Positions 1 through 64,000 of a stretch of DNA of 64,000 bases are shown one piece after another. Origin of the DNA: Warburgia ugandensis (taxonomy: Eukaryota > Streptophyta > Magnoliopsida > Canellales > Canellaceae); assembly GCA_035236585.1 (NCBI GenBank), contig CP141128.1:51573257-51637256 (forward strand), read 5' to 3'. A program made the translations under genes and the position numbers. Position 1 is the first letter of the stretch, and the number at the start of each line of letters is the position of its first letter. Below the pieces are notes generated by a model. That model searched no databases and had not been told where the DNA came from. It saw only the letters and a list, made by a program, of their open reading frames with translations.

Positions 1-1210
1 TTGCAGCTGACGCGGGACGTGTTACCGTCCCGGGCTTCCACCTCATCTGGCCTCTATGTACAATTGATATTGATTTGCCCATAACTTGAGTTCTAGGGCT
101 CCGATTGAGGCGCTAGGAAAGGCGTTGTATCCATATCAACAACGCGGACACACCCAAACCATAAAATACCTGATCAAGGCCCTATCTAAGGTGGGCATGA
201 CCCTTAAACTATGATAGTGGCGCGGGGCCACTAAACCTTTGTAAACCTGATGATACTAAGGCCCAATTAGGACCTTAGGACACCCATAGGCATGGGAATG
301 AACCCTTAATGCCTAACTAGTGAGATCAACCATTCTAAAACCTATAGAAATAAGCCAAGCTAACCTTGTTCCCCTAAACTATGAGCAGGAGCGTACGAGG
401 ACAAGGGGGCTAGCATGACCAAACCAAGTAGGTGCTTTATTGCTACTAGACTTTTAAAAAGAGCCCTTGATTGTTTGGAGAATGCATGTTTTAAGTATAA
501 ATTATATGACTTGTTTAGCATGACTTAATTTTATATATGACTTGTTTAGCATATAAATGAATTCAGCATGCATATGATAAATACATTATGCATAGACATG
601 TTTTGCAAACGATTGCATAAATTGCATGATTTGTGGTTATTGAGTTTTGAAAATTTGCATGTCCTTGAGGGTTACCAAAAGATGCTAGAGTGCCTAAAAG
701 ACACTGGGTAGGCAGGTGTGAGGGACCCAAAGAAGATAGGTTTTGAAAAAGAGGTTTTTGCTTGATTGATTGTATATGATTTGAATTAGAAAGCTCGTGG
801 GCGCTATGCCGAGAGGTCTGGGGTGGCCTCCCAACCTCTACCACTATTAGGTGGAAAGGGTACCACGCCAAAAAAGGCATGTCCCTACATTGACTGCATG
901 TGGTACAGGGGGCTACCACTGGTGTCACAGCACTGGGTCAATGTGTCATATGCCCCGTGGAGGCTATGACCGAGTGTGAGCTGTGACTGGATAGACCTGG
1001 GAAAACATTTATAATTTCTGAAGTTTTTCAAAAACTACTTTGATTGTTGAGAAAGCAAATGACACTCGGGGTTTTCAAAATGAGTTTAAATGCAAAGATT
1101 TTTCGCTGCATTGCATGGTTTTTATAAAATGGTTTTCAAATAGGGATGCATCGTGCCTTAGGAATTAGATCTTGCATTTAAAAATGCATGGAAAAACCAG
1201 GGTCGTCACA
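1..1210 (+). mobile_element. LTR-A fragment, Tekay-like Ty3/gypsy, cut by window edge
   Basis: This is the 3' portion of a long terminal repeat. From about position 80 it matches the 3' LTR of the Tekay-like element (22,930 onward), including the segment around ACTTGAGTTCTAG and the run around GTACGAGGACAAGGG. It ends at GGGTCGTCACA, the same 3' terminus as the LTR at 24176. Next to the solo LTR at 3876-6568 (read in reverse) it lacks about 500 bp near position 980, so it carries an internal deletion. The base after the end (GATAAG) is not a primer binding site, so this is either a 3' LTR or a solo LTR. The 5' end lies outside the window. Confidence 0.85.
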
Positions 1211-3875
1211 GATAAGTATAAAAGGAGTTAACTCATTAGTGAAGGATAAGTCTTGAAAGAGTAGCCTCATTTGTTAAAGAGGATGTAAAGAATTGACTCA
1301 TTCGTGAGGAAAGAGTTAAACTCATTAGTTGAGAATGAGTATAGAAAGAGTTAGTGTAATGAAGGAATAGTTTAGTACCAGTAGATATTATTGGATGAAA
1401 GGATTAGAAATACTATTTAGCAAGTAAGAATTCCAATAAAGAGAATAAGAAGATATAGAAATCAATAAGAAAACATTTCAATAGATGTAAGGTGTGATGT
1501 TCAGGTCTAACTAAAGTCTTGAGTAAACATACAAAACAAAGTACACTAATACTAGTATGAATATAACTATTATTAGGTGAAGTATGTATATGGCCAATAT
1601 GACCATTACTAATTGAAGGAATGGAGATAAAGAGAAAGAAGTGATAAATTGGAAAATAAGATGGAAAAAAAAAAAAACTCCAACCTTATAAGAAAGGTGA
1701 AATAGAGATTTATGATAAATAGGTACTAAAGATGAAACTTTAGAATTATAAAATATATATATATATATACATGAATCAAAATTTATAATAAATATATAAA
1801 TCAATGTAAGTGTAAGAGTTATAATTGCTACATATATATAGTATTATGAAAATTAGTTAAATGAAATTAATCATCAAAATAGAGAGGATATGGCTTGAAA
1901 GAAATTTAAGGAATAGGTGAGAAAGTTCAAAATTTGTAAATGAGAATAGTTTGAAATAAATATGAGTAAGGAGTTAAGCAAGTATTTTTATCTAAAATTA
2001 GTGAGGCAAAGGATTTAGTGGAGAAATGATAAAATTTTAGAACATGAAGAGATGATCTTTGATATTAGAATAAAATGAAAAGGGAAAAGAGAGTTAGATA
2101 TGTTAAAGGGACAAAAATATGATCCCAAACTTATTAAGAAAGACAATTAAACCATGAGAATATATGGTTAACAAAGAAATTATAGCTCTATATATGATAC
2201 AACAATTATGAAATCACCAAGTTGGAAATTATAATGGTATGACAAATCATTGTGGAAATTAGCACTAGAGGATTTTCAAGGATTAAAGAATTATTGATAT
2301 AATAACTTTGGTCCTATTGAAAATAATTTTGGGATATCATAAAGAGAAGTACCTATGGTATAGATGGTAAAATGGTCATGGAACATGAAAACAAAGAGAA
2401 ATATTGATTAGGAAAATATAGTCATTGATTATCATGGTCTTGGAATATGAAAACAAAGAGAAATATTGATTAGGAAAATATAGTCATTGATTATCATGGT
2501 CATGGAACATGAAAACAAAGAGAAATATTGATTAGGAAAATATAGTCATAGATTATCATGAAGAGTACATCTTATTGATCAAGGCAAATGAAGAGCTAAA
2601 TATGAATAGAGATATTACTTCCAATTATAGGATGGAGTTGGTGATATTGAAAGATTTAAGAAATATAGTAAGGGGAAATATATTTTTGGAGGAAAGGTGA
2701 AATAAAACATGAGAAATGAAAACAAATATTGGTTGTTAAATTGAAGTTTAAAGATGATTGTGAATGAGATATAAATCCAAATTATTGGAGAAATAAGTGG
2801 TTAGAAATTTTAAGATAGTTTGAAGATTTTCAATCTTACATGAGATTGAATGAGAAAATATCTATAATAGTTGAGAAAAAGAACATCAAATTATACAAAT
2901 GAGTTGAAAGAACAACTTTTTAAGGATATGGAGTGATTATAGCAATTTACATTATGAGAGTAACAAATTTCTTTTAGGAAAAGAAAAAGGAGGAATCAAT
3001 ATAAGGATGCATAAATGATGTTGAGAAAATTAAGTATCCTTTTTCTCTATAAAGATGAGCATTTTCAAATTTATTATTAATTGGGAATTGGAAATGCAAC
3101 ATCAAAGTATAAAATCAAAAACAAATTTTAAAGTTCTATGAGTTAGATAATAGATGTTCATGAATTTGAGGAGAATGAAATATATTGAATGAAGTGGTAA
3201 TGATATATGGAAATAGATTTCAAGAAATCAAGAGCATTCAGGGGATATATGTTAAACACTTACAAAACTTGTCTTGTAAGTGTACATATGATTAAAGAAA
3301 GCAAAGTTTAGGTTATATAAATTTTAAGGATAGCATGGAATTTGACTCAACAAAGGTGGAATATGAGATCAAAATATGAAATGACAATGACAATTAGACA
3401 AATATATCTCTTATTGATTTTATAACATAAGGACATTCTTTTAGTGAAGTTTTGCCATTGGTTACATAAATCCTAAATGAGTTGATAATAGATTGTTGAG
3501 AATTAAAGAATAGTTGATAAATTATGGTGTTTGTAAAGGCTTGAGAAGGGATAATTACAAAGCCAATATGGACTCTTTTAATTGGAATTATCAAGAATAT
3601 CGCAAATAAAGAGTTAGTATGATATGATAAAGCTATGAGGTACGCTTGAAAGAAGCATGAGGAAATGCAAAATCTAGAAATTTTGAAGCCTATGACATAT
3701 AAATATATATATGAGAGGAAAAGGGATAAATATTATCATAGATTGTGAGAATGTTCTGAATATTGTTCTAAATATGAGAAAGAAATAACAAAAGAGGATC
3801 AGGAATATATATGCATAGTTAAATGACACTATCTTGGAAGGAAAAATGTATAAAGTCAAGTATTATGAATAAAAT
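1211..3875. other. Decayed retroelement interior, purine-rich, no ORF
   Basis: This 2.7-kb stretch has no open reading frame of interest in any frame and no domain I recognise. The plus strand is strikingly poor in C and rich in A and G. It contains a short tandem array (2374-2560). It is continuous, across the solo LTR at 3876-6568, with 6574-7296, which ends in a gypsy polypurine tract followed by an LTR. I therefore infer that it is the heavily mutated interior of a Tekay/Del-like element, but the coding match is lost to the eye. Confidence 0.45.
2374..2560 (+). repeat. 62-bp tandem repeat, three copies
   Basis: Three head-to-tail copies of a 62-bp unit start at 2374, 2436 and 2498. Each begins GGTC(A/T)TGGAA and runs through AAATATTGATTAGG to ATTATCATG. 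Copies differ at only a few positions, so the array is younger than the decay of the surrounding sequence. There is no unique spacer between units, so this is not a CRISPR array. Confidence 0.9.
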
Positions 3876-4251
3876 TGTGAGGACCCGGGTTTTCCCATGC
3901 ATTTTTAAAATGCAAGATCTAAATTCCTAAGGCGAGATGCATCCCTATTTGAAAACCATTTTATAAAAACCATGCAATGCAGCGAAAAATCTTTGGTTTT
4001 AAACTCATTTTGAAAACCTCGAGTGTCATTTGCTTTCACAATACTCAAAGTAGTTTTTGAAAAACTTTTTCCCCAGGTCTATCCAGTCACAACACATAGC
4101 CCAACTGTAAATAAATACATGTCCAAAGGGTTGAGAGTTTACTTACATGTATAATTGTCTTCTTTTTAATTCACTTGCTCGTAGCACTAATATCTGTTGA
4201 GGCGTCTTCTATTTGTGAGTGGAACTATCCTAAAAAATGTTAAGGATAGGG

Positions 4252-4270
4252 TGAGTATATACTATACTCA
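4252..4270 (-). other. TGAG...CTCA hairpin in LTR-A
   Basis: TGAGTATA at 4252-4259 and TATACTCA at 4263-4270 form a perfect 8-bp inverted repeat with a 3-nt spacer. The 5' LTR of the Tekay-like element has the same element at 11816-11834, where one pair is a G-T wobble. Confidence 0.7.
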
Positions 4271-6186
4271 GTAGGAGTCTATCACTGCTAGTTTTACAAT
4301 GCATGCTATGTTTAAAATCATATGCTCTTTAAAACATGTGCATGTTCAATCAATCATGTTCAATATCGATATTAAAAACTACTGTCAAATCGGAATACTG
4401 ACGACTTAAAGAAATAGCATAATCCAAGTTAAAAGTATCATATATCATAAACATAATGATATGCACAAGATGCTCAACTAAATCCAACTCATGGATATTT
4501 GGTATGGTATGGTCGACCAACATCATGTCATGCCATATGCAATGCAAGTAAATCCACGAAACCACAAGGCCCAACTATGCCCACGACCTCACCACCGTGT
4601 GGTCCCTGGGTACCTGAGGACACTCGGTCATAGCCTCCACGGGGCATATAACACATCGACTCAGTGCCGTGACACCAGTGGTAGCCCCCTGTACCACATG
4701 CAGTCGACGTAGGGATGCTACCCTTTTTGGGCGTGGTACCCATTCCACCTAGTAGTGGTAGAGGCTGGAGGCCAACCCAAACCTCTTGGCATAGCGCCCA
4801 CGAGCTTATTAACCCAAATCATATAAGATCAAACAAGCAAAAACCTCTTTTCCAAAAACTGTCCTCTTTGGGTCCCTCACAACTACCTGGCCCTCACAAC
4901 TGCCTACCCAGCGTCTTTTGGGCACTCTAACATCTTTTGGTAACCCTCAAGGACATGCAATTTTTCAAGAACCCAATGCTCAGAAATCATGCAATATATG
5001 CAATTGTTTGCAAAACATGTCTATGCATAATGTATTTATCATATGTATGCTAAATTCATTTATATGTTAAACAAGTCATAAAATAAGTCATGCTAAACAA
5101 GTCATATACTTATACTTAAAACATGCATTCTCAAAACGATCATGGCTCTTTTAAAAAATCTAGTAGCAATAGAGCACCTACCTCAAAGTCTCCTGGAGTC
5201 GCGTCCTTTGTCACTCAACTCGTCCTTAAGTCTCATTTATAAACTCCTGGGTATAAATGGATACAAGGAGTCCTTATTAATTTCTATCCATTTAGACATT
5301 AGATCGCTAGCTCTGCCTTTAGGGTCCATGGTCCTTACCTAATTCATTTGTCAGGCTAGATCCTATGATATGGATCTACTTTTCAATGGTTAGATTCTAT
5401 AAATGGTCCTATGATCCTAATTTTAAAGTCTCATTAGGTCCACGTGTCCTAGTTCCCAGGACACCTGTGCATCCTGGTTGAACCGCGACCGCCTCACGTT
5501 CGTGCGCACCTAAAGGCTGTGCCAGTGACTGTGTTTTGCATGCGCACGTGCATGCTCAAGTGACGCGCTATGACGCGCATCATCGCACGGACGCACCTTA
5601 GGTATAGCATGGCGCGTCTCAGCTCCCAGGGCACCCCGTGCATCCTAGTTATGCCAGGACCCATGCCCTATGTCGTGCGCGCACCCGAAGGACGCACCAG
5701 GGACAGTGTACGCACTTCCGTACGCCTAGATCCCGTCCCAGGGACCCTGTCCTAGGTGCACATGCAGCATGGCGTCCCTGGGATGCCTGGTTCGTTCATG
5801 GCCGGCTGGAACCGGCTTTGTCTTCTCCGGTTGGAAAAACTGACTGGGACAGACCAGATCCGGCATGGATCTTGGCCTGGGGGAACCAAAACGAAGAGAA
5901 GGTAAGGTAAGGTAAGGAGGAATGGCTTACCTGGCAGCCTGGGGACGCATTGTTTCCCAGTGGTGCTCTGCTGGAAACCTTTGTCGTCGGAACCCATGAA
6001 GGGGAAAACCCCCAATGTCGTGCAAGGCCGAAGTAAGAGGAGAGAGGGGAATGGGGAGACGGGAATGGCCGGCCTGACTCGGCCTGGCCGTTGCTGGAAA
6101 ACTCAGGGAACTGGATTTCCGATTCTAGCCGAAAACCTTAGCCCTAAATGACTGGAAAATCACGTTTTTGGAGAGGGGAAATGGTG

Positions 6187-6196
6187 CTTTTTATAG
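6187..6196 (-). promoter_or_regulatory. TATA box of solo LTR-A
   Basis: On the minus strand the sequence reads CTATAAAAAG, about 370 bp from the LTR 5' edge. A splice-donor-like site lies about 255 bp downstream, the same order of elements seen in the LTR-A at 10744. Confidence 0.6.
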
Positions 6197-6573
6197 CCCT
6201 ACTATGGCGGTGGCAGATCTCTCTGGAAAAATCAGGATTGAGGGTTTCTGGAGATGTCTGGAGGTGGAAGACGACAGGGGGTGTCGTTATCAAAACGGCC
6301 CCCTACGTTTTTCGTCTTTTTTGTTTTTTCTGTTTAAATTCCAAAACTGCCCCTGATCTTTAAACGGCCGTAACTTCTTCATACGAACTCTGTTTTGGGT
6401 GATTTTTGAGGCGTTAGATTCCATATTTTGAGTAGAATATAATGGTACTAAGTTTCCTCACAAATTATTTTGTTTACTATTTTAAATAAAGTAAACATTC
6501 AACACAGTTCTTTTCCTATAGAATGTCCAGTTTTTGTTAAAAATAGCGTAACTTGCTCGGGCATTACAAAAAT

Positions 6574-7296
6574 GGCACTCAAAGAGTGTTACAAAAATAA
6601 TGGATGGGAATGAGGAAAGATTCATTACAAGGAAACTATTATTCAAGGACAGAATTTGACAAGAAGTTGTCAATAGAAGGAAATAGTAAAGAAGTATGAA
6701 CTGTAGAGAAGAAATAAAGTATACACTTCCAAATAATGGAAGAATAAGAAAAGAGAAAATTACTTCCAAAGATTGGAAGGTTATTACAAAGAACAATAGT
6801 TGAAGTTATAGAATCTAATCAATATGTATTATAGGAAGTCTAAGGACTATACATAGTAGGAAAGCTATGTCCAAACTTTATATGTTGATACATAGTAGGA
6901 AAGCTATGTCAATACTTTATATGTTGAAAAAGAATGAGGATGAGCAATAGAAGGTATAATGGAAAATTGTGAAGTATGGAAAGATTGGTGAAAATTACCA
7001 GTCAAGTGAAATGGAAGGTTTTGAAACAAAAAGGGATAACTCAATAAGAGTTATTAATCCTTTTTTTTTGGAAAATTCTAGCAAGAACTAGCATTAGTAT
7101 ATAGTGCATTATTAAGGTTAGTCATGGATGAGCATTTTAACCTTTGAGAAAAAGGTAGTATAGAAAAGGAACGAAAGGAAATAGAATTTCCATAAGTAGC
7201 AAGGCCACATGTGTAAGGCTATAAAAGAATTGTGAAAACTCCTAAGTGAGTTGTATTACAAATTTCGAGGACGAAATTATTGTAAGGGGGGAAGAT
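6574..7296 (+). other. 3' end of decayed Tekay/Del-like interior
   Basis: Continuation of 1211-3875 after the solo LTR. No ORF is recognisable. It contains a two-copy 39-bp repeat (units begin about 6851 and 6890, around ACATAGTAGGAAAGC). It ends with CAAATTTCGAGGACGAAA at 7259-7276 and a polypurine tract. In plant Del/Tekay elements a GAGGACGAAAT stretch commonly lies just before the polypurine tract and 3' LTR, which is why I assign the lineage. Confidence 0.65.
7284..7295 (+). other. Polypurine tract before LTR-B
   Basis: AAGGGGGGAAGA lies directly upstream of the TGTAATAACC start of the LTR at 7297. It would prime plus-strand DNA synthesis in a gypsy element. It ties the LTR-B family to a Tekay/Del-type interior. 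Confidence 0.75.
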
Positions 7297-9158
7297 TGTA
7301 ATAACCCCAATTTTTGTAATTGATTGAGAAAATCAATAAAGTTTGAGTGTCAAATATTTCGGGCTAAAATATTAGGGTAATTTAGAATATACATTTTATA
7401 AAAGTGTAATCAAATAATAAGACATGTAAAATTGAAATTGAACTTAGCAAACCCTTCAAAATGACTGTAAGCACTACAAATTTTGAATTCGGATGAGAAA
7501 TCCTTAAGTTTCTTCATTTCTTGGACAAAAGGGTACACTAGTAATTTTACCCAAAAATCAAAATATAAGACATCAAAATTTAGAATGTACTAAGAAGTAC
7601 AAATCCAACGCCACTAAGTACACTCAAATCCGAGATCATGGGAATAAAACCCAAAATTTTATACATAAATGGCAAAATGGTCCACATGGGGCCCACAAGG
7701 GACCCAAAAACGAATCTTATGAGCAGCTGACATGAAGTCATGGGTCAACAAATACCAGTTGGTCTTGGGAAAGAAAAATGGAGCATGGGAGACTTTCATG
7801 CCATTTAATAATAAAAAATTAAATATTATAATCATGAAAAAAAGACTAAAATGCCTATAAATACAACCCCAAAAACCCTCCAAAAATTCTCATAAAATCC
7901 CCACAAAATTTTCTTCACTCTCCCTAAAAAATTAGACCTAGATCCCTCCCCAAAAACCCAAAATTTCCAAGAGATATCTCTCTTTTCAATTTCCTTTTCT
8001 TTTTAGATTGGAACAAGAGACTTAAAATCAATTAGGCACTCTATTCCAGATCTAATTTCATCAATTTCACCATCCAAAACTTCCCACCATATCTTATCTA
8101 CAAAACCCCCAAAGCAATTTCAAGATCCAATGGTTCAAACAATGGGAATTTGTAAGAAAGGTGGATCTTACGCCATATCTTCATCAGCAAGGTATTCTTT
8201 TTAAATTGGGCATATAACCAAGGTTTTTTCTCCAATCAGGTAGGTGATGAAAAAAAAAGTAAAAAAAAAGTAATAACAGCACCTTCATTTCAGGCCTATA
8301 GAGGGCTTCGATGGAAAATCTGACCTTACCAATCGATCCAAAAGGGTCCAAAACCCTTAGGATACAGTTTTCACTAAATTTCATGAAGGTTTGGTCCCTC
8401 AATTGTGAAGGGATTGATTGGACAGTCAAAACGGACTGTCCGATCTCCCGATCGGACGAACGACGTGTGAAAGCCGCCCGTGTGCCCCCGCAAGTGCGTG
8501 CAACAGATCAAATCCAGGCCCTAGGAAGGACTGTGAACTTCCATATCACATTCTGGAGTCATCTGAACTCCAAATTAAGATCGGAAAGAAGTTATGGAAA
8601 TCTTGAAACATATATTTTCTGTTGAAATGATAAAATAGACATAATATTAAGTAAAACTTTCTGTATTAAAGAAACAAGTTTCCAATTACCTAGATCTTCA
8701 AGATCTGAGATGATCAGATCTTGAAAATATGTTTTAATAATGATATAAAATTGAAATAAAGTAATATCTATGGTTTATTTGGACATATCTGAGATATATT
8801 AAGGGATCTACCCATTATGGTAGAAAAACCCTAAAAATACAAAGGGACCCACTTGATCAATGAGATTAAGTGTGATCAGATCCTTGGGATGGATAGAATG
8901 AATGTTGATATGATGAAATCAAAGGAAATCATGGTCTTTGATATGACAAAAATATATCAATATGATCTTTGGACCTTAATAAAGAAAATCCCCTAAATAT
9001 AACTAATACCCTTAATCAAAGGAAAAGATCTAAGATCTAATAGTTGGATCATAAGTAAAGGTTTCTAAAAATGTTAATGTAATTAGTTTCATTTTATATA
9101 ATAGAATTTTAAATATGATTATGTTACAAATCATGTTACAAAAACCCGGATCGTCACA
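7297..9158 (+). mobile_element. LTR-B, probable 3' LTR, large internal deletion
   Basis: It starts TGTAATAACCCC and matches 41907-44100 closely for about 1.8 kb, including a TATA box and a CAG/GTAGGT donor-like site (boundary 8239/8240). At about 9118 the match jumps to the last 30-40 bp of the LTR (GATCGTCACA at 9149-9158). About 2.7 kb of LTR is therefore missing. The polypurine tract immediately upstream makes it the 3' LTR of the element at 1211-7296. No target duplication is visible to the right. Confidence 0.82.
7855..7864 (+). promoter_or_regulatory. TATA box of LTR-B (7297 copy)
   Basis: CTATAAATAC, 558 bp from the LTR start. It is conserved at 42524-42533, 54974-54983 and, on the minus strand, at about 39717-39726. 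Confidence 0.7.
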
Positions 9159-10743
9159 TGTAAAACCCAAGTCATCACTTCATACATAACATAAGTTGAA
9201 TTTTGTACAAGATAAAATTCCATCAAAGGAATATACTTTTATTAAATTCTAGAAACCATCCAGTGGCCCACAATATAGCCCATGTATTAGTACCACACTT
9301 GTCCAAATTACATAATCCAAATTTCAAAGCTCACCATACAATAAAAAATCTCAATATAATATAATGCTATCAAATAAAAATACATGTTTTCAAGGGATAT
9401 ACCCTGATTGATTACTCTTCCAAGTCTTCTTAAATCTTGAGCTCCTAATTCTCCTTCTTTGTATCTAAGATATTATAAACATTCAAACATTTACAATATC
9501 TCAGTAAGTAATGCTTGGTAGGGGATTCAAGAAGCATAATAATTTGACAGTATAATCCTAGTACTTTATAATCCCATTATTCATACTTATGGATCAATCT
9601 CTGTACTTTGTGATGTACATCCTTACACATACATACTGTATATGTCATATATATATATATATATATACGATCAAAACCATGAAAAATAGTTAATATCTCA
9701 AACATCAGTAGTCAAACTCAGACACACTAGTTAATCAATCATCCAAACTTTGCTGGAAAATACTCCCTCATTTGGGCAGTATCATCACACTCAGATATAT
9801 TGAGTTGATAAAACATCCAAACTTTGTTGGAAAAATACTCCCTTGTTTGGGTAATATAGGCATCTCATCATGCATGCATCATAATGCAGAATACTCAAAG
9901 GAATACTATTCTACAATCTGATCCATACTAGCGTGCTTGGATAACTACTTTCATACTCCAGGAATACCAAATGTGAAAAATCATTTATGTCATGTCTATA
10001 TGGGAAGATAGACCGTCACAGTGGTGGCCTTCCCATAATTGCCCCACCCGACATTTTGCCTCTCTTTGGGCACAGTATGATCATATATAACATTTCAAAG
10101 AGCGGGTGGCCAAACTCTCATAACCCCCCTATCATAGCATCCCCAAGAATATGCCTATTTGAAAAAAAAACCACAAGCCTCCTTGCTTGTATATAAAGTA
10201 TTCTTTTACTTATCAGACGTCTTGTCTGTTTATATCATCATCCTCATATTTTAGTATTCTTATACCGAGGATAGGATTTCACTTCAATCTTAGGGATCAT
10301 CATTTACAATGAATGATACCCATGTTCATATACGTTTAGGGATCACCATTCTATATGAATGATTCCCATGTATTTATTTTATACTTATCAAACAATTTGT
10401 CTATTTATCTAGGGTTGGAATACCTTCTAATTCTCTATTCACTTAGGTTTTTCCTCAATTCTAACTTAACCAATTCATATGTGTTTTGGTTGGATCATAA
10501 GGGTTTTCAATAGATTTAATACAAGTATTTACATTATACTTGTCAACATTTCTAAACATAAGATCATGTATTCAACATGTATTTCTCATATAGATGCATT
10601 CATAAAATCCTCCTACCTTCAAGTAGTGATCCATCTCTTTAGATCTTCCATGATCCTGACTGACGTATGTAATCTGTAAATCCATACATACTGTTAATAT
10701 TTATACAATTTGAATAATCCTATATTTTTTTATCCTATCTATA
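9159..10743 (-). mobile_element. Reverse LTR-B, segment 1 of 3 (3' part)
   Basis: Read on the minus strand this is the 3' portion of LTR-B. It matches the reverse complement of about 45235-46495 and parallels 12580-14300. About 120 bp of the LTR end is missing, and it abuts the forward LTR-B end at 9158. It holds the AATAAA signal (minus strand, 9238-9243) and the long hairpin (9468-9501). It breaks at 10743 inside the LTR, and the very next LTR sequence reappears at 24182, which proves that the element between was inserted here. Confidence 0.88.
9468..9501 (-). other. Conserved LTR-B 3' hairpin, copy 1
   Basis: AGATATTATAAA (9468-9479) faces TTTACAATATCT (9490-9501) across a 10-nt loop. The single imperfect pair is a G-U wobble when read in the RNA-sense (minus) strand. 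It is the counterpart of 12901-12940, 46212-46236 and 58832-58869. Confidence 0.75.
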
Positions 10744-11148
10744 TGTAATGACTCCGTTTTTGTAACCTTGAAATCCCATGTTAGTAATGAAAAGTTCACT
10801 TTCTGAGATAAGGGTATTTTGGTCATTTTACTATTCACCCTAACTAGACCAAGAAATTTGGTCCTTGGAATGGTACCCTTAGGTGTGTCTCGGAAAAGGA
10901 AATCCAACAAGACCAGAATCACCCAAAACGGAGTTAAAATGAGCAAGTTATGACCCTTTGAAGTTCAAGGGCAAAATTGTAATTAAATTTAAAACGAATT
11001 GGCCTGAGAAAACAGGGACCCATTTTGATACGGGCACCTCCTTCTTCCCAAACATACTGCATGACCGACATTTTAGAATGTCGGTGTGCAGGGGAGAAAC
11101 CACCGCCATGGAATGGCGGTGGAAACCCCCCTCTAGAACCCTCAAGCT

Positions 11149-11158
11149 CTATAAATAG
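11149..11158 (+). promoter_or_regulatory. TATA box of 5' LTR-A
   Basis: CTATAAATAG in the context AGCTCTATAAATAGAGCTC, itself an inverted repeat. The 3' LTR has the same box at 22338-22347. The RNA start is expected about 30 bp downstream, so U3 is roughly 430 bp. Confidence 0.75.
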
Positions 11159-11258
11159 AGCTCTTGGGCGCCTCCAATGGCAGCCCAAAACCCTGGGAAA
11201 AACCAGTCTGGGAGTTGCAAGCAAGAGGAGAAATCTTGAAAAATACTCAGCCACGAAC

Positions 11259-11264
11259 CAGGTA
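11259..11264 (+). promoter_or_regulatory. Candidate leader splice donor
   Basis: CAG/GTACGC, about 80 nt after the predicted RNA start. The same sequence is at 22448-22453 in the 3' LTR. Similar sites follow the TATA box in solo LTR-A (5931/5930, minus strand) and in LTR-B copies. A matching acceptor-like TTTACAG ends at 12327, immediately before the gag ATG. Splicing is an inference. Confidence 0.4.
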
Positions 11265-11815
11265 CGCCTTAAGCAATTCCAAAACCATCTCCCCCTCAGT
11301 CTTAGGTTGAATGTCCCTAAGTTTTTGCATGAGAAACCATGCAAAATGGGGCTGTAAGAAGCCACAATAGACCCAGGGTAGGTGCCTGGGGTATTCTGGT
11401 TCTACAGGGTCGAACCAGGGCATCCCGAGGATGCCCAAGTCACCACAGAACCAAAACGCACCCAGTGTGTTAAAGGAAAACTGACGGGGACCACACGGCG
11501 CTGAGGTCGTGGGCATAGTGTGCCCTATGTTTTTGAGGATTTACTTGCATGCATATGGCATGACATGAGTATGGTCGACCATAGATCCATGAGTTGGATT
11601 CAATTGAGCATCTTATGCATATCATAGTATATGTTTATGATATCTATGTTACTTTTGACTTGGATTATGCGATTCTTTAAGTTGTCAGTATTCTATTTTG
11701 ACAATAGGTTTTAATGTCAATATTGAACATGAGTGTCCAAACATGCACATGGTTTAAAGAACATATGGTTTAAAACATAGCATGAATTGTAAAACCAGTA
11801 GTGATAGACTCCTAC

Positions 11816-11834
11816 TGAGTATAGTGTGTACTCA
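11816..11834 (+). other. TGAG...CTCA hairpin in 5' LTR-A
   Basis: TGAGTATA and TGTACTCA with a 3-nt spacer; one G-T wobble against the 4252-4270 copy. It lies in the part of the LTR that the 3' LTR has deleted. Confidence 0.65.
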
Positions 11835-12188
11835 CCTAATCCTTAACATTTTTCAGATACAAGTAAACACTTAAGGACAGGATACACCTATGACAGAGAA
11901 CATCCAAATTAAGTACAAGTAAGTAAACCCCTACCTTATCTTTTAGTGAATGTTACTTGATGGTAGTTACGCTCTGTAGATGGGGCTGTGACTAACACTT
12001 TCTTGGGAATAGAGTTGATTTAAAACTATGCCATGGCTATATGATTTGAAAATGTGTTTTGACACTCGGAGTTTTATACGAAAGATTGCTTTCCAAAACA
12101 AAAGATTTTCATGCATTTCATATTTCTAAAGCAAGAGATCTCACCTTTTTATGAAATTTGCATCATATGAAACCTGGGTCGTCACAGT

Positions 12189-12200
12189 TGGTATCAGAGC
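12189..12200 (+). other. Primer binding site, initiator Met tRNA
   Basis: TGGTATCAGAGC starts 3 bp after the 5' LTR end. It is the standard plant retrotransposon primer binding site complementary to the 3' end of initiator methionine tRNA, and it fixes the 5' LTR boundary and the element orientation. Confidence 0.95.
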
Positions 12201-12327
12201 CCGGTTTGACGTTACTCACAGCCCAGTTATGAGGAAAATAACTTATAATGAAGTTTCATCCATGAAAAATTAAGGGGTAATATGATAACACATACTAAGG
12301 TCTTGTGAATTACCTTGTGATTTACAG

Positions 12328-12460
12328 ATGCCTAGAAAGAAAGTAAGCGATGCTCCAAGACCTAAAGCCCCACCAGTGGACTCCACTGGGTCGGGCAATG
12401 GGATGGCTGAATTATTCCAGCGATTCCTACAGCATATGGAACAATACATGAGTAATCAAC
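12328..12460 (+). pseudogene. gag, N-terminal piece
   Basis: ATG at 12328 opens a frame starting MPRKK that runs 44 codons to the insertion point of the nested LTR at 12461. It continues in phase at 18205 once the nested LTR and one TCAAC copy are set aside. The segment is Pro- and Gln-rich and unstructured, as usual for the gag N-terminus. I chose this start because it is the first ATG after the primer binding site and no other ATG leads into the gag frame. An AG directly precedes the ATG, which fits a leader splice acceptor. The insertion destroyed the gene. Confidence 0.8.
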
Positions 12461-12900
12461 TGTGATGACCCCGATTTTTGAAACACATTTTATAATATAT
12501 TTTTCAAAGGCAAGGGTGTCCCCTCAGTAAAAAAATTTCGCAAAACAAAGCAGCGGAAATTCTTTTCTTTTTAAACTTGTTTTGAAAACCCAAGTCACCA
12601 CTTCATACATAACATCAGTACAATTTGTGTACAAAATAAAATTCCATTGAAGGAATATGATTTTATTAAACTTCCAAGATCCATCCAGTGGTTCACAGTA
12701 CAGTACGGTATCAATACAATACCTGTCCAAATTACATAATCCAAAATTTACAAACCTCACCATACATTAAAAACTCTCAATACAATACAATTCCCTCAAA
12801 TAAAATACATGTCTTCAAGAGGAGTTATCTTGTTTGATTATTCATCCACATCTTCTTAAGTCGTCTACAGTCTTGAGCTTCTAACCCTCCTTCTCTGTAT

Positions 12901-12940
12901 CTGAGGTATTGTAAACATGGAAACATGTACAATACCTCAG
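12901..12940 (-). other. Conserved LTR-B 3' hairpin, copy 2
   Basis: CTGAGGTATTGTA (12901-12913) and TACAATACCTCAG (12928-12940) pair perfectly over 13 bp, with a further CATG/CATG inner stem. Compared with 58832-58869, the fifth pair of the TGAG stem is G-C instead of A-T, with both sides changed. Immediately beyond it (12941-12955) is the small inverted repeat CAAGC/GCTTG seen in the other copies. Confidence 0.85.
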
Positions 12941-13268
12941 CAAGCTATGCTTGGTAGGGGAATACAAAAACACACTACTTCATCAACATAAGAGCATATA
13001 CCTCAGACCTTATTTCATCATAGTTATCCATTCAGAAGATATCTCCACATAGGGTACATACGTTATTTATGTAGTACATGACAAATTAGTTAATATAGTG
13101 AAGATTGCTCAAAACTTGTTACTTTCCCTGGCTATACTCCCACTTAGGAGAGCAATACCTAGCCAAAGATTATTCAACACTTGTTCCTTCCCCTGGCTAT
13201 ACTCTTACATAGGAGAGCAATACCTAGCCAATCATCATACGGGGTTTTCATTCTAGGAACTCATGTAA

Positions 13269-13286
13269 TGGCATATCATCATGCCA
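13269..13286 (-). other. TGGCAT/ATGCCA hairpin in LTR-B
   Basis: A 6-bp perfect stem with a 6-nt loop, matching 58551-58568 and the 45910-45927 hairpin. The partner hairpin (13288-13303) is present with one mismatch. Confidence 0.6.
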
Positions 13287-13800
13287 TGGAATCATACTAT
13301 GCCTATCATATGTGCATCATAATGCAAAATACATTAGGACTACTATGCTTACAGCCTCAATCCATACGGCGCACCCAGATAATTGTATAATCCTCCACTG
13401 ACACCAACTGTGGAATAATCAATCCATGTCCTCATGGGGTGGACCATGGCTATTACAATGGGGCCTTCCCATTATCGCCGCACCCAACATTTAGCCTCTT
13501 TTTGGGCATGGTATCCATCATATAAATTTCAGGAAGTGGGTGGCCAAACCCTCATAACTTCCCTAGCATAGCATCCCCAGTCTCTATCTCTGTGTAAATC
13601 AAAATCCACAAGTCTCCATACTTGTATGGAAAATATATTATACATATCAGACAGTCTGTCTGTTTAACTAAGGCTGGAATATTGTACATACCCTATTCTT
13701 AGGGTTTCCTTGGTCTTCATATCTTAGTACTTTCACCCCATTATACTTGATCATTAAATTAGATCAAGTGGATTAGATTGTGAGGTTAGATCTCTTTGTT

Positions 13801-14210
13801 TGATCATTTGGCTAGATCCCATGTTTTGGATCACTTTGTTTGATCATTTGATTAGATCCCATGTTTTAGATCACTTTGTTTGATCATTTGGTCATATCCC
13901 ATGTTTTGGATCACTTAATTGGATCATATGTTTTGAATCCCTCAATTGGGTCATATGTTTTGGATCCCTTAATTGGATCATATGTTTTGGATCCCTTAAT
14001 TGGATCATATGTTTTGGATCACTTAATTGGATCATATGTTTTGGGTCCCTTCATTGGATCGTATGTTTTGGATCACTTAGTTGGATCATGTATTTTTGGA
14101 TCACTTAGTTGGATCATGTATTTTGAATTACTTAGTTGGATCATGTATTTTGGATCACTTAGTTGGATCATCTGTTTTGGATCATAATGTTTTGGATCAC
14201 TTATTTTGGA
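13801..14210 (-). repeat. Minisatellite in solo LTR-B: 40-bp then 27-bp units
   Basis: Three units of 40 bp (CCCATGTTTTGGATCAC at about 13818, 13858, 13898) pass into about eleven units of 27 bp built on GTTTTGGATC and TTGGATCAT. The period of 27 keeps one frame open, giving an artefactual run of 9-residue repeats. Other LTR-B copies have only a trace of this array (near 58000-58100), so it expanded in this copy. Confidence 0.9.
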
Positions 14211-14789
14211 TCACTTGTTTAGATCACTTATTTGGATCATGACTATGCTAAGGTACTAAGCATACTGATATAATGAAGGTCTATATTTTTAGACAGATAA
14301 TCATGTATATCTATACATGAATCTCTAATATATCATTGTATATCCACCTACCTCAAAGTAGTATCTTGATTCATACATCTCCAATGTATTCTTCCACAAT
14401 GTCCATCATGGTCTGGATTCATCCATCTGTCAAACCATATGTATAAGGTTATTTCCCTATTCAAGTATGTATTCCTATAGATGATACCCTAATTTTCCTT
14501 GAATCAAATTTGATCAAGGGTTTGGGATTTTCTATCTATGTTCTTCCACATAAGCATACATACTATACATATACACATGTAATACAATACTGCATTAGTA
14601 TTTATTTTTTATCATCCAAGATCCTATGGATCTTGTTTGAGCATCCTTATCTTGATTTCCATTTTTTATCAAGATTAGATGATTTACTACATTTTATGCT
14701 ACCATTATTATTACTCAACCAATTAATGTTTTATTGGTTGAGGGTAGCTTATTTCATTCTAAGTCTAGATTGCTCCTCTTATGTCAAAT

Positions 14790-15035
14790 TGGCTAAGGCT
14801 TACTAGTTAAATGGTTGAACACAAAGTGGCTACTTCAATCCTCATATAAGGAGGCGTTTAAACCTCACAAACATCAACGAAAGGTGGGGGGAGAGCATGG
14901 CTCTATTAGATAACCCCCTTAACCACTATGTCCATCATTCACTAGCTTGACCCTAACTCAACCTTTCATAAGGTTCCTATGAGCATTTAATCCTAAGTAT
15001 TCTTTCTAATTGTTTTTAATTAAATCCATGAATTA
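14790..15035 (-). promoter_or_regulatory. Structured leader module, copy 1 (LTR-B solo)
   Basis: Conserved block of about 245 bp. Stem 14855-14859 (CGTTT) with 14869-14873 (AAACA) surrounds a 9-nt loop that differs from the other copies at one base (sense GTGAGGTTT). In the sense strand the stem is TGTTT/AAACG, pairing through one wobble. The AGAGC/GCTCT hairpin, the GGGGG/CCCCC helix around it and the AACCTT/AAGGTT hairpin are all present. Confidence 0.7.
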
Positions 15036-18000
15036 AAATGTCATTCATGGAGTTTTATTATTCTCCTAAGCTGGACCAAGGAATTTATATTCCTTATATT
15101 ATCCTACTAACTATGGTCCTTACTATCATTAAGTCCAAGTCATACATTCCATGTGAATGCCCATTCCTTCTAATTTCATTTAATTATCATTTCAATGAAA
15201 TTACAATTACTTAAGCATTGAAGCATAAGTTTAAAGAATAAATAACAAGTAACTAAACACTTAAATAAACAATTAAATAAGCAATTCTAGAATTAACTAA
15301 GAATTGAAATACAATTATCATAATGTTCAATAATTGAAATAGAAATCTAACATGTTATCATGATCCAAGGGTCTTAATTGATCCATAGTCATCCTTCATC
15401 TTTTTAAGGTTTAGATCTTGATCCTTCATTTTATTTTAGATCAAACATATTATATTGATGTAATTTAATTATTAAATCATGGATTTATCTCATCCATTGA
15501 TTTGATCTTCCTTGATCTACCCGATCAAGGAGATCTTAGGTTACTTTGTACCATTTAAGGGCATAGATCTTGATCTAGCCCAAATCCACATCATCCCTTA
15601 ATTAAATCCCTATGATCTTATCTCAAGATCATCATCAAAATACATCCATACTATCCAATCATCCTGGATCATCTTGATCTAGGAGATACTATTCAAATTT
15701 AAGGGTTTTAGTAACCCGTAAGGCTAGATCTCTTAAGATCTGCCTAATAAATACAATTTAATCCACTGATATTATTTATTATATTATAAAATAATCATCC
15801 AATAAGGTATTTGTGGTCTGATTATCCTAGATCTTGTAGATCAAGGATGTTAGTTACTTATCTACTTAATTATAGAAATTTTAATTAATTAAAATTAAAA
15901 TTTTATAAGTTCAGTCTATTTGTATTATCACAAGGAATCCATCCCAACTTTCTGATCTCAATTAGGATCTCAATTGGGATCAGAATTGAAATTTTAAGAT
16001 TTCAGCCCTTTTTAAGGGCTAAATTTTACCTTACTATTTTTATCATTTTGGACTGATATAGAGGCATAAAAATTCTACTGTGAACATGTATATTAAGGTT
16101 TTTGGATCTTCTGAACACACCTATCGGTTTCGATTTCATGTTTGGGGTTATGTGGGCCATGATCCATGATCAATGGCATAGATTTCATCAAAAAGATCAT
16201 GTAAATACTACTTAAAATCACGATCTAATAATTTCACTGAATTACTAACATCAACTTCATTCCAAATAAAGTTTCTGATCTAAAATCAGAGTTCAATTAA
16301 AGTCAAAATTAATATTTCAATATTTCAGCCTGTTTTAAGGGCTGAATTTCATCTTTTCTATTTTTGATCCATTAATTCATATAGAAGAACATAAATCTTA
16401 CTGTGAATATGATCCTAAGGTATTAGTGTATCTCTGAAGACATCCATCGGTTCCGATTTGTCTTTTAAAGTCATCTGATCCATGATCTATGATCATCGAT
16501 ACTGAGTTTCACAAATAACATATATAATAACAACTTGAAACATGCATATAATATATTAAATATCTAGACCAAGTGATAAGAAATCTGTAGAAACTTTCTG
16601 ATCTAAAATCAGAGCTATATTGATCTCTGAATTGAAGAAATAAAAGTTTCAGTTAACTGAATGGACGGACCAGATCCGTTCTGGGTTACAGGTACGGGAC
16701 GATCACCATCCCACACCTGTTACCGCCTAACCCAGGTATCTGGGCAGGGGTGACCTGCTATAGGCGAGACAGTCTGATCTGGACCATCAGATCGCCCGTG
16801 GCTGGATCTCCTCTGTCCGTTCACATCAAAAGACCAGATTTCCTCTCTTGGGGTTTTGGGACCCCAGGAAGTCATCCAACGGCTCAGAAGATTCATCTGA
16901 GCCATCTCTGATGAGATCTCCATCACCCAAGCCGGATCCATTGTCTCCGATGGATCTACGGCTGGGGAGATCTCTTCATAGCCGGAAAACCCTGTTAGCC
17001 TACTGGAATTGAAAGTGGGGGTGCCAGTGCACCTCCCTGTGCTGGTCTGGAGGGGAGGAGCTCACCGGAGACTGAGAAACTAGTCGGAGAAGAAAAGGAA
17101 AACCCTAGACGCCGGATAATGCATACAGGGAGCTATTTGTCCGTTCCCATTGCCAGATAATATAGAAAAGCATAGGGGTTTTGTAGATCACCCCATTATG
17201 GAGATGAACAACGATTCTAGATCACCGTTTAACGATCGGATTGGCCGAAATATCATGAAGAACATGCCGGAAAAGGTAACCCTTACTGGGTTGAATTTCG
17301 TTTTCATTTTTCCAGCGATCCAATAGATGGATCATCCTCAAATCAAAGGGCATTTGTACATATCCCATTTTCTAACAGATCTAATGGTGAAGATTAGGTT
17401 TCAACGGCAAAAAAGTGATGGCTAATTGAAATAGGGTTTCCTAGGCAGAAACCCGTTTCATTGGGGACGACGCATCCCGGGACGCGCCCGACTTCTCCAC
17501 TCAGTTTGGAGAGCCTGGGGGATGTTTTTGAAATTGTTATTTTTTAGAATCTTAGGGGACCTCGTGAGGATCATTAGGGAAATTTTTGGGATTTTTCTGA
17601 GCTACTTATAGAGGTATTTGGAATTTTTCATGATTACATGAAATCATAACTTTGATTTCTTTCGATTTTTTAATTGTCATTGGATTCCCACTACCACCTC
17701 CTTCTCCACTAGCAGGTGGTGGTGGTTTGACTAATTATGGCTGTTTTTTTCTAGACGTTGGAACCATTTGTGGGTCCCTTGTGTGCCCCATGTGGGCCCC
17801 ACATGAGTGTGAAAAGACCAAATTGCCCTTTTATGGAGAAAAATCCATTTTATTCTCCCGAGCTCGGAATTGAGCGTACTTAGTGGCGTTGGATTCATAT
17901 TTCGGAGTACATTCCAGATTTGGATGTGTCCGGTCTAGATTATTTGTGAAATTATCATTTTGCCCTTTCATTCATTAAAATGAAGAAAAATATAGATTTT

Positions 18001-18203
18001 TCATCCATATTCAGAAATTGACGTGCTTACAGTCAATTTAAAGCTTTCATCACATATGTTTTCAATTATACATCTCTCATACCTTGATTCCACTTCTATG
18101 AGAAGTGCATATTTTATAACCCTAATATTCTAGCCTGATTTTCATTGAAATTCTAAATTTCAATATTTATTTAATTTCATCATAAAAAATTAGGGGTGTT
18201 ACA

Positions 18204-18895
18204 TCAACAAACCCAAACCCCTACCACACGAGATCCTTCCCCTGATAAAGCAATAGATAGGATTGAGGTTCAGTTAGAAAGGTTTCAGAAATTATCTCCC
18301 TCATTCACAGGAGAAGATGAAGCATCTATAGCTGAAAAATGGTTAATTGATATTGAAAAGATATTTAAAGCCATGAACAAAGTTGAAGAAAGAAAGGTAC
18401 CCGTGGCCACGTTTGTGTTTAGGGGAGAGGCTACCTTTTGGTGGGAAACAGTGGAAAGGACTTATTTTGACCAGCAAGAAAGAATAGGATGGGAAGAATT
18501 TAAAAAGGTCTTTAATGACAAATATTATCCTAAACGCGTAAGAAAACAGAAGGAAAAAGAATTTATGGACTTAGAACAAGGTTTCATGACTATCCAACAG
18601 TATGAAAATAAATTCATCAGCCTCCGAAGATTTGCACCACATGCTTGTGCTGATGAGGAAGACGCAACGGAAAGATTTGTAGATGGGCTCAACCCAGGAC
18701 TCAGGAACAGAGTTCTAGGTTTCCAACCTTCCACTGTAGCCAAAGCCATAGAGATGGCCTCCCTATACGAAAAAGATTATCAAAGGAATTAGGCGATAAA
18801 GGAAATTAAGAACACCAACACCATGAGAAATAAAGGAAAGAGACCATTTCAATCATCTGGACCCAGGCCACCTTAGAGCATGTATTATTTCTGCC
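18204..18895 (+). pseudogene. gag, main domain and broken zinc knuckle
   Basis: Continuation of gag after the nested LTR. The frame from 18205 to 18789 encodes the Retrotrans_gag-type capsid region: a FLK-type start (FQKLSPSFTGE), AEKWLIDIEKIF, VATFVFRGEATFWWETV, and a YENKFISLRRFAP motif. This is the nucleocapsid precursor that packages element RNA. It stops at TAG 18790-18792, where a CAG would be expected. Beyond it, the zinc knuckle (about 18880-18930) is broken: FCHE is followed by a frameshift and only HIAQGCPFF remains readable in another frame. Dead gene. Confidence 0.88.
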
Positions 18896-20332
18896 ATGAA
18901 AGCAGTTAAGCACATTGCTCAGGGATGTCCATTCTTCTTGGCCAAGATTGAATCTATCAAGAGTCCCCAACCAAAGCTAGAGGATGTCGAGGTAGTCCAA
19001 GAATTTCCTGACGTATTCCCTGAGGACTTACCAGGTCTACCCCCACAAAGAGAAATTGAGTTTACCATTGACCTTATACCCAGTACTTCCCCTACTTCCA
19101 AAGCTCCTTACCGAATGGATCCTGTAGAACTAAAAGAATTGAAGACCCAGTTACAGGAACTACTTGACAAAGGGTTCATACAACCTAGCATATCTCCATG
19201 GGGAGCTCCAGTCCTTTTTGTTAAGAAAAAGGATGGCTCCATGAGATTGTGCGTAGACTATCAGATGCTAAATAGGGTCACCATTAAGAATAAGTACCCC
19301 CTTCCCTAAATTAATGATCTTTTTAATCAACTTTAGTCAGCCAGAGTCTTCTCTAAGATTGATCTACGATCCGGCTACCATCAACTTCGAGTTAGAGAAG
19401 AAGATATCCCCAAGACAGCCTTCAGGACTTGATACGGCCATTATGAATTCAAAGTGATGTCCTTTGGTTTAACTAATGCTCCAGCCACATTTATGGACCT
19501 CATGAATAGGGTGTTCCAGGAGTACTTAGACAAATTCATCATAGTGTTTGTGGATGATATCTTAATATATTCAGAAACTCTTGAAGACCATAAGGAACAT
19601 CTAAGGATAACATTAAGCACCCTAAGAGCACACAAGTTATATGCAAAATTCAGTAAGTGTGAGTTTTGGCTGGAAAAGGTTAATTTCTTAGGACACATTA
19701 TTTCTCAAGATGGCATAGCAGTTGACCCCGCTAAGGTTGAATTAGTACAGAAATGGAAAAGACCTAAGACAGTCACAGAAATAAGAAGCTTCTTAGGACT
19801 TGCCGGATATTACAGGAGATTCATCGAGGGTTTTTCACGAAGTGCTTTACCTTTAACTAAGCTGACCAAGAAAGACATAAGATTTGAATGGACTGATAAA
19901 TGTGAGGAAAGCTTCCAAGAACTAAAGAGAAGGTTAACTACAACACCTGTCCTTACCTTACCTTCAGGAAGTGGCAAATTTGAGATATACAATGATGCCT
20001 CGCAACAAAGACTAGGCTGCGTACTTATGCAACACGGGAAGGTAATTGCTTATGCTTCTCGGCAATTCAAGAAGCATGAAGTCAATTACCCGACCCATGA
20101 CTTAGAATTAGCTGCCATAGTCTTTGCCTTGCAAATCTGGAGACATTATCTATATGGGGAAAAGTTTGAAGTTTTCACAGATCATAAGAGTCTTAAATAT
20201 ATCTTTTCCCAACAAGACTTAAACATGCGACAAAGAAGATGGATGGAATACTTAAAAGACTATGACTTCTCCATTCATTATCACCCTGGAAAAGCTAATG
20301 TGGTAGCTAATGCATTAAGTAGAAAAACCTAA
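18896..20332 (+). pseudogene. pol: reverse transcriptase and RNase H, protease lost
   Basis: The frame at 18896 starts in the gag zinc knuckle ([12 protein letters not shown]) and passes within about 20 codons into the sequence just before RT ([15 protein letters not shown]). The whole aspartic protease is therefore deleted. RT follows: [46 protein letters not shown], and the catalytic FVDDIL. RNase H follows, with an active-site aspartate kept in [18 protein letters not shown], and the end motif [10 protein letters not shown]. In-frame stops lie at 19307-19309 (TAA), 19334-19336 (TAG) and 19430-19432 (TGA). Ty3/gypsy chromovirus type. Not functional. Confidence 0.95.
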
Positions 20333-21855
20333 GGGATGTGTGCAAGTTTATTTACTAAGAGATGGAAGCTATTACAAGAAGTAATAACGTGAAAACCAGA
20401 CATAAGTAAGCGCAAGATCATTATGGCAGGTCTAACGATAAAGTCGGCTGTTAATGAAAGGTTAAGCAAGCACAGCATGGGGATCCAGACATACAAGCTT
20501 TAATAGGAAAACCAAGGTTTACTAAAGGGGAAGATGGTAGCGTTTACATGCAAGGAAGATTAGTGGTACTGACTAATGAAGAATTAAGACAAGAAATCTT
20601 AAAAAAGGCTCATCGGTCTAAGTATACTATACACCCGAGAGGAACTAAGATGTATCAAGACTTAAAGAGACAATATTGGTGGGACGGTATGAAAAGAGAC
20701 ATAGGGGAATTTGTGGCAAAGTGTCTAACATGTCAACAAGTAAAGGCCGAACATCAAAGACCTACAGGATTGTTACAACCCCTTGAGTTACCCAAATGGA
20801 AATGGGATCATATTACCATGGACTTCATCGTAGGGTTACCCAGGACCTCTAAGCATCATGACATGATCTGGGTAATTGTTGATAGATTGACTAAGACAGC
20901 CCATTTCCTTCCTATATGCCATACCCAATCCATTGACAGCCTATCTCAGCTATACATCAAAGAGATGGTGAGTTTACATGGCATACCCCTTAGTATCACT
21001 TCAGATAGGGATAGCCGCTTCACTTCACAACTCTGGAAGTCCATCCAAAAATCCTTAGGATCTTCCTTCAACTTTAGCGCAACCTTCCATCCACAGACCG
21101 ATGGATAGTCAGAGCGCACGATCCAGATAGTCGAAGTTATGCTACGAACTTGTGCCCTCGGTTGGAAGCAGAGCTGGGATGAAAACCTGCCGCTAGTGGA
21201 GTTCACGTACAACAACAACTTTCAGTTGAGCATTGCAATGGCTCCGTACGAGGTGCTCTATGGGAGACCTTGTCGATCACCCACCAGTTGGAGTGAAGTT
21301 GGAGAGTCCAGGGTGCTACAGTTCAAGCTGGTGGAGCAATGCACCAAGACGGTCAAACTCATAAAGAAACGCCTCCTCACAGCTCAAAGCCAGCAAAAGA
21401 GCTATGCTGATCAAAGGAGGAGACCATTAGAATTCGACATAGGAGAGCACGTTTTCCTGAAGATATCTCCCACTAAAGGAGTTATGCGGTTTGGTATCAA
21501 AGGCAAGCTTAGTCTGTGTTACATAGGACTTTTTGAAATCTTGGAGAAAGTAGGAAAAGTGCCCTACAGGATCGCACTACCCCCTCAGCTATCTGATGTG
21601 CATAATGTATTCCATATATCTATGCTAAGGAGGTATGTGCCTGACCCTGCTCATGTCATCACCCAGGTACCCATGGAGTTGACGGAGGATCTCAAGCTGG
21701 AGACGAGACCAATTGAGATTCTAGATCGTAAGAGTAAGAACCTGCGGAACAAAGACATACACTTAGTCAAAGTTTTGTGGAGAAATGCGCACATGAAAGA
21801 AGAGACTTGGGAACCGGAGTCAGAAATGCAAGAAAAGTACCCCGAGATCTTTTGA
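20333..21855 (+). pseudogene. pol: integrase with chromodomain
   Basis: 20333-20547 is a degraded linker with a frameshift. From 20548 one frame encodes integrase, which inserts element cDNA into the host genome. The HHCC zinc domain is visible (AHRSKYTIHP ... CLTCQQ). The DDE core is visible as MDFIVGLP, ITSDRDSRF and, after a TAG at 21106-21108, the glutamate in SERT. The C-terminal region has a GPY/F-like segment (YIGLFEIL, with the expected GPF changed to GLF) and ends in a chromodomain-like stretch (PIEILDRK, LVKVLWRN, ETWEPE). A C-terminal chromodomain of this kind assigns the element to the Tekay/Del chromoviruses. Confidence 0.93.
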
Positions 21856-21893
21856 CTAAATATATTATAGAATTTTGGGGGCAAAAATCCCTT

Positions 21894-21906
21894 AAGGGGG
21901 TAAGAA
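21894..21906 (+). other. Polypurine tract of Tekay-like element
   Basis: AAGGGGGTAAGAA lies directly before the TGTAATGACT start of the 3' LTR. Confidence 0.8.
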
Positions 21907-24176
21907 TGTAATGACTCCATTTTTGTAACCTTGAAATCCCATGTTGGTAATGAAAAGTTCACTTTTTGAGATAATGGTATTTTGGTCATTTCATTGTTCA
22001 CCCTAACTAGACCTAGAAATTTGTTCCTTAGGATGGTACCCTTAGGTTCCTCTCATAAAAAGGAATCCAACAAGACCAGAATCACCCAAAACGGAGTTAA
22101 AATGAGCAAGTTATGGCACTTTGAAGTTCAAGGGCAAAATTATAATTAAATTGAAAACGAATTGGCCTGAGAAAATAGGGACCCGTTTTGATACGAGCGC
22201 CCCCTTCTTTCCAAACATACTATATCACCCACATTCTAGAATGCCGGTGTGCAAGGGGGAAACCACCGCCATTCTGGAGGTTTCTCCACCACCATTCCAT
22301 GGTAGTGGAAACCCCCCTCCAGAACCCTCCTTAAGCTCTATAAATAGAGCTCTTGGGCGCCTCCAATGGTAGCCCAAGACCCTAGGAAAAACCAGTCTTG
22401 GAGTTGCAAGCAAGAGGAGAAACCCTGAAAAATACCCAGCCATGAACCAGGTACGCCTTAAACAACTCCAAAACCATCTCCCCTTCAATCTTAAGTTGAA
22501 TGCCCCTAAGTTTTTGCATGAGAAACCATGCAAAACGGGGCTCTAGGGAGCCACAACAGACCCAGGGCAGGTGCCTAGGGTGTTTTGGTTTGACAGGGTC
22601 GAACCAGGGCTTCCCGAGAACGTCCAGGTCACCACGGAACCAAAACGCACCAATGCATTAAAGCCCACAGATGAGAAAAGGGGCGGAGGCCCAGTGCATC
22701 GGCGGACGCGCCCACAGGATGCGTTAGCAACCCAGGCGCCTGCCTCCTGTGGGCCTGAGACAGTGACGCCGCACATTCCGCGTAAGCGGAACGCGCAGCC
22801 TGATGATGCCTGGGAGCATGCTACCGCACGTGCGGGCCAGTCGCCGCTCGAATGGGACGCAAGTGCGTCCTGAGAGCAGTGATGCAGGGCCCATTTTGGG
22901 GCCTTCTATGTATTCTTAATACTAAAATACCCATAACTTGAGTTCTAGGACTCCGATTGAGGCATTGTGTCCGTATCGACGGCGCGGACACACCCAAACC
23001 ATAAAATACCTGATCAAGCCCCTATCTAAGGCTGGCATGACCCTTAAACCATGACAGTGGCACGGGGCCACTAAACCTTTGCAAACCTGACTATACCAAG
23101 GCCCAGTTAGGGACCTTAGGAGGCCCTTAGGCATGGGAATGAACCCTTAATGCCTAAGTAGTGAGGTAAACTATCCTAGAACCTATGGAAATAGGCCAAG
23201 CTAACCTTTTTCCCCTAAACCATGTCCAGGAACGTACGAGGACAAGGGGACTAACGTGATCAAAGCAGGTAGGTGTCCTATCGCTACTAGACTTTTAAAA
23301 AGAACCCATGATGCTTTGAGAATGCATGTTTTGAGTCATGGTTGCTTTTCTAATGCATGTTTTAAGTTTTTAAGTTACATGTCTTGCCTTTATGCGTATA
23401 TCATATAAACTTATGTTACATCCTTATGCACATGACCTGTTTAGCATGAATTAATTTCATAAATGAACTTAGCATGCATATGAAAAATACATTGCGCATA
23501 TATTGCTAAGACATGTGTTACATGCATAGACATGTTTTGAAAAAAAAGGTTCTTGCCTGCTTGATAGTATATGATTTGGGTCAGTAAGCTCGTGGGCGCT
23601 ATGCCGAGAGGTTCGGGGTGGCCTCCCAGCCTCTATCACTATAGGTGGAAAGGGTACCACTCCAAAAAGGCTTGTCCTCACTTCGATTGCTGTGGTAAAT
23701 GAGGACTACCACTAGAGGTGTGACGACACTCGTCGAAGTGTCATATGCCCTATGGAGGCTATGACCGAGAGTCCCTAGGTACCCGGGGACCACACGGCGC
23801 TGAGGTCGTGGGCATAGTGTGCCCTATGTTTTTGAGGATTTACTTGCATGCATATGGTATGACATGAGTATGGTCGACCATAGATCCATGAGTTGGATTC
23901 AGTTGAGGCTATGACTAACCCTACCTTATCTTTTAGTGAATGTTACTTGATTGTGGTTACTCTCTGTAGCTGGGGCTATGACTAACACTTTCTTGGGAAT
24001 AGAGTTGATTTAAAACTATGCCATGGCTATATGATTTGAAAATGTGTTTTGACACTCGGGGTTTTATACGAAAGATTGCTTTCCAAAACAAAAGATTTTC
24101 ATGCATTTCATATTTCTAAAGTAAGAGATCTCGCCTTTTTATGAAATTTGCATCATATGAAACCCGGGTCGTCACA
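21907..24176 (+). repeat. 3' LTR of Tekay-like element
   Basis: 2,270 bp. It holds a TATA box (22338-22347), the donor-like CAG/GTACGC (22450/22451) and a GC-rich patch (22660-22870) with a perfect hairpin TTCCGC-GTAA-GCGGAA at 22776-22791. About 330 bp present in the 5' LTR is missing near 23895. It ends at GTCGTCACA and is followed by the CTATA target copy. Confidence 0.95.
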
Positions 24177-24181
24177 CTATA

Positions 24182-26336
24182 TTCTTTGTTTAATCTTGTC
24201 TTTTGATATAAAGAATCTAGATCTTTTGTCATATCATGATCTATCTTCCTCAGATAGTATCTATCCTATTGATCAATAGACCTGATGGTTAGAATGATCT
24301 TTTAATGTTTCTGATCTAAGTATTTTCTATTCTAAGTTTTTGTGTATTCCTTTCTTTGATCTTAATCTTTCATAGATCCTTTGATTAACAATTTATACTT
24401 GTTGATAAAGATGAAGGGCTTAGATCTTCTATCATCTAGTTTTTCTTTGATCTAAGTTTAGTTGTTTGATCATCCCTAAGGAGGATGATCTTAGTTCTCT
24501 TCCTTGAATCATATTTGATCAAGGGTTTAGATCTTCTATTCTATTTGATCTAAATTGCCAGCAATATATATATCATGTATTAAAAAGTATTTATTTCTTT
24601 TATTTTTCTTGATCATTCAAGATCTCATAGATCTTTTTTTATCATCATTATCTTACTTATAATTTTTATTAGGGTTAGATAATTTACTTACCTTTTATGC
24701 TCGTACTATTAGTCAACCAGTTAATGTTTTGCTAGTTGAAGATAGCTTATTTCATCCTAAGTCTAGACATCTCCTCTTATTTCCAATTGACTAAGGCTTA
24801 CTAGCTGAATGGCTAAACACAAAGTGGTTACTTCAATCCTCATGTAAGGTGGCATTTAGACCTCACAAACGTCAATAGAAGGTAGGGGAAGAGTGAGGCT
24901 CTATTAAAAAACCTCATTAACCACCATGTTTAGCATTCAGTAGAGCGACCTTAGCTTAACCTTTCATGAGGTTCTTATGAGCATTTTAACCTTAAGTACC
25001 CTTTCTAATTGATTTTAATTAAATCTATGAACATTTAAAATGTCATTCATGAGATTTATTATTCTCCTAGTTTGGTCCAAGGATTTGATAATCCTTATAT
25101 TGTCCTGCTAACTATGGGCCTTACTAATATTAAGTCAAAGTCATTCACTCATCTTAATTATCCATGAATCTCTATATTCCATTAGTTTACATTTTTGGTA
25201 TTTATGTTCATTATATCTCAACAACTACTTAATAATTGAATCTACTAATAAAATATGACAACAATTAAATCATAAACTTTAAAGTATAAATCCAATATAA
25301 ATTTAATAACTATTTATATTAACATGCTTCCTATGAATGTAACTTAACCTAATGGAATAAAACAATACTCAAACTAGCATGATCCTAAGTTATGAAATAC
25401 ATGAAATTTGACTAGTAATCTAATCAAATCATTCTTAAATCTTAAATTCAAACTATCATGGCCCTAAGATAATTAAATTTACAAAGCTATTAGAACAATC
25501 TAAGACATTTAGAGCACATCATGCCAAAATTTAAGAATTACACTATCATGCTTCCTAATTTGTAACTTAAATCACATTTACCATTCTATCTCAAATAAAA
25601 GGCAAGTAAACTAATTAAATTAAGATTATTAGAAACTTTTACTTATGATCCAATCATTAGATCTTAGATCTTTTCCTTTAGATCAAGGGTTTTAATTACA
25701 TGTAGGGCTTTTACTCCATTAAGATCCAAAGATAATATCCATTTATTTTTGTCACATTTAATCTATGATCTAACTGGATTTCATCATAATCCCATTAATA
25801 CAACCCATCCAAAGGGTTTGATCATGCTTGATCTCATTGATCAAGTGGGTCCTTTGTATATTTAGGGTTTTTCCACCATAAAGGGTCGATTTCTCAATGT
25901 ATCTTAGATCTGTCAAAATAAATCATAGATATCACTTTATTTTAGCATTATTATATCATTAAATTAGATCCCCAAGATCTAATTTTAGATCTTGAAGATC
26001 ATGAAAATTGGAAGCATACTTCCTAAAAACAGAAAGTTTCTTGAAGATTTTTATCAATTTTATGCTTTCAGAAGAAAATCAACATTACAAGCTTTCCATA
26101 GGTTCTTTCTGATCTTAATTTGGAGTTCAAATGACTCCACAATTGATGAATGAAGTTCACAATCATTCCAACGGTCCAGATTTGACCTGGGCCTAGCAAA
26201 ACAGACAGTCCTGATTATTTGAGTGGAGCGAGTCCAGTCGGGTGGAGCAGTCGCCGTGATCTTGTCACTGGACGCACATGGTAATGTGCTACCCAAGACT
26301 TGTGCTATCCATCGGGACGTCGTCGCACGCAAAGAG
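24182..26336 (-). mobile_element. Reverse LTR-B, segment 2 of 3
   Basis: It continues the LTR broken at 10743. Text here matches the reverse complement of about 43480-45235, including the GATC-rich stretch and the structured module (24788-25030). It stops inside the LTR at 26336, and the next LTR sequence reappears at 39006. At its right end it enters a GC-richer patch (26210-26335) as other copies do. Confidence 0.9.
24788..25030 (-). promoter_or_regulatory. Structured leader module, copy 2 (interrupted LTR-B)
   Basis: Stem 24853-24857 (CATTT) with 24867-24871 (AAACG) around loop AGACCTCAC. In the sense strand this is CGTTT/AAATG with one G-U wobble and the loop GTGAGGTCT. The GGGG/CCCC helix is weakened in this copy. 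Confidence 0.7.
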
Positions 26337-28428
26337 TGTTGATGTTTTCTACAAGTGTAAAGGCATTTGTGGTATAGCTAATGCAAGTACGGGTCAATCC
26401 CACAGGGACGTGCTTTAAGAATTTGGAGTTTTTAATAAAATTTAATTATTTAAAATTAAAATTAATTGAAAAAAATTTACAAAAATAAATTAGACTTCAT
26501 TTTCAGTTTCACAGTGAAATTCCAAAGGTCTAATTCTAGAAAGAATAGGAAAAAAAAACCTTAATTAAAACTAAAACTAGAAAAAATTAAGAAAATTCTA
26601 ATTCCCTATCTTAAGTGCTTTCTAATTTCTTCACTTTTGGTTTCCCAAACTTTCATGAACCTCCATCAATCTATTTAACATGTCCTGGATTAATGATCTA
26701 ATAGAGGAATTTGTCAGATTCTTCAAATCTTTAGAGATCGAATCGAATTAAGGAATTTAAGAATTAATGTCTTAGATCTATTTTCAGAACCCAAATTGAA
26801 GATCAATAACAAAAATTAAATAGGAAACTATCCTAAGAAGAATTTCAAAAAATTAATTGAAATTTTGAATTAAAACAGATAAGAAATATAAGTTTTCCAG
26901 TAGTTAAGCCAGAACCCTAGATTTAGTTATAACTATGGAATAACACAGAACGTGAATAACTAAAACTAACATAAAATGCAAATAGTAATAGTAATAGGAC
27001 AGGAAAAGTAATTTGAAATACTCTTCCAAGGGAAAAATTGGAATTTTCACGAAGCTTCCCAAAAAATTCTCGTAAACTCCAAATCCACATGACTTTGTCG
27101 GAGGAGATGAAGAAGCTAGAGAGGGTGTGGCATCGCACAATCTTGGACATCGCTTCGCCCATTGGGTGCTTGTTTGGTGAGGCCTGGAGTTGGCATTGTC
27201 AACTGGCAGGGGAGGAGTAGAAGTTAAATGGAAAAAATGATGCCTGGTGCAGTGAACAGAAGAGGACGTCCGAGGGGTCATTTTTTTCTAATCTGAGCAT
27301 GTGGCTGGTGGAAAAAGAAGTACGATGGAGGCAGGGGCTGACGAGGAAGGGAAGAGAAGAAAGGGAATTGGAGGAAATAGGAAACCTGGATTGGGTTTCT
27401 GTATCTAATCTGTTTGGTATCTGTAGATGAGAGCAGGGCCCAAGCATGACGTCGTCTGGTCGACCGGTGCTCTGGTTTGGTACGTGGAGGAGAGTAACAG
27501 TGATGGGCTGTAGGCTGATGCAAATGGTGTGCAGGGTTGTGAATGTTAAAGAGAGAGGGAAAAGTGAAAAGGTTTTATGCGGTGGTGCAATGGAGGGTGG
27601 GGTGACCAGTAGAAAGGGAAGATGGGGCTTGTGCAATGAATGGAGACTAGAACTCAGTTTGAGGATCTAGTGCAGTGGATGATGCAGTAAAAAAAACTGG
27701 GTCATCTGGGTTGTGGTGAGGAAGTGGAGCAAGTAAGGTGAATACGATGGGAAGCAGGGGATAATGCGAAACAAGGTGCAATGGACTGAAGAGGGAGATG
27801 GGTGCGGTGGATACAAAGCTGAGGGTGCTGAAGATTGCTGGGCAATGGTGGTCTAGGTTGAGGAGATAATAAGGAAAGGATAATAAAGGCTTAGAAAAAA
27901 AAATAAATTTGGAAACATATGTAACGATGAAAGTAAGAATGTAACACTCCAAAGAAAAACTCCAAAACTTCCAAACTCCCTTCACTCCCTACGATTCCCC
28001 TTCTTTATAAGGTTTTCCTTCCTAATTTTCCTCCTTTCCTTTACAAGTTAGTTTCCTATTAAGAAACTTCCTCTTCTTCTCATTTAGGACTCCTCTTCTA
28101 TTAAGACACCTGCTTCTTTTAGGAACCCTTCATCCCTTGCCTTATTGATCTTCAAACTAATTTTCACTGTTAAAATTAAATCTGAGCCATCCAACCCTCC
28201 TTTAGTTGATTTACAAAACCAAAGACTAGATTAGAGTCATCTAAACCATACATTAAGCATCCACTTAGCTAAATTCATCATCTGGCCTTTAATTTTGACA
28301 ATTTACGGTTGGATGGTCAATTTGAGCTAATTTTTATATTTTATCAAAAAAATTACCAAATTAATGAGTTAGATGGTCTAATTAAATGCTAAACTAAGGG
28401 TCTTTTACCCAAAATTAAATACTTAACA
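26337..28428 (-). repeat. 3' LTR of Athila-like element
   Basis: 2,092 bp, in element sense TGTTAAGT ... CATCAACA. The U5-side end has GGTATAGCTAATGC and GGGTCAATCCCACAGGGAC, a motif common at the ends of plant gypsy LTRs. A TATA-like TTATAAAG lies on the minus strand near 28000-28012. ORFs here on both strands (26904-27985) are non-coding LTR sequence; similar ones occur in the other LTR. Confidence 0.93.
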
Positions 28429-30296
28429 CATACCCCGACCAGCATCTTGCTAGTCCCAAGCAAAACATGCAAACAACTATTTTACACAAAACTGGTACAA
28501 GGTGCCCACTTTCATAGGTACTCACGATTGCATTTAGCACATGCAAGAAGCACTTGAACCCCTAGGTTACCCCTAGCAGATGAGTTAGGCCTCGTGAGGG
28601 TTTGTAGTGAATATAGCTACAAAATTCAATAAGGTCGAGTCCCTATTTTATCTCAGGTAATCCTCATTTATTAGCAATTTTACTAAATTTTCACAACTTA
28701 ATGAAGAGGATTTGACAATTTTACACACCATATACATATTAAAGACATTTTATTTTTGCTATTCCTCAAAGTGCATATGTGTGTGTACAACCACATAAAT
28801 CTTGACTTCTAATTAGATATGCTTACATTCTATTGGAAATATGCCTTGACCTCAAATCCTCACAAGTATACGCTTGGAAATAAAACTCTCAGATGAGGGG
28901 TTTAAACACATTTCTCTTGTTATGTGACCAAATCCAACAAGTTGATGGTTCACATAATTCTTTTAAATGCTCGTGAGACAAAGGAAAGTGATCCCTAAGA
29001 GTGGATGTTATCACCAAGAATATTAGGAGTCTTTTACCTTAATTCTTTCTTTTTATCTCTTGTTTAAGGCCATGTTCACCTAACATCAATAGGTCTTTAA
29101 CTAGGACATAATGTAGGCTTAGGAAAGGTTTAGAAAAAAAAGGTATAAATATTTCAAAGGTTCAAAATTGAGTAGATGTCTTCAATGAATATCTACTAGG
29201 ACAACTTTTCTTTTGGGTTTGTTCTTAAAGTGAATTTGTCATTCAAAGTTTGGTCTTCTTCTTTCAAGTTCATTTTTTTTTTTTTGTCTTTGAAAGAAAG
29301 ATAGCTAATTTTTCTCACTTCTTCGACTTTTTGTCCTATTTTTTAACTTTTTCTACTCTACTCATTTTGAAGATAGGTAGTGGTTATTTATTTTATTAGG
29401 TTATTCTAGGTTAAGGTGAATGGGATTAAGAAAGAAAAGGCTTCATAGCAAGCTTAAAAGGCTAACTAGTAGTGTACTATATTGGGTAGTCTTTATGTTT
29501 CTGGGCTGAGCAAGGATAGCCTATATCATTTCCTAGGTTTCCTAAACCTATCAGATTCAATAAAATTTTGGAATTAAAGCTATTACTCCTATTTATTCTT
29601 GATGTTTAACCAAAACAACGATAACAAGATCTCATTAATGTATGTACACTTAAGAATTTATGGAATTACTTATAACTCTCGAAAAGAAGATAGTCTCAAA
29701 CACTCACTAGGTTATAGGTCTCCACTAATTTTCCTCAATGTCTCTAAGTCATACCTATATATTAGTCTTGATTATGTGTTATGTGTAAATGGTTTCTGGG
29801 AATTACTTTCATAAAATGCTTTAATACATGAATGATATGCAAAACTAATCATATGCATTCCCATTAAGTAGTGAAAATAGTATATTTACCAAATTCTAAA
29901 CATCCAGTTCTCATCACAGTAAGGGATCTCTACCTTAAAAACTCTTTTTTCTTCAAAAAAATTTCAAATTTGTTGTTGTTGTTATTGTTTTTTTTTTTTT
30001 AACTCAAGAAAATTCACAATCTCTATGTGCATCGACACCCCCCAACCTAAATGAAACATTGTCCCCAATGTTTAAAAACATAGGATTCTATATGGAAGTT
30101 GAGTGATGTAGACTCTAAACCCTTGGGTTGCCTCCCAATAATCACTAAGTTTAATGTCTTTAGCCAAACATAATGATGAGTGCAATGATGATATGCTGCA
30201 AGGCTCCTAGAGTGGTAATCTAAGGTGGAACATGATACTCAAGCATCTCTAAAAGTGTCTCATCAATTTCAAGGTCAGGTAGTTCTAGGAAAGCTT
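28429..30296 (-). other. 3' untranslated region of Athila-like element
   Basis: No coding potential. In element sense it begins after integrase with GGGAGGCAACCCAAGGG (about 30121-30137), a motif that often follows pol in plant Athila/Tat elements. It continues with TTGGGGACAATGTTT and GGTTGGGGGGTG (about 30033-30075), which look like an internal polypurine tract. It ends with GGGACTAGCAAG and GGTCGGGGTATG just before the 3' LTR. It also has low-complexity T runs (29270-29290 and 29970-30000). An envelope-like gene, found here in some Athila elements, is absent. Confidence 0.7.
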
Positions 30297-31582
30297 TTAA
30301 CCTTTGACCATTGACATTTTGGATTTTCCATCCTTTTCAATCTCAATGGCTCCATGAGGATAGATTGTACATACTATATAAGGTTCAGTCAATCTAGATC
30401 TAAGTTTTCCTAGGAATAGACGCAATCTAGAATTATATAGTAAGACTTTTTGGCATGGTGTGAAGGATTTTCTTAAAATATGTCTATCATGTACAGCCTT
30501 CATTCGGTCTTTGTACAATTGTGCAGACTCATATGCATCTTTCCTCAATTCTTCCAACTCATTGAGTTGGAGTTTTCTATGGTTTTCAATAGAATCTAAG
30601 TTGAAATTTAGCTTTTTGATAGCCTAATATGCCTTATGCTCTAACTCTACTGATAAGTGGCAGGCCTTTCCATAGACCAAGTAGTAGGGTGACATTCTTA
30701 TAGGGGTTTTATATGTTGTACGATAAGCCCATAAAGTGTCAATAAGTCTTAGAGACCAGTCTTCCCTAGTTAGATTGACTGTCTTTTCTAGAATCCACTT
30801 TATTTTCCTATTGGATACCTCTACCTGATCACTAGTCTGAGGGTGGTATGGGGTAGCTATCCTATAGTTGACACCATATTTTTTCATTAAATTCTCAAAC
30901 ACCTTATTACAAAAGTGTTTTCCCCCATCACTTATTATGGCTCTTGGAGTACTAAACTGTGCAAAAATATTTTCATTTAAAAAATTTACCACAACCTTGT
31001 GGTCATTGGTTTTGCAAGGTATAGCCTTCACCCACTTAGACACGTAGTCCACTCCCACTCGGATGTACACATTTCTAAAAGAATTAGGAAAAGGTCTTAT
31101 ACAATCTATGCCCCAAACATCAAAAGGTTCTATAACAAGGATTGGGTTTAAGGGCATCATATGTCTCCTTCCTAACCTTTGACACCTTACACATGCTCTG
31201 CAATAAGCATGTGCATCCTTAAATATGGTAGGCCAATAAAATCCACACTGCAAAATTTTTGCAGCTATCTTTTTAGGGTTGAATGGCCCCCACATGCATG
31301 ATCATGACAAAAGGAGATGATTTGATTATATTCACTATTTGGTATGCATCTCCTAATTACTTGGTCAGGACAGTACTTGAATAAGTACGGATCATCCCAT
31401 ATAAAATATCTAACCTCAGTTAAAAATCTATTTTTATCTTGTTTGGTCCAATGATTAGGCATTTGTCCTGTAATAAGATAATTAACAATATCTCCATAGT
31501 AAGGTAACTGGGAAATATGCAATAACTGTTCATCTGGGAATGACTCAGTTGCAGGCCCTTGATTGCGAGTGTACTCCACCAC
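30297..31582 (-). pseudogene. Athila-like integrase
   Basis: Read on the minus strand. The zinc-binding HHCC is seen as [10 protein letters not shown], then a frameshift near 31280, then [10 protein letters not shown]. The DDE core follows: GIDCIRPFP (first Asp), [10 protein letters not shown] (second Asp) and [10 protein letters not shown] (Glu). The usual [13 protein letters not shown] segment is present as [11 protein letters not shown] stop separates the core from the C-terminal domain (30297-30557: [23 protein letters not shown]), which resembles the K-L-x-S/R-R-W-x-G-P-type region. The enzyme would integrate the element's cDNA. Frameshift and stops make it inactive. Confidence 0.9.
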
Positions 31583-33293
31583 TAATCTGGATAAGTGATC
31601 TGCTACTACATTTCTGAACCTTTCTTGTCCCTAATTTCTAAGTCAAACTCTTATAGTAGTAGTGTCCAATAGATCAACCTCATTTTTGCATTCTTTTTAG
31701 AAAGGAGGTACTTTAAGGCTGGGTTATCTGAATATATTATAACTTTAGAACCTAACAGGTAAGATCTAAACTTATCCAAAGAAAACACTACAGCTAACAA
31801 CTCTTTCTCAGTAGTGGAATAGTTGAGTTGCACATCATTTAGTGTTTTACTAGCATAATATATCACATGGGAAAGTTTATCAATGCTCTACCCCAAAACA
31901 GCGCCAATGGCATAATCCGATGCATCACACATTATTTTGAATAGTGTGTTCCAATTTGGTGGTTGAACAATAGGTGTAGAAGTCAATTCAGCCTTAAGTC
32001 ACTCAAATGCTTTCTTACAATCTTCATCAAAGTCAAAAGTGGACTCCTTTGTAAGTAAATTACATAGGGGCTTGGCAATTTTGCTAAAATCTTTAATGAA
32101 TTATCTGTAAAAGATAGCATGTCCTAAAAATGAGTGAATTTCTTTTACATCCTTGGTGGAGGAAGGTTGGCTATTAAATCCACTTTTACCTTATCAACTT
32201 CTATCCCATTGGGTGATATTATGTGGCCTAATACTATCACACTTCGTACCATAAAATGACACTTTTCGCAATTTAAGACAGATTCTTCTCTTGACACCTT
32301 ACAAGGACTAACGTCAAGTGGTGCAGGCACTCATCAAATGATGACCCGAAAACTGAGAAGTCATCCATAAACACCTCAAGGAATCTTTCTACAATGTCTG
32401 AGAAAATGTTCAACATACACCTTTGAAATGTAGCTGGAGCGTTACAAAGCCCAAAAGGCATACATCTATAAGCAAAGGTTCTAAAAGGGAAGGTGAAGGT
32501 TCAACATACACCTTTGAAATGTAGCTGGAGCGTTACAAAGCCCAAAAGGCATACATCTATAAGCAAAGGTTCTAAAAGGGAAGGTGAAGGTGGTCTTCTC
32601 CTAATCCTTTAGTGCTATAGAAATTTGGTTGTAACTAGAATATCCATCCAGAAAATAGTAATAGCTATGTCCAGCTAACCTCTGTAGCATTTGGTCAATG
32701 AAAGTAGAGGAAAATGATCTTTTTGAGTGATCGCATTCAACTTTTGATAATCAATACAAACTCTCCACCCAATGGTCATGCGGGTGGGGACTAGCTTGTT
32801 ATCCTCATTTTTTACTATCGTGAGATTTCTTAGGTACAACCTGAACGGGGCTGACCCAAGTACTATCACAAATAGGGTATATGACTCCAACCTCTAAGAG
32901 CTGTAGGACTTCATCTCTAACCATGTCCTTCATGTGGGGGTTCAGTCGCCTTTGAGTTTCCCTAGAAGGTTTTGTATTTTCTTCAAGATGTATCCTATGC
33001 GTGCATACGATGGGACTTATCCCTTTTATGTTTACTATTGTCCACCCTAGAGCAGTTTTATGTTATTTAAGAATATCTAAAAGCTTACCCTCCTATTCTT
33101 TATCTAAGTCTGATGAAATTATTACATGTAAGGCTTCATCTGGGCCTAGGTATGAATATTTCAAGTTATCAGGAAAGGGTTTTAGGTCCAAAGACTGTGG
33201 TTGCTCTATTGAGGGTATGGGGACAGATTTAGATGGTGGGAGTGGTTCCACATAAGCACCCCACTTAAAGGTATCCATGATTGGTGCACCATC
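31583..33293 (-). pseudogene. Athila-like reverse transcriptase and RNase H
   Basis: Several frames. RT has RVCIDYQKLNAITQKDHFP (near 32720-32800), MPFGLCNAPATFQRCM (32461 leftward) and the catalytic FMDD at about 32371-32360, then VLGHIISPNGIEVDK. RNase H has [20 protein letters not shown] and [10 protein letters not shown] (31651-31866). A 91-bp direct duplication (32410-32591) repeats the coding sequence around the conserved FGLCNAPATF motif, and because 91 is not a multiple of three it shifts the frame. Stops are scattered. It would copy the element RNA to DNA; not functional. Confidence 0.9.
32410..32591 (+). repeat. 91-bp tandem duplication in Athila RT
   Basis: 32410-32500 and 32501-32591 are near-identical direct copies, both starting TCAACATACACC and ending GGTGAAGGT. 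The related Athila fragment at 40291-41906 has only one copy of the homologous sequence (about 41487-41576), so the duplication arose in this element. Confidence 0.92.
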
Positions 33294-34132
33294 TCAAAGA
33301 TTGTTTACCTCTTGAATAGACTTGTCTATATCAAATTCTCCATTAAAGTGCATTAGACAAGCCTTTAGTGGGTCTGAGATGGACAATGGTGAATGAATCT
33401 CATTAATTAGACTCTCTATCAAGTTGACATCACAGGGATCATTGAGATCTAAATGTTGTTGATCGGCAGTAAAAACATTAAGCTTAACCTTCATGTTACT
33501 AAATGAGAGTTTCATTAAACCATTCCTATAGTTAATAATGGCATTGGACGTTGCCAAGAATGGACGTCCAAGGATGACTGGGATTTGACTACTAGAATTG
33601 AATACAGGCTGGGTGTCTAGCACAATAAAATCAATGGTGTAATAAAACTTATCCACCTGTATCAAGACATCTTCAACCAAACCATGAGGTATCTTGACAG
33701 ATCTATCAGCTAATTGCAGCGTGGTAGTGGTTGGTTTTAACTCACCAAGATTTAGTTGCTCATAGACATAGTATGGAAACAAGTTAACACTACCCCTAAG
33801 TTAAGAAGTGCCCTATCTATGTCATGATCTCCAATGATGCAAGTGATTATAGGACATCCTGGGTCTCTAAACCTTGGTGGGGTCTTGTGTTGAATCAAAG
33901 AGCTCACCTGTTCGATGAGGAAGGCTTTCTTTTGTACATTAAGCTTTCGCTTTGTTGTGCAGAGCTCTTTTAAGAATTTGGCATAGTCAGGGATGTGTTT
34001 AATTGCATTAAGTGATGGTATATTGATTTGTACATATTTAAACACCTCCATTAACTCATTGAAGTTTGATCCCTTCCTAGCTTTATTTAGTAATTGAGGA
34101 AAAGGGGCTTTAGGCACATAGGGGGCCTCCAT
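33294..34132 (-). pseudogene. Athila-like gag-pol junction and aspartic protease
   Basis: The frame from 34132 leftward encodes the linker typical of Athila polyproteins (KAPFPQLLNKARKGSNF, LMEVFKYVQINIP, FLKELCTTKRKL). It leads to the protease active site, read as ALLNLGVV where the family has D-L-G-A/S: the catalytic aspartate codon is Asn (33802-33800). After a frameshift the rest follows in the frame from 33782 (YYVYEQLNLGELKPTT, VILGRPFLATSNAII). The protease would cut the polyprotein; the missing Asp means it was inactive even apart from the frameshift. Confidence 0.9.
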
Positions 34133-34171
34133 TATAGGTTCTATAGGGTTGTTCTGTCTTTTCTCTTTTTT

Positions 34172-35666
34172 CTATATTTTTGTTTCCTCTTTTTCCTCTC
34201 TAGTTTCCTTAGCCTTCCCTTCTTCATTATCGATTTGATGACCACTCCTAAAGGTGATTATTGATTTGGCATGCTCATGAGGGTTAAGTTTTTGAGAACT
34301 TGACCCTATCTCAAATTGACCCTTAAGGTTAGGGATGGGTTGACTAGGAAACTGACCCTTTCCTCTATTATGTAATTCAGTAAACAATTGGCTTACTTGC
34401 ATCTCTAACTTGGCTAGGGCTTGAGAGTTGACATTGACTGATTGTCTACTCATTTTGCAATTGGTGTAAGGCCGTTTTAGTGTAATCATTACCTTTTACA
34501 ATTTGTTCTAGCATGGTATGGATGTTTTCCTCTAAATATTGTTTCTTTTGTTGTAGAGGTTGTTGAAAGCCAGGTGGCTAATGGGGAACTATAATTCTAA
34601 GAGGAAAGTTTTGGACAGGGGGATTTACAGATGGCCTCCCTTGGTGGTTATTCCTTGACCAAGACAAGTTGGGATACCTAGCCCATCCAGGGTTGTAAGT
34701 CTCAGAATATGGGTTGTCGTTAGGTTGGCGATATGCATTCTCTTGGTCTACTTGATATTTAGGGAATACTTTATTAGATGGACAAGCTGAGGTTAAATGG
34801 GCTGGACTAAAACAAGTAGCGCATACCTCTTGTGGAGGTTTTTTGGATAATGTAATAGCCATGAATGATTGAAATGTAGTTTCAAGCTTGTCCAATCTTC
34901 CACCTAATATTTTAGTGATAGAGTCAAGCTTATAGGATAGATCAGTATGCACTCCTATCTCATAGATACCTCCTTTCTTAGTAGGCTGGTTAGTTCTTTC
35001 TCTCCTATTTGAATAATCCTATTCCTGAGAATTATCAACTACAATTTGAAAGAATTCCCATGCCTCACTTTCATCTTTTAACATGAGGGTCCCTCCACTC
35101 GCTACATCTATCATTTGCCTATTTTGAGGTGTCAATGCATCATAGAAGTATTGAACTTGTTGCTATTTCTCAAATCCATGATGAAGGCATTTTTACAGTA
35201 GTTCATTCCACCGTTCCTAACATTCACAATATTGTTCATCATCCCTTTGTTGGAAATTTATAATTTCATGACATAAGGCATTTGTTTGATGAATAGGGAA
35301 GAACTTGTTCAAAAACTTCTTAGACAATTGCTCCCATGTATGTATGGAACCTACCTCCAAGGAATTAAGCCATGACTTGGCTTTATCCTTAAGTGAGAAT
35401 GGGAATAACCTAAGAATAATCAAATAATCCAAAAAATTTCAAAACCTAAATGTGGCACAAATATCAAGGAACTCTTTAATATGTAGGTATGGGTCTTCAC
35501 GGTGTCGACCATAAAATGTAGGGAGTAATTGAATTACTCCCAGCTTTAACTTGAAGTGGTCAGCATTAGTGGGAGGTAAAGCTATGTAGGATGGGGTATT
35601 AAGTTGGAGTGGCACCAAAAAATCTCTAATCGTCTTGCTCTCAATCTCTGCTGGTGGTTCAACCAT
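34172..35666 (-). pseudogene. Athila-like gag
   Basis: Read leftward from ATG 35666, in several pieces. 35439-35666 has MVEPPAEIESKTIRDFL, the conserved Athila gag N-region with FHIK-type text (YLHIKEFLDICATF). 35217-35432 has LFPFSLKDKAKSWLNSLEVG and KFLNKFFPIHQTN, very typical of Athila capsid. 34578-34952 has a CCHC zinc knuckle (CATCFSPAHLTSAC). 34172-34489 is a Gln/Ser-rich C-region. At least three stops or shifts separate the pieces. Gag packages the element RNA. Inactive. Confidence 0.9.
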
Positions 35667-36894
35667 AGGGATAAGAACTATGTTTCTTTCCCCTTGGTAT
35701 TGGATGCATTGAATCTCTAGGTTTAAAGGTAGTAGCTCAAGATTCTAAGATCAATGCCCTTGCATGAACTATTCCTAATCTAAAATATCCTACTCTAAAT
35801 GCTAACTCTAGCTCTATGTGGTGCAAGCAAAAGACACAGTCAAACACCTTAGGCTAATAAGTAATATATTGATTTTCTTGAATTTGTGCAGGGACAATGC
35901 TTTTAATTAGCCTAATCTATCGCTCCTCCTCTCCTTTAGATTTGACTATTGCTTACTAGTTGGGTTCTGCACAAGGTGGTTAATACAACCCTCATGTAAG
36001 GAGTCATTTAGACCTCACAAACATCAACAGGAGGCGAGGGAAGAGCGAGGCTCTATTAGAAAAACCCCAATAACCATAGTGCTCAAAAGCCACTAGAGTG
36101 ACAATAAATTGTGTCTTAGTATGAGGGTCCTATGAGCATGTGATGGCCCTATAGGTCTCTTCTGATGGATTTTAATTTGATCTAAAGTGTAGGGTAGCAC
36201 GCTTGAGGTGATTATCTTAGGTGGGCCAATGAGTGGTGATAAAATCCACCCTTGATGTTATGGGGGTAAGGTGCCCTTACTAATTAAATTCCACACTCCA
36301 TGGTAGTTCTATCAGCATATATATCACCTTAAAGCATTAACCGTGTCCTACGATGCAATTAAAAGCAATAAACTAATGCAAAATCCTAAAAATGCAATAA
36401 TTGTAAAAGATGCTTTCTATATGAGTTACACTACCAAATAATGCAAATTTACTCTAAATGCAAACCCTAATCTAGGAATTAAATGAGTGAGGAAACTTAC
36501 AGTGGGGTTTTTGATGAAGATCAAGTGTGGGCCACCTTACCCCACACTTGCCCCGTATTATACAACCCTTTAAAATTAAAATGAAAATTGCAATTTACAA
36601 GGATCCTCACTACAAGATTCACTTAAAAGAAAAAAAAAAAGAAAAGAAGTCCTATTCTAGGAAAGCAAGAAAATTTCCATTTTGATGAAGATTTCCTTGC
36701 CAATTTCCTCCACTTTGCTATTTCCCTGAAAAAGAAAATTAGAAATGAGTACTAATTTTAAGAAATTAGGTGGTTGTGCACTAAATTTTTTTTTTTAAAT
36801 GAACCTAAAATTTTCTAAAATGTTGAAACTCTACAATTCCTATAAATTTTTATTTTTTGGAGTTTTTAATTAAATTTTATCAAAACTCCGTTGT
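35667..36894 (-). promoter_or_regulatory. Athila-like untranslated leader
   Basis: About 1.2 kb between the primer binding site and gag without an ORF. It includes, at 35944-36190, the structured module shared with LTR-B. The rest is AT-rich with a purine run (36627-36650). Confidence 0.7.
35944..36190 (-). promoter_or_regulatory. Structured leader module, copy 3 (in Athila leader)
   Basis: Homologous to the LTR-B module over about 245 bp; by eye roughly two thirds of positions agree, with long exact blocks such as CCTCACAAACATCAAC and GGCTCTATTAGA. Stem 36005-36009 (CATTT) with 36019-36023 (AAACA) and loop AGACCTCAC; in the sense strand TGTTT/AAATG pairs through two wobbles. AGAGC-CTC-GCTCT is kept. 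Orientation in the element (leader, sense) is the same as in LTR-B. Confidence 0.75.
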
Positions 36895-36917
36895 GGGTCC
36901 CCAGCAACGACGCCGAA
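36895..36917 (-). other. Primer binding site of Athila-like element
   Basis: On the minus strand TCGGCGTCGTTGCTGGGGA, a slightly mutated form of the TGGCGCCGTTG(C/T)CGGGGA site widely used by Athila/Tat elements (tRNA-Asp type). It lies 4-5 bp from the 5' LTR end and fixes element orientation. Confidence 0.85.
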
Positions 36918-36921
36918 AACT

Positions 36922-39000
36922 TATTGATATTTTTTGCAAATGCGCAGGCTATTGTGGTATAACTAATGCAAGTACGGGTCAAGCCCAAAGGGATGCGCTT
37001 TAAGAATTTGGAGTTTTTAATAAAATTTAATTATTTTAAATTAAAATTAATTGACAAAAATTAATAGAAATAAATCAAACTTCATCTTTAGTATGACAGT
37101 GAAATTCCAAAGGTCTAATTCTAGAAAGAACAATAAAAAAAAACAAAACCTTAACTAAAAGTAAAACTAGAAAAAATTAAGAAAATTCTAATTCCCTATC
37201 TTAAGTGCTATCTAATTTCTTCACTTTTGGTATCCCAAACATTGATCAACCTCCATCAATATATTCAACATGTCCTAGATTAATGATCTGACAGAGGAAT
37301 TTGTCAAATTCTTCAAATTTTCAGAGATCTAATTCAATCAAGGAATTTAAGAATTAATGGCTTAGATTTGTTTTTAGAACCCAAATTGAATATCAAGAAC
37401 AACAAGTTCTAAAAATTAATTGAAATTCTAAATTAAAACATATGAGAAATAAGAGTTTTCCCGTAGTTAAACCAAAACCCTTGATTTGGTTATAACTACG
37501 AAATAACACAGAACGTGAACAATTAAAGCTTGAATAACATAAAATGTGAATAGTAATAGTAACAGGACAGGAAATGTAATTTGAAATATTCTTCTAAGGG
37601 AAAAATTAGAATTTTTCCTGAAACTTCCCAAAAAATTCCCGTAAACTCCAAATCCACACAACTTTGCTGGAGGAGATGAAGAAACCAGAGATGGTGTGGT
37701 GTCGCACAATCTGACGTTGCCTGGCCCATTAGGTGCTTGTCCGGTGAGGCTTGGAGCTGGCGTCATCAACTGGGAGGGGAGGAGCAAAAGTGAAATGGAA
37801 AAAACGATGCATGGTGCGATGAATAGAAGAGGATGTCCTGGGCATTGATTTTTTCCAATCTGGGCATGTGGCAAGTGGAAAAAGAGGTGCGATGGAGGCA
37901 GGGGCTGAGGAGGAAGGGAAGAGAAGAAGGGGAATTGGAATAGATAGGAAACTCAGATCAAGTTTCTGTATCTGATCCATTTGGTATCTGTAGATGAGAG
38001 CAAGGCCCAAGCACGACGTCGTATGCCCGACTAGTGCTCTGGTTTGGTAAGCGGAGGAGAGTAGCGGTGATGGGTTGTAAGCTGATGTAAAGGGTGTGTT
38101 AGGTTGTGAACGTGAAAGAGATAGGGAGAAGTGAAAGGGTTTTATGCGGTGGTGCGATGGAGGGTGGGGTGACCAATAAAAAGGGAAGATGGGGCTTGTA
38201 AGGTGAATGGAGACTGGAACTCAGTTTGAGGATCTAGTGTGGTGGATGATGCTGTAAAAAAAACTAGGTCGTCTGGGTTGTGGTGAGGAAGTGGAGCAAG
38301 TAAGGTGAATATGATGGGAAGCAGGGGATAATGCGAGACAAGGTGCGATGGACTGAAGAGGGAGATGGGTGCAATGGACGCAAAGCTGAGGATGTTGGAG
38401 ATGGCTAGGCGACGGTGGTCTAGGTTGAGGAGATAATAAGGAATGGATACTAAAGGCCTAGAAAAAATAAATTGTAAACATAAGTAACGATGAAAGCAAG
38501 AAAGTAACACTCCTAAGAAAAACTGCAAAACTTCCAAACTTCCAAACTCCCTTCACTCCCTATGGTTCCCCCACTTTAGAAGGTTTTCCCTTCCTAAATT
38601 TCCTCCTTTCCTTTAAGAGTTAGTTTCCTATTAGGAAACTTCCTCTTCTTACCATTTAGGACTCCTCTTTTATTAAGACACCTGCTTCTTTTAGGAACCT
38701 TTCATCCCTTGCCTTATTGATCTTCAAACTAATCTACACCGTTGAAATTAAATCTGAGCCATCCAACCCTCTTTTAGTTGATATGAAAAACCAAAGATTA
38801 GATTAGAGTCATATAAACTATAAATTAAGCATCCACTTAGCTCAATTGATCTTCTAACCGTTAATTTTGACAATTTACGGTTGGATGGTCAATTTGAGCT
38901 AATTTTTACATTTTATCCAAAAAATTACCAAATTAATGAGTTAGATGGTCTAATTAAATGCTAAACTACGAGTATTTTGGCCAAAATTAAATATTTAACA
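36922..39000 (-). repeat. 5' LTR of Athila-like element
   Basis: 2,079 bp, matching 26337-28428 throughout with perhaps a tenth of positions different. The terminal CA of the sense strand is changed (plus-strand start TATTGATAT instead of TGTTGATGT). The TATA-like box of the other LTR is changed to TCTAAAG in this copy (near 38570). Confidence 0.93.
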
Positions 39001-39005
39001 GAGAG

Positions 39006-40290
39006 TGCGCGCGGAGGCCCTCCCGCAGGGCGCATTTTCATGCGGCTTCCCAGGAGCCAGATCTTATAAAGAAGATCGGATAGTCCGTCTTGGACTATCC
39101 AATCAATTCCTCTTCAATCAAGCACCAAAAGCTTGATTAAATGTCTTGAAAATTCTACCTTAGGGGTTTTGGAACCTTCTGGATAGATTGGATGCCTCAG
39201 ATTTTCCATCTGAGCCCTACATCATACAGAAATGAAGGGTAATTATCCTTACTTGATTTTTATAATTTTTAACCTAAACTTAATTTTAGAAAAATAAAAA
39301 TTATATAAACTAACATAAAATAAGTATGGGAAGATTTTCACCTACCTGATTGGAGAAAAAGGTATGTTTTATAGCCCAATTTTAAAGAAATATCCCTGTT
39401 GATGATAAGATTGCCCATAACATCTTGTTTTATGAAATCCCGTTGATTGCACTGTTGGATCTTGAAATTTCTTTAGGGGTTTTGTAGATAAAGTAGTCTA
39501 TGAAAATATGAAAGGTTAGATTTGTGATATTTTATTTGGAACAAAGTGCCTAATTGAATTTAGGTCTCTTGTTCCAATGTAGAGAGAGGAGAGAGAAAGT
39601 GAAAGAAGAGAGATTTTTGGGAATTTGGGAATGAATCTAGATCTGGTTTTTTTGGAGAAGCAAGATAATTTTGGGGAAATTTTAATGGACATTTTTGGAA
39701 GACTTTTTTGGGGTGTATTTATAGATGTTTTTGAATTTTTCATAATTACTTATAATAATTATGTTTCAATTCTTTTGAATATTAAATTAACATTGGATCC
39801 TCCACTACCACCTCCTTCTCCAATATCAGATAATAGTGGTTTGACCACTCATTACATTTTTTTGGCCGTTCGACTCATTTGTGGGCCCCTTGTGGGCCCC
39901 ACGGAGGTGTGAAAGGACCATTTTGCCCTTTTGTGGAGAAAAATACATTTTATTCTTCTGAACTCGGAATTGATGGTACTTAGTGGAATTGGAATTGTAT
40001 TTTTAAGTACATTCTAAATATTGATATCTTAGATCTCAATTATAGGTAAAATTACCATTTTACCCTTTTATTCATAAAAATGGAGAAAATTAAGAATTTT
40101 TTATTTTAACTCGAAATTGAATGCACTTAGTGTCATTTTAATCATTTTTTCGAGTACCTTCATAATTTACAAGTTTTAAATCATGTTTTAATCTCTATAA
40201 AAATAGAATTTCCAATAACCTAATATTCTAGCCCAAAATTTTTGAAAATTCAAACTAAAGTGATTTTCTCAATCAATTTACAAAAATTGG
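39006..40290 (-). mobile_element. Reverse LTR-B, segment 3 of 3 (5' part)
   Basis: Matches the reverse complement of about 41920-43200. On the minus strand it has the TATA box (about 39717-39726) and the CAG/GTAGGT site (39346/39345). It ends at AAAATTGGGTGT, where other copies continue GTTACA or TTATTACA, so the last few bases of the LTR 5' end are lost. Segments 1-3 add up to about 5.0 kb. Confidence 0.88.
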
Positions 40291-41906
40291 GTGTGAGCCT
40301 TGAAAATGGTGGGCTAATAAAAACCACACTATAAAATCTTTACAGGCGTCTTTCTAGAACTAAAATGGCCATCCCATTTATGATCATGACAAAAGGAAAT
40401 GATTTTATGATGTTTATTATCTCTTATGCATCTACTAATGACCTAATCAAAATAATACTCAAACAAGTACAAGTCATCCCAAGTAAAGTGTTTAACCTCT
40501 GCAATAAATCTCTTTCTATCTTGTTTAGACCAATGATTAGGCATTTGAACTATGACCAGATAATTAACAATGTCTCCATAGTAAGCCAACTGGGAAATGT
40601 GTAATAATTTTTCATCTAGAAATGTCTCTGTTATAGGTACATTTTCCCCAGTAGACTCCACAAATAACCTAGATAAGTAGTCTGCTACAACACTTTTTAA
40701 ATCTTTCTTGTCCCAACTTTCTAAATCAAAATCATGTAGCAATATTATCCATTGAACCAGCCTAGGTTTAGCATACTTCTTTTAAAGAAGGTATTTTAAA
40801 GTTATATGGTCTGAATAGACAATGACCTTAGATCTTAGTAAGATCTAAACTTGTCCAATACAAAAACTACTGCCAACAACTCTTTTTTATAGTTGAATAA
40901 TTGAGTTGGGCATCATTGAGTGTCTTTCTAGCATAGTATATCACACGAGGAAGTATATCAATACACTATCCTAAAATAGGCCCAATCACGTAGTTTGAAG
41001 TGTCACATATTATTTTAAATGGAGGACCCTAGTTTGGCAGATTATAAGCACAAAAATTAACTCAGTATTTAGGTGCTCAGATGCTTTCATGCAGTCATCA
41101 TTAAAGTCAAAAGATGCCTCCATCATCAATAAATTATATAGGTGCTTAGCAATTTTACTAAAGTCTTTGATGAATCTTCTATAGAAACTAGTGTGGCCTA
41201 AAAATTTATTGGGTTTCTTTCATTGTCCTTGGAGGAAGGTTAGAGATTAAATCTACTTTGGCTTTGTCTAATTATATACTATTGTATGATATGGTGTGGC
41301 CTAAAACAATTCCATTTTGAACCATAAAATAATATTTCACCTAGTTTAACACAAAGTTCTTTTCTGGACACCTAACAAGAACTAACTTTAAATGGTGTAG
41401 GCACTCATCAAATGAAGATCCAAACATTGAGAAATCATCCATAAACACCTCTAGAAACCTCTCCACCATGTCTTAAAATATGCTTAACATACACCTTTGT
41501 AAAGTAGCTAAAGCGTTGTAGAGTCAGAAAGGCATAGAATGGTAAGGTCCCAAAAGGGAGGTGAAGGTAGTCTTCTCTTGTTCTTCAAGTGCTACAAGAA
41601 TTTGGTTATGGTTAGAATAACCATCAAGAAAGCAATAATAACTATGACAGGCTAACCTTTCTAGCATTTGATCTATGAAGGGAAGAGGAAAGTGGTTTAT
41701 CCTCATAACCAAGTTCAATTTCCAGTAATCAATACAAACTCTCCACCTGGTGGTCATGTGAGTGGGCAATAACTCATTGTCCTCATTTCAGATTACTGTA
41801 ACTCTAAACTTCTTGGGAACAACTTGAACTAGGTAGACCTAAGTGCTGTCAATTACAGGGTAGATTACACCAACATCTAAGAGTTTAAGCACTTCGTCTC
41901 TCTCTA
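40291..41906 (-). pseudogene. Athila-like pol fragment
   Basis: A second, independent Athila copy, homologous to about 31227-32920. In minus sense it covers RT (RVCIDYWKLNLVMRINHFPL, 41524-41769), RNase H (near 40800-40950) and the start of integrase (SQLAYYGDIVNYL, 40443-40742). It has many stops. It is cut on the left by the reverse LTR-B and on the right by the forward LTR-B. Confidence 0.88.
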
Positions 41907-42523
41907 TGTAATAACCCCAATTTTTGTAATTGATTAAGAAAATCAATAAAGTTTGAGTTTCAGCTATTTCGGGCTGAAATATTAGGGTTATTTAGAATAT
42001 ACCTTTTAGAAAAGTGTAATCAAATAATAAGACATGTAAAATTAAAATTAAAATTAGCAAACCCTTCAAAATGATTATAAACATGACAAATTCTGAATTC
42101 GGATGAAAAATCCTTAAGTTTCTTCATTTCTTGGACAAAAGGGTAAAATAGTAATTTTACCCGAAAATCAAAATCTCCCAAAAATCAAAATATGAGACAT
42201 CAAAATTTAGAATTTACTAAGAAATACGAATCCAACGCCACTAAGTACACTCAAATCCGAGATCATGGGAATAAAACCCAAAATTTTATGCATAAATGGC
42301 AAAATGGTCTTTTTACACCATGTGGGGCCCACATGGGGCCCACAAAGGGACCCAAAAACCAATCTTATCAGCAGCCCACGTGAAGTCATGGATCAACAAA
42401 CATCAACTGGTCTTGGAGAAGAAAAATGGGGCATGGGGAAGAAAAAATGGAGCATGGAAGACTTTCATGCCATTTAATAATACAAAATAAAATATTATAA
42501 TCATGAAAAAAGACCCAAAATGT

Positions 42524-42533
42524 CTATAAATAC
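42524..42533 (+). promoter_or_regulatory. TATA box of LTR-B (41907 copy)
   Basis: CTATAAATAC, 617 bp from the LTR start; conserved in the other copies. Confidence 0.7.
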
Positions 42534-42894
42534 AACCCCAAAAATCCTCATAACATCCCCACAAAATTTTCTTCACTCTCCTTGAAAAATTAGACCTAGA
42601 TCCCTCCCCGAAAACCCAAAATTTTCAAGAGATATCTCTCTTTTCAATTTGTTTTTCTTTTTAGATTGGAACAAGAGACCTAAAATCAATTAGGCACTCT
42701 GTTCTAGATCTAATTTGATCAATTTCACCATCCAAAACTTCTCAACATATCTATTCTACAAAACCCCCAAAGAAATTTCAAGATCCAACGGTTCAAACAA
42801 TAGAAATTTGCAAGAAAGGTGGATCTAAGGCCATATCTTCATCAACAAGGTATTCTTTTTAAATCGGGCATATAACCAAGGTTTTTTCTCCAAT

Positions 42895-42900
42895 CAGGTA
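42895..42900 (+). promoter_or_regulatory. Conserved splice-donor-like site in LTR-B
   Basis: CAG/GTAGGTG within CTCCAATCAGGTAGGTG. Identical at 8237-8242 and, in reverse, at 39343-39348. The 54408 copy has the better consensus CAG/GTAAGT at the equivalent place (55605/55606). Confidence 0.45.
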
Positions 42901-43179
42901 GGTGGAAATACTTTCTATAGATGTTTAGTACTCTTTTATGTAATTTTTAGTTTACTATAATTTATTTTGGTAATAAAAAGGTAAAAATAAAGTAAACACC
43001 AGAACCCTTAATTCTGGATAATAGAGTGCTCTGATGAAAATTCTGACTGCATCAATCGATCCAAAAGGGTCCAAAACCCCTAGGGTAAATTTTCACAAAC
43101 ATCAGAGACATTTTGGGCCCTCAATTGAGAGAGGATTGATGGGACAATCCATAATGGACTGTCCGATCTCCAGATCTAA

Positions 43180-43440
43180 CGGCGCCCAAGACGCACACGT
43201 GACGCACCGTCGGAAACAGCGCTTGCGCTGTGTGTGGGGCGTCATCCCAAGCAAGACGACGGCGCGTCCATCAAATCCACGAGCAAACGCGCCCAGCGAC
43301 AACCCCGTTTACTAGCGCGTGGATGATGAGCGTTCCGCTCATCCCGTCCGCGTCTGTGGACGCACCTCAAGGGTGCTTCCTCCATTCATCCCAGCGGATG
43401 CGCCCGATGAACTGAACGTGTCTGCCTGGTTTGGTTTTCC
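43180..43440 (+). other. GC-rich, CpG-retaining patch of LTR-B
   Basis: A sharp GC-rich block in AT-rich sequence, with many intact CpG. It holds a perfect 8-bp hairpin, GATGAGCG-TTC-CGCTCATC, at 43325-43343, and CAGCGC/GCGCTG at 43217-43230. Open frames here on both strands are products of base composition. Confidence 0.75.
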
Positions 43441-44479
43441 GCCCAAAAGATCTGGGCCGTCCGTTCCTTGAGCCCAGATCAAATCCAGGCCCTAGGAAGG
43501 ACTGTGAACTTCCAGATCCAATTCCAGAGTCATCTGAACTCTAAATTAAGATCGAAAAGAGTTATGGAAAGCTTGAAACCTCTATTTTCTGATGAAATGA
43601 TAAAATATGCATACTATTCATTAAAAACTTTTTGTATTAAAGAAATAAGTTTCAAATTACCTAGATCTTCAAGATCTGAGATGATCAGATCTTAAAAATA
43701 TGCTTTAATAATGATATACTATTGAAATAAAGTGAGATCTATGGTTTAATTGGATATATATGAGATATATTAAGGGATCTACCCATTATGGTAGCAAAAC
43801 CCTAAAAATACAAAGGAACCCACTTGATCAATGAGATCAAGTGTGATCAGATCCTTGGGATGGAAAGAATAAATGTTGATATGATGAAATCCAAGCAAAT
43901 CATGGATGGATTATGACAAAAATAGATCAATATGATCTTTTGACCTTAATAAAGAAAATTCCCTAAATATAACTAAAATCCTTAATCAAAGGAAAAGATC
44001 TAAGATCAAATGGTTGGATCATAAGTAAAGGTTTCTAAAAATGTTAATGTAATTAGTGTCATTTTATATAATAGCATTTTAAATATGATTATGTTATAAA
44101 GCATGCTAGTATAACATTTAGACTTTAGCATGATATGTGATTTCATTGTTATCATAAGGTGCTAGATTTAATTATTTTAAGTACCTTGCCTCATTATCAT
44201 TAAATGTTAAATTATGTAGTTTTATGCTTTGAATTTATAATTCATTTATGGTTAAATGTTATTAGTAGATTTACTTGTTATAAGATAAAGAGCATAAAAC
44301 ATCAAAAATATATTCTAATGAGAAAGTAGAGTTTCATTACACAAATAAGAATGGAGTACTTTGGACTTAATTAGTAAGGGCTATAGTTAGTAGGACAATA
44401 TAAGGATTATCAAGTCCTTGGCCCAAATTAGGAAAAGAATAATAAACCCCATGAATGACATTATAAATATTGATGGACT

Positions 44480-44715
44480 TAATTAAAATCCATTAGAAAG
44501 AGTACTTAGAGTAAACATGCTTATAGGAACCTTATGAAAGGTTGAGCTATGGTCATTCTATTGAATGATGAACATAGTGGTTAAGGGGGTTATCTAATAG
44601 AGCCTTGCTCTTCCCCTACCTTCCGTTGACGTTTGTGAGGTCTAAACGCCTCCTTACATGAGGATTGAAGTAACCACTTTGTATTCACCCATTCAGCTAG
44701 TAAGCCTTAGCCAAT
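44480..44715 (+). promoter_or_regulatory. Structured leader module, copy 4 (LTR-B 41907)
   Basis: Best-preserved copy. Helices in order: AACCTT/AAGGTT (44528-44533, 44538-44543); TCATTC/GAATGA (44553-44558, 44563-44568); long-range AGTGGTTA/TAACCACT (44576-44583 with 44671-44678); AGGGG/CCCCT (44584-44588 with 44613-44617) enclosing AGAGC-CTT-GCTCT (44599-44611); CGTTT-GTGAGGTCT-AAACG (44630-44648). GAGG of the last loop could also pair with CCTC at 44649-44653 as a pseudoknot. No ORF spans the block. Confidence 0.75.
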
Positions 44716-45884
44716 TGGAAATAAGAGCAGTCTAGATTTAGGCTTGAATAAGGTAGCTTCAACCAGCACATTAACTGGTTGAATAATAATAATAAGAGCA
44801 TAAAAGGTTAGTAAATTACCTAACCCTAATAAAAACAGTAAGTAAGATAAGGATGATCAAACAAGATCCATTAGATCTTGGATGATCAAGAACAATAAGA
44901 ATAAGAACACTATATTGTACTTAGTATGCATGTTTATTAGTATACTTGTTATAGTTCATTAGATTAGATAATCCAAACCCTTGATAAAAGATGATTCAAG
45001 GAAGAAAACCAAGATCATCCTCCATAGGGATGATCCAATAACTGAACTTAGATCAAAGAAGAACTAGATAATAGAAGATCTAAGACCTTGATCTTTATCA
45101 ACATGTGTAGATTGTCAATCAATGGATCTATGAAAGATCAAGATCAAGGAGATGGACATACAAAGACTTAGAGATAGAAAAATACTTAGATATGAATGAT
45201 CTAAAGATCATTCTAATCATCAGATCTAGTGATCAATAGGATTGTTCATAATTTATATATTGACAATATGTATGGATGTACAGATTACATACATCAGCCA
45301 GGATCATGAAAGATTGGGAAAAAGAGATCAATCCGTAAAGGTAGGAGGATTTGATGAATGCATACATGATTGTACTCATGATCTTATGTTGACAAGAGTA
45401 ATGATAATACTTGTATTAAATCTCTTGAAAACCTTATGATCCAACCAAACACATATAAGATGGTTAAGGACTAAACTATAAGTGAATAGGAAACTAGGAA
45501 ATATTTCAGCCTTAAGTAAACAGATATATGGCCTAATATATATGAAATCTATTTTACATACAAGCTTAGAGGCTTGTGAGTTTGTTTTAATAGGCATAAG
45601 CTTAGGGGAATGCTATTGCTAGAGGAGTTATGAGGGTTTGGCCACCCGTTCCTTGAAATTTGATGATGTGATGATACCTTGCCTTAAGAGAGGCTAAAAG
45701 TCGGGTGGTGGCAATTATGGGAAGGCCACCACTGTGAAAGTCTTGCCCCCTCATACGGGCAGTGATATAATATTTTCCACCGTGGTATCAGTGGTGAACA
45801 GGGCAGTTATCCGAGCACTAGTACGGATCAGACTGCAGCATAGCAACCTTTCTGATTATTTTGCACTATGATGCATATGAGAAT

Positions 45885-45927
45885 AGGCATAGTGAAATGC
45901 CTTATGTTATAGCATAATGAAATGCTA
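45885..45927 (+). other. Twin hairpins of LTR-B (41907 copy)
   Basis: AGGCAT-AGTGAA-ATGCCT (45885-45902) followed by TAGCAT-AATGAA-ATGCTA (45910-45927). In the 54408 copy the second stem is TGGCAT/ATGCCA, so a G-C pair there corresponds to an A-T pair here with both sides changed. Confidence 0.7.
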
Positions 45928-46211
45928 GGTAATTGTATATTACCAATATTTCCCAGGAAGGGAAATTCCCAGTATAAGATTAGCTGTAATACTCAATTCT
46001 CAAAATGAAGAGAATTGATCAGCTTAGTTGGGAATGATATTTGACTACTTGCACAAATTTAACTGGTTTACCCATGAAGGGTATGTATGTATATAGATAT
46101 ACATAACTTACAAAGTAAAGAGTATGTTTAAGGATAATGAGATTATGAAGTATTGGAATTACCTTGTCAATTATTATGTTTCTTGAATCCCCTACCAAGC
46201 ATTGCTTGCTA

Positions 46212-46236
46212 AGATATTGTACTTGTTGCAATATCT
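46212..46236 (+). other. Conserved LTR-B 3' hairpin, copy 3
   Basis: AGATATTG (46212-46219) and CAATATCT (46229-46236) form 8 bp around a 9-nt loop. Just upstream CAAGC-ATT-GCTTG is also kept. Shorter than in the other copies. Confidence 0.7.
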
Positions 46237-46439
46237 CAGATACAGGGAAGGAGAGTTAGGAGCTGAAGACTATAGAAGACTTGAAGAGAATAATCTTCAA
46301 GGTATACCCTTGAAGACATGTATTTTTCTTTGTTGAGAGTTTTATTGTATGGTGAGCTTGAGTTTTGGATTATGTAATTTGGACAAGTATTGTACTTGAT
46401 TTGGCTGTGTTGTGAACCACTGGATGGATCCTGGAGTTT

Positions 46440-46445
46440 AATAAA
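46440..46445 (+). terminator. Poly(A) signal of LTR-B
   Basis: AATAAA, conserved at 59057-59062 and, in reverse, at 12662-12667 and 9238-9243. In full copies it lies about 180-200 bp from the LTR 3' end. Confidence 0.6.
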
Positions 46446-46500
46446 AGTATATTCTTTTAATGGAATTTTATTTTGTACACAAATTGTACTTATGTGAAGT

Positions 46501-48277
46501 GGCTTAATCAAAACAGTACCTAAATAATGAATGATGAAAAGTAAAAATCCAAAAATATGGTGCACATGAAACCTAAATCAAGCAAGGTGTGTGAAGTGGC
46601 TTAATAACCACTTTTCATGGAAGATAACACTTAAGATTAGAATTACTTTATTGTTCAAATTACTCAATAACAATGTTCATGAAATCAGTTTATTCATTGA
46701 CTTGAAATTACATCCAACAATGGTTTGCATATACATAGAATGAGAAACTAAAATTTGCACACTATTCTGATGCCTAGAACTTGATCTAAAGCAAAGATTA
46801 AACACACTCCAATGCTCTCAAACTAACTTCAAGTATCATGCATGTGAAACTCAAAGAGCAATTAAGAGAATTAAAGAATGAAGATAGAAGCAAAGAACTA
46901 ATAGAAGACAAGGGAAAAATAAGGTTACCAAAGCAAGGAATAAGAGAACAATAAGAGGGAAACAAAAGGCTTCAAGCTACTATTTTCTTTGGCTGTCACT
47001 ATTAGATAAAAGGTAACTTGATTCTTGAAGAATTAAGCAAGAAAAGTAAGAACTTAGAAGGAAAATTTTCTCAAAGGAAAAATCAAGAAAGAAAACTACA
47101 CCTAGAACAAGTAAGCAACAAAGCAATAAGAGAGGAAAAGAAGCATGATAACCAGCCTTGAATTGAAATTCAAACAAAAAGAAGAAGTGCTAAACTTAAA
47201 GGAAGCTTAGAGCACCTTGAAGGATGAAGCAAGGTGGGGCATTGTAGCTTGAAGAGGAGCAGCTAACAAAGGAAACTTGGAAGTCTTGAAGAGAGGAGGT
47301 GTGATGTGGAGAACTAGCCCTAAGAAGTGAGCATCTCCACCCTTCAATGCCTTATACATTGAGTTCCTTGGGTATTTATAGATTTTGGGCACTTCTAAAA
47401 GAGTCTTAATAAGGAATGGAAGACAAAATAGAGGTTGGGAAAGAGTTTGGTTAAGATAGGCATCTAGGAAGGTCAGTGGAAAGTAGAAATAAATAGATTT
47501 AGAAGAGAAGACAAGGGGAAAATAAGATAAAGGTAGTTGGATAAGACAAGGTGACTTAAGAAGTAGAAACTAGGAAGATAGAAAAAAGAAATATTAAAGG
47601 AATTAGATCTCTTCTCTTATTGGTCCACATGTGCATGCCTATCTACCCATGTTGATAGAGTTCCACTACCTTCTAATTATCCTCTTGAAATTCCATATTT
47701 ATAGTATAGCATAATTGCTTGAAATCTTTTTCCAATAGTATGAATCCATGTGGTATGGCTAATATGGTTTGATGGCTCACTTTGATGGCTTCAGTGACTA
47801 AGTCCCATGGCTTCAAGGCTTGAATAGCTTGTCTTACTTTAGTTTTCTTTGTTAGACTAGGAAACTTCATGCATGGTTCCAATTCTCTTGCAAAAGTGAT
47901 GGAATTGCATAGCTTTTTGCATGGGCCCATTTTAGTCACCTTTGAATCTTCCTATTGCTTTCTTGCTTCCCTTAAGATGATCTTATTGACCTTCTAAATT
48001 TAGGTCATTGGCCCTATTTTGATCTTGATATTTAAATATTATCTTACTTGATCTCGACCCTTGGATCATCATCTTATTGCCTACAAAAGAGTAGAAGTTT
48101 TAATTAAATCCTAGAAAATTATGATAATTCACATGCTTACTCTGCATTTGCTTCCAAACTTGTAAAATATCAAAATTTGTGCTATGAATTTTAGAAAAAT
48201 CTTACGATAATGCACTATAATTTATAACACATGGGTTGTTAATTAGACACTTTTGTTATAAAATTGAACACTTATCA
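46501..48277 (-). mobile_element. LTR-like sequence, reverse, origin unclear
   Basis: No convincing ORF. On the minus strand it would start TGATAAGTGTTC (48277), a start seen in many plant LTRs, and has CTATAAATACCC (about 47367-47378) as a TATA-like box. It lies just upstream of pol text on the other strand, so it would be an insertion in that element. I cannot find its other end or a target duplication. Short minus-strand frames (46980-47177, 47207-47392, 47673-47939) match nothing I recognise. Confidence 0.4.
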
Positions 48278-48285
48278 ATAAAATT

Positions 48286-50462
48286 ATGATAATACACTTA
48301 TTCCAGAATTCAAAGAAGTGCAAATTCTTCAATGATCTACTTATATTTTTTGGCTATGTTGTCTTAGTTGATGGCATGAAAATGGATCTTCATAAAGTGG
48401 AGGCTATTCTCAGTTGGCCAGTTCCACAATCTCTTCATATGAGAAGCTTTCATAGTCTTGCTTCTTTTTGTTCAAGATTCATAAAAAATTTCAACACAAT
48501 CATTGTTCCTATTATAGAATGTTTGAAGAGCAGAAATTTTGAGTGAACTAGGAAAGCACAAAGGAGCTCATCAAACAAATGGTAACCAATACTCATATTC
48601 CCTATTTATCTAATTTCAACTGCATCTATAAAGTCAAATGTGATGCTTCCAATGTGGGGATCGGTGCAATTCTTAGCCAATAGGAAAAATCAATTCCCTT
48701 CTTTGGTGAAGAACCCTGCAATTCTCACAAAAATTAATCAACTTACGACAAGGAGTTCTATGCTATTGTGAGGGTGTTAGAACATTAGAATCAATATTTG
48801 CATCCAGAGCCATTTATGCTTTTTTTTAGATCATGAAGCTTTAAGATTTTTTAGAGTCAATAAAAGCTAACTAGTATACATGCCACATGGATTAAATTTA
48901 TCCAATCTTTACGTTTGTGATCAAACATAAATGAAGAACACAAAACGTAGTTGATAATGACTTGAGCAAGAGGCACTCTTTGTTAACTATTTTGAATGCC
49001 AAAGTTTTTCATTTTGAAATAGTGAAGGACCTTTATGTGTGTAATCCCTACTTCCAATAGATATGGAGCAACTATAAGCATGGTCCATATCAATGATTTC
49101 TGATGCAAGGTGGGTTTCTATTCATGGAAAATCTCTTATGTATTCCTAAATGCTCTCTTAGGAAGCAATTATCTTTGACGCTCATGATGTAGGCCCTGCT
49201 GGATACTTTGGGGGAGATTATACTCTTGCTCTAGTGAAGATAAATTCTTGTAGCCAAAAATGACAAGAGATGTTTCCAAGCATGTACAATGGTGCATATC
49301 TGCCATCTAACAAAAAGTTCACTTCAGGACATAGTTTTATACACTCCATTCTTTGTTGCTAACAATCCTTTGAAAGAGGTAAGCTTGGATTTTGTCATTG
49401 GACTGCAGGGAGAATTTAAAAAAAAGAAAGAAAGAAAGAAACATTAATGGTGGTTGATTATCATTTCCCAAAAAATGATGCATTTCATAGCTTGTCTTAG
49501 TGATGTTATTTTATTTTAAAGAAGTTGTTAAACTCCATGGAATTAAAAAATCCATCACTTCAAATCAAGATCCAAATTTATGAGTCACTTTAGGCATACT
49601 TTATGAAAACATACTTGGAACTAGTTGTAATTCAATTCATCTTGTCATCTACAAACTAATAGGTAGGCTAAAGTTGTTAAGAGGAGTTTAGGAAATCTAT
49701 TGCCATGTTTGTGGGAAAGAACTATCTGCCAATGAGATTTGTTGTTAACTCAAGCTAAATTTGCTTTCAACAGTCCCTATAGCCTAACTATAGGTTGTTA
49801 TCCTTCTAAAGTGATATATGAAAAGAATCCTTTGAGTCTAATGGATTTAGTACCCTTTCTGTTAGCCAACAATTTTAGTGAAGATGCTAAAGAGAGAGCA
49901 AAGAAAATAAAAAACATGTAAGAGAAAATTCGAATGAAATTTGAGAAGAAAAATTAGAAGTACAAAGGTTAGATTAACAAACAAAAAATATCTACTGAAT
50001 TTCAATAAGGATATTTGATTTGGATGCACCTTAGAGAGGAAGAATTTTCTTAAGAAAAACATTTGTGCTCAAGTTAAGAGCAGCTGGTCCTTTCAAAATC
50101 TTGAAGAAAATTGGTGAAAATACTTACATGGTTGAGCTACCATCAAAATTAGATGTTTTAGAATTTTTTAATGTAGCTGATCTTTCAGCATACAAAGAAG
50201 AGGACAAGGTAGACAACTTGAAGATGAGTTCTTTCAACTCAGGGAGACAGACATAAGAGTGTCCTTAATCCTAAAGATCAATTATACATCAAAGGACGAC
50301 AAGATCAATCAAGAATTGGGCATTCTAATATATTTAAACCCTCTTGTAAAAGTCTTAGATACTGCTTACAATGAGGTCGCCATTCCTAATATATTTAAAC
50401 CCTCTTGTAGCATGAATGAGGGCATCATGTTTTGGAAGTTTTTTACTATTGAAGAAGCTTGA
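48286..50462 (+). pseudogene. Chromovirus-type gypsy pol, heavily decayed
   Basis: A third gypsy lineage on the plus strand. 48286-48546 has the end of RT (FFGYVVLVDGMKMDLHKVEA, RSFHSLASFCSRFIKNF). Downstream one can follow RNase H (about 48640-48960) and integrase remnants (about 49000-49800) through many stops. 49739-49921 has integrase C-region text (PYSLTIGCYPSKVIYEKNPL). 50065-50256 has GPFKILKKIGENTYMVELP and FFNVADLSAYKEED, the end region of Galadriel/CRM-type chromoviruses. A repeat of about 62 bp around ATATATTTAAACCCTCTTG sits at 50327-50415. Not functional; lineage is my reading of these motifs. Confidence 0.75.
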
Positions 50463-50881
50463 GTACTCTCTTTTGTGTCTTTTGTATCTCTTGGATGATA
50501 TTAGAGTTGTAAGGTGCCATGACCTATATCTTTAATCCTTAAAGTGGTGAGCTAGTGCTATACTTTAGCACTATATCTATTTGGTGGTGGTCCTCCTATA
50601 GCCTTAGAGTAGTGAGCTATTTTATTCTATCCTTTTAGATTGTATCAAATCTTAGATGATTTTATTGACTTCAATATAAAAATTTAGCAAGAAACTATGA
50701 ACGAAATATGGGAACTTACCACAAGAGTTCTTATGCATTGGATTTGTACAGTTTTAAACATGGAAAATAGTATTGACCATTAGTAGTAGGCATTTTGTCA
50801 AACATCTTATATGCATCAAATAAAGTAATGGTATGATGAATTTGTTGTTGTAGATGACAACCAAGTTCTTATGGAACTAGG

Positions 50882-50980
<99 letters not shown>

Positions 50981-52860
50981 ATTTGATACAAGTGTGGAGG
51001 AGTTGTATCATTCTTAAGACAATCCAGCCATCTATTTGATCTCCAAGGGTGAAATCAAACTTCTCAATGATGAGTCACTTAAAAAGTTGAAAGTAAAGAA
51101 AGAAAATAGGGGTTGTTTTTCTTCCAACTAACATAATATGAAATGAAATTCTAAAAGAAGTGGTTCCCAATTTGTTATGAAAGTTGTAGAGAGAAGTTTC
51201 CTAATTGATCATCTTCTCAAAATGGACAACTAGTTTTGGAGAAATAAAAAGGCAAAAGAAATACCCATTAAAAAAGGTCTAGAAGAAATACCCAATGGTG
51301 CAAAGATTAAATAAGCTTTGTTAGGGATCTAATGGTACTAATTCAATGAAATACTTTCTACAATGAAACCTCTATGATAACTAGTAAGGCAAATAGTTTA
51401 GATCAAGACATCATGTGGATGGGTCACAATGCTTCCCATGTATCTTAGATAAGGACTTCTTGGAGAACTACTACAAAATAAAATACAAATAGAACTATGA
51501 CAAAATACAATACAAAGCAACTTTTCTCTTTTAGTAAACAAATATGAAAAAATAACAACAATAAAATTAGAGCAGTCCAAGTTGTGTCTCATGGATCATA
51601 TGCTCATGCCTAAATCAATTCCATTGACATTGCAAAATAAGAGTGGGTATTAGATATGGATCCTATGATATGCTCACATCCAATAAAATGGCTCATGTTT
51701 ACAAGTTCATTTGAGAACATTAATCTAACAACAAACAATATTACATTTAGTTGTTATAATTAACCATTTTAATGCGTGCTTCACATTTCTCCAATGCCAA
51801 TAGGAGCTAGACTTTAAAAAAACTCTCAAAATCTTCAATAATTTGATCAAATTATCCAATTTGAATATCTATTTAGAAATCTAGGTATGTTTTCATTCCA
51901 GTTCTTTGGAAACCTTTATTTTAAATCCAATTTGCTTAAGTTTGAGTTTAAACTTATGTTTTAGTCTTTTTGTTGTGGCTTCTCAATATGTTAGTCTTAT
52001 CTTGCTTTCAAACAATCTTCATTTTCTAGTTCTCATAGCAAATATTTGATTCTAGCTCTTCAAAGTTTCACATCTAGTCTCTCGTTATTTGTATGAATCC
52101 TATTTGTTTAAATTCTCATCTTAACATAAATTTATTTTGTTTAGAAATTTTCTTAGTTCCAAGTTTTTCTCATAAACATACTTTGGTCTTTGGAGAAGAG
52201 AACATTCTCCTGGTCCTTTTTTCATCACACCTTTCCCTTTAATGGGTGTTTCTTTTACATTTCTTTTCTTTGAAACCATTCAATCGATTTGAGAAGATGA
52301 TTGGTTTGGAAATTTTCTAACTTTTGAATGCCTTGGAATATGTTAATCTTAAGATTTAATTAAGATTTTATTGTTATTATAATAAAATCCCATACTTTTA
52401 AGCGTCATGATATTGAGAAAGTTGATCTCACACTTAGAAATAGGACAGATGGCAGGATCTTCTTGGGAGTGATATAACTCCACACAACTAATTATTCCAA
52501 ATGATTTTGAGAGAGAGAGAGAGAGAGGCTAATGGTTGTACTTTCTTAGTTTTTTTTTTTTTTTAATTTTAATACCATTATAGGATACTTTTGTCAATTG
52601 AGAATATATGAGAAGAATATGGGTCTTGCTTAGGACCCACTATTAGTCTTTTTCTCTTTATTTAAACATACACCCATGCATAGCCTTGAACCATAGTCCC
52701 CCAAGTGAGACTCATCCTTACACCTGGAAGGCTTCAGTATGGGACCCACATGGTAGTTTCATCTTCTAATGTGATTAAATAACAAATGGAATGACAATAT
52801 TGAGACCCTCATGCTAATTGGGATGCACTCACTGAAATTTTTCAAATTATAAATTGGGCA
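50463..52860. other. No gene recognised; AT-rich spacer
   Basis: 2.4 kb with no usable ORF and no motif I can assign, apart from the (GA)n run and a shorter GA run at 52509-52527 followed by a T run (52551-52564). The right part may include the upstream portion of the LINE fragment. Confidence 0.5.
50884..50977 (+). repeat. (GA)47 microsatellite
   Basis: 94 bp of uninterrupted GA dinucleotides. Perfect over its whole length, so likely variable in length between individuals. Confidence 0.98.
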
Positions 52861-52864
52861 TGCA

Positions 52865-53936
52865 ATGAGCATACTGAATCCACATTACATCTATTCCTCT
52901 AGTACAAACATGTTGTGTTGTTTTGGAATGCTTTCAAAAAAATATTTTGGCCTCAATTCATGTAGTTCATCTAATATGAATGAAGCTATCCTTTTGTGGT
53001 GTCATACTGGAAAAAAGAAAAAAAATTTCACTATATTGCATATGCCATTAGTGTTCAATAAATTTGGCTGGCTACGAATTGAATCCTTCATGAGGGTCAA
53101 GTTGAATGATAGGCAATCAAAATTGATTGGAAAACTAGGGTGATTGAATATGCAAACTCTCTTCAATGTTGCCCACACTATTTTTAGAGTCATTTGTCTA
53201 TGTTGAATAGATGGAAGAAGGTCAATCTAGTGCAGGAAAAAAGGAACATATTCAAGGTTGGATAGTCCTTCCAATCCAAGGAATTGTTCAACTATCTTTT
53301 GATGTTTCTGCACTTGGAAATTCAGATCTCACAAGGGCAAGTGGCCTCATAAGAAAATGTTGTGGCATATGCAGAGCATCACATTGCATTTTCCTTAAAT
53401 GTAAATCTAATAAAGAGGCAAACTAGTCACTCCTTTGGGAAGGTATTAAATTGGCAACTAATATGGGTTTTTCTCATCTTCAAATATGCAAGGACTCCAT
53501 GTTGCTAATCTCTCTATGGAAAAAAGAACCAAGACCTTTTGGAAAGTCAGATAAGTTTAGGAAGAGTTCATCAGACTTCTACAATTCAAGGAAGTGCAAT
53601 TTAAGCATGTTTATATGGAGGCAAATGAAGCAGCAAACTATTTGGCTATGAGGGCATCTGAACCAAGACCTTTTGGAAAGTTAGATAAGTTTAGGAAGAG
53701 TTCATCAGACTTCTACAATTCAAGGAAGTGCAATTTAAGCATGTTCATATGGAGGCAAATGAAGCAGCAAACTATTTGGCTATGAGGGCATCTACATAAA
53801 GGTGAAACTCTTGCATGTTTAATGTATAGAGTTATGAGTGATGCCTAAGCCATCCATTATGATAGGATTTTAAGAAACTTAAGCATGTATGGTTATATTC
53901 CTTTTGTTAATCTATCATCAATCTATCAAAAAAAAA
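52865..53936 (+). pseudogene. LINE fragment: ORF2 tail with RNase H-like domain
   Basis: The 3' end of a non-LTR retrotransposon. 52900-53200 resembles the region after the zf-RVT zinc domain (CCFGMLSKKYF, IWLATN). 53290-53650 resembles the plant LINE RNase H-like domain (RVT_3): SFDVSALGNSDLTRASGLIR, LLWEGIKLATNMGFSHLQI, then KHVYMEANEAANYLAMRAS. There are stops and shifts. A 135-bp in-frame tandem duplication repeats the end of the domain. It ends near a short A run (53929-53936) that could be the remnant of the poly(A) tail. Confidence 0.75.
53525..53794 (+). repeat. 135-bp in-frame tandem duplication in LINE
   Basis: 53525-53659 and 53660-53794 are almost identical, both starting GAACCAAGACCTTTTGG. 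The length is 45 codons, so the reading frame is kept. Confidence 0.93.
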
Positions 53937-54407
53937 TCAAGGCCCCTCATTTTGGGAAAATTTTGTAGAAGGCTCTTTGGTTGGAAAAACAAAACTCTTG
54001 CCAAAGTTAGAAGACTAACACTAATAAAATCAGTTTTGTCCAATAAGCCTATTTATGTGGCCTCCTCTCCTAATACCTTCTAATGATCTTTTTGAATGTG
54101 ACAAATTGTAGTGTGTCTATCTTTAGAATGGGAGAGGTGATACTCCTAATCCACATATGGTTGCTAGGGAGAATATCACCATGCCTAAATCCATGGGAGG
54201 GCTCAGTATTATAGATTTGTCTGTTATGCAAAGGACTCTCAAATCAGCCTCATAGCCTTGGAAGGATTCTCAAAATTGAAAGACTTGTTTCATTTTGGGG
54301 CTTCCATGGATTATTGGAGATGGATCCATAACTAGGCCCTTGCAAGACAATAGGAATAGGATTGGACCACTTTCCAAGTACTCACTACCAAAATTGAGGT
54401 CTTATAA
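53937..54407 (+). pseudogene. Second LINE fragment: end of reverse transcriptase
   Basis: Reads FGWKNKTLAKVRRLTLIKSV and LSNKPIYVASS, the C-terminal RT region of plant LINEs (family form GWK-x-LS-x-GR-x-TLIKSVL). Then come MPKSMGGLSIIDLSVMQRT and the start of the zf-RVT region. This lies downstream of RNase H text, the reverse of the order within one LINE, so it is a separate 5'-truncated copy. It is interrupted at 54407 by the LTR-B. Confidence 0.8.
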
Positions 54408-54973
54408 TGTAACACCCCTAACTTTTGTAAGGAGATTGAATAAATAATGAAATTAAAATTTTTAAGAAAAATCAGGATAGAATATTAGGGTTATTAAAAA
54501 TGCACTTCTCATAGAAGTAGAATCAAGGTATAAGACATGTATAATTGAAAACATACTCAATGAACCAATCAGAATGACTATAAGTACGACAAATTCTAAG
54601 CCTGAATGAAAAATCCTTATTTTTCTCCATTTTTATGAATAAAAAGGGTAAAATAGTAATTTTACTCATAACTGAGACCTAAGACAATAATATTTAGAAT
54701 GTACTCAGAAATACGATTCCAACACCACTAAGTACGCTCAATTTCGATTTGGGAGAATAAAATTGATTTTCTCCACATAAGGGCAAAATAGTCTTTTCAC
54801 ACCTTTGTGGGGCCCACAAATGGATCCAACAGTGAGAAAACATGTAATCATGAGTCAAACCACTACCACCTACTAGTGGAGAAGGAGGTGGTAGTGGGAA
54901 TCCAATGACAATTTAATACTAAAAAGAAATGAAACATGATAATTACATATAATCATGGAATATTCAAAAATCC

Positions 54974-54983
54974 CTATAAATAG
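54974..54983 (+). promoter_or_regulatory. TATA box of solo LTR-B
   Basis: CTATAAATAG, 566 bp from the LTR start. Confidence 0.7.
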
Positions 54984-55602
54984 CCCATAAATTTCCCAAA
55001 AATTTTCCTAATGTTCGTCATGAGGTCCCTTACCATGCCCTGAAATCCCAGCTCCAAAATCCTCCCCAATATTCCCCAAAATTTTCTTCTTTCCTTCTTT
55101 CTCTCTCTTTCCCTAGGAGAATGTCTACAAACGCACCCGACAGACAATTTATGTTTGTTATTAGAGCATGTCCAGAAACGCGTTGTCCCTGATGAACAAA
55201 GGTTTTTGCATGGGAAACCCTATTTGACTTAGCCATCCAATTCCATCTGTTAGAATCAGATCTCCACCATTGGATCTGTTCGGCCAAAGTAAATCTACAA
55301 AAGCCTTAAGAAATTTGGATGATCTACCTCTTGAATCGACAGGAAACTCAAAATGAAAACAAGAACGGTACTGGGTACTGTCTCCAGCAATAAAAACTAG
55401 TTATTTCAGTGAATCTGGCCATTAAAAGTCAATCTAGAACCATTGGATCTCTTCAATATGTGGTGATCTACAAAAGCCCCATATTTTCCAGTTTTCTCCG
55501 GCAACAGAATCAGAGAAATCACGCTCTGTATATTTTTCAATGAAGCTAGGATTTCTTTGGTGTTATTTCTTCTTCTCCATGAAAATCTTTCACCGGCCGG
55601 CC

Positions 55603-55609
55603 CAGGTAA
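55603..55609 (+). promoter_or_regulatory. Consensus splice-donor-like site in LTR-B
   Basis: CAG/GTAAGT, a full match to the plant 5' splice-site consensus, about 600 nt after the predicted RNA start. Other LTR-B copies have CAG/GTAGGT in the equivalent place. Confidence 0.5.
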
Positions 55610-57259
55610 GTTGTTTCCCCTCCTTCTTAAGTTCATTCCATCATTCCCCTACAGTTTTCTAGCTTACTTTGGATCTCCTTGACCGTTGATCCATCAAAAA
55701 AGATGGATCCATCATGAAGGGTTGAGATCCCATCCATTCACAGCTTAGATGCAACTTTTGAGCTGTTGGATAGATTCTTGGGGCCCAAAAATCCCAAGAG
55801 ATGTAATATGGGCTATTGATCTTATAAGATGAGGGAGATCAAGTGATGAGCGATCCGACAATCTAGATCTGGACCATCTCGCCTATCACCGGTCACCTCT
55901 CCTAGGTGATGGGTAATCCTAGGTAACGCCACATAGGCTGCCCTCCCAGTTTGTCACATTCTGTGGAGTTGACCTGAACTGTTGACTTTTGATTTGAAAC
56001 CTTAATTCTTCAATTAAGAGCTCATTTTAGCTCTGATTTTAGATCTGAAAGCCCTGATGAATTCCTTATTTTATGTAAAATCTTATGGAATTATTATAAT
56101 TATGTTTTTAATTCTGTTTATGTAAATTATTTAGTAAAATTCGTAGTAACAAACTTGGATCATGATCAAGATGATCTCAAAATAGAGATATGAATAAAAA
56201 GATAGGTTTATGAGGTCCCAAAACTCTAAGTACCATGATCACAGTAAAATCTCTCGATCTTTAAATCAAGTAATTAAACAAAAACAATAAGATCAAATAT
56301 TAGCCCTTAAAACGGGCTAAAATCTTAAAATCCAAATTCTGATCTTAATTTAACTCCAAATTGAGATAAAAAAGTTGGGTTGGCTTCCTCTTGATGAGGA
56401 GAACCTACTAAACCAATAAAATCATAAGTTTAATTCATTAAACATTTTGAATTTAAGTAGGTAAGGGTACTAACATCCTTGATCTACAAGATCTAGGATG
56501 ATCAAACCATTTAAATCATTTTGGATGATGATCTAATAATATACTAACTTAAATAAATGGGTTGGATGTAATTGAATTGGCAGATCTTAAGAGATCTAGC
56601 CTTAAAAGTAGTAAAATCAATAAAAATGAATTGTAATCTCCTTGATCAATTTGATCAAGGAAGATTGGACAATATGGATGTAATTGGATGATGATATAAA
56701 GTTAATATCATATGAATTGATAGACTTGATGATGATAATTTGGGATAGATTAAGATCTATGCCCTTAAATTGGATAAAATGACTTAAGATCTTCTTGATC
56801 GGTTGGATCAAAAAAGATTAAATCATATGATGAGATGTATCAACAATCTAGTGATAAAATCACATTAAGAAAATGTATTAGATCTAAAGGAAAATGAAAG
56901 ATCAAGATCTAAACCCTAAAAGGGATATAAAAAAATGAATAGAAATCAACTATGACTATTGGATCACGATGAACAGTTATGACATGTTAAATTTTCATTT
57001 GAATTATTGAATGTTATTATAATTGTCTTTTTATTGCTTAGTAGATTTAATTGTTAGATTTATTTATTTATGCTTTAATGCTTATGTTATGAAAATTACA
57101 TTGAAAATGTAATTAAATGAAAAATAGAGTTGAAGGACATTCACATGGAATGAATGACATGGACATAATGATAGTAAGGGCTACAGTTAGTAGGATAATA
57201 TAAGGAATATCATTTCCTTGGCCCAAATTAGAAGAATAATGAAACTCCGTGAATGACAT

Positions 57260-57520
57260 TTTAAATGTTCATGGATTTAATTAAAATCAATTAGAAAGAG
57301 TACTTAGTGTTAAAATGCTCATAGGAACCTTATGAAAGGTTGAGTTAAGGTCACTCTAGTGAATGCTGAACATGGTGGTTAAGGGGGTTCTCTAATAGAG
57401 CCTTACTCTTCCCCTACCTTTCGTTGATGTTTGTGAGGTCTAAACACCTTCTTATATGACGAATGAAGTAACCACTTTGTGGTCAACCATTCAGCTAGTA
57501 AGCCTTAGCCAATTGGAAAT
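57260..57520 (+). promoter_or_regulatory. Structured leader module, copy 5 (LTR-B 54408)
   Basis: TGTTT-GTGAGGTCT-AAACA at 57428-57446, a T-A pair in place of the C-G pair of copy 4. AACCTT/AAGGTT, GGGG/CCCC, AGAG/CTCT and GGTGGTTA/TAACCACT (one wobble) are also kept. Confidence 0.75.
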
Positions 57521-58533
57521 AAGAGGAGCTGTCAAGACATAGGATGGAATAAGCTATCTTCAACCAGTAAAACATTAACTGGTTGAATATTAATAATAAG
57601 AGTATAAAAGGTTAGTAAATTATCTAATCCTAATAAAAATTGTACGTAAGATAAGGATGATCAAACAAGATCCATAGGATCTTGAATGATTAAGAATAAT
57701 AAGAATCCTAATGTCGTATTTTATTATGTATCTATGTATGTATGTTATAGAAAAATCTAGATAGAGAATTTAAACCCTTGATCAAACATGATTCAAGGAA
57801 AAATTATGGCATCCCTTATAGGAATAGATGAAGAAAGAATACTTGTATAAAGGAATAACTTTATACGTATGGTTTGATAGATGTATGAATCAAGACCATG
57901 ATGGACAATATGGAGTAAATACCACTTGAGATGTTGAATCAAGACCATGATACCACCATGATCTTCTGTCTAGAATTATAGACCTTCATTATATAAGTAT
58001 CCTTGGTACCTTAGCATAATAATGATCCTATCACATGATCCAACCAAATGATCTAACCCCATGATCCAATTCAATTGATCCAATGATCTAATCAAATGAT
58101 GAGAAATTAATGAGGTGTTTAGACTAAGGAAACCCTATAAATAGTGACATAGAAAATATTCCAGCCTTAGTTAAACAGACACATCATCTGTTATGTACAA
58201 TGTATTTTACATACAAGCATGTTGGCTTGTGATTTTGTTTTACACAACCATAGGACTGGGGATGCTATGTTAGGAAAGTTATGAGGGTTTAGCCACCTAC
58301 TTCCTAAAATTTATATGATGAATACCATGCCCAAAGAGAGGCTAAATGTCAGGTGGGGAAATTATGGGAAGGCCTCCATTGTGACAGCCATGATCCTCAC
58401 CCATGCAGACATGGACTTTGTTATTTTCACAATTGGCATCAGTGGATTATTATGCAATTATTCGGGCATTATACGGATTTAGACTGTGGCATAGTAGTCC
58501 TTAAGTATTTTGCATTATGATGCACATATGATA

Positions 58534-58568
58534 GGCATAGTGTAATGCCATGGCATGATGAGATGCCA
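58534..58568 (+). other. Twin hairpins of LTR-B (54408 copy)
   Basis: GGCAT-AGTGTA-ATGCC (58534-58549) and TGGCAT-GATGAG-ATGCCA (58551-58568), two adjacent hairpins with the same stem and loop size. Confidence 0.7.
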
Positions 58569-58831
58569 CTACATGAGTTCCTAGAAAGAAAATCCCGCAT
58601 GAGAATGGGCTGAATATTGATCTCCTAAGTGGGAGTAAAGTCAGGGGAAGGATCAAATTTTGAGCATTTTTACTATTTTTAATTGATTTACCCTATACTA
58701 CATAAATAATGTATATACTCTATGTTGAGATAATCCATGAGTAGATAACCATGATAGAATAATGACTGAGGTATGTATTCTTATATTAGTGAAGTAGTAT
58801 ATTTTTGTATCCCCTACCAAGCATAGCTTGC

Positions 58832-58869
58832 TGAGATATTGTAAATGTTTGAATGTTTACAATATCTCA
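58832..58869 (+). other. Conserved LTR-B 3' hairpin, copy 4
   Basis: TGAGATATTGTAAA (58832-58845) pairs perfectly with TTTACAATATCTCA (58856-58869) over 14 bp. CAAGC-ATA-GCTTG lies just upstream (58819-58831). About 190 bp before AATAAA. Confidence 0.85.
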
Positions 58870-59056
58870 AATATAGGGAAGGAGACTTAAGAAAGAAAGC
58901 TTAAAGACTCAGAAGTTGTAAGACTGATCAGGGTAATTCCCTTGAAGCTTGTGTAATCTGGTTATGTACTTAATTTGGATTGTATTTGGACAATGGATTG
59001 TAATTGTAATATAGGGGCTGTGTAAAAGTGAACTACTAGATGATTCCTGGTATTCA

Positions 59057-59062
59057 ATAAAA
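59057..59062 (+). terminator. Poly(A) signal of solo LTR-B
   Basis: AATAAA in ATTCAATAAAAATTT, at the same place relative to the LTR end as in the other copies. Confidence 0.6.
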
Positions 59063-59245
59063 ATTTATTTTATAAAAAGTGTCTATGTGTATTATATACA
59101 TTGAGGTGAGACTTGGGTTTCGTTACAAACGAATTTAAAAGAAAAGAATTTTTGCTACATTGTTTGCAATTTTTTTTTACCATTAAGGGCCCAACCTTTG
59201 AAAAATGTATTACAAAATGTGTTACAAAAACTCAGGTCATCAAAA

Positions 59246-59824
59246 TATAGGATGATTTGAAAAAACAGTCTTATATTTTTGAAATATATAGGACCATCTT
59301 TTATATATTCTTTTTAAAACAATAAGTAACCATGGGTTTTTTTTATCTCGGTTACTCAACGAAAAACTTGAAGATTAGGTTGGATTTATGTAACTTTTGT
59401 CGTGAACTTCAATTTTCATGGTTGATATCAGTTAGGGTATGTATTCTTTATTTTCTTTGTCCTGTGTACTTTATTTCATGATTATGTAAGATATTTCCCT
59501 AAAGTTTTCCCTTCCTATGTGTGCATCATTCATGTGTATGGATTGATTAGCAATGTGTGAATCATTCATGTTAATTTAGTAATGTATTTGCATCATTCTT
59601 TCTTACCATTGTCCCAATGATAGAGTTGTAATTTTGAGCCCTCTCTAATACATACATACATACATATATATATATATATATGTATGTATGTATTTCCTAA
59701 TGTATATACATTTTCTTCACATACAAAGTGTTTGGTTAGATGCATGTCTAGATAACTTAATGTTATTAATATTTTCATATATAAAAGGTCTTCGCACGCA
59801 TCTGAACTTGATGTTTTTGCCAAA
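59246..59824. other. AT-rich spacer before CACTA gene
   Basis: No ORF. It contains CATA repeats followed by an AT run and GTAT repeats (about 59647-59695), which together make an imperfect palindrome. It could be the 5' region of the CACTA element, but I see no CACTA-type terminal repeat. Confidence 0.5.
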
Positions 59825-62328
59825 ATGGACAAATATTCTTGGATGACTATGAAATATCATCAAGAGAATATGAGAAGGGAATAGAGCAGTTCATAGAGTT
59901 TGCACTTGAGGTAGCTGGTGATTGTAATAGGATTCAACATCCATGCTTGAGATGTGGAAACCTAAAAAGGTTATTGTAGATGAGATGAAAGAACATTTGT
60001 GCTTCAACAAAGTTGATGAAGGCTATAAACCTTGGATGTAGCATGTAGAAGGAATTCCTGATCATAAAGCCTCGATAAGGGTGGAATGTGAATAGGGTCA
60101 CATAGTTACAGCATCACTAATATTTTGAGCTCCATTTGATGACTTTAAGGATGATCCTCAATAATTCCAAACTACATTGTAGGAATTTGATGAACCATTA
60201 TGTGTTTGATGTACAGATTACACGAAGTCATTTGTAGTGGTAGAACTTTATAACATGAAATTAAGATTTGGTTTTTCAAATCAAGGTTTTATAGGATTAT
60301 TGAAAGTGATTTGTAAAATGTTGACAAAGGAGGACAAACTAGTTAGGTCAAAATGAAAAGCAAAGTAAACACTTGCTGCACGACGGTTGAAATATGAAAC
60401 TAGACACTGCTTGTCCCAATGACTACATTTTATATAGGAAGGAACACAAAGACAAAACTACACCCCCAACTTATGGACATTGAAGATGGAAGCTGAAGAA
60501 TAATTCAACTAATCAGCAATTGAAAGATATTTCTACAAAGGTCCTGTGGTATTTTCCCCCTCTTCCAAGGTTTAAGAGAAAATTTGCATTAAAGAAACTA
60601 GTTTGACATGCCTAAGAGAAAGTAGGTGATAAGTATTTACACTATCAAGTAGGTAGCCCATAATGGAAGCTAGTATACTCCATGTGGCCAGAATTTGGAG
60701 AAGAACCCAGAAACCCATGACTTGCAATATCTGCAGACGAGATTAATCCTCATGGTTCTATAAGCAACAAGTATAGTTGCTGGCCTATTATAATAGTTTG
60801 TTACAATTTTTTACTATAGTTGTGCATGAAGAGGAATTTTATGATGTTAACTATATTAATATTAGGTCTTAAGCAACATGGTACTGACATCGATGTGTAG
60901 TGGGCTTCGTTGATTGACGATCTTAGGACCTTATGGGAAGGGATTGAAGATTATAATGCATACAAACAAGAGACCTTCAACTTTAAGGGTGTACTAATAT
61001 GGACAATCAACAACTTTCCTGCAAATGGTAATTTGGCAGGATGCACAACGAAGGCATACAATGCTTGTCCTATTCGTAGTAACCAAACATGTGCCATATG
61101 GCTTCAACTTGGTAGGAAGATGGCATTCCTAAGCCACAGAAGATGGTTACATAGAAACCATCCATACCATTTTAAAGGGGGGAAATTTAATGGTAGTGTG
61201 GATAATAGGATACCTTCAAAGTGGTTTACTGGATGACAAGTATTTGAACACGTTGGGAACATCAATGTCTTATGAGAAAAGAACAAGGCAACTAAGCATA
61301 CATGTGATAGCAACACTAAAGGTTGTTGGAAGAATAACTCAGTATTCTTTGAGCTTGTGCACTGTAAATCCCTCCAAGTGTAGCATGTGCTTGATGTCAT
61401 GCATATTGAAAAGAATGTCTATGATACCTTGATTGGTACCTTGCTTGACATGCTGGGGAAAATAAAGGATAGACTTACAGCTCAAATGGATCTTATGACA
61501 ATAGGTTTGAAGAGAAGGTTGCATCCACATGATAGAAGCAGTTGAGGAACAGACTTGCCCAAAGTAAATTATACTCTTGGTAGAGAAGAGAGAAGAAAAG
61601 TGTGTAAAACCTTGTCAGAGATCAAAGTCCCAGATGGATACTCTTCAAGCTTTAGAAACATTGTCAACATGGAAGAGCTAAAACTCTTAGGGATAAAATC
61701 ACATGATTGTCCTGTATTGATGCAATAACTCCTTCTTGTAGCAATATATTCAGTGCTACCAAATAAAGTTAGATCATCTATTACTACATTATGCTACTTC
61801 TTGAATGTTTTGTGTAAGAAGGTGGTAGATACTTCAAAATTGCAAGAAATTCAGGAGCATCTAGTGACAACCTTATATGAGCATGAGGCAATCTTCCCAC
61901 CATCCTTGTTTAATATCATAATGCACTTAACAATGCACCACATTGATGAGGTTAGGCTATGTGGACCAGTTTATTTGCAATGGATGTACCCATTTGAGTG
62001 GTACATGAAAGCATTAAAAGGGTATGTGTGAAACCACAATTGGCCAGAGGGTGTATGGTCGAATGTTACATTGTACAAGAAGCAGTAGAGTTTTGCATCG
62101 AGTATTTATCAAGAGTGGGTGCTATTGAAATCCTTAGAAAGAAACAACCCGGTGGATTAAATGATCCAAGTGTGAGTGAACCTCTCTTTATTGGTTAGGT
62201 ATCGACTATTGATCGTGAGGAGGGGGAGTAGGTGCATCTTTATGTGTTATGAAACATTAATGTTGATGAAGTTCAATCATATATTGTGTAAGTAATTAAT
62301 GCTTTATTTTATGTTCCTTTCACTTTTC

Positions 62329-62369
<41 letters not shown>

Positions 62370-63490
62370 TATATATATATCTGTGAAGGAAAATGCATGT
62401 ACATAGTTAATTTTCATCTCTTACATAGTTAATTTTTTTCTCTTCATGTATAGCGAGCACATGGACTTCCTAAAAGAGAGGTATCCAAGAGATGCAAACA
62501 AATAGAAGTGGCTATAAGATGAGCATTATTGTTGCTTCACTACTTGGCTTCATCAGAAGGTATTAAAATACAATGAATTAATGCTTGCATTCACTTAATT
62601 AATTTGTAATACATTAATCATCTCACTTAAGTAATATATTATACACATTTTAAATGAGTGAGATATTTCAGGTCATTGTATTTATGATACCTTGGGCTGA
62701 ATTTTAATGGAACCTCAACCAGAAGTAATAAAGAGTGCTAGATATGCTATCAATGGTTATGGCTTTCACACAAAGGATCATGATAGTTCAAGAGCACAAC
62801 TAGGTATTAGTGTTAGCTTAGTTACTAAAGCTACTTTCTTTTCCAACTCAAGGACAACAACCCAATTGTATCTAACAATACTTATGACGGGATTATAAAT
62901 AAGATATGGCTATAAGATTGTACTATTAGATCTATGGTTATGTTTGAGTTCGATTAGGTAGAACACAACAAAGATAACATCAAAACTGATGCCCTTGGAT
63001 TGACATTGGTTAACTTCAATAAGATCGGCTATCAAAATGATCAGTTTATTTTAAAATCTCAAGTGAGACAAGTATTTTATGTATAAGATGTATATGATAT
63101 GAGAAATTCAACTGTTTTATTAGCCTCCCCAGGGGACTTCTATGATGAAGAGGACCTAGGTGACAGAACAATTGATTACCCTTGTATCACTACAATAATG
63201 CTGCCAATCGATCTAATTGAGGAGAATGAGATGGATTATATGCATGATGCTAGTAAGGAAGGTGCTTGAGTTGGATCAGATTGTATCTGAGGGATCAAAT
63301 CAAAGTATTTGTATCATTGGATGTGTCATACCAATCACAGGTTGTACATCAAGGAAATTATACTTATATATGTGTCATGCCAATAACAGGTTGTACATCA
63401 AGGAAATAAAGGATGGGGAATCCCTCTATCATTCACAACTTAATAAGATTTTCAAGATCCAAAAGCAGGGAAAACTTATTCCTATATAAA
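59825..63490 (+). pseudogene. CACTA (En/Spm) TNPD-like transposase
   Basis: Decayed transposase gene of a plant CACTA DNA transposon. Likely ATG at 59825 (MDKYSWM). Transpos_assoc-like N-domain: EYEKGIEQFIEFALEVAG and CLRCGN (59866-59960), with a shift before it. Transposase_21-like domain: DDLRTLWEGIEDYN, VLIWTINNFPANGNLAG, GRKMAFLSHRRWL (60910-61190) and DVMHIEKNVYDTLIGTLLD (61395-61452). DUF4218-like: IKVPDGYSSSF, LKLLGIKSHDCPVLM, LCGPVYLQWMYPFEWYMK (61620-62020). DUF4216-like: INGYGFHTKDHD (62740-62780), then VNFNKIGYQNDQFILKSQ and RQVFYV (63007-63083). Two introns seem kept: about 62288-62452 (GTAAGT...TATAG) and 62561-62671 (GTATTA...TTTCAG). Many stops and shifts. The protein would cut and rejoin transposon ends. 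Confidence 0.9.
62331..62380 (+). repeat. (AT)n microsatellite in CACTA intron
   Basis: About 50 bp of AT/TA repeats with one ACAC interruption, inside the first inferred intron of the transposase gene. Confidence 0.9.
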
Positions 63491-63517
63491 ACATAGGAAG
63501 GTTTCTGGTTTAATATA

Positions 63518-64000
63518 TGTTGTGATTTTAAAGTTAAACTAGCAAGCACACGAATCGGTTATAGTATTCTCATCTGAGGATGTTGATCCCATGAGGAATC
63601 AAACAATTGTGATACTATGACCCCTACTTTAAATTATCCAACCTAGCCAAATTCAAAAAATCTTTGCCAAAACTAAAAATGGAAATTAACACATGAAGAT
63701 GGATGTTATACAAAAAATTAAAAACTATGCTAAAAATTTTTTTAAAAAAAGACTTTCCTAAATCAAACTTTCAAAATTTATGACCATTGTAAAGTGGAAA
63801 CTTTATAAAAATACAATTTTAATAACTTTCCTAAATCAATTTTCCTAAGCATGAAATTTAACAATTAACCTAAGGAAACATGTACTAATAAACTACTTTC
63901 CTAATCATTCAAATCCTAAAGAATGCAATGGAAATTATGAGAATGTAACTTTAACAACTAAAAGCTAATCAACAGCATGCTAAGAACTTAATCAAGATCA
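63518..64000 (-). mobile_element. Probable edge of another LTR, cut by window end
   Basis: From TGTTGTGATTTT onward the sequence has GCAAGCACACGAATCGG, TATAGTATTCTC and GTTGATCCCATGAGGAATC. This resembles the GTATAGC...GGTCAATCCCACAGGGAC end motif of the Athila-like LTRs in the window. After it the sequence is AT-rich without ORFs. I infer the U5 end of an Athila/Tat-type LTR on the minus strand, inserted at the end of the CACTA gene. The rest is outside the window. Confidence 0.5.

Follow-up and report, generated by a model that had tools for sequence, protein, structure and literature searches.

LARDs carry LTRs of about 4.5 kb. They are described, in the part of PMC7215508 that deals with them, as elements without protein products whose RNA secondary structures are well conserved, and they were first described from barley and its kin, to judge from the title of Kalendar et al. 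(2004) as cited there. Retrozymes (PMC4918200, PMC9695139) are elements whose LTRs contain hammerhead ribozymes, and for the Arabidopsis element Copia93/Evade an ENE triple helix is described in PMC12501189. The subject of this study is a conserved block carried by LTRs in the window, i.e. the whole stretch of 64,000 nucleotides that was analysed. Our main reading, to which we give a probability of about one half, is that the block represents a transcribed, folded stretch midway along the LTR of a LARD-like Ty3/gypsy element, in which the pairing of the hairpins H1, H2, H8 and H10 and of a junction domain is kept between families.

The initial annotation had reported five copies of a block of about 240 bp, with a 5-bp stem around a 9-nt loop as its core. 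Sequence comparison located five copies at the claimed sites: the flagged copy of family A, recovered by sequence match (44481-44730, plus strand), three copies of family B (57279-57528, plus strand, in an LTR at about 54407-59242; 14773-15021, minus strand, in a minus-strand LTR with inserts; 24771-25027, minus strand) and one copy of family C (35926-36177, minus strand). The stem and loop letters quoted for the five copies are as written, including GTGAGGTTT in the 14.8-kb copy. The proposed block length is adequate for the comparison of the flagged copy with the most diverged one, where about 250 bp can be matched (36-kb copy, 72.7% identity over 256 positions), but it is too short for the other three, which match over 544-607 positions (57-kb copy, 85.5% over 607; 25-kb copy, 83.4% over 607; 15-kb copy, 83.5% over 544); a comparison of families A, B and D puts the block at about 500-650 bp. 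For the loop word GTGAGGTYT, the window has six occurrences where 0.89 would be expected, and the sixth (12752-12760) is located outside the block.

The window belongs to a genome of 1.12 Gb in 14 contigs, from which 20 stretches of 10 kb were sampled, 18 of them at round intrachromosomal positions and two beside the window. Eleven block copies were found in 10 of these 20 stretches, in addition to a short fragment in L042, and matches to the LTR of L009 cover 39,008 of the 200,000 sampled bases. Extrapolated from this mid-chromosome sample (11 copies in 200 kb), the genome would hold perhaps tens of thousands of copies of the element. The block is carried by four LTR families, designated A to D. 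Of 1,972 candidates, 40 were scored, and the 98-99% copies among them form family A together with the flagged copy and L009. Family B comprises the 57-, 15- and 25-kb copies together with L037, L040, L049, L051 and L053, family C the 36-kb copy with L046, L056 and L057, and family D L042, L043, L055 and, more distantly, L050a. L011r is intermediate between A and B and was labelled as one or the other depending on the alignment.

Compared with the LTR of L009 in steps of 125 bases, the 57-kb copy shows 86-89% identity in the four steps from position 2501; in the three steps upstream of this position its identity amounts to 40-56%, and downstream it falls from 71 to 41%. Four B copies are 74-90% identical to LTR positions 2501-3000, and a further conserved LTR stretch appears near 3626-3875. 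Family D, represented by L042, has identities of 88, 69, 73 and 86% to L009 in the four block steps, and elsewhere, for example at LTR positions 1501-2000 (71-85%), it is conserved like the block. It follows from these stepwise identities that the conserved unit exceeds the flagged 236 bases and that, in family D, this unit is better conserved at the edges than in the centre. For family C, detectable matches to the L009 LTR are limited to its start, at 9-1266, and to the block, at 2606-2872. In the B copy L037 (4054-4300), a deletion of about 46 bases removes the flagged stem-loop together with its 5' neighbourhood.

The block had originally been assigned to a retrotransposon leader. Its retrotransposon origin was confirmed, but it lies inside an LTR of about 4.75 kb, and the leader is at most putative. 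The LTR that contains the flagged copy (family A, 41907-46495, plus strand) has its 5' end TGTAATAACCCC at 41907 and is homologous to positions 2-4637 of the L009 LTR of about 4.79 kb, its last ~150 bp being absent; the conserved block occupies 44360-44990 on the plus strand, corresponding to about LTR positions 2490-3110. In L009-L011, L013 and L014, the LTR starts with TGTAATAACC and ends with GGGTCGTCACA, the end in L013 being GAGTCATCACA, and the block is found about 2.5 kb into it. The length is about 4.79 kb in L009 (2356-7143) and about 4.74-4.76 kb in L013 and L014, which are regarded as solo LTRs because 5-bp target duplications flank them (TCTAT in L013, AATAC in L014). The minus-strand LTR of the 15-kb copy, which extends with its inserts from 12461 to 18203, is likewise bordered by TCAAC at 12456-12460 and 18204-18208. 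A PBS, TTGGTATCAGAGC, which we take to be complementary to the 3' end of the initiator tRNA-Met, directly follows the LTR in L010 and L011, and the polypurine tract AAGGGGGGAAGA precedes the LTR in L009 and the second LTR of L010. No ORF above 83 aa was present in L009 1-2355 (a partial internal read), above 125 aa in L010 7183-9607 (an internal piece that is maybe deleted) or above 106 aa in L011 7176-9901 (again a partial internal read). Matches on the same strand are spaced by 7,994, 7,972 and 8,493 bases, and spacings of 8.0-8.5 kb would be expected of two LTRs that enclose some 3.3-3.7 kb of internal sequence. The block-bearing element is most likely a LARD-like member of Ty3/gypsy, seemingly non-coding and non-autonomous. 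A separate observation concerns L009 3546-3939, which by its codons is G+C-rich within an LTR that is AT-rich elsewhere, and which has overlapping ORFs (91-121 aa) on either strand.

A conserved RNA module had been proposed, and what remains of it is a conserved folded block, not the stem-loop that was named as its core. The consensus fold of 17 of the 30 copies reaches -64.6 kcal/mol, as opposed to -27.0 (sd 4.9) in 100 column shuffles and -29.6 (sd 5.0) in 100 tree-based nulls, none of which was as low. The 13 sequences left out of this set were six near-identical A copies, the four C copies, L050a (truncated), L037 (deletion) and L012 (rearranged). The covariation term of RNAalifold was stronger than in 97 of the 100 shuffles and 94 of the 100 tree nulls. 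In an unguided, R-scape-style all-pairs test of covariation on the 30 copies, none of the pairs was significant; the best E, 0.17, belonged to one that alternates between C-C and A-A. In stems chosen strand-neutrally, compensated Watson-Crick pairs account for 62 of the 756 changed cells in the block copies compared with 4.3% expected (25/500 nulls), a modest excess. For the individual hairpins described below, the helix-wise numbers are generous because these hairpins were picked from the same sequences. There was no excess in a six-sequence set (16 of 267 changed cells, 245/500 nulls) or in LTR 1545-2205 (24 of 256, 180/500 nulls). In LTR 3575-4205, which is a further conserved stretch with hairpins, 20 of 117 changed cells were compensated as opposed to 6.2% expected (0/500), a share above that of the block.

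The sense strand folds better than the antisense strand in all three sub-blocks (17-19 copies), with z values of -4.1/-2.7, -11.8/-8.6 and -6.7/-2.7, and in the whole 17-copy block (-64.6 vs -48.7). In a scan with five sequences, the 5' part (1-375) favours the sense strand, and the 3' part (301-750) is slightly better in antisense. Elsewhere in the LTR of L009, antisense had the lower energy in 6 of 9 folding windows of positions 1545-2205 (A5; best z -10.0 vs -3.7), and in 5 of 7 folding windows of LTR 3575-4205 (A4). Because the antisense strand folds as well or better in these other stretches, hairpins must be considered a property of much of the LTR; they are spread over it, and the block prefers one strand only modestly.

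Within the block, several individual hairpins were recognised, all given here on the plus strand of the flagged copy. Hairpin H1 (44402-44419) has the arms AAGGAT/GTCCTT in this copy. Most A copies have AAGGAT/ATCCTT, and 6 of the 8 B copies and 3 of the 4 D copies have AAGGAA/TTCCTT; the upper stem of H1 is longer in D and, by eye, in C. Hairpin H2 (44449-44476), CCATGAAT/ATTCATGG, contains one mismatch in the flagged copy, reads CCATGGAT/ATCCATGG in three D copies and is unrecognisable in C. The two were evaluated together in 17 of the 30 copies, excluding C and nine A copies (alignment A7). Paired cells amounted to 97.3% as opposed to 92.8% after shuffling (0/500) and two-sided cells to 10 as opposed to 3.5 (0/500), while the tree null reached these values in 0/1000 and 1/1000 cases, respectively. 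The measures that are less swayed by relatedness are weak, with 3 two-sided pairs vs 1.4 (27/500) and 10 pair types vs 9.8 (303/500). An apparent compensation in H1 of L049 was rejected, as the altered bases belong to neighbouring pairs. Hairpin H8 (44758-44783) is formed by TTCAACCAG/CTGGTTGAA; its arms TTCAACCAGT/ACTGGTTGAA contain 6 two-sided cells compared with 1.25 in the tree null (14/1000; 18 of the 30 copies, alignment A8). Copies w14 and L040 carry such two-sided changes, as do single pairs in L053 and L009. Hairpin H10, GATCA...CAAGATC/GATCTTG...TGATC (44855-44887), shows little variation.

The junction domain (44576-44678) is closed by AGTGGTTA (44576-44583) and TAACCACT (44671-44678) and encloses GGGG/CCCC and AGAGC/GCTCT. 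Of the neighbouring helices named in the initial annotation, the closing helix is the best kept, with pairing in 99.1% of cells for the six inner pairs, but it hardly varies, and the junction helices contain no two-sided change in the aligned copies. The domain has a folding z of -4.05 on 19 copies and, on five sequences, of -3.0 in sense (1/200) and -1.3 in antisense. Scan columns 301-450, where z is 0.0, miss the 5' arm of the junction (columns 290-297).

The flagged stem-loop, CGTTT-GTGAGGTCT-AAACG (44630-44648, plus strand), is unsupported as a conserved helix: the shuffle test, its pair probability and the broken pairs in family D all speak against it. In 19 of the 30 copies (alignment A6; nine near-identical A copies, L037 with its deleted stem and the truncated L050a were dropped), the stem is paired in 87.4% of cells vs 87.8% with shuffled partners, and its covariation is 0.194 vs 0.199. 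The pair counts do not include the other near-identical A loci, which belong to L001-L008 and L015-L034. Against a tree-evolved null, the 87.4% compares with 66.9% and was reached by 93 of 1000 replicates. When the junction domain was folded for each of the 30 copies, the mean pair probability of the stem was 0.00-0.05. Every combination of stem letters was said to pair, which is correct for the five window copies, but all five pairs are possible in only 21 of the 29 copies with stem columns, the thirtieth being the B copy with the stem deleted. By family, the full stem is found in 12 of 14 A, 5 of 7 B, 4 of 4 C and 0 of 4 D copies, the D row of L050a being doubtfully aligned, and the four D rows and another four copies each have one or more broken pairs. 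Three D copies have CGTAA opposite AAACG or AAATG, which breaks two pairs, and the loop, described as near-invariant, reads GAGAGGTCT or GAAAGGTCT in family D.

Among the five window copies, the stem varies at two CpG sites only, with all changes being C-to-T or G-to-A, and a two-sided change occurs in the 57-kb copy alone. Two of the three kinds of CpG change give U-G or G-U and thus cannot break pairing. The use of G-U pairs had been taken as a sign of selection on RNA. This argument fails because C-to-T in a C-G pair always yields U-G, and because G-U and A-C departures are equally common in the block stems, which were chosen strand-neutrally for this tally (170 vs 174 cells, 46 vs 37 distinct). 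Genome-wide, TGTTT...AAACA, the only variant counted at this scale, occurs at 370 places and its reversed control at 0. The flagged stem is most likely a decaying CpG sequence that happens to be pairable.

An H-type pseudoknot requires a loop that is long enough to cross the first stem. The suggested pairing of the loop GAGG with CCTC is a different case, as CCTC directly follows AAACG and the crossing loop has zero length; since no nucleotide would be available to cross the 5-bp stem, we reject the pseudoknot on the grounds of this geometry. On the plus strand, GAGG at 44637-44640, CCTC at 44649-44652 and a second GAGG at 44660-44663 are competing partners. The first GAGG pairs with CCTC with a probability of at least 0.5 in 20 of the 30 copies, the 19-sequence consensus prefers CCTC with the second GAGG, and GAGG/CCTC, like the flagged stem, shows no covariation. 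According to the alignment and the folds, the letters of family D instead permit GTAAG-A-GAGG with CCTC-CTTAC around TCTAAACG. In the middle of the block, ACCT, GAGG, CCTCC and GAGG alternate, so that the first may pair with the second and the third with the fourth, or the second with the third inside a pair of the first and fourth.

The initial annotation named no known RNA family, in agreement with 0 Rfam matches at the gathering score in the 64 kb. At E<=1, only DLEU2_4 was matched, on the minus strand with 20.3 of the 40 bits needed. ARAGORN found no tRNA gene in the window, searches with the core sequence gave 0 matches each in viral and prokaryote contigs, and no title on such an LTR block was among the literature matches listed.

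The main rival of a folded transcript is that the block is conserved as DNA, for instance as a promoter, enhancer or start-site region, its hairpins being DNA inverted repeats without an RNA role that are perhaps renewed via template switching during reverse transcription. We consider this possible, though with clearly less than an even chance. The equal G-U and A-C departures (170 vs 174) and the unguided all-pairs test without a significant pair are consistent with it, as are the antisense folds, which equal or surpass the sense folds in two other stretches of the LTR and have a slight edge over the 3' part of the block. Some of the two-sided changes also fit, since they occur in single copies (L040, w14) that may be old and no longer selected. 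However, the sense strand beats the antisense strand in all three sub-blocks, and H1 and H2 are compensated between families, beyond single copies. It is rather unlikely that no special selection is involved and that the block reflects a recent family split or recombination, with hairpins as in any AT-rich LTR. The families do look mosaic, as family C detectably matches the L009 LTR only at the start and in the block, but shuffled and tree-evolved alignments of equal composition fold far worse, and the B block retains 74-90% identity compared with 40-57% just upstream. The module as first proposed, an RNA-selected 5-bp stem with a nearly invariant 9-nt loop and a loop pseudoknot, is very improbable. 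In its favour are the five of five window copies that pair and the 21 of 29 copies that do so fully; opposed to this, covariation is no better than in shuffles, the pair probability is 0.00-0.05 in 30 copies, pairs are broken in the four D rows and four others, the D loop is altered, the variation in the window copies is all CpG transition, and the crossing loop of the pseudoknot has zero length. With covariation in a larger alignment as the measure, which the initial annotation itself had named, the module is largely refuted.

For a transcribed, folded mid-LTR stretch, which we prefer, the following course can be envisaged. The block would sit in the transcribed part of the LTR, wherever transcription may start, and its folded RNA would be recognised in cis, upon which the proteins of an autonomous chromovirus would package and copy the block-bearing RNA. 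Recognition by the proteins of another element would be the simplest use of a folded block. A candidate for the partner is a chromovirus in the window, which has the same kind of PBS and closely similar LTR ends. A bolder version, that a multi-hairpin domain of about 600 nt in a 4.75-kb LTR, common to seemingly non-coding families, is a trans-recognised replication or packaging element whose middle possibly acts as a two-state switch, is speculative and seems to us a long shot. If the block is transcribed and recognised by an autonomous partner, it would reveal what enables the copying of an element that seems to be non-coding, and it would be a compact test piece for the packaging of plant retrotransposons. 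As it stands, it adds one more LARD-like family with structured LTRs. It is also a warning that CpG decay and G-U pairing can mimic covariation in five copies.

Compared with known systems, the chromovirus of the window (18175-21855) has degraded ORFs for gag at 18175-18792, reverse transcriptase with RNase H at 19433-20332, integrase at 20458-21108 and, at 21109-21855, an SH3-like domain with a chromodomain, whereas the internal pieces of the block-bearing element were read without a long ORF. It is followed by a polypurine tract and an LTR start, TGTAATGACTCC, near 21907. This start resembles TGTAATAACCCC of the block-bearing LTR, the polypurine tract is G-rich as well, and a similar LTR end with the same PBS is located upstream at 12176-12200. 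At the search thresholds used, neither the block nor the L009 LTR was matched in positions 21907-24176. The gag region of this chromovirus contains the family B-like LTR that carries the 15-kb copy. Retrozymes share with the present element the non-autonomous character and a structured RNA in the LTR, but in the window no Rfam family, hammerheads included, reached the gathering score. Copia93/Evade is another case of an RNA structure in the transcript of a plant LTR retrotransposon, although that of Evade is a poly(A)-binding ENE. The anatomy is that of LARDs, with which the element shares very long LTRs (about 4.74-4.79 kb in L009, L013 and L014), a PBS (L010, L011) and a polypurine tract (L009, L010). 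Its internal pieces, read partially in L009 and L011 and from the maybe deleted L010, have no ORF above 125 aa and may thus be non-coding as in LARDs. As to a conserved RNA structure, folding beats shuffles, yet no unguided pair is significant and G-U departures equal A-C departures. What sets the present element apart from LARDs is that its folded block is located in the middle of the LTR.
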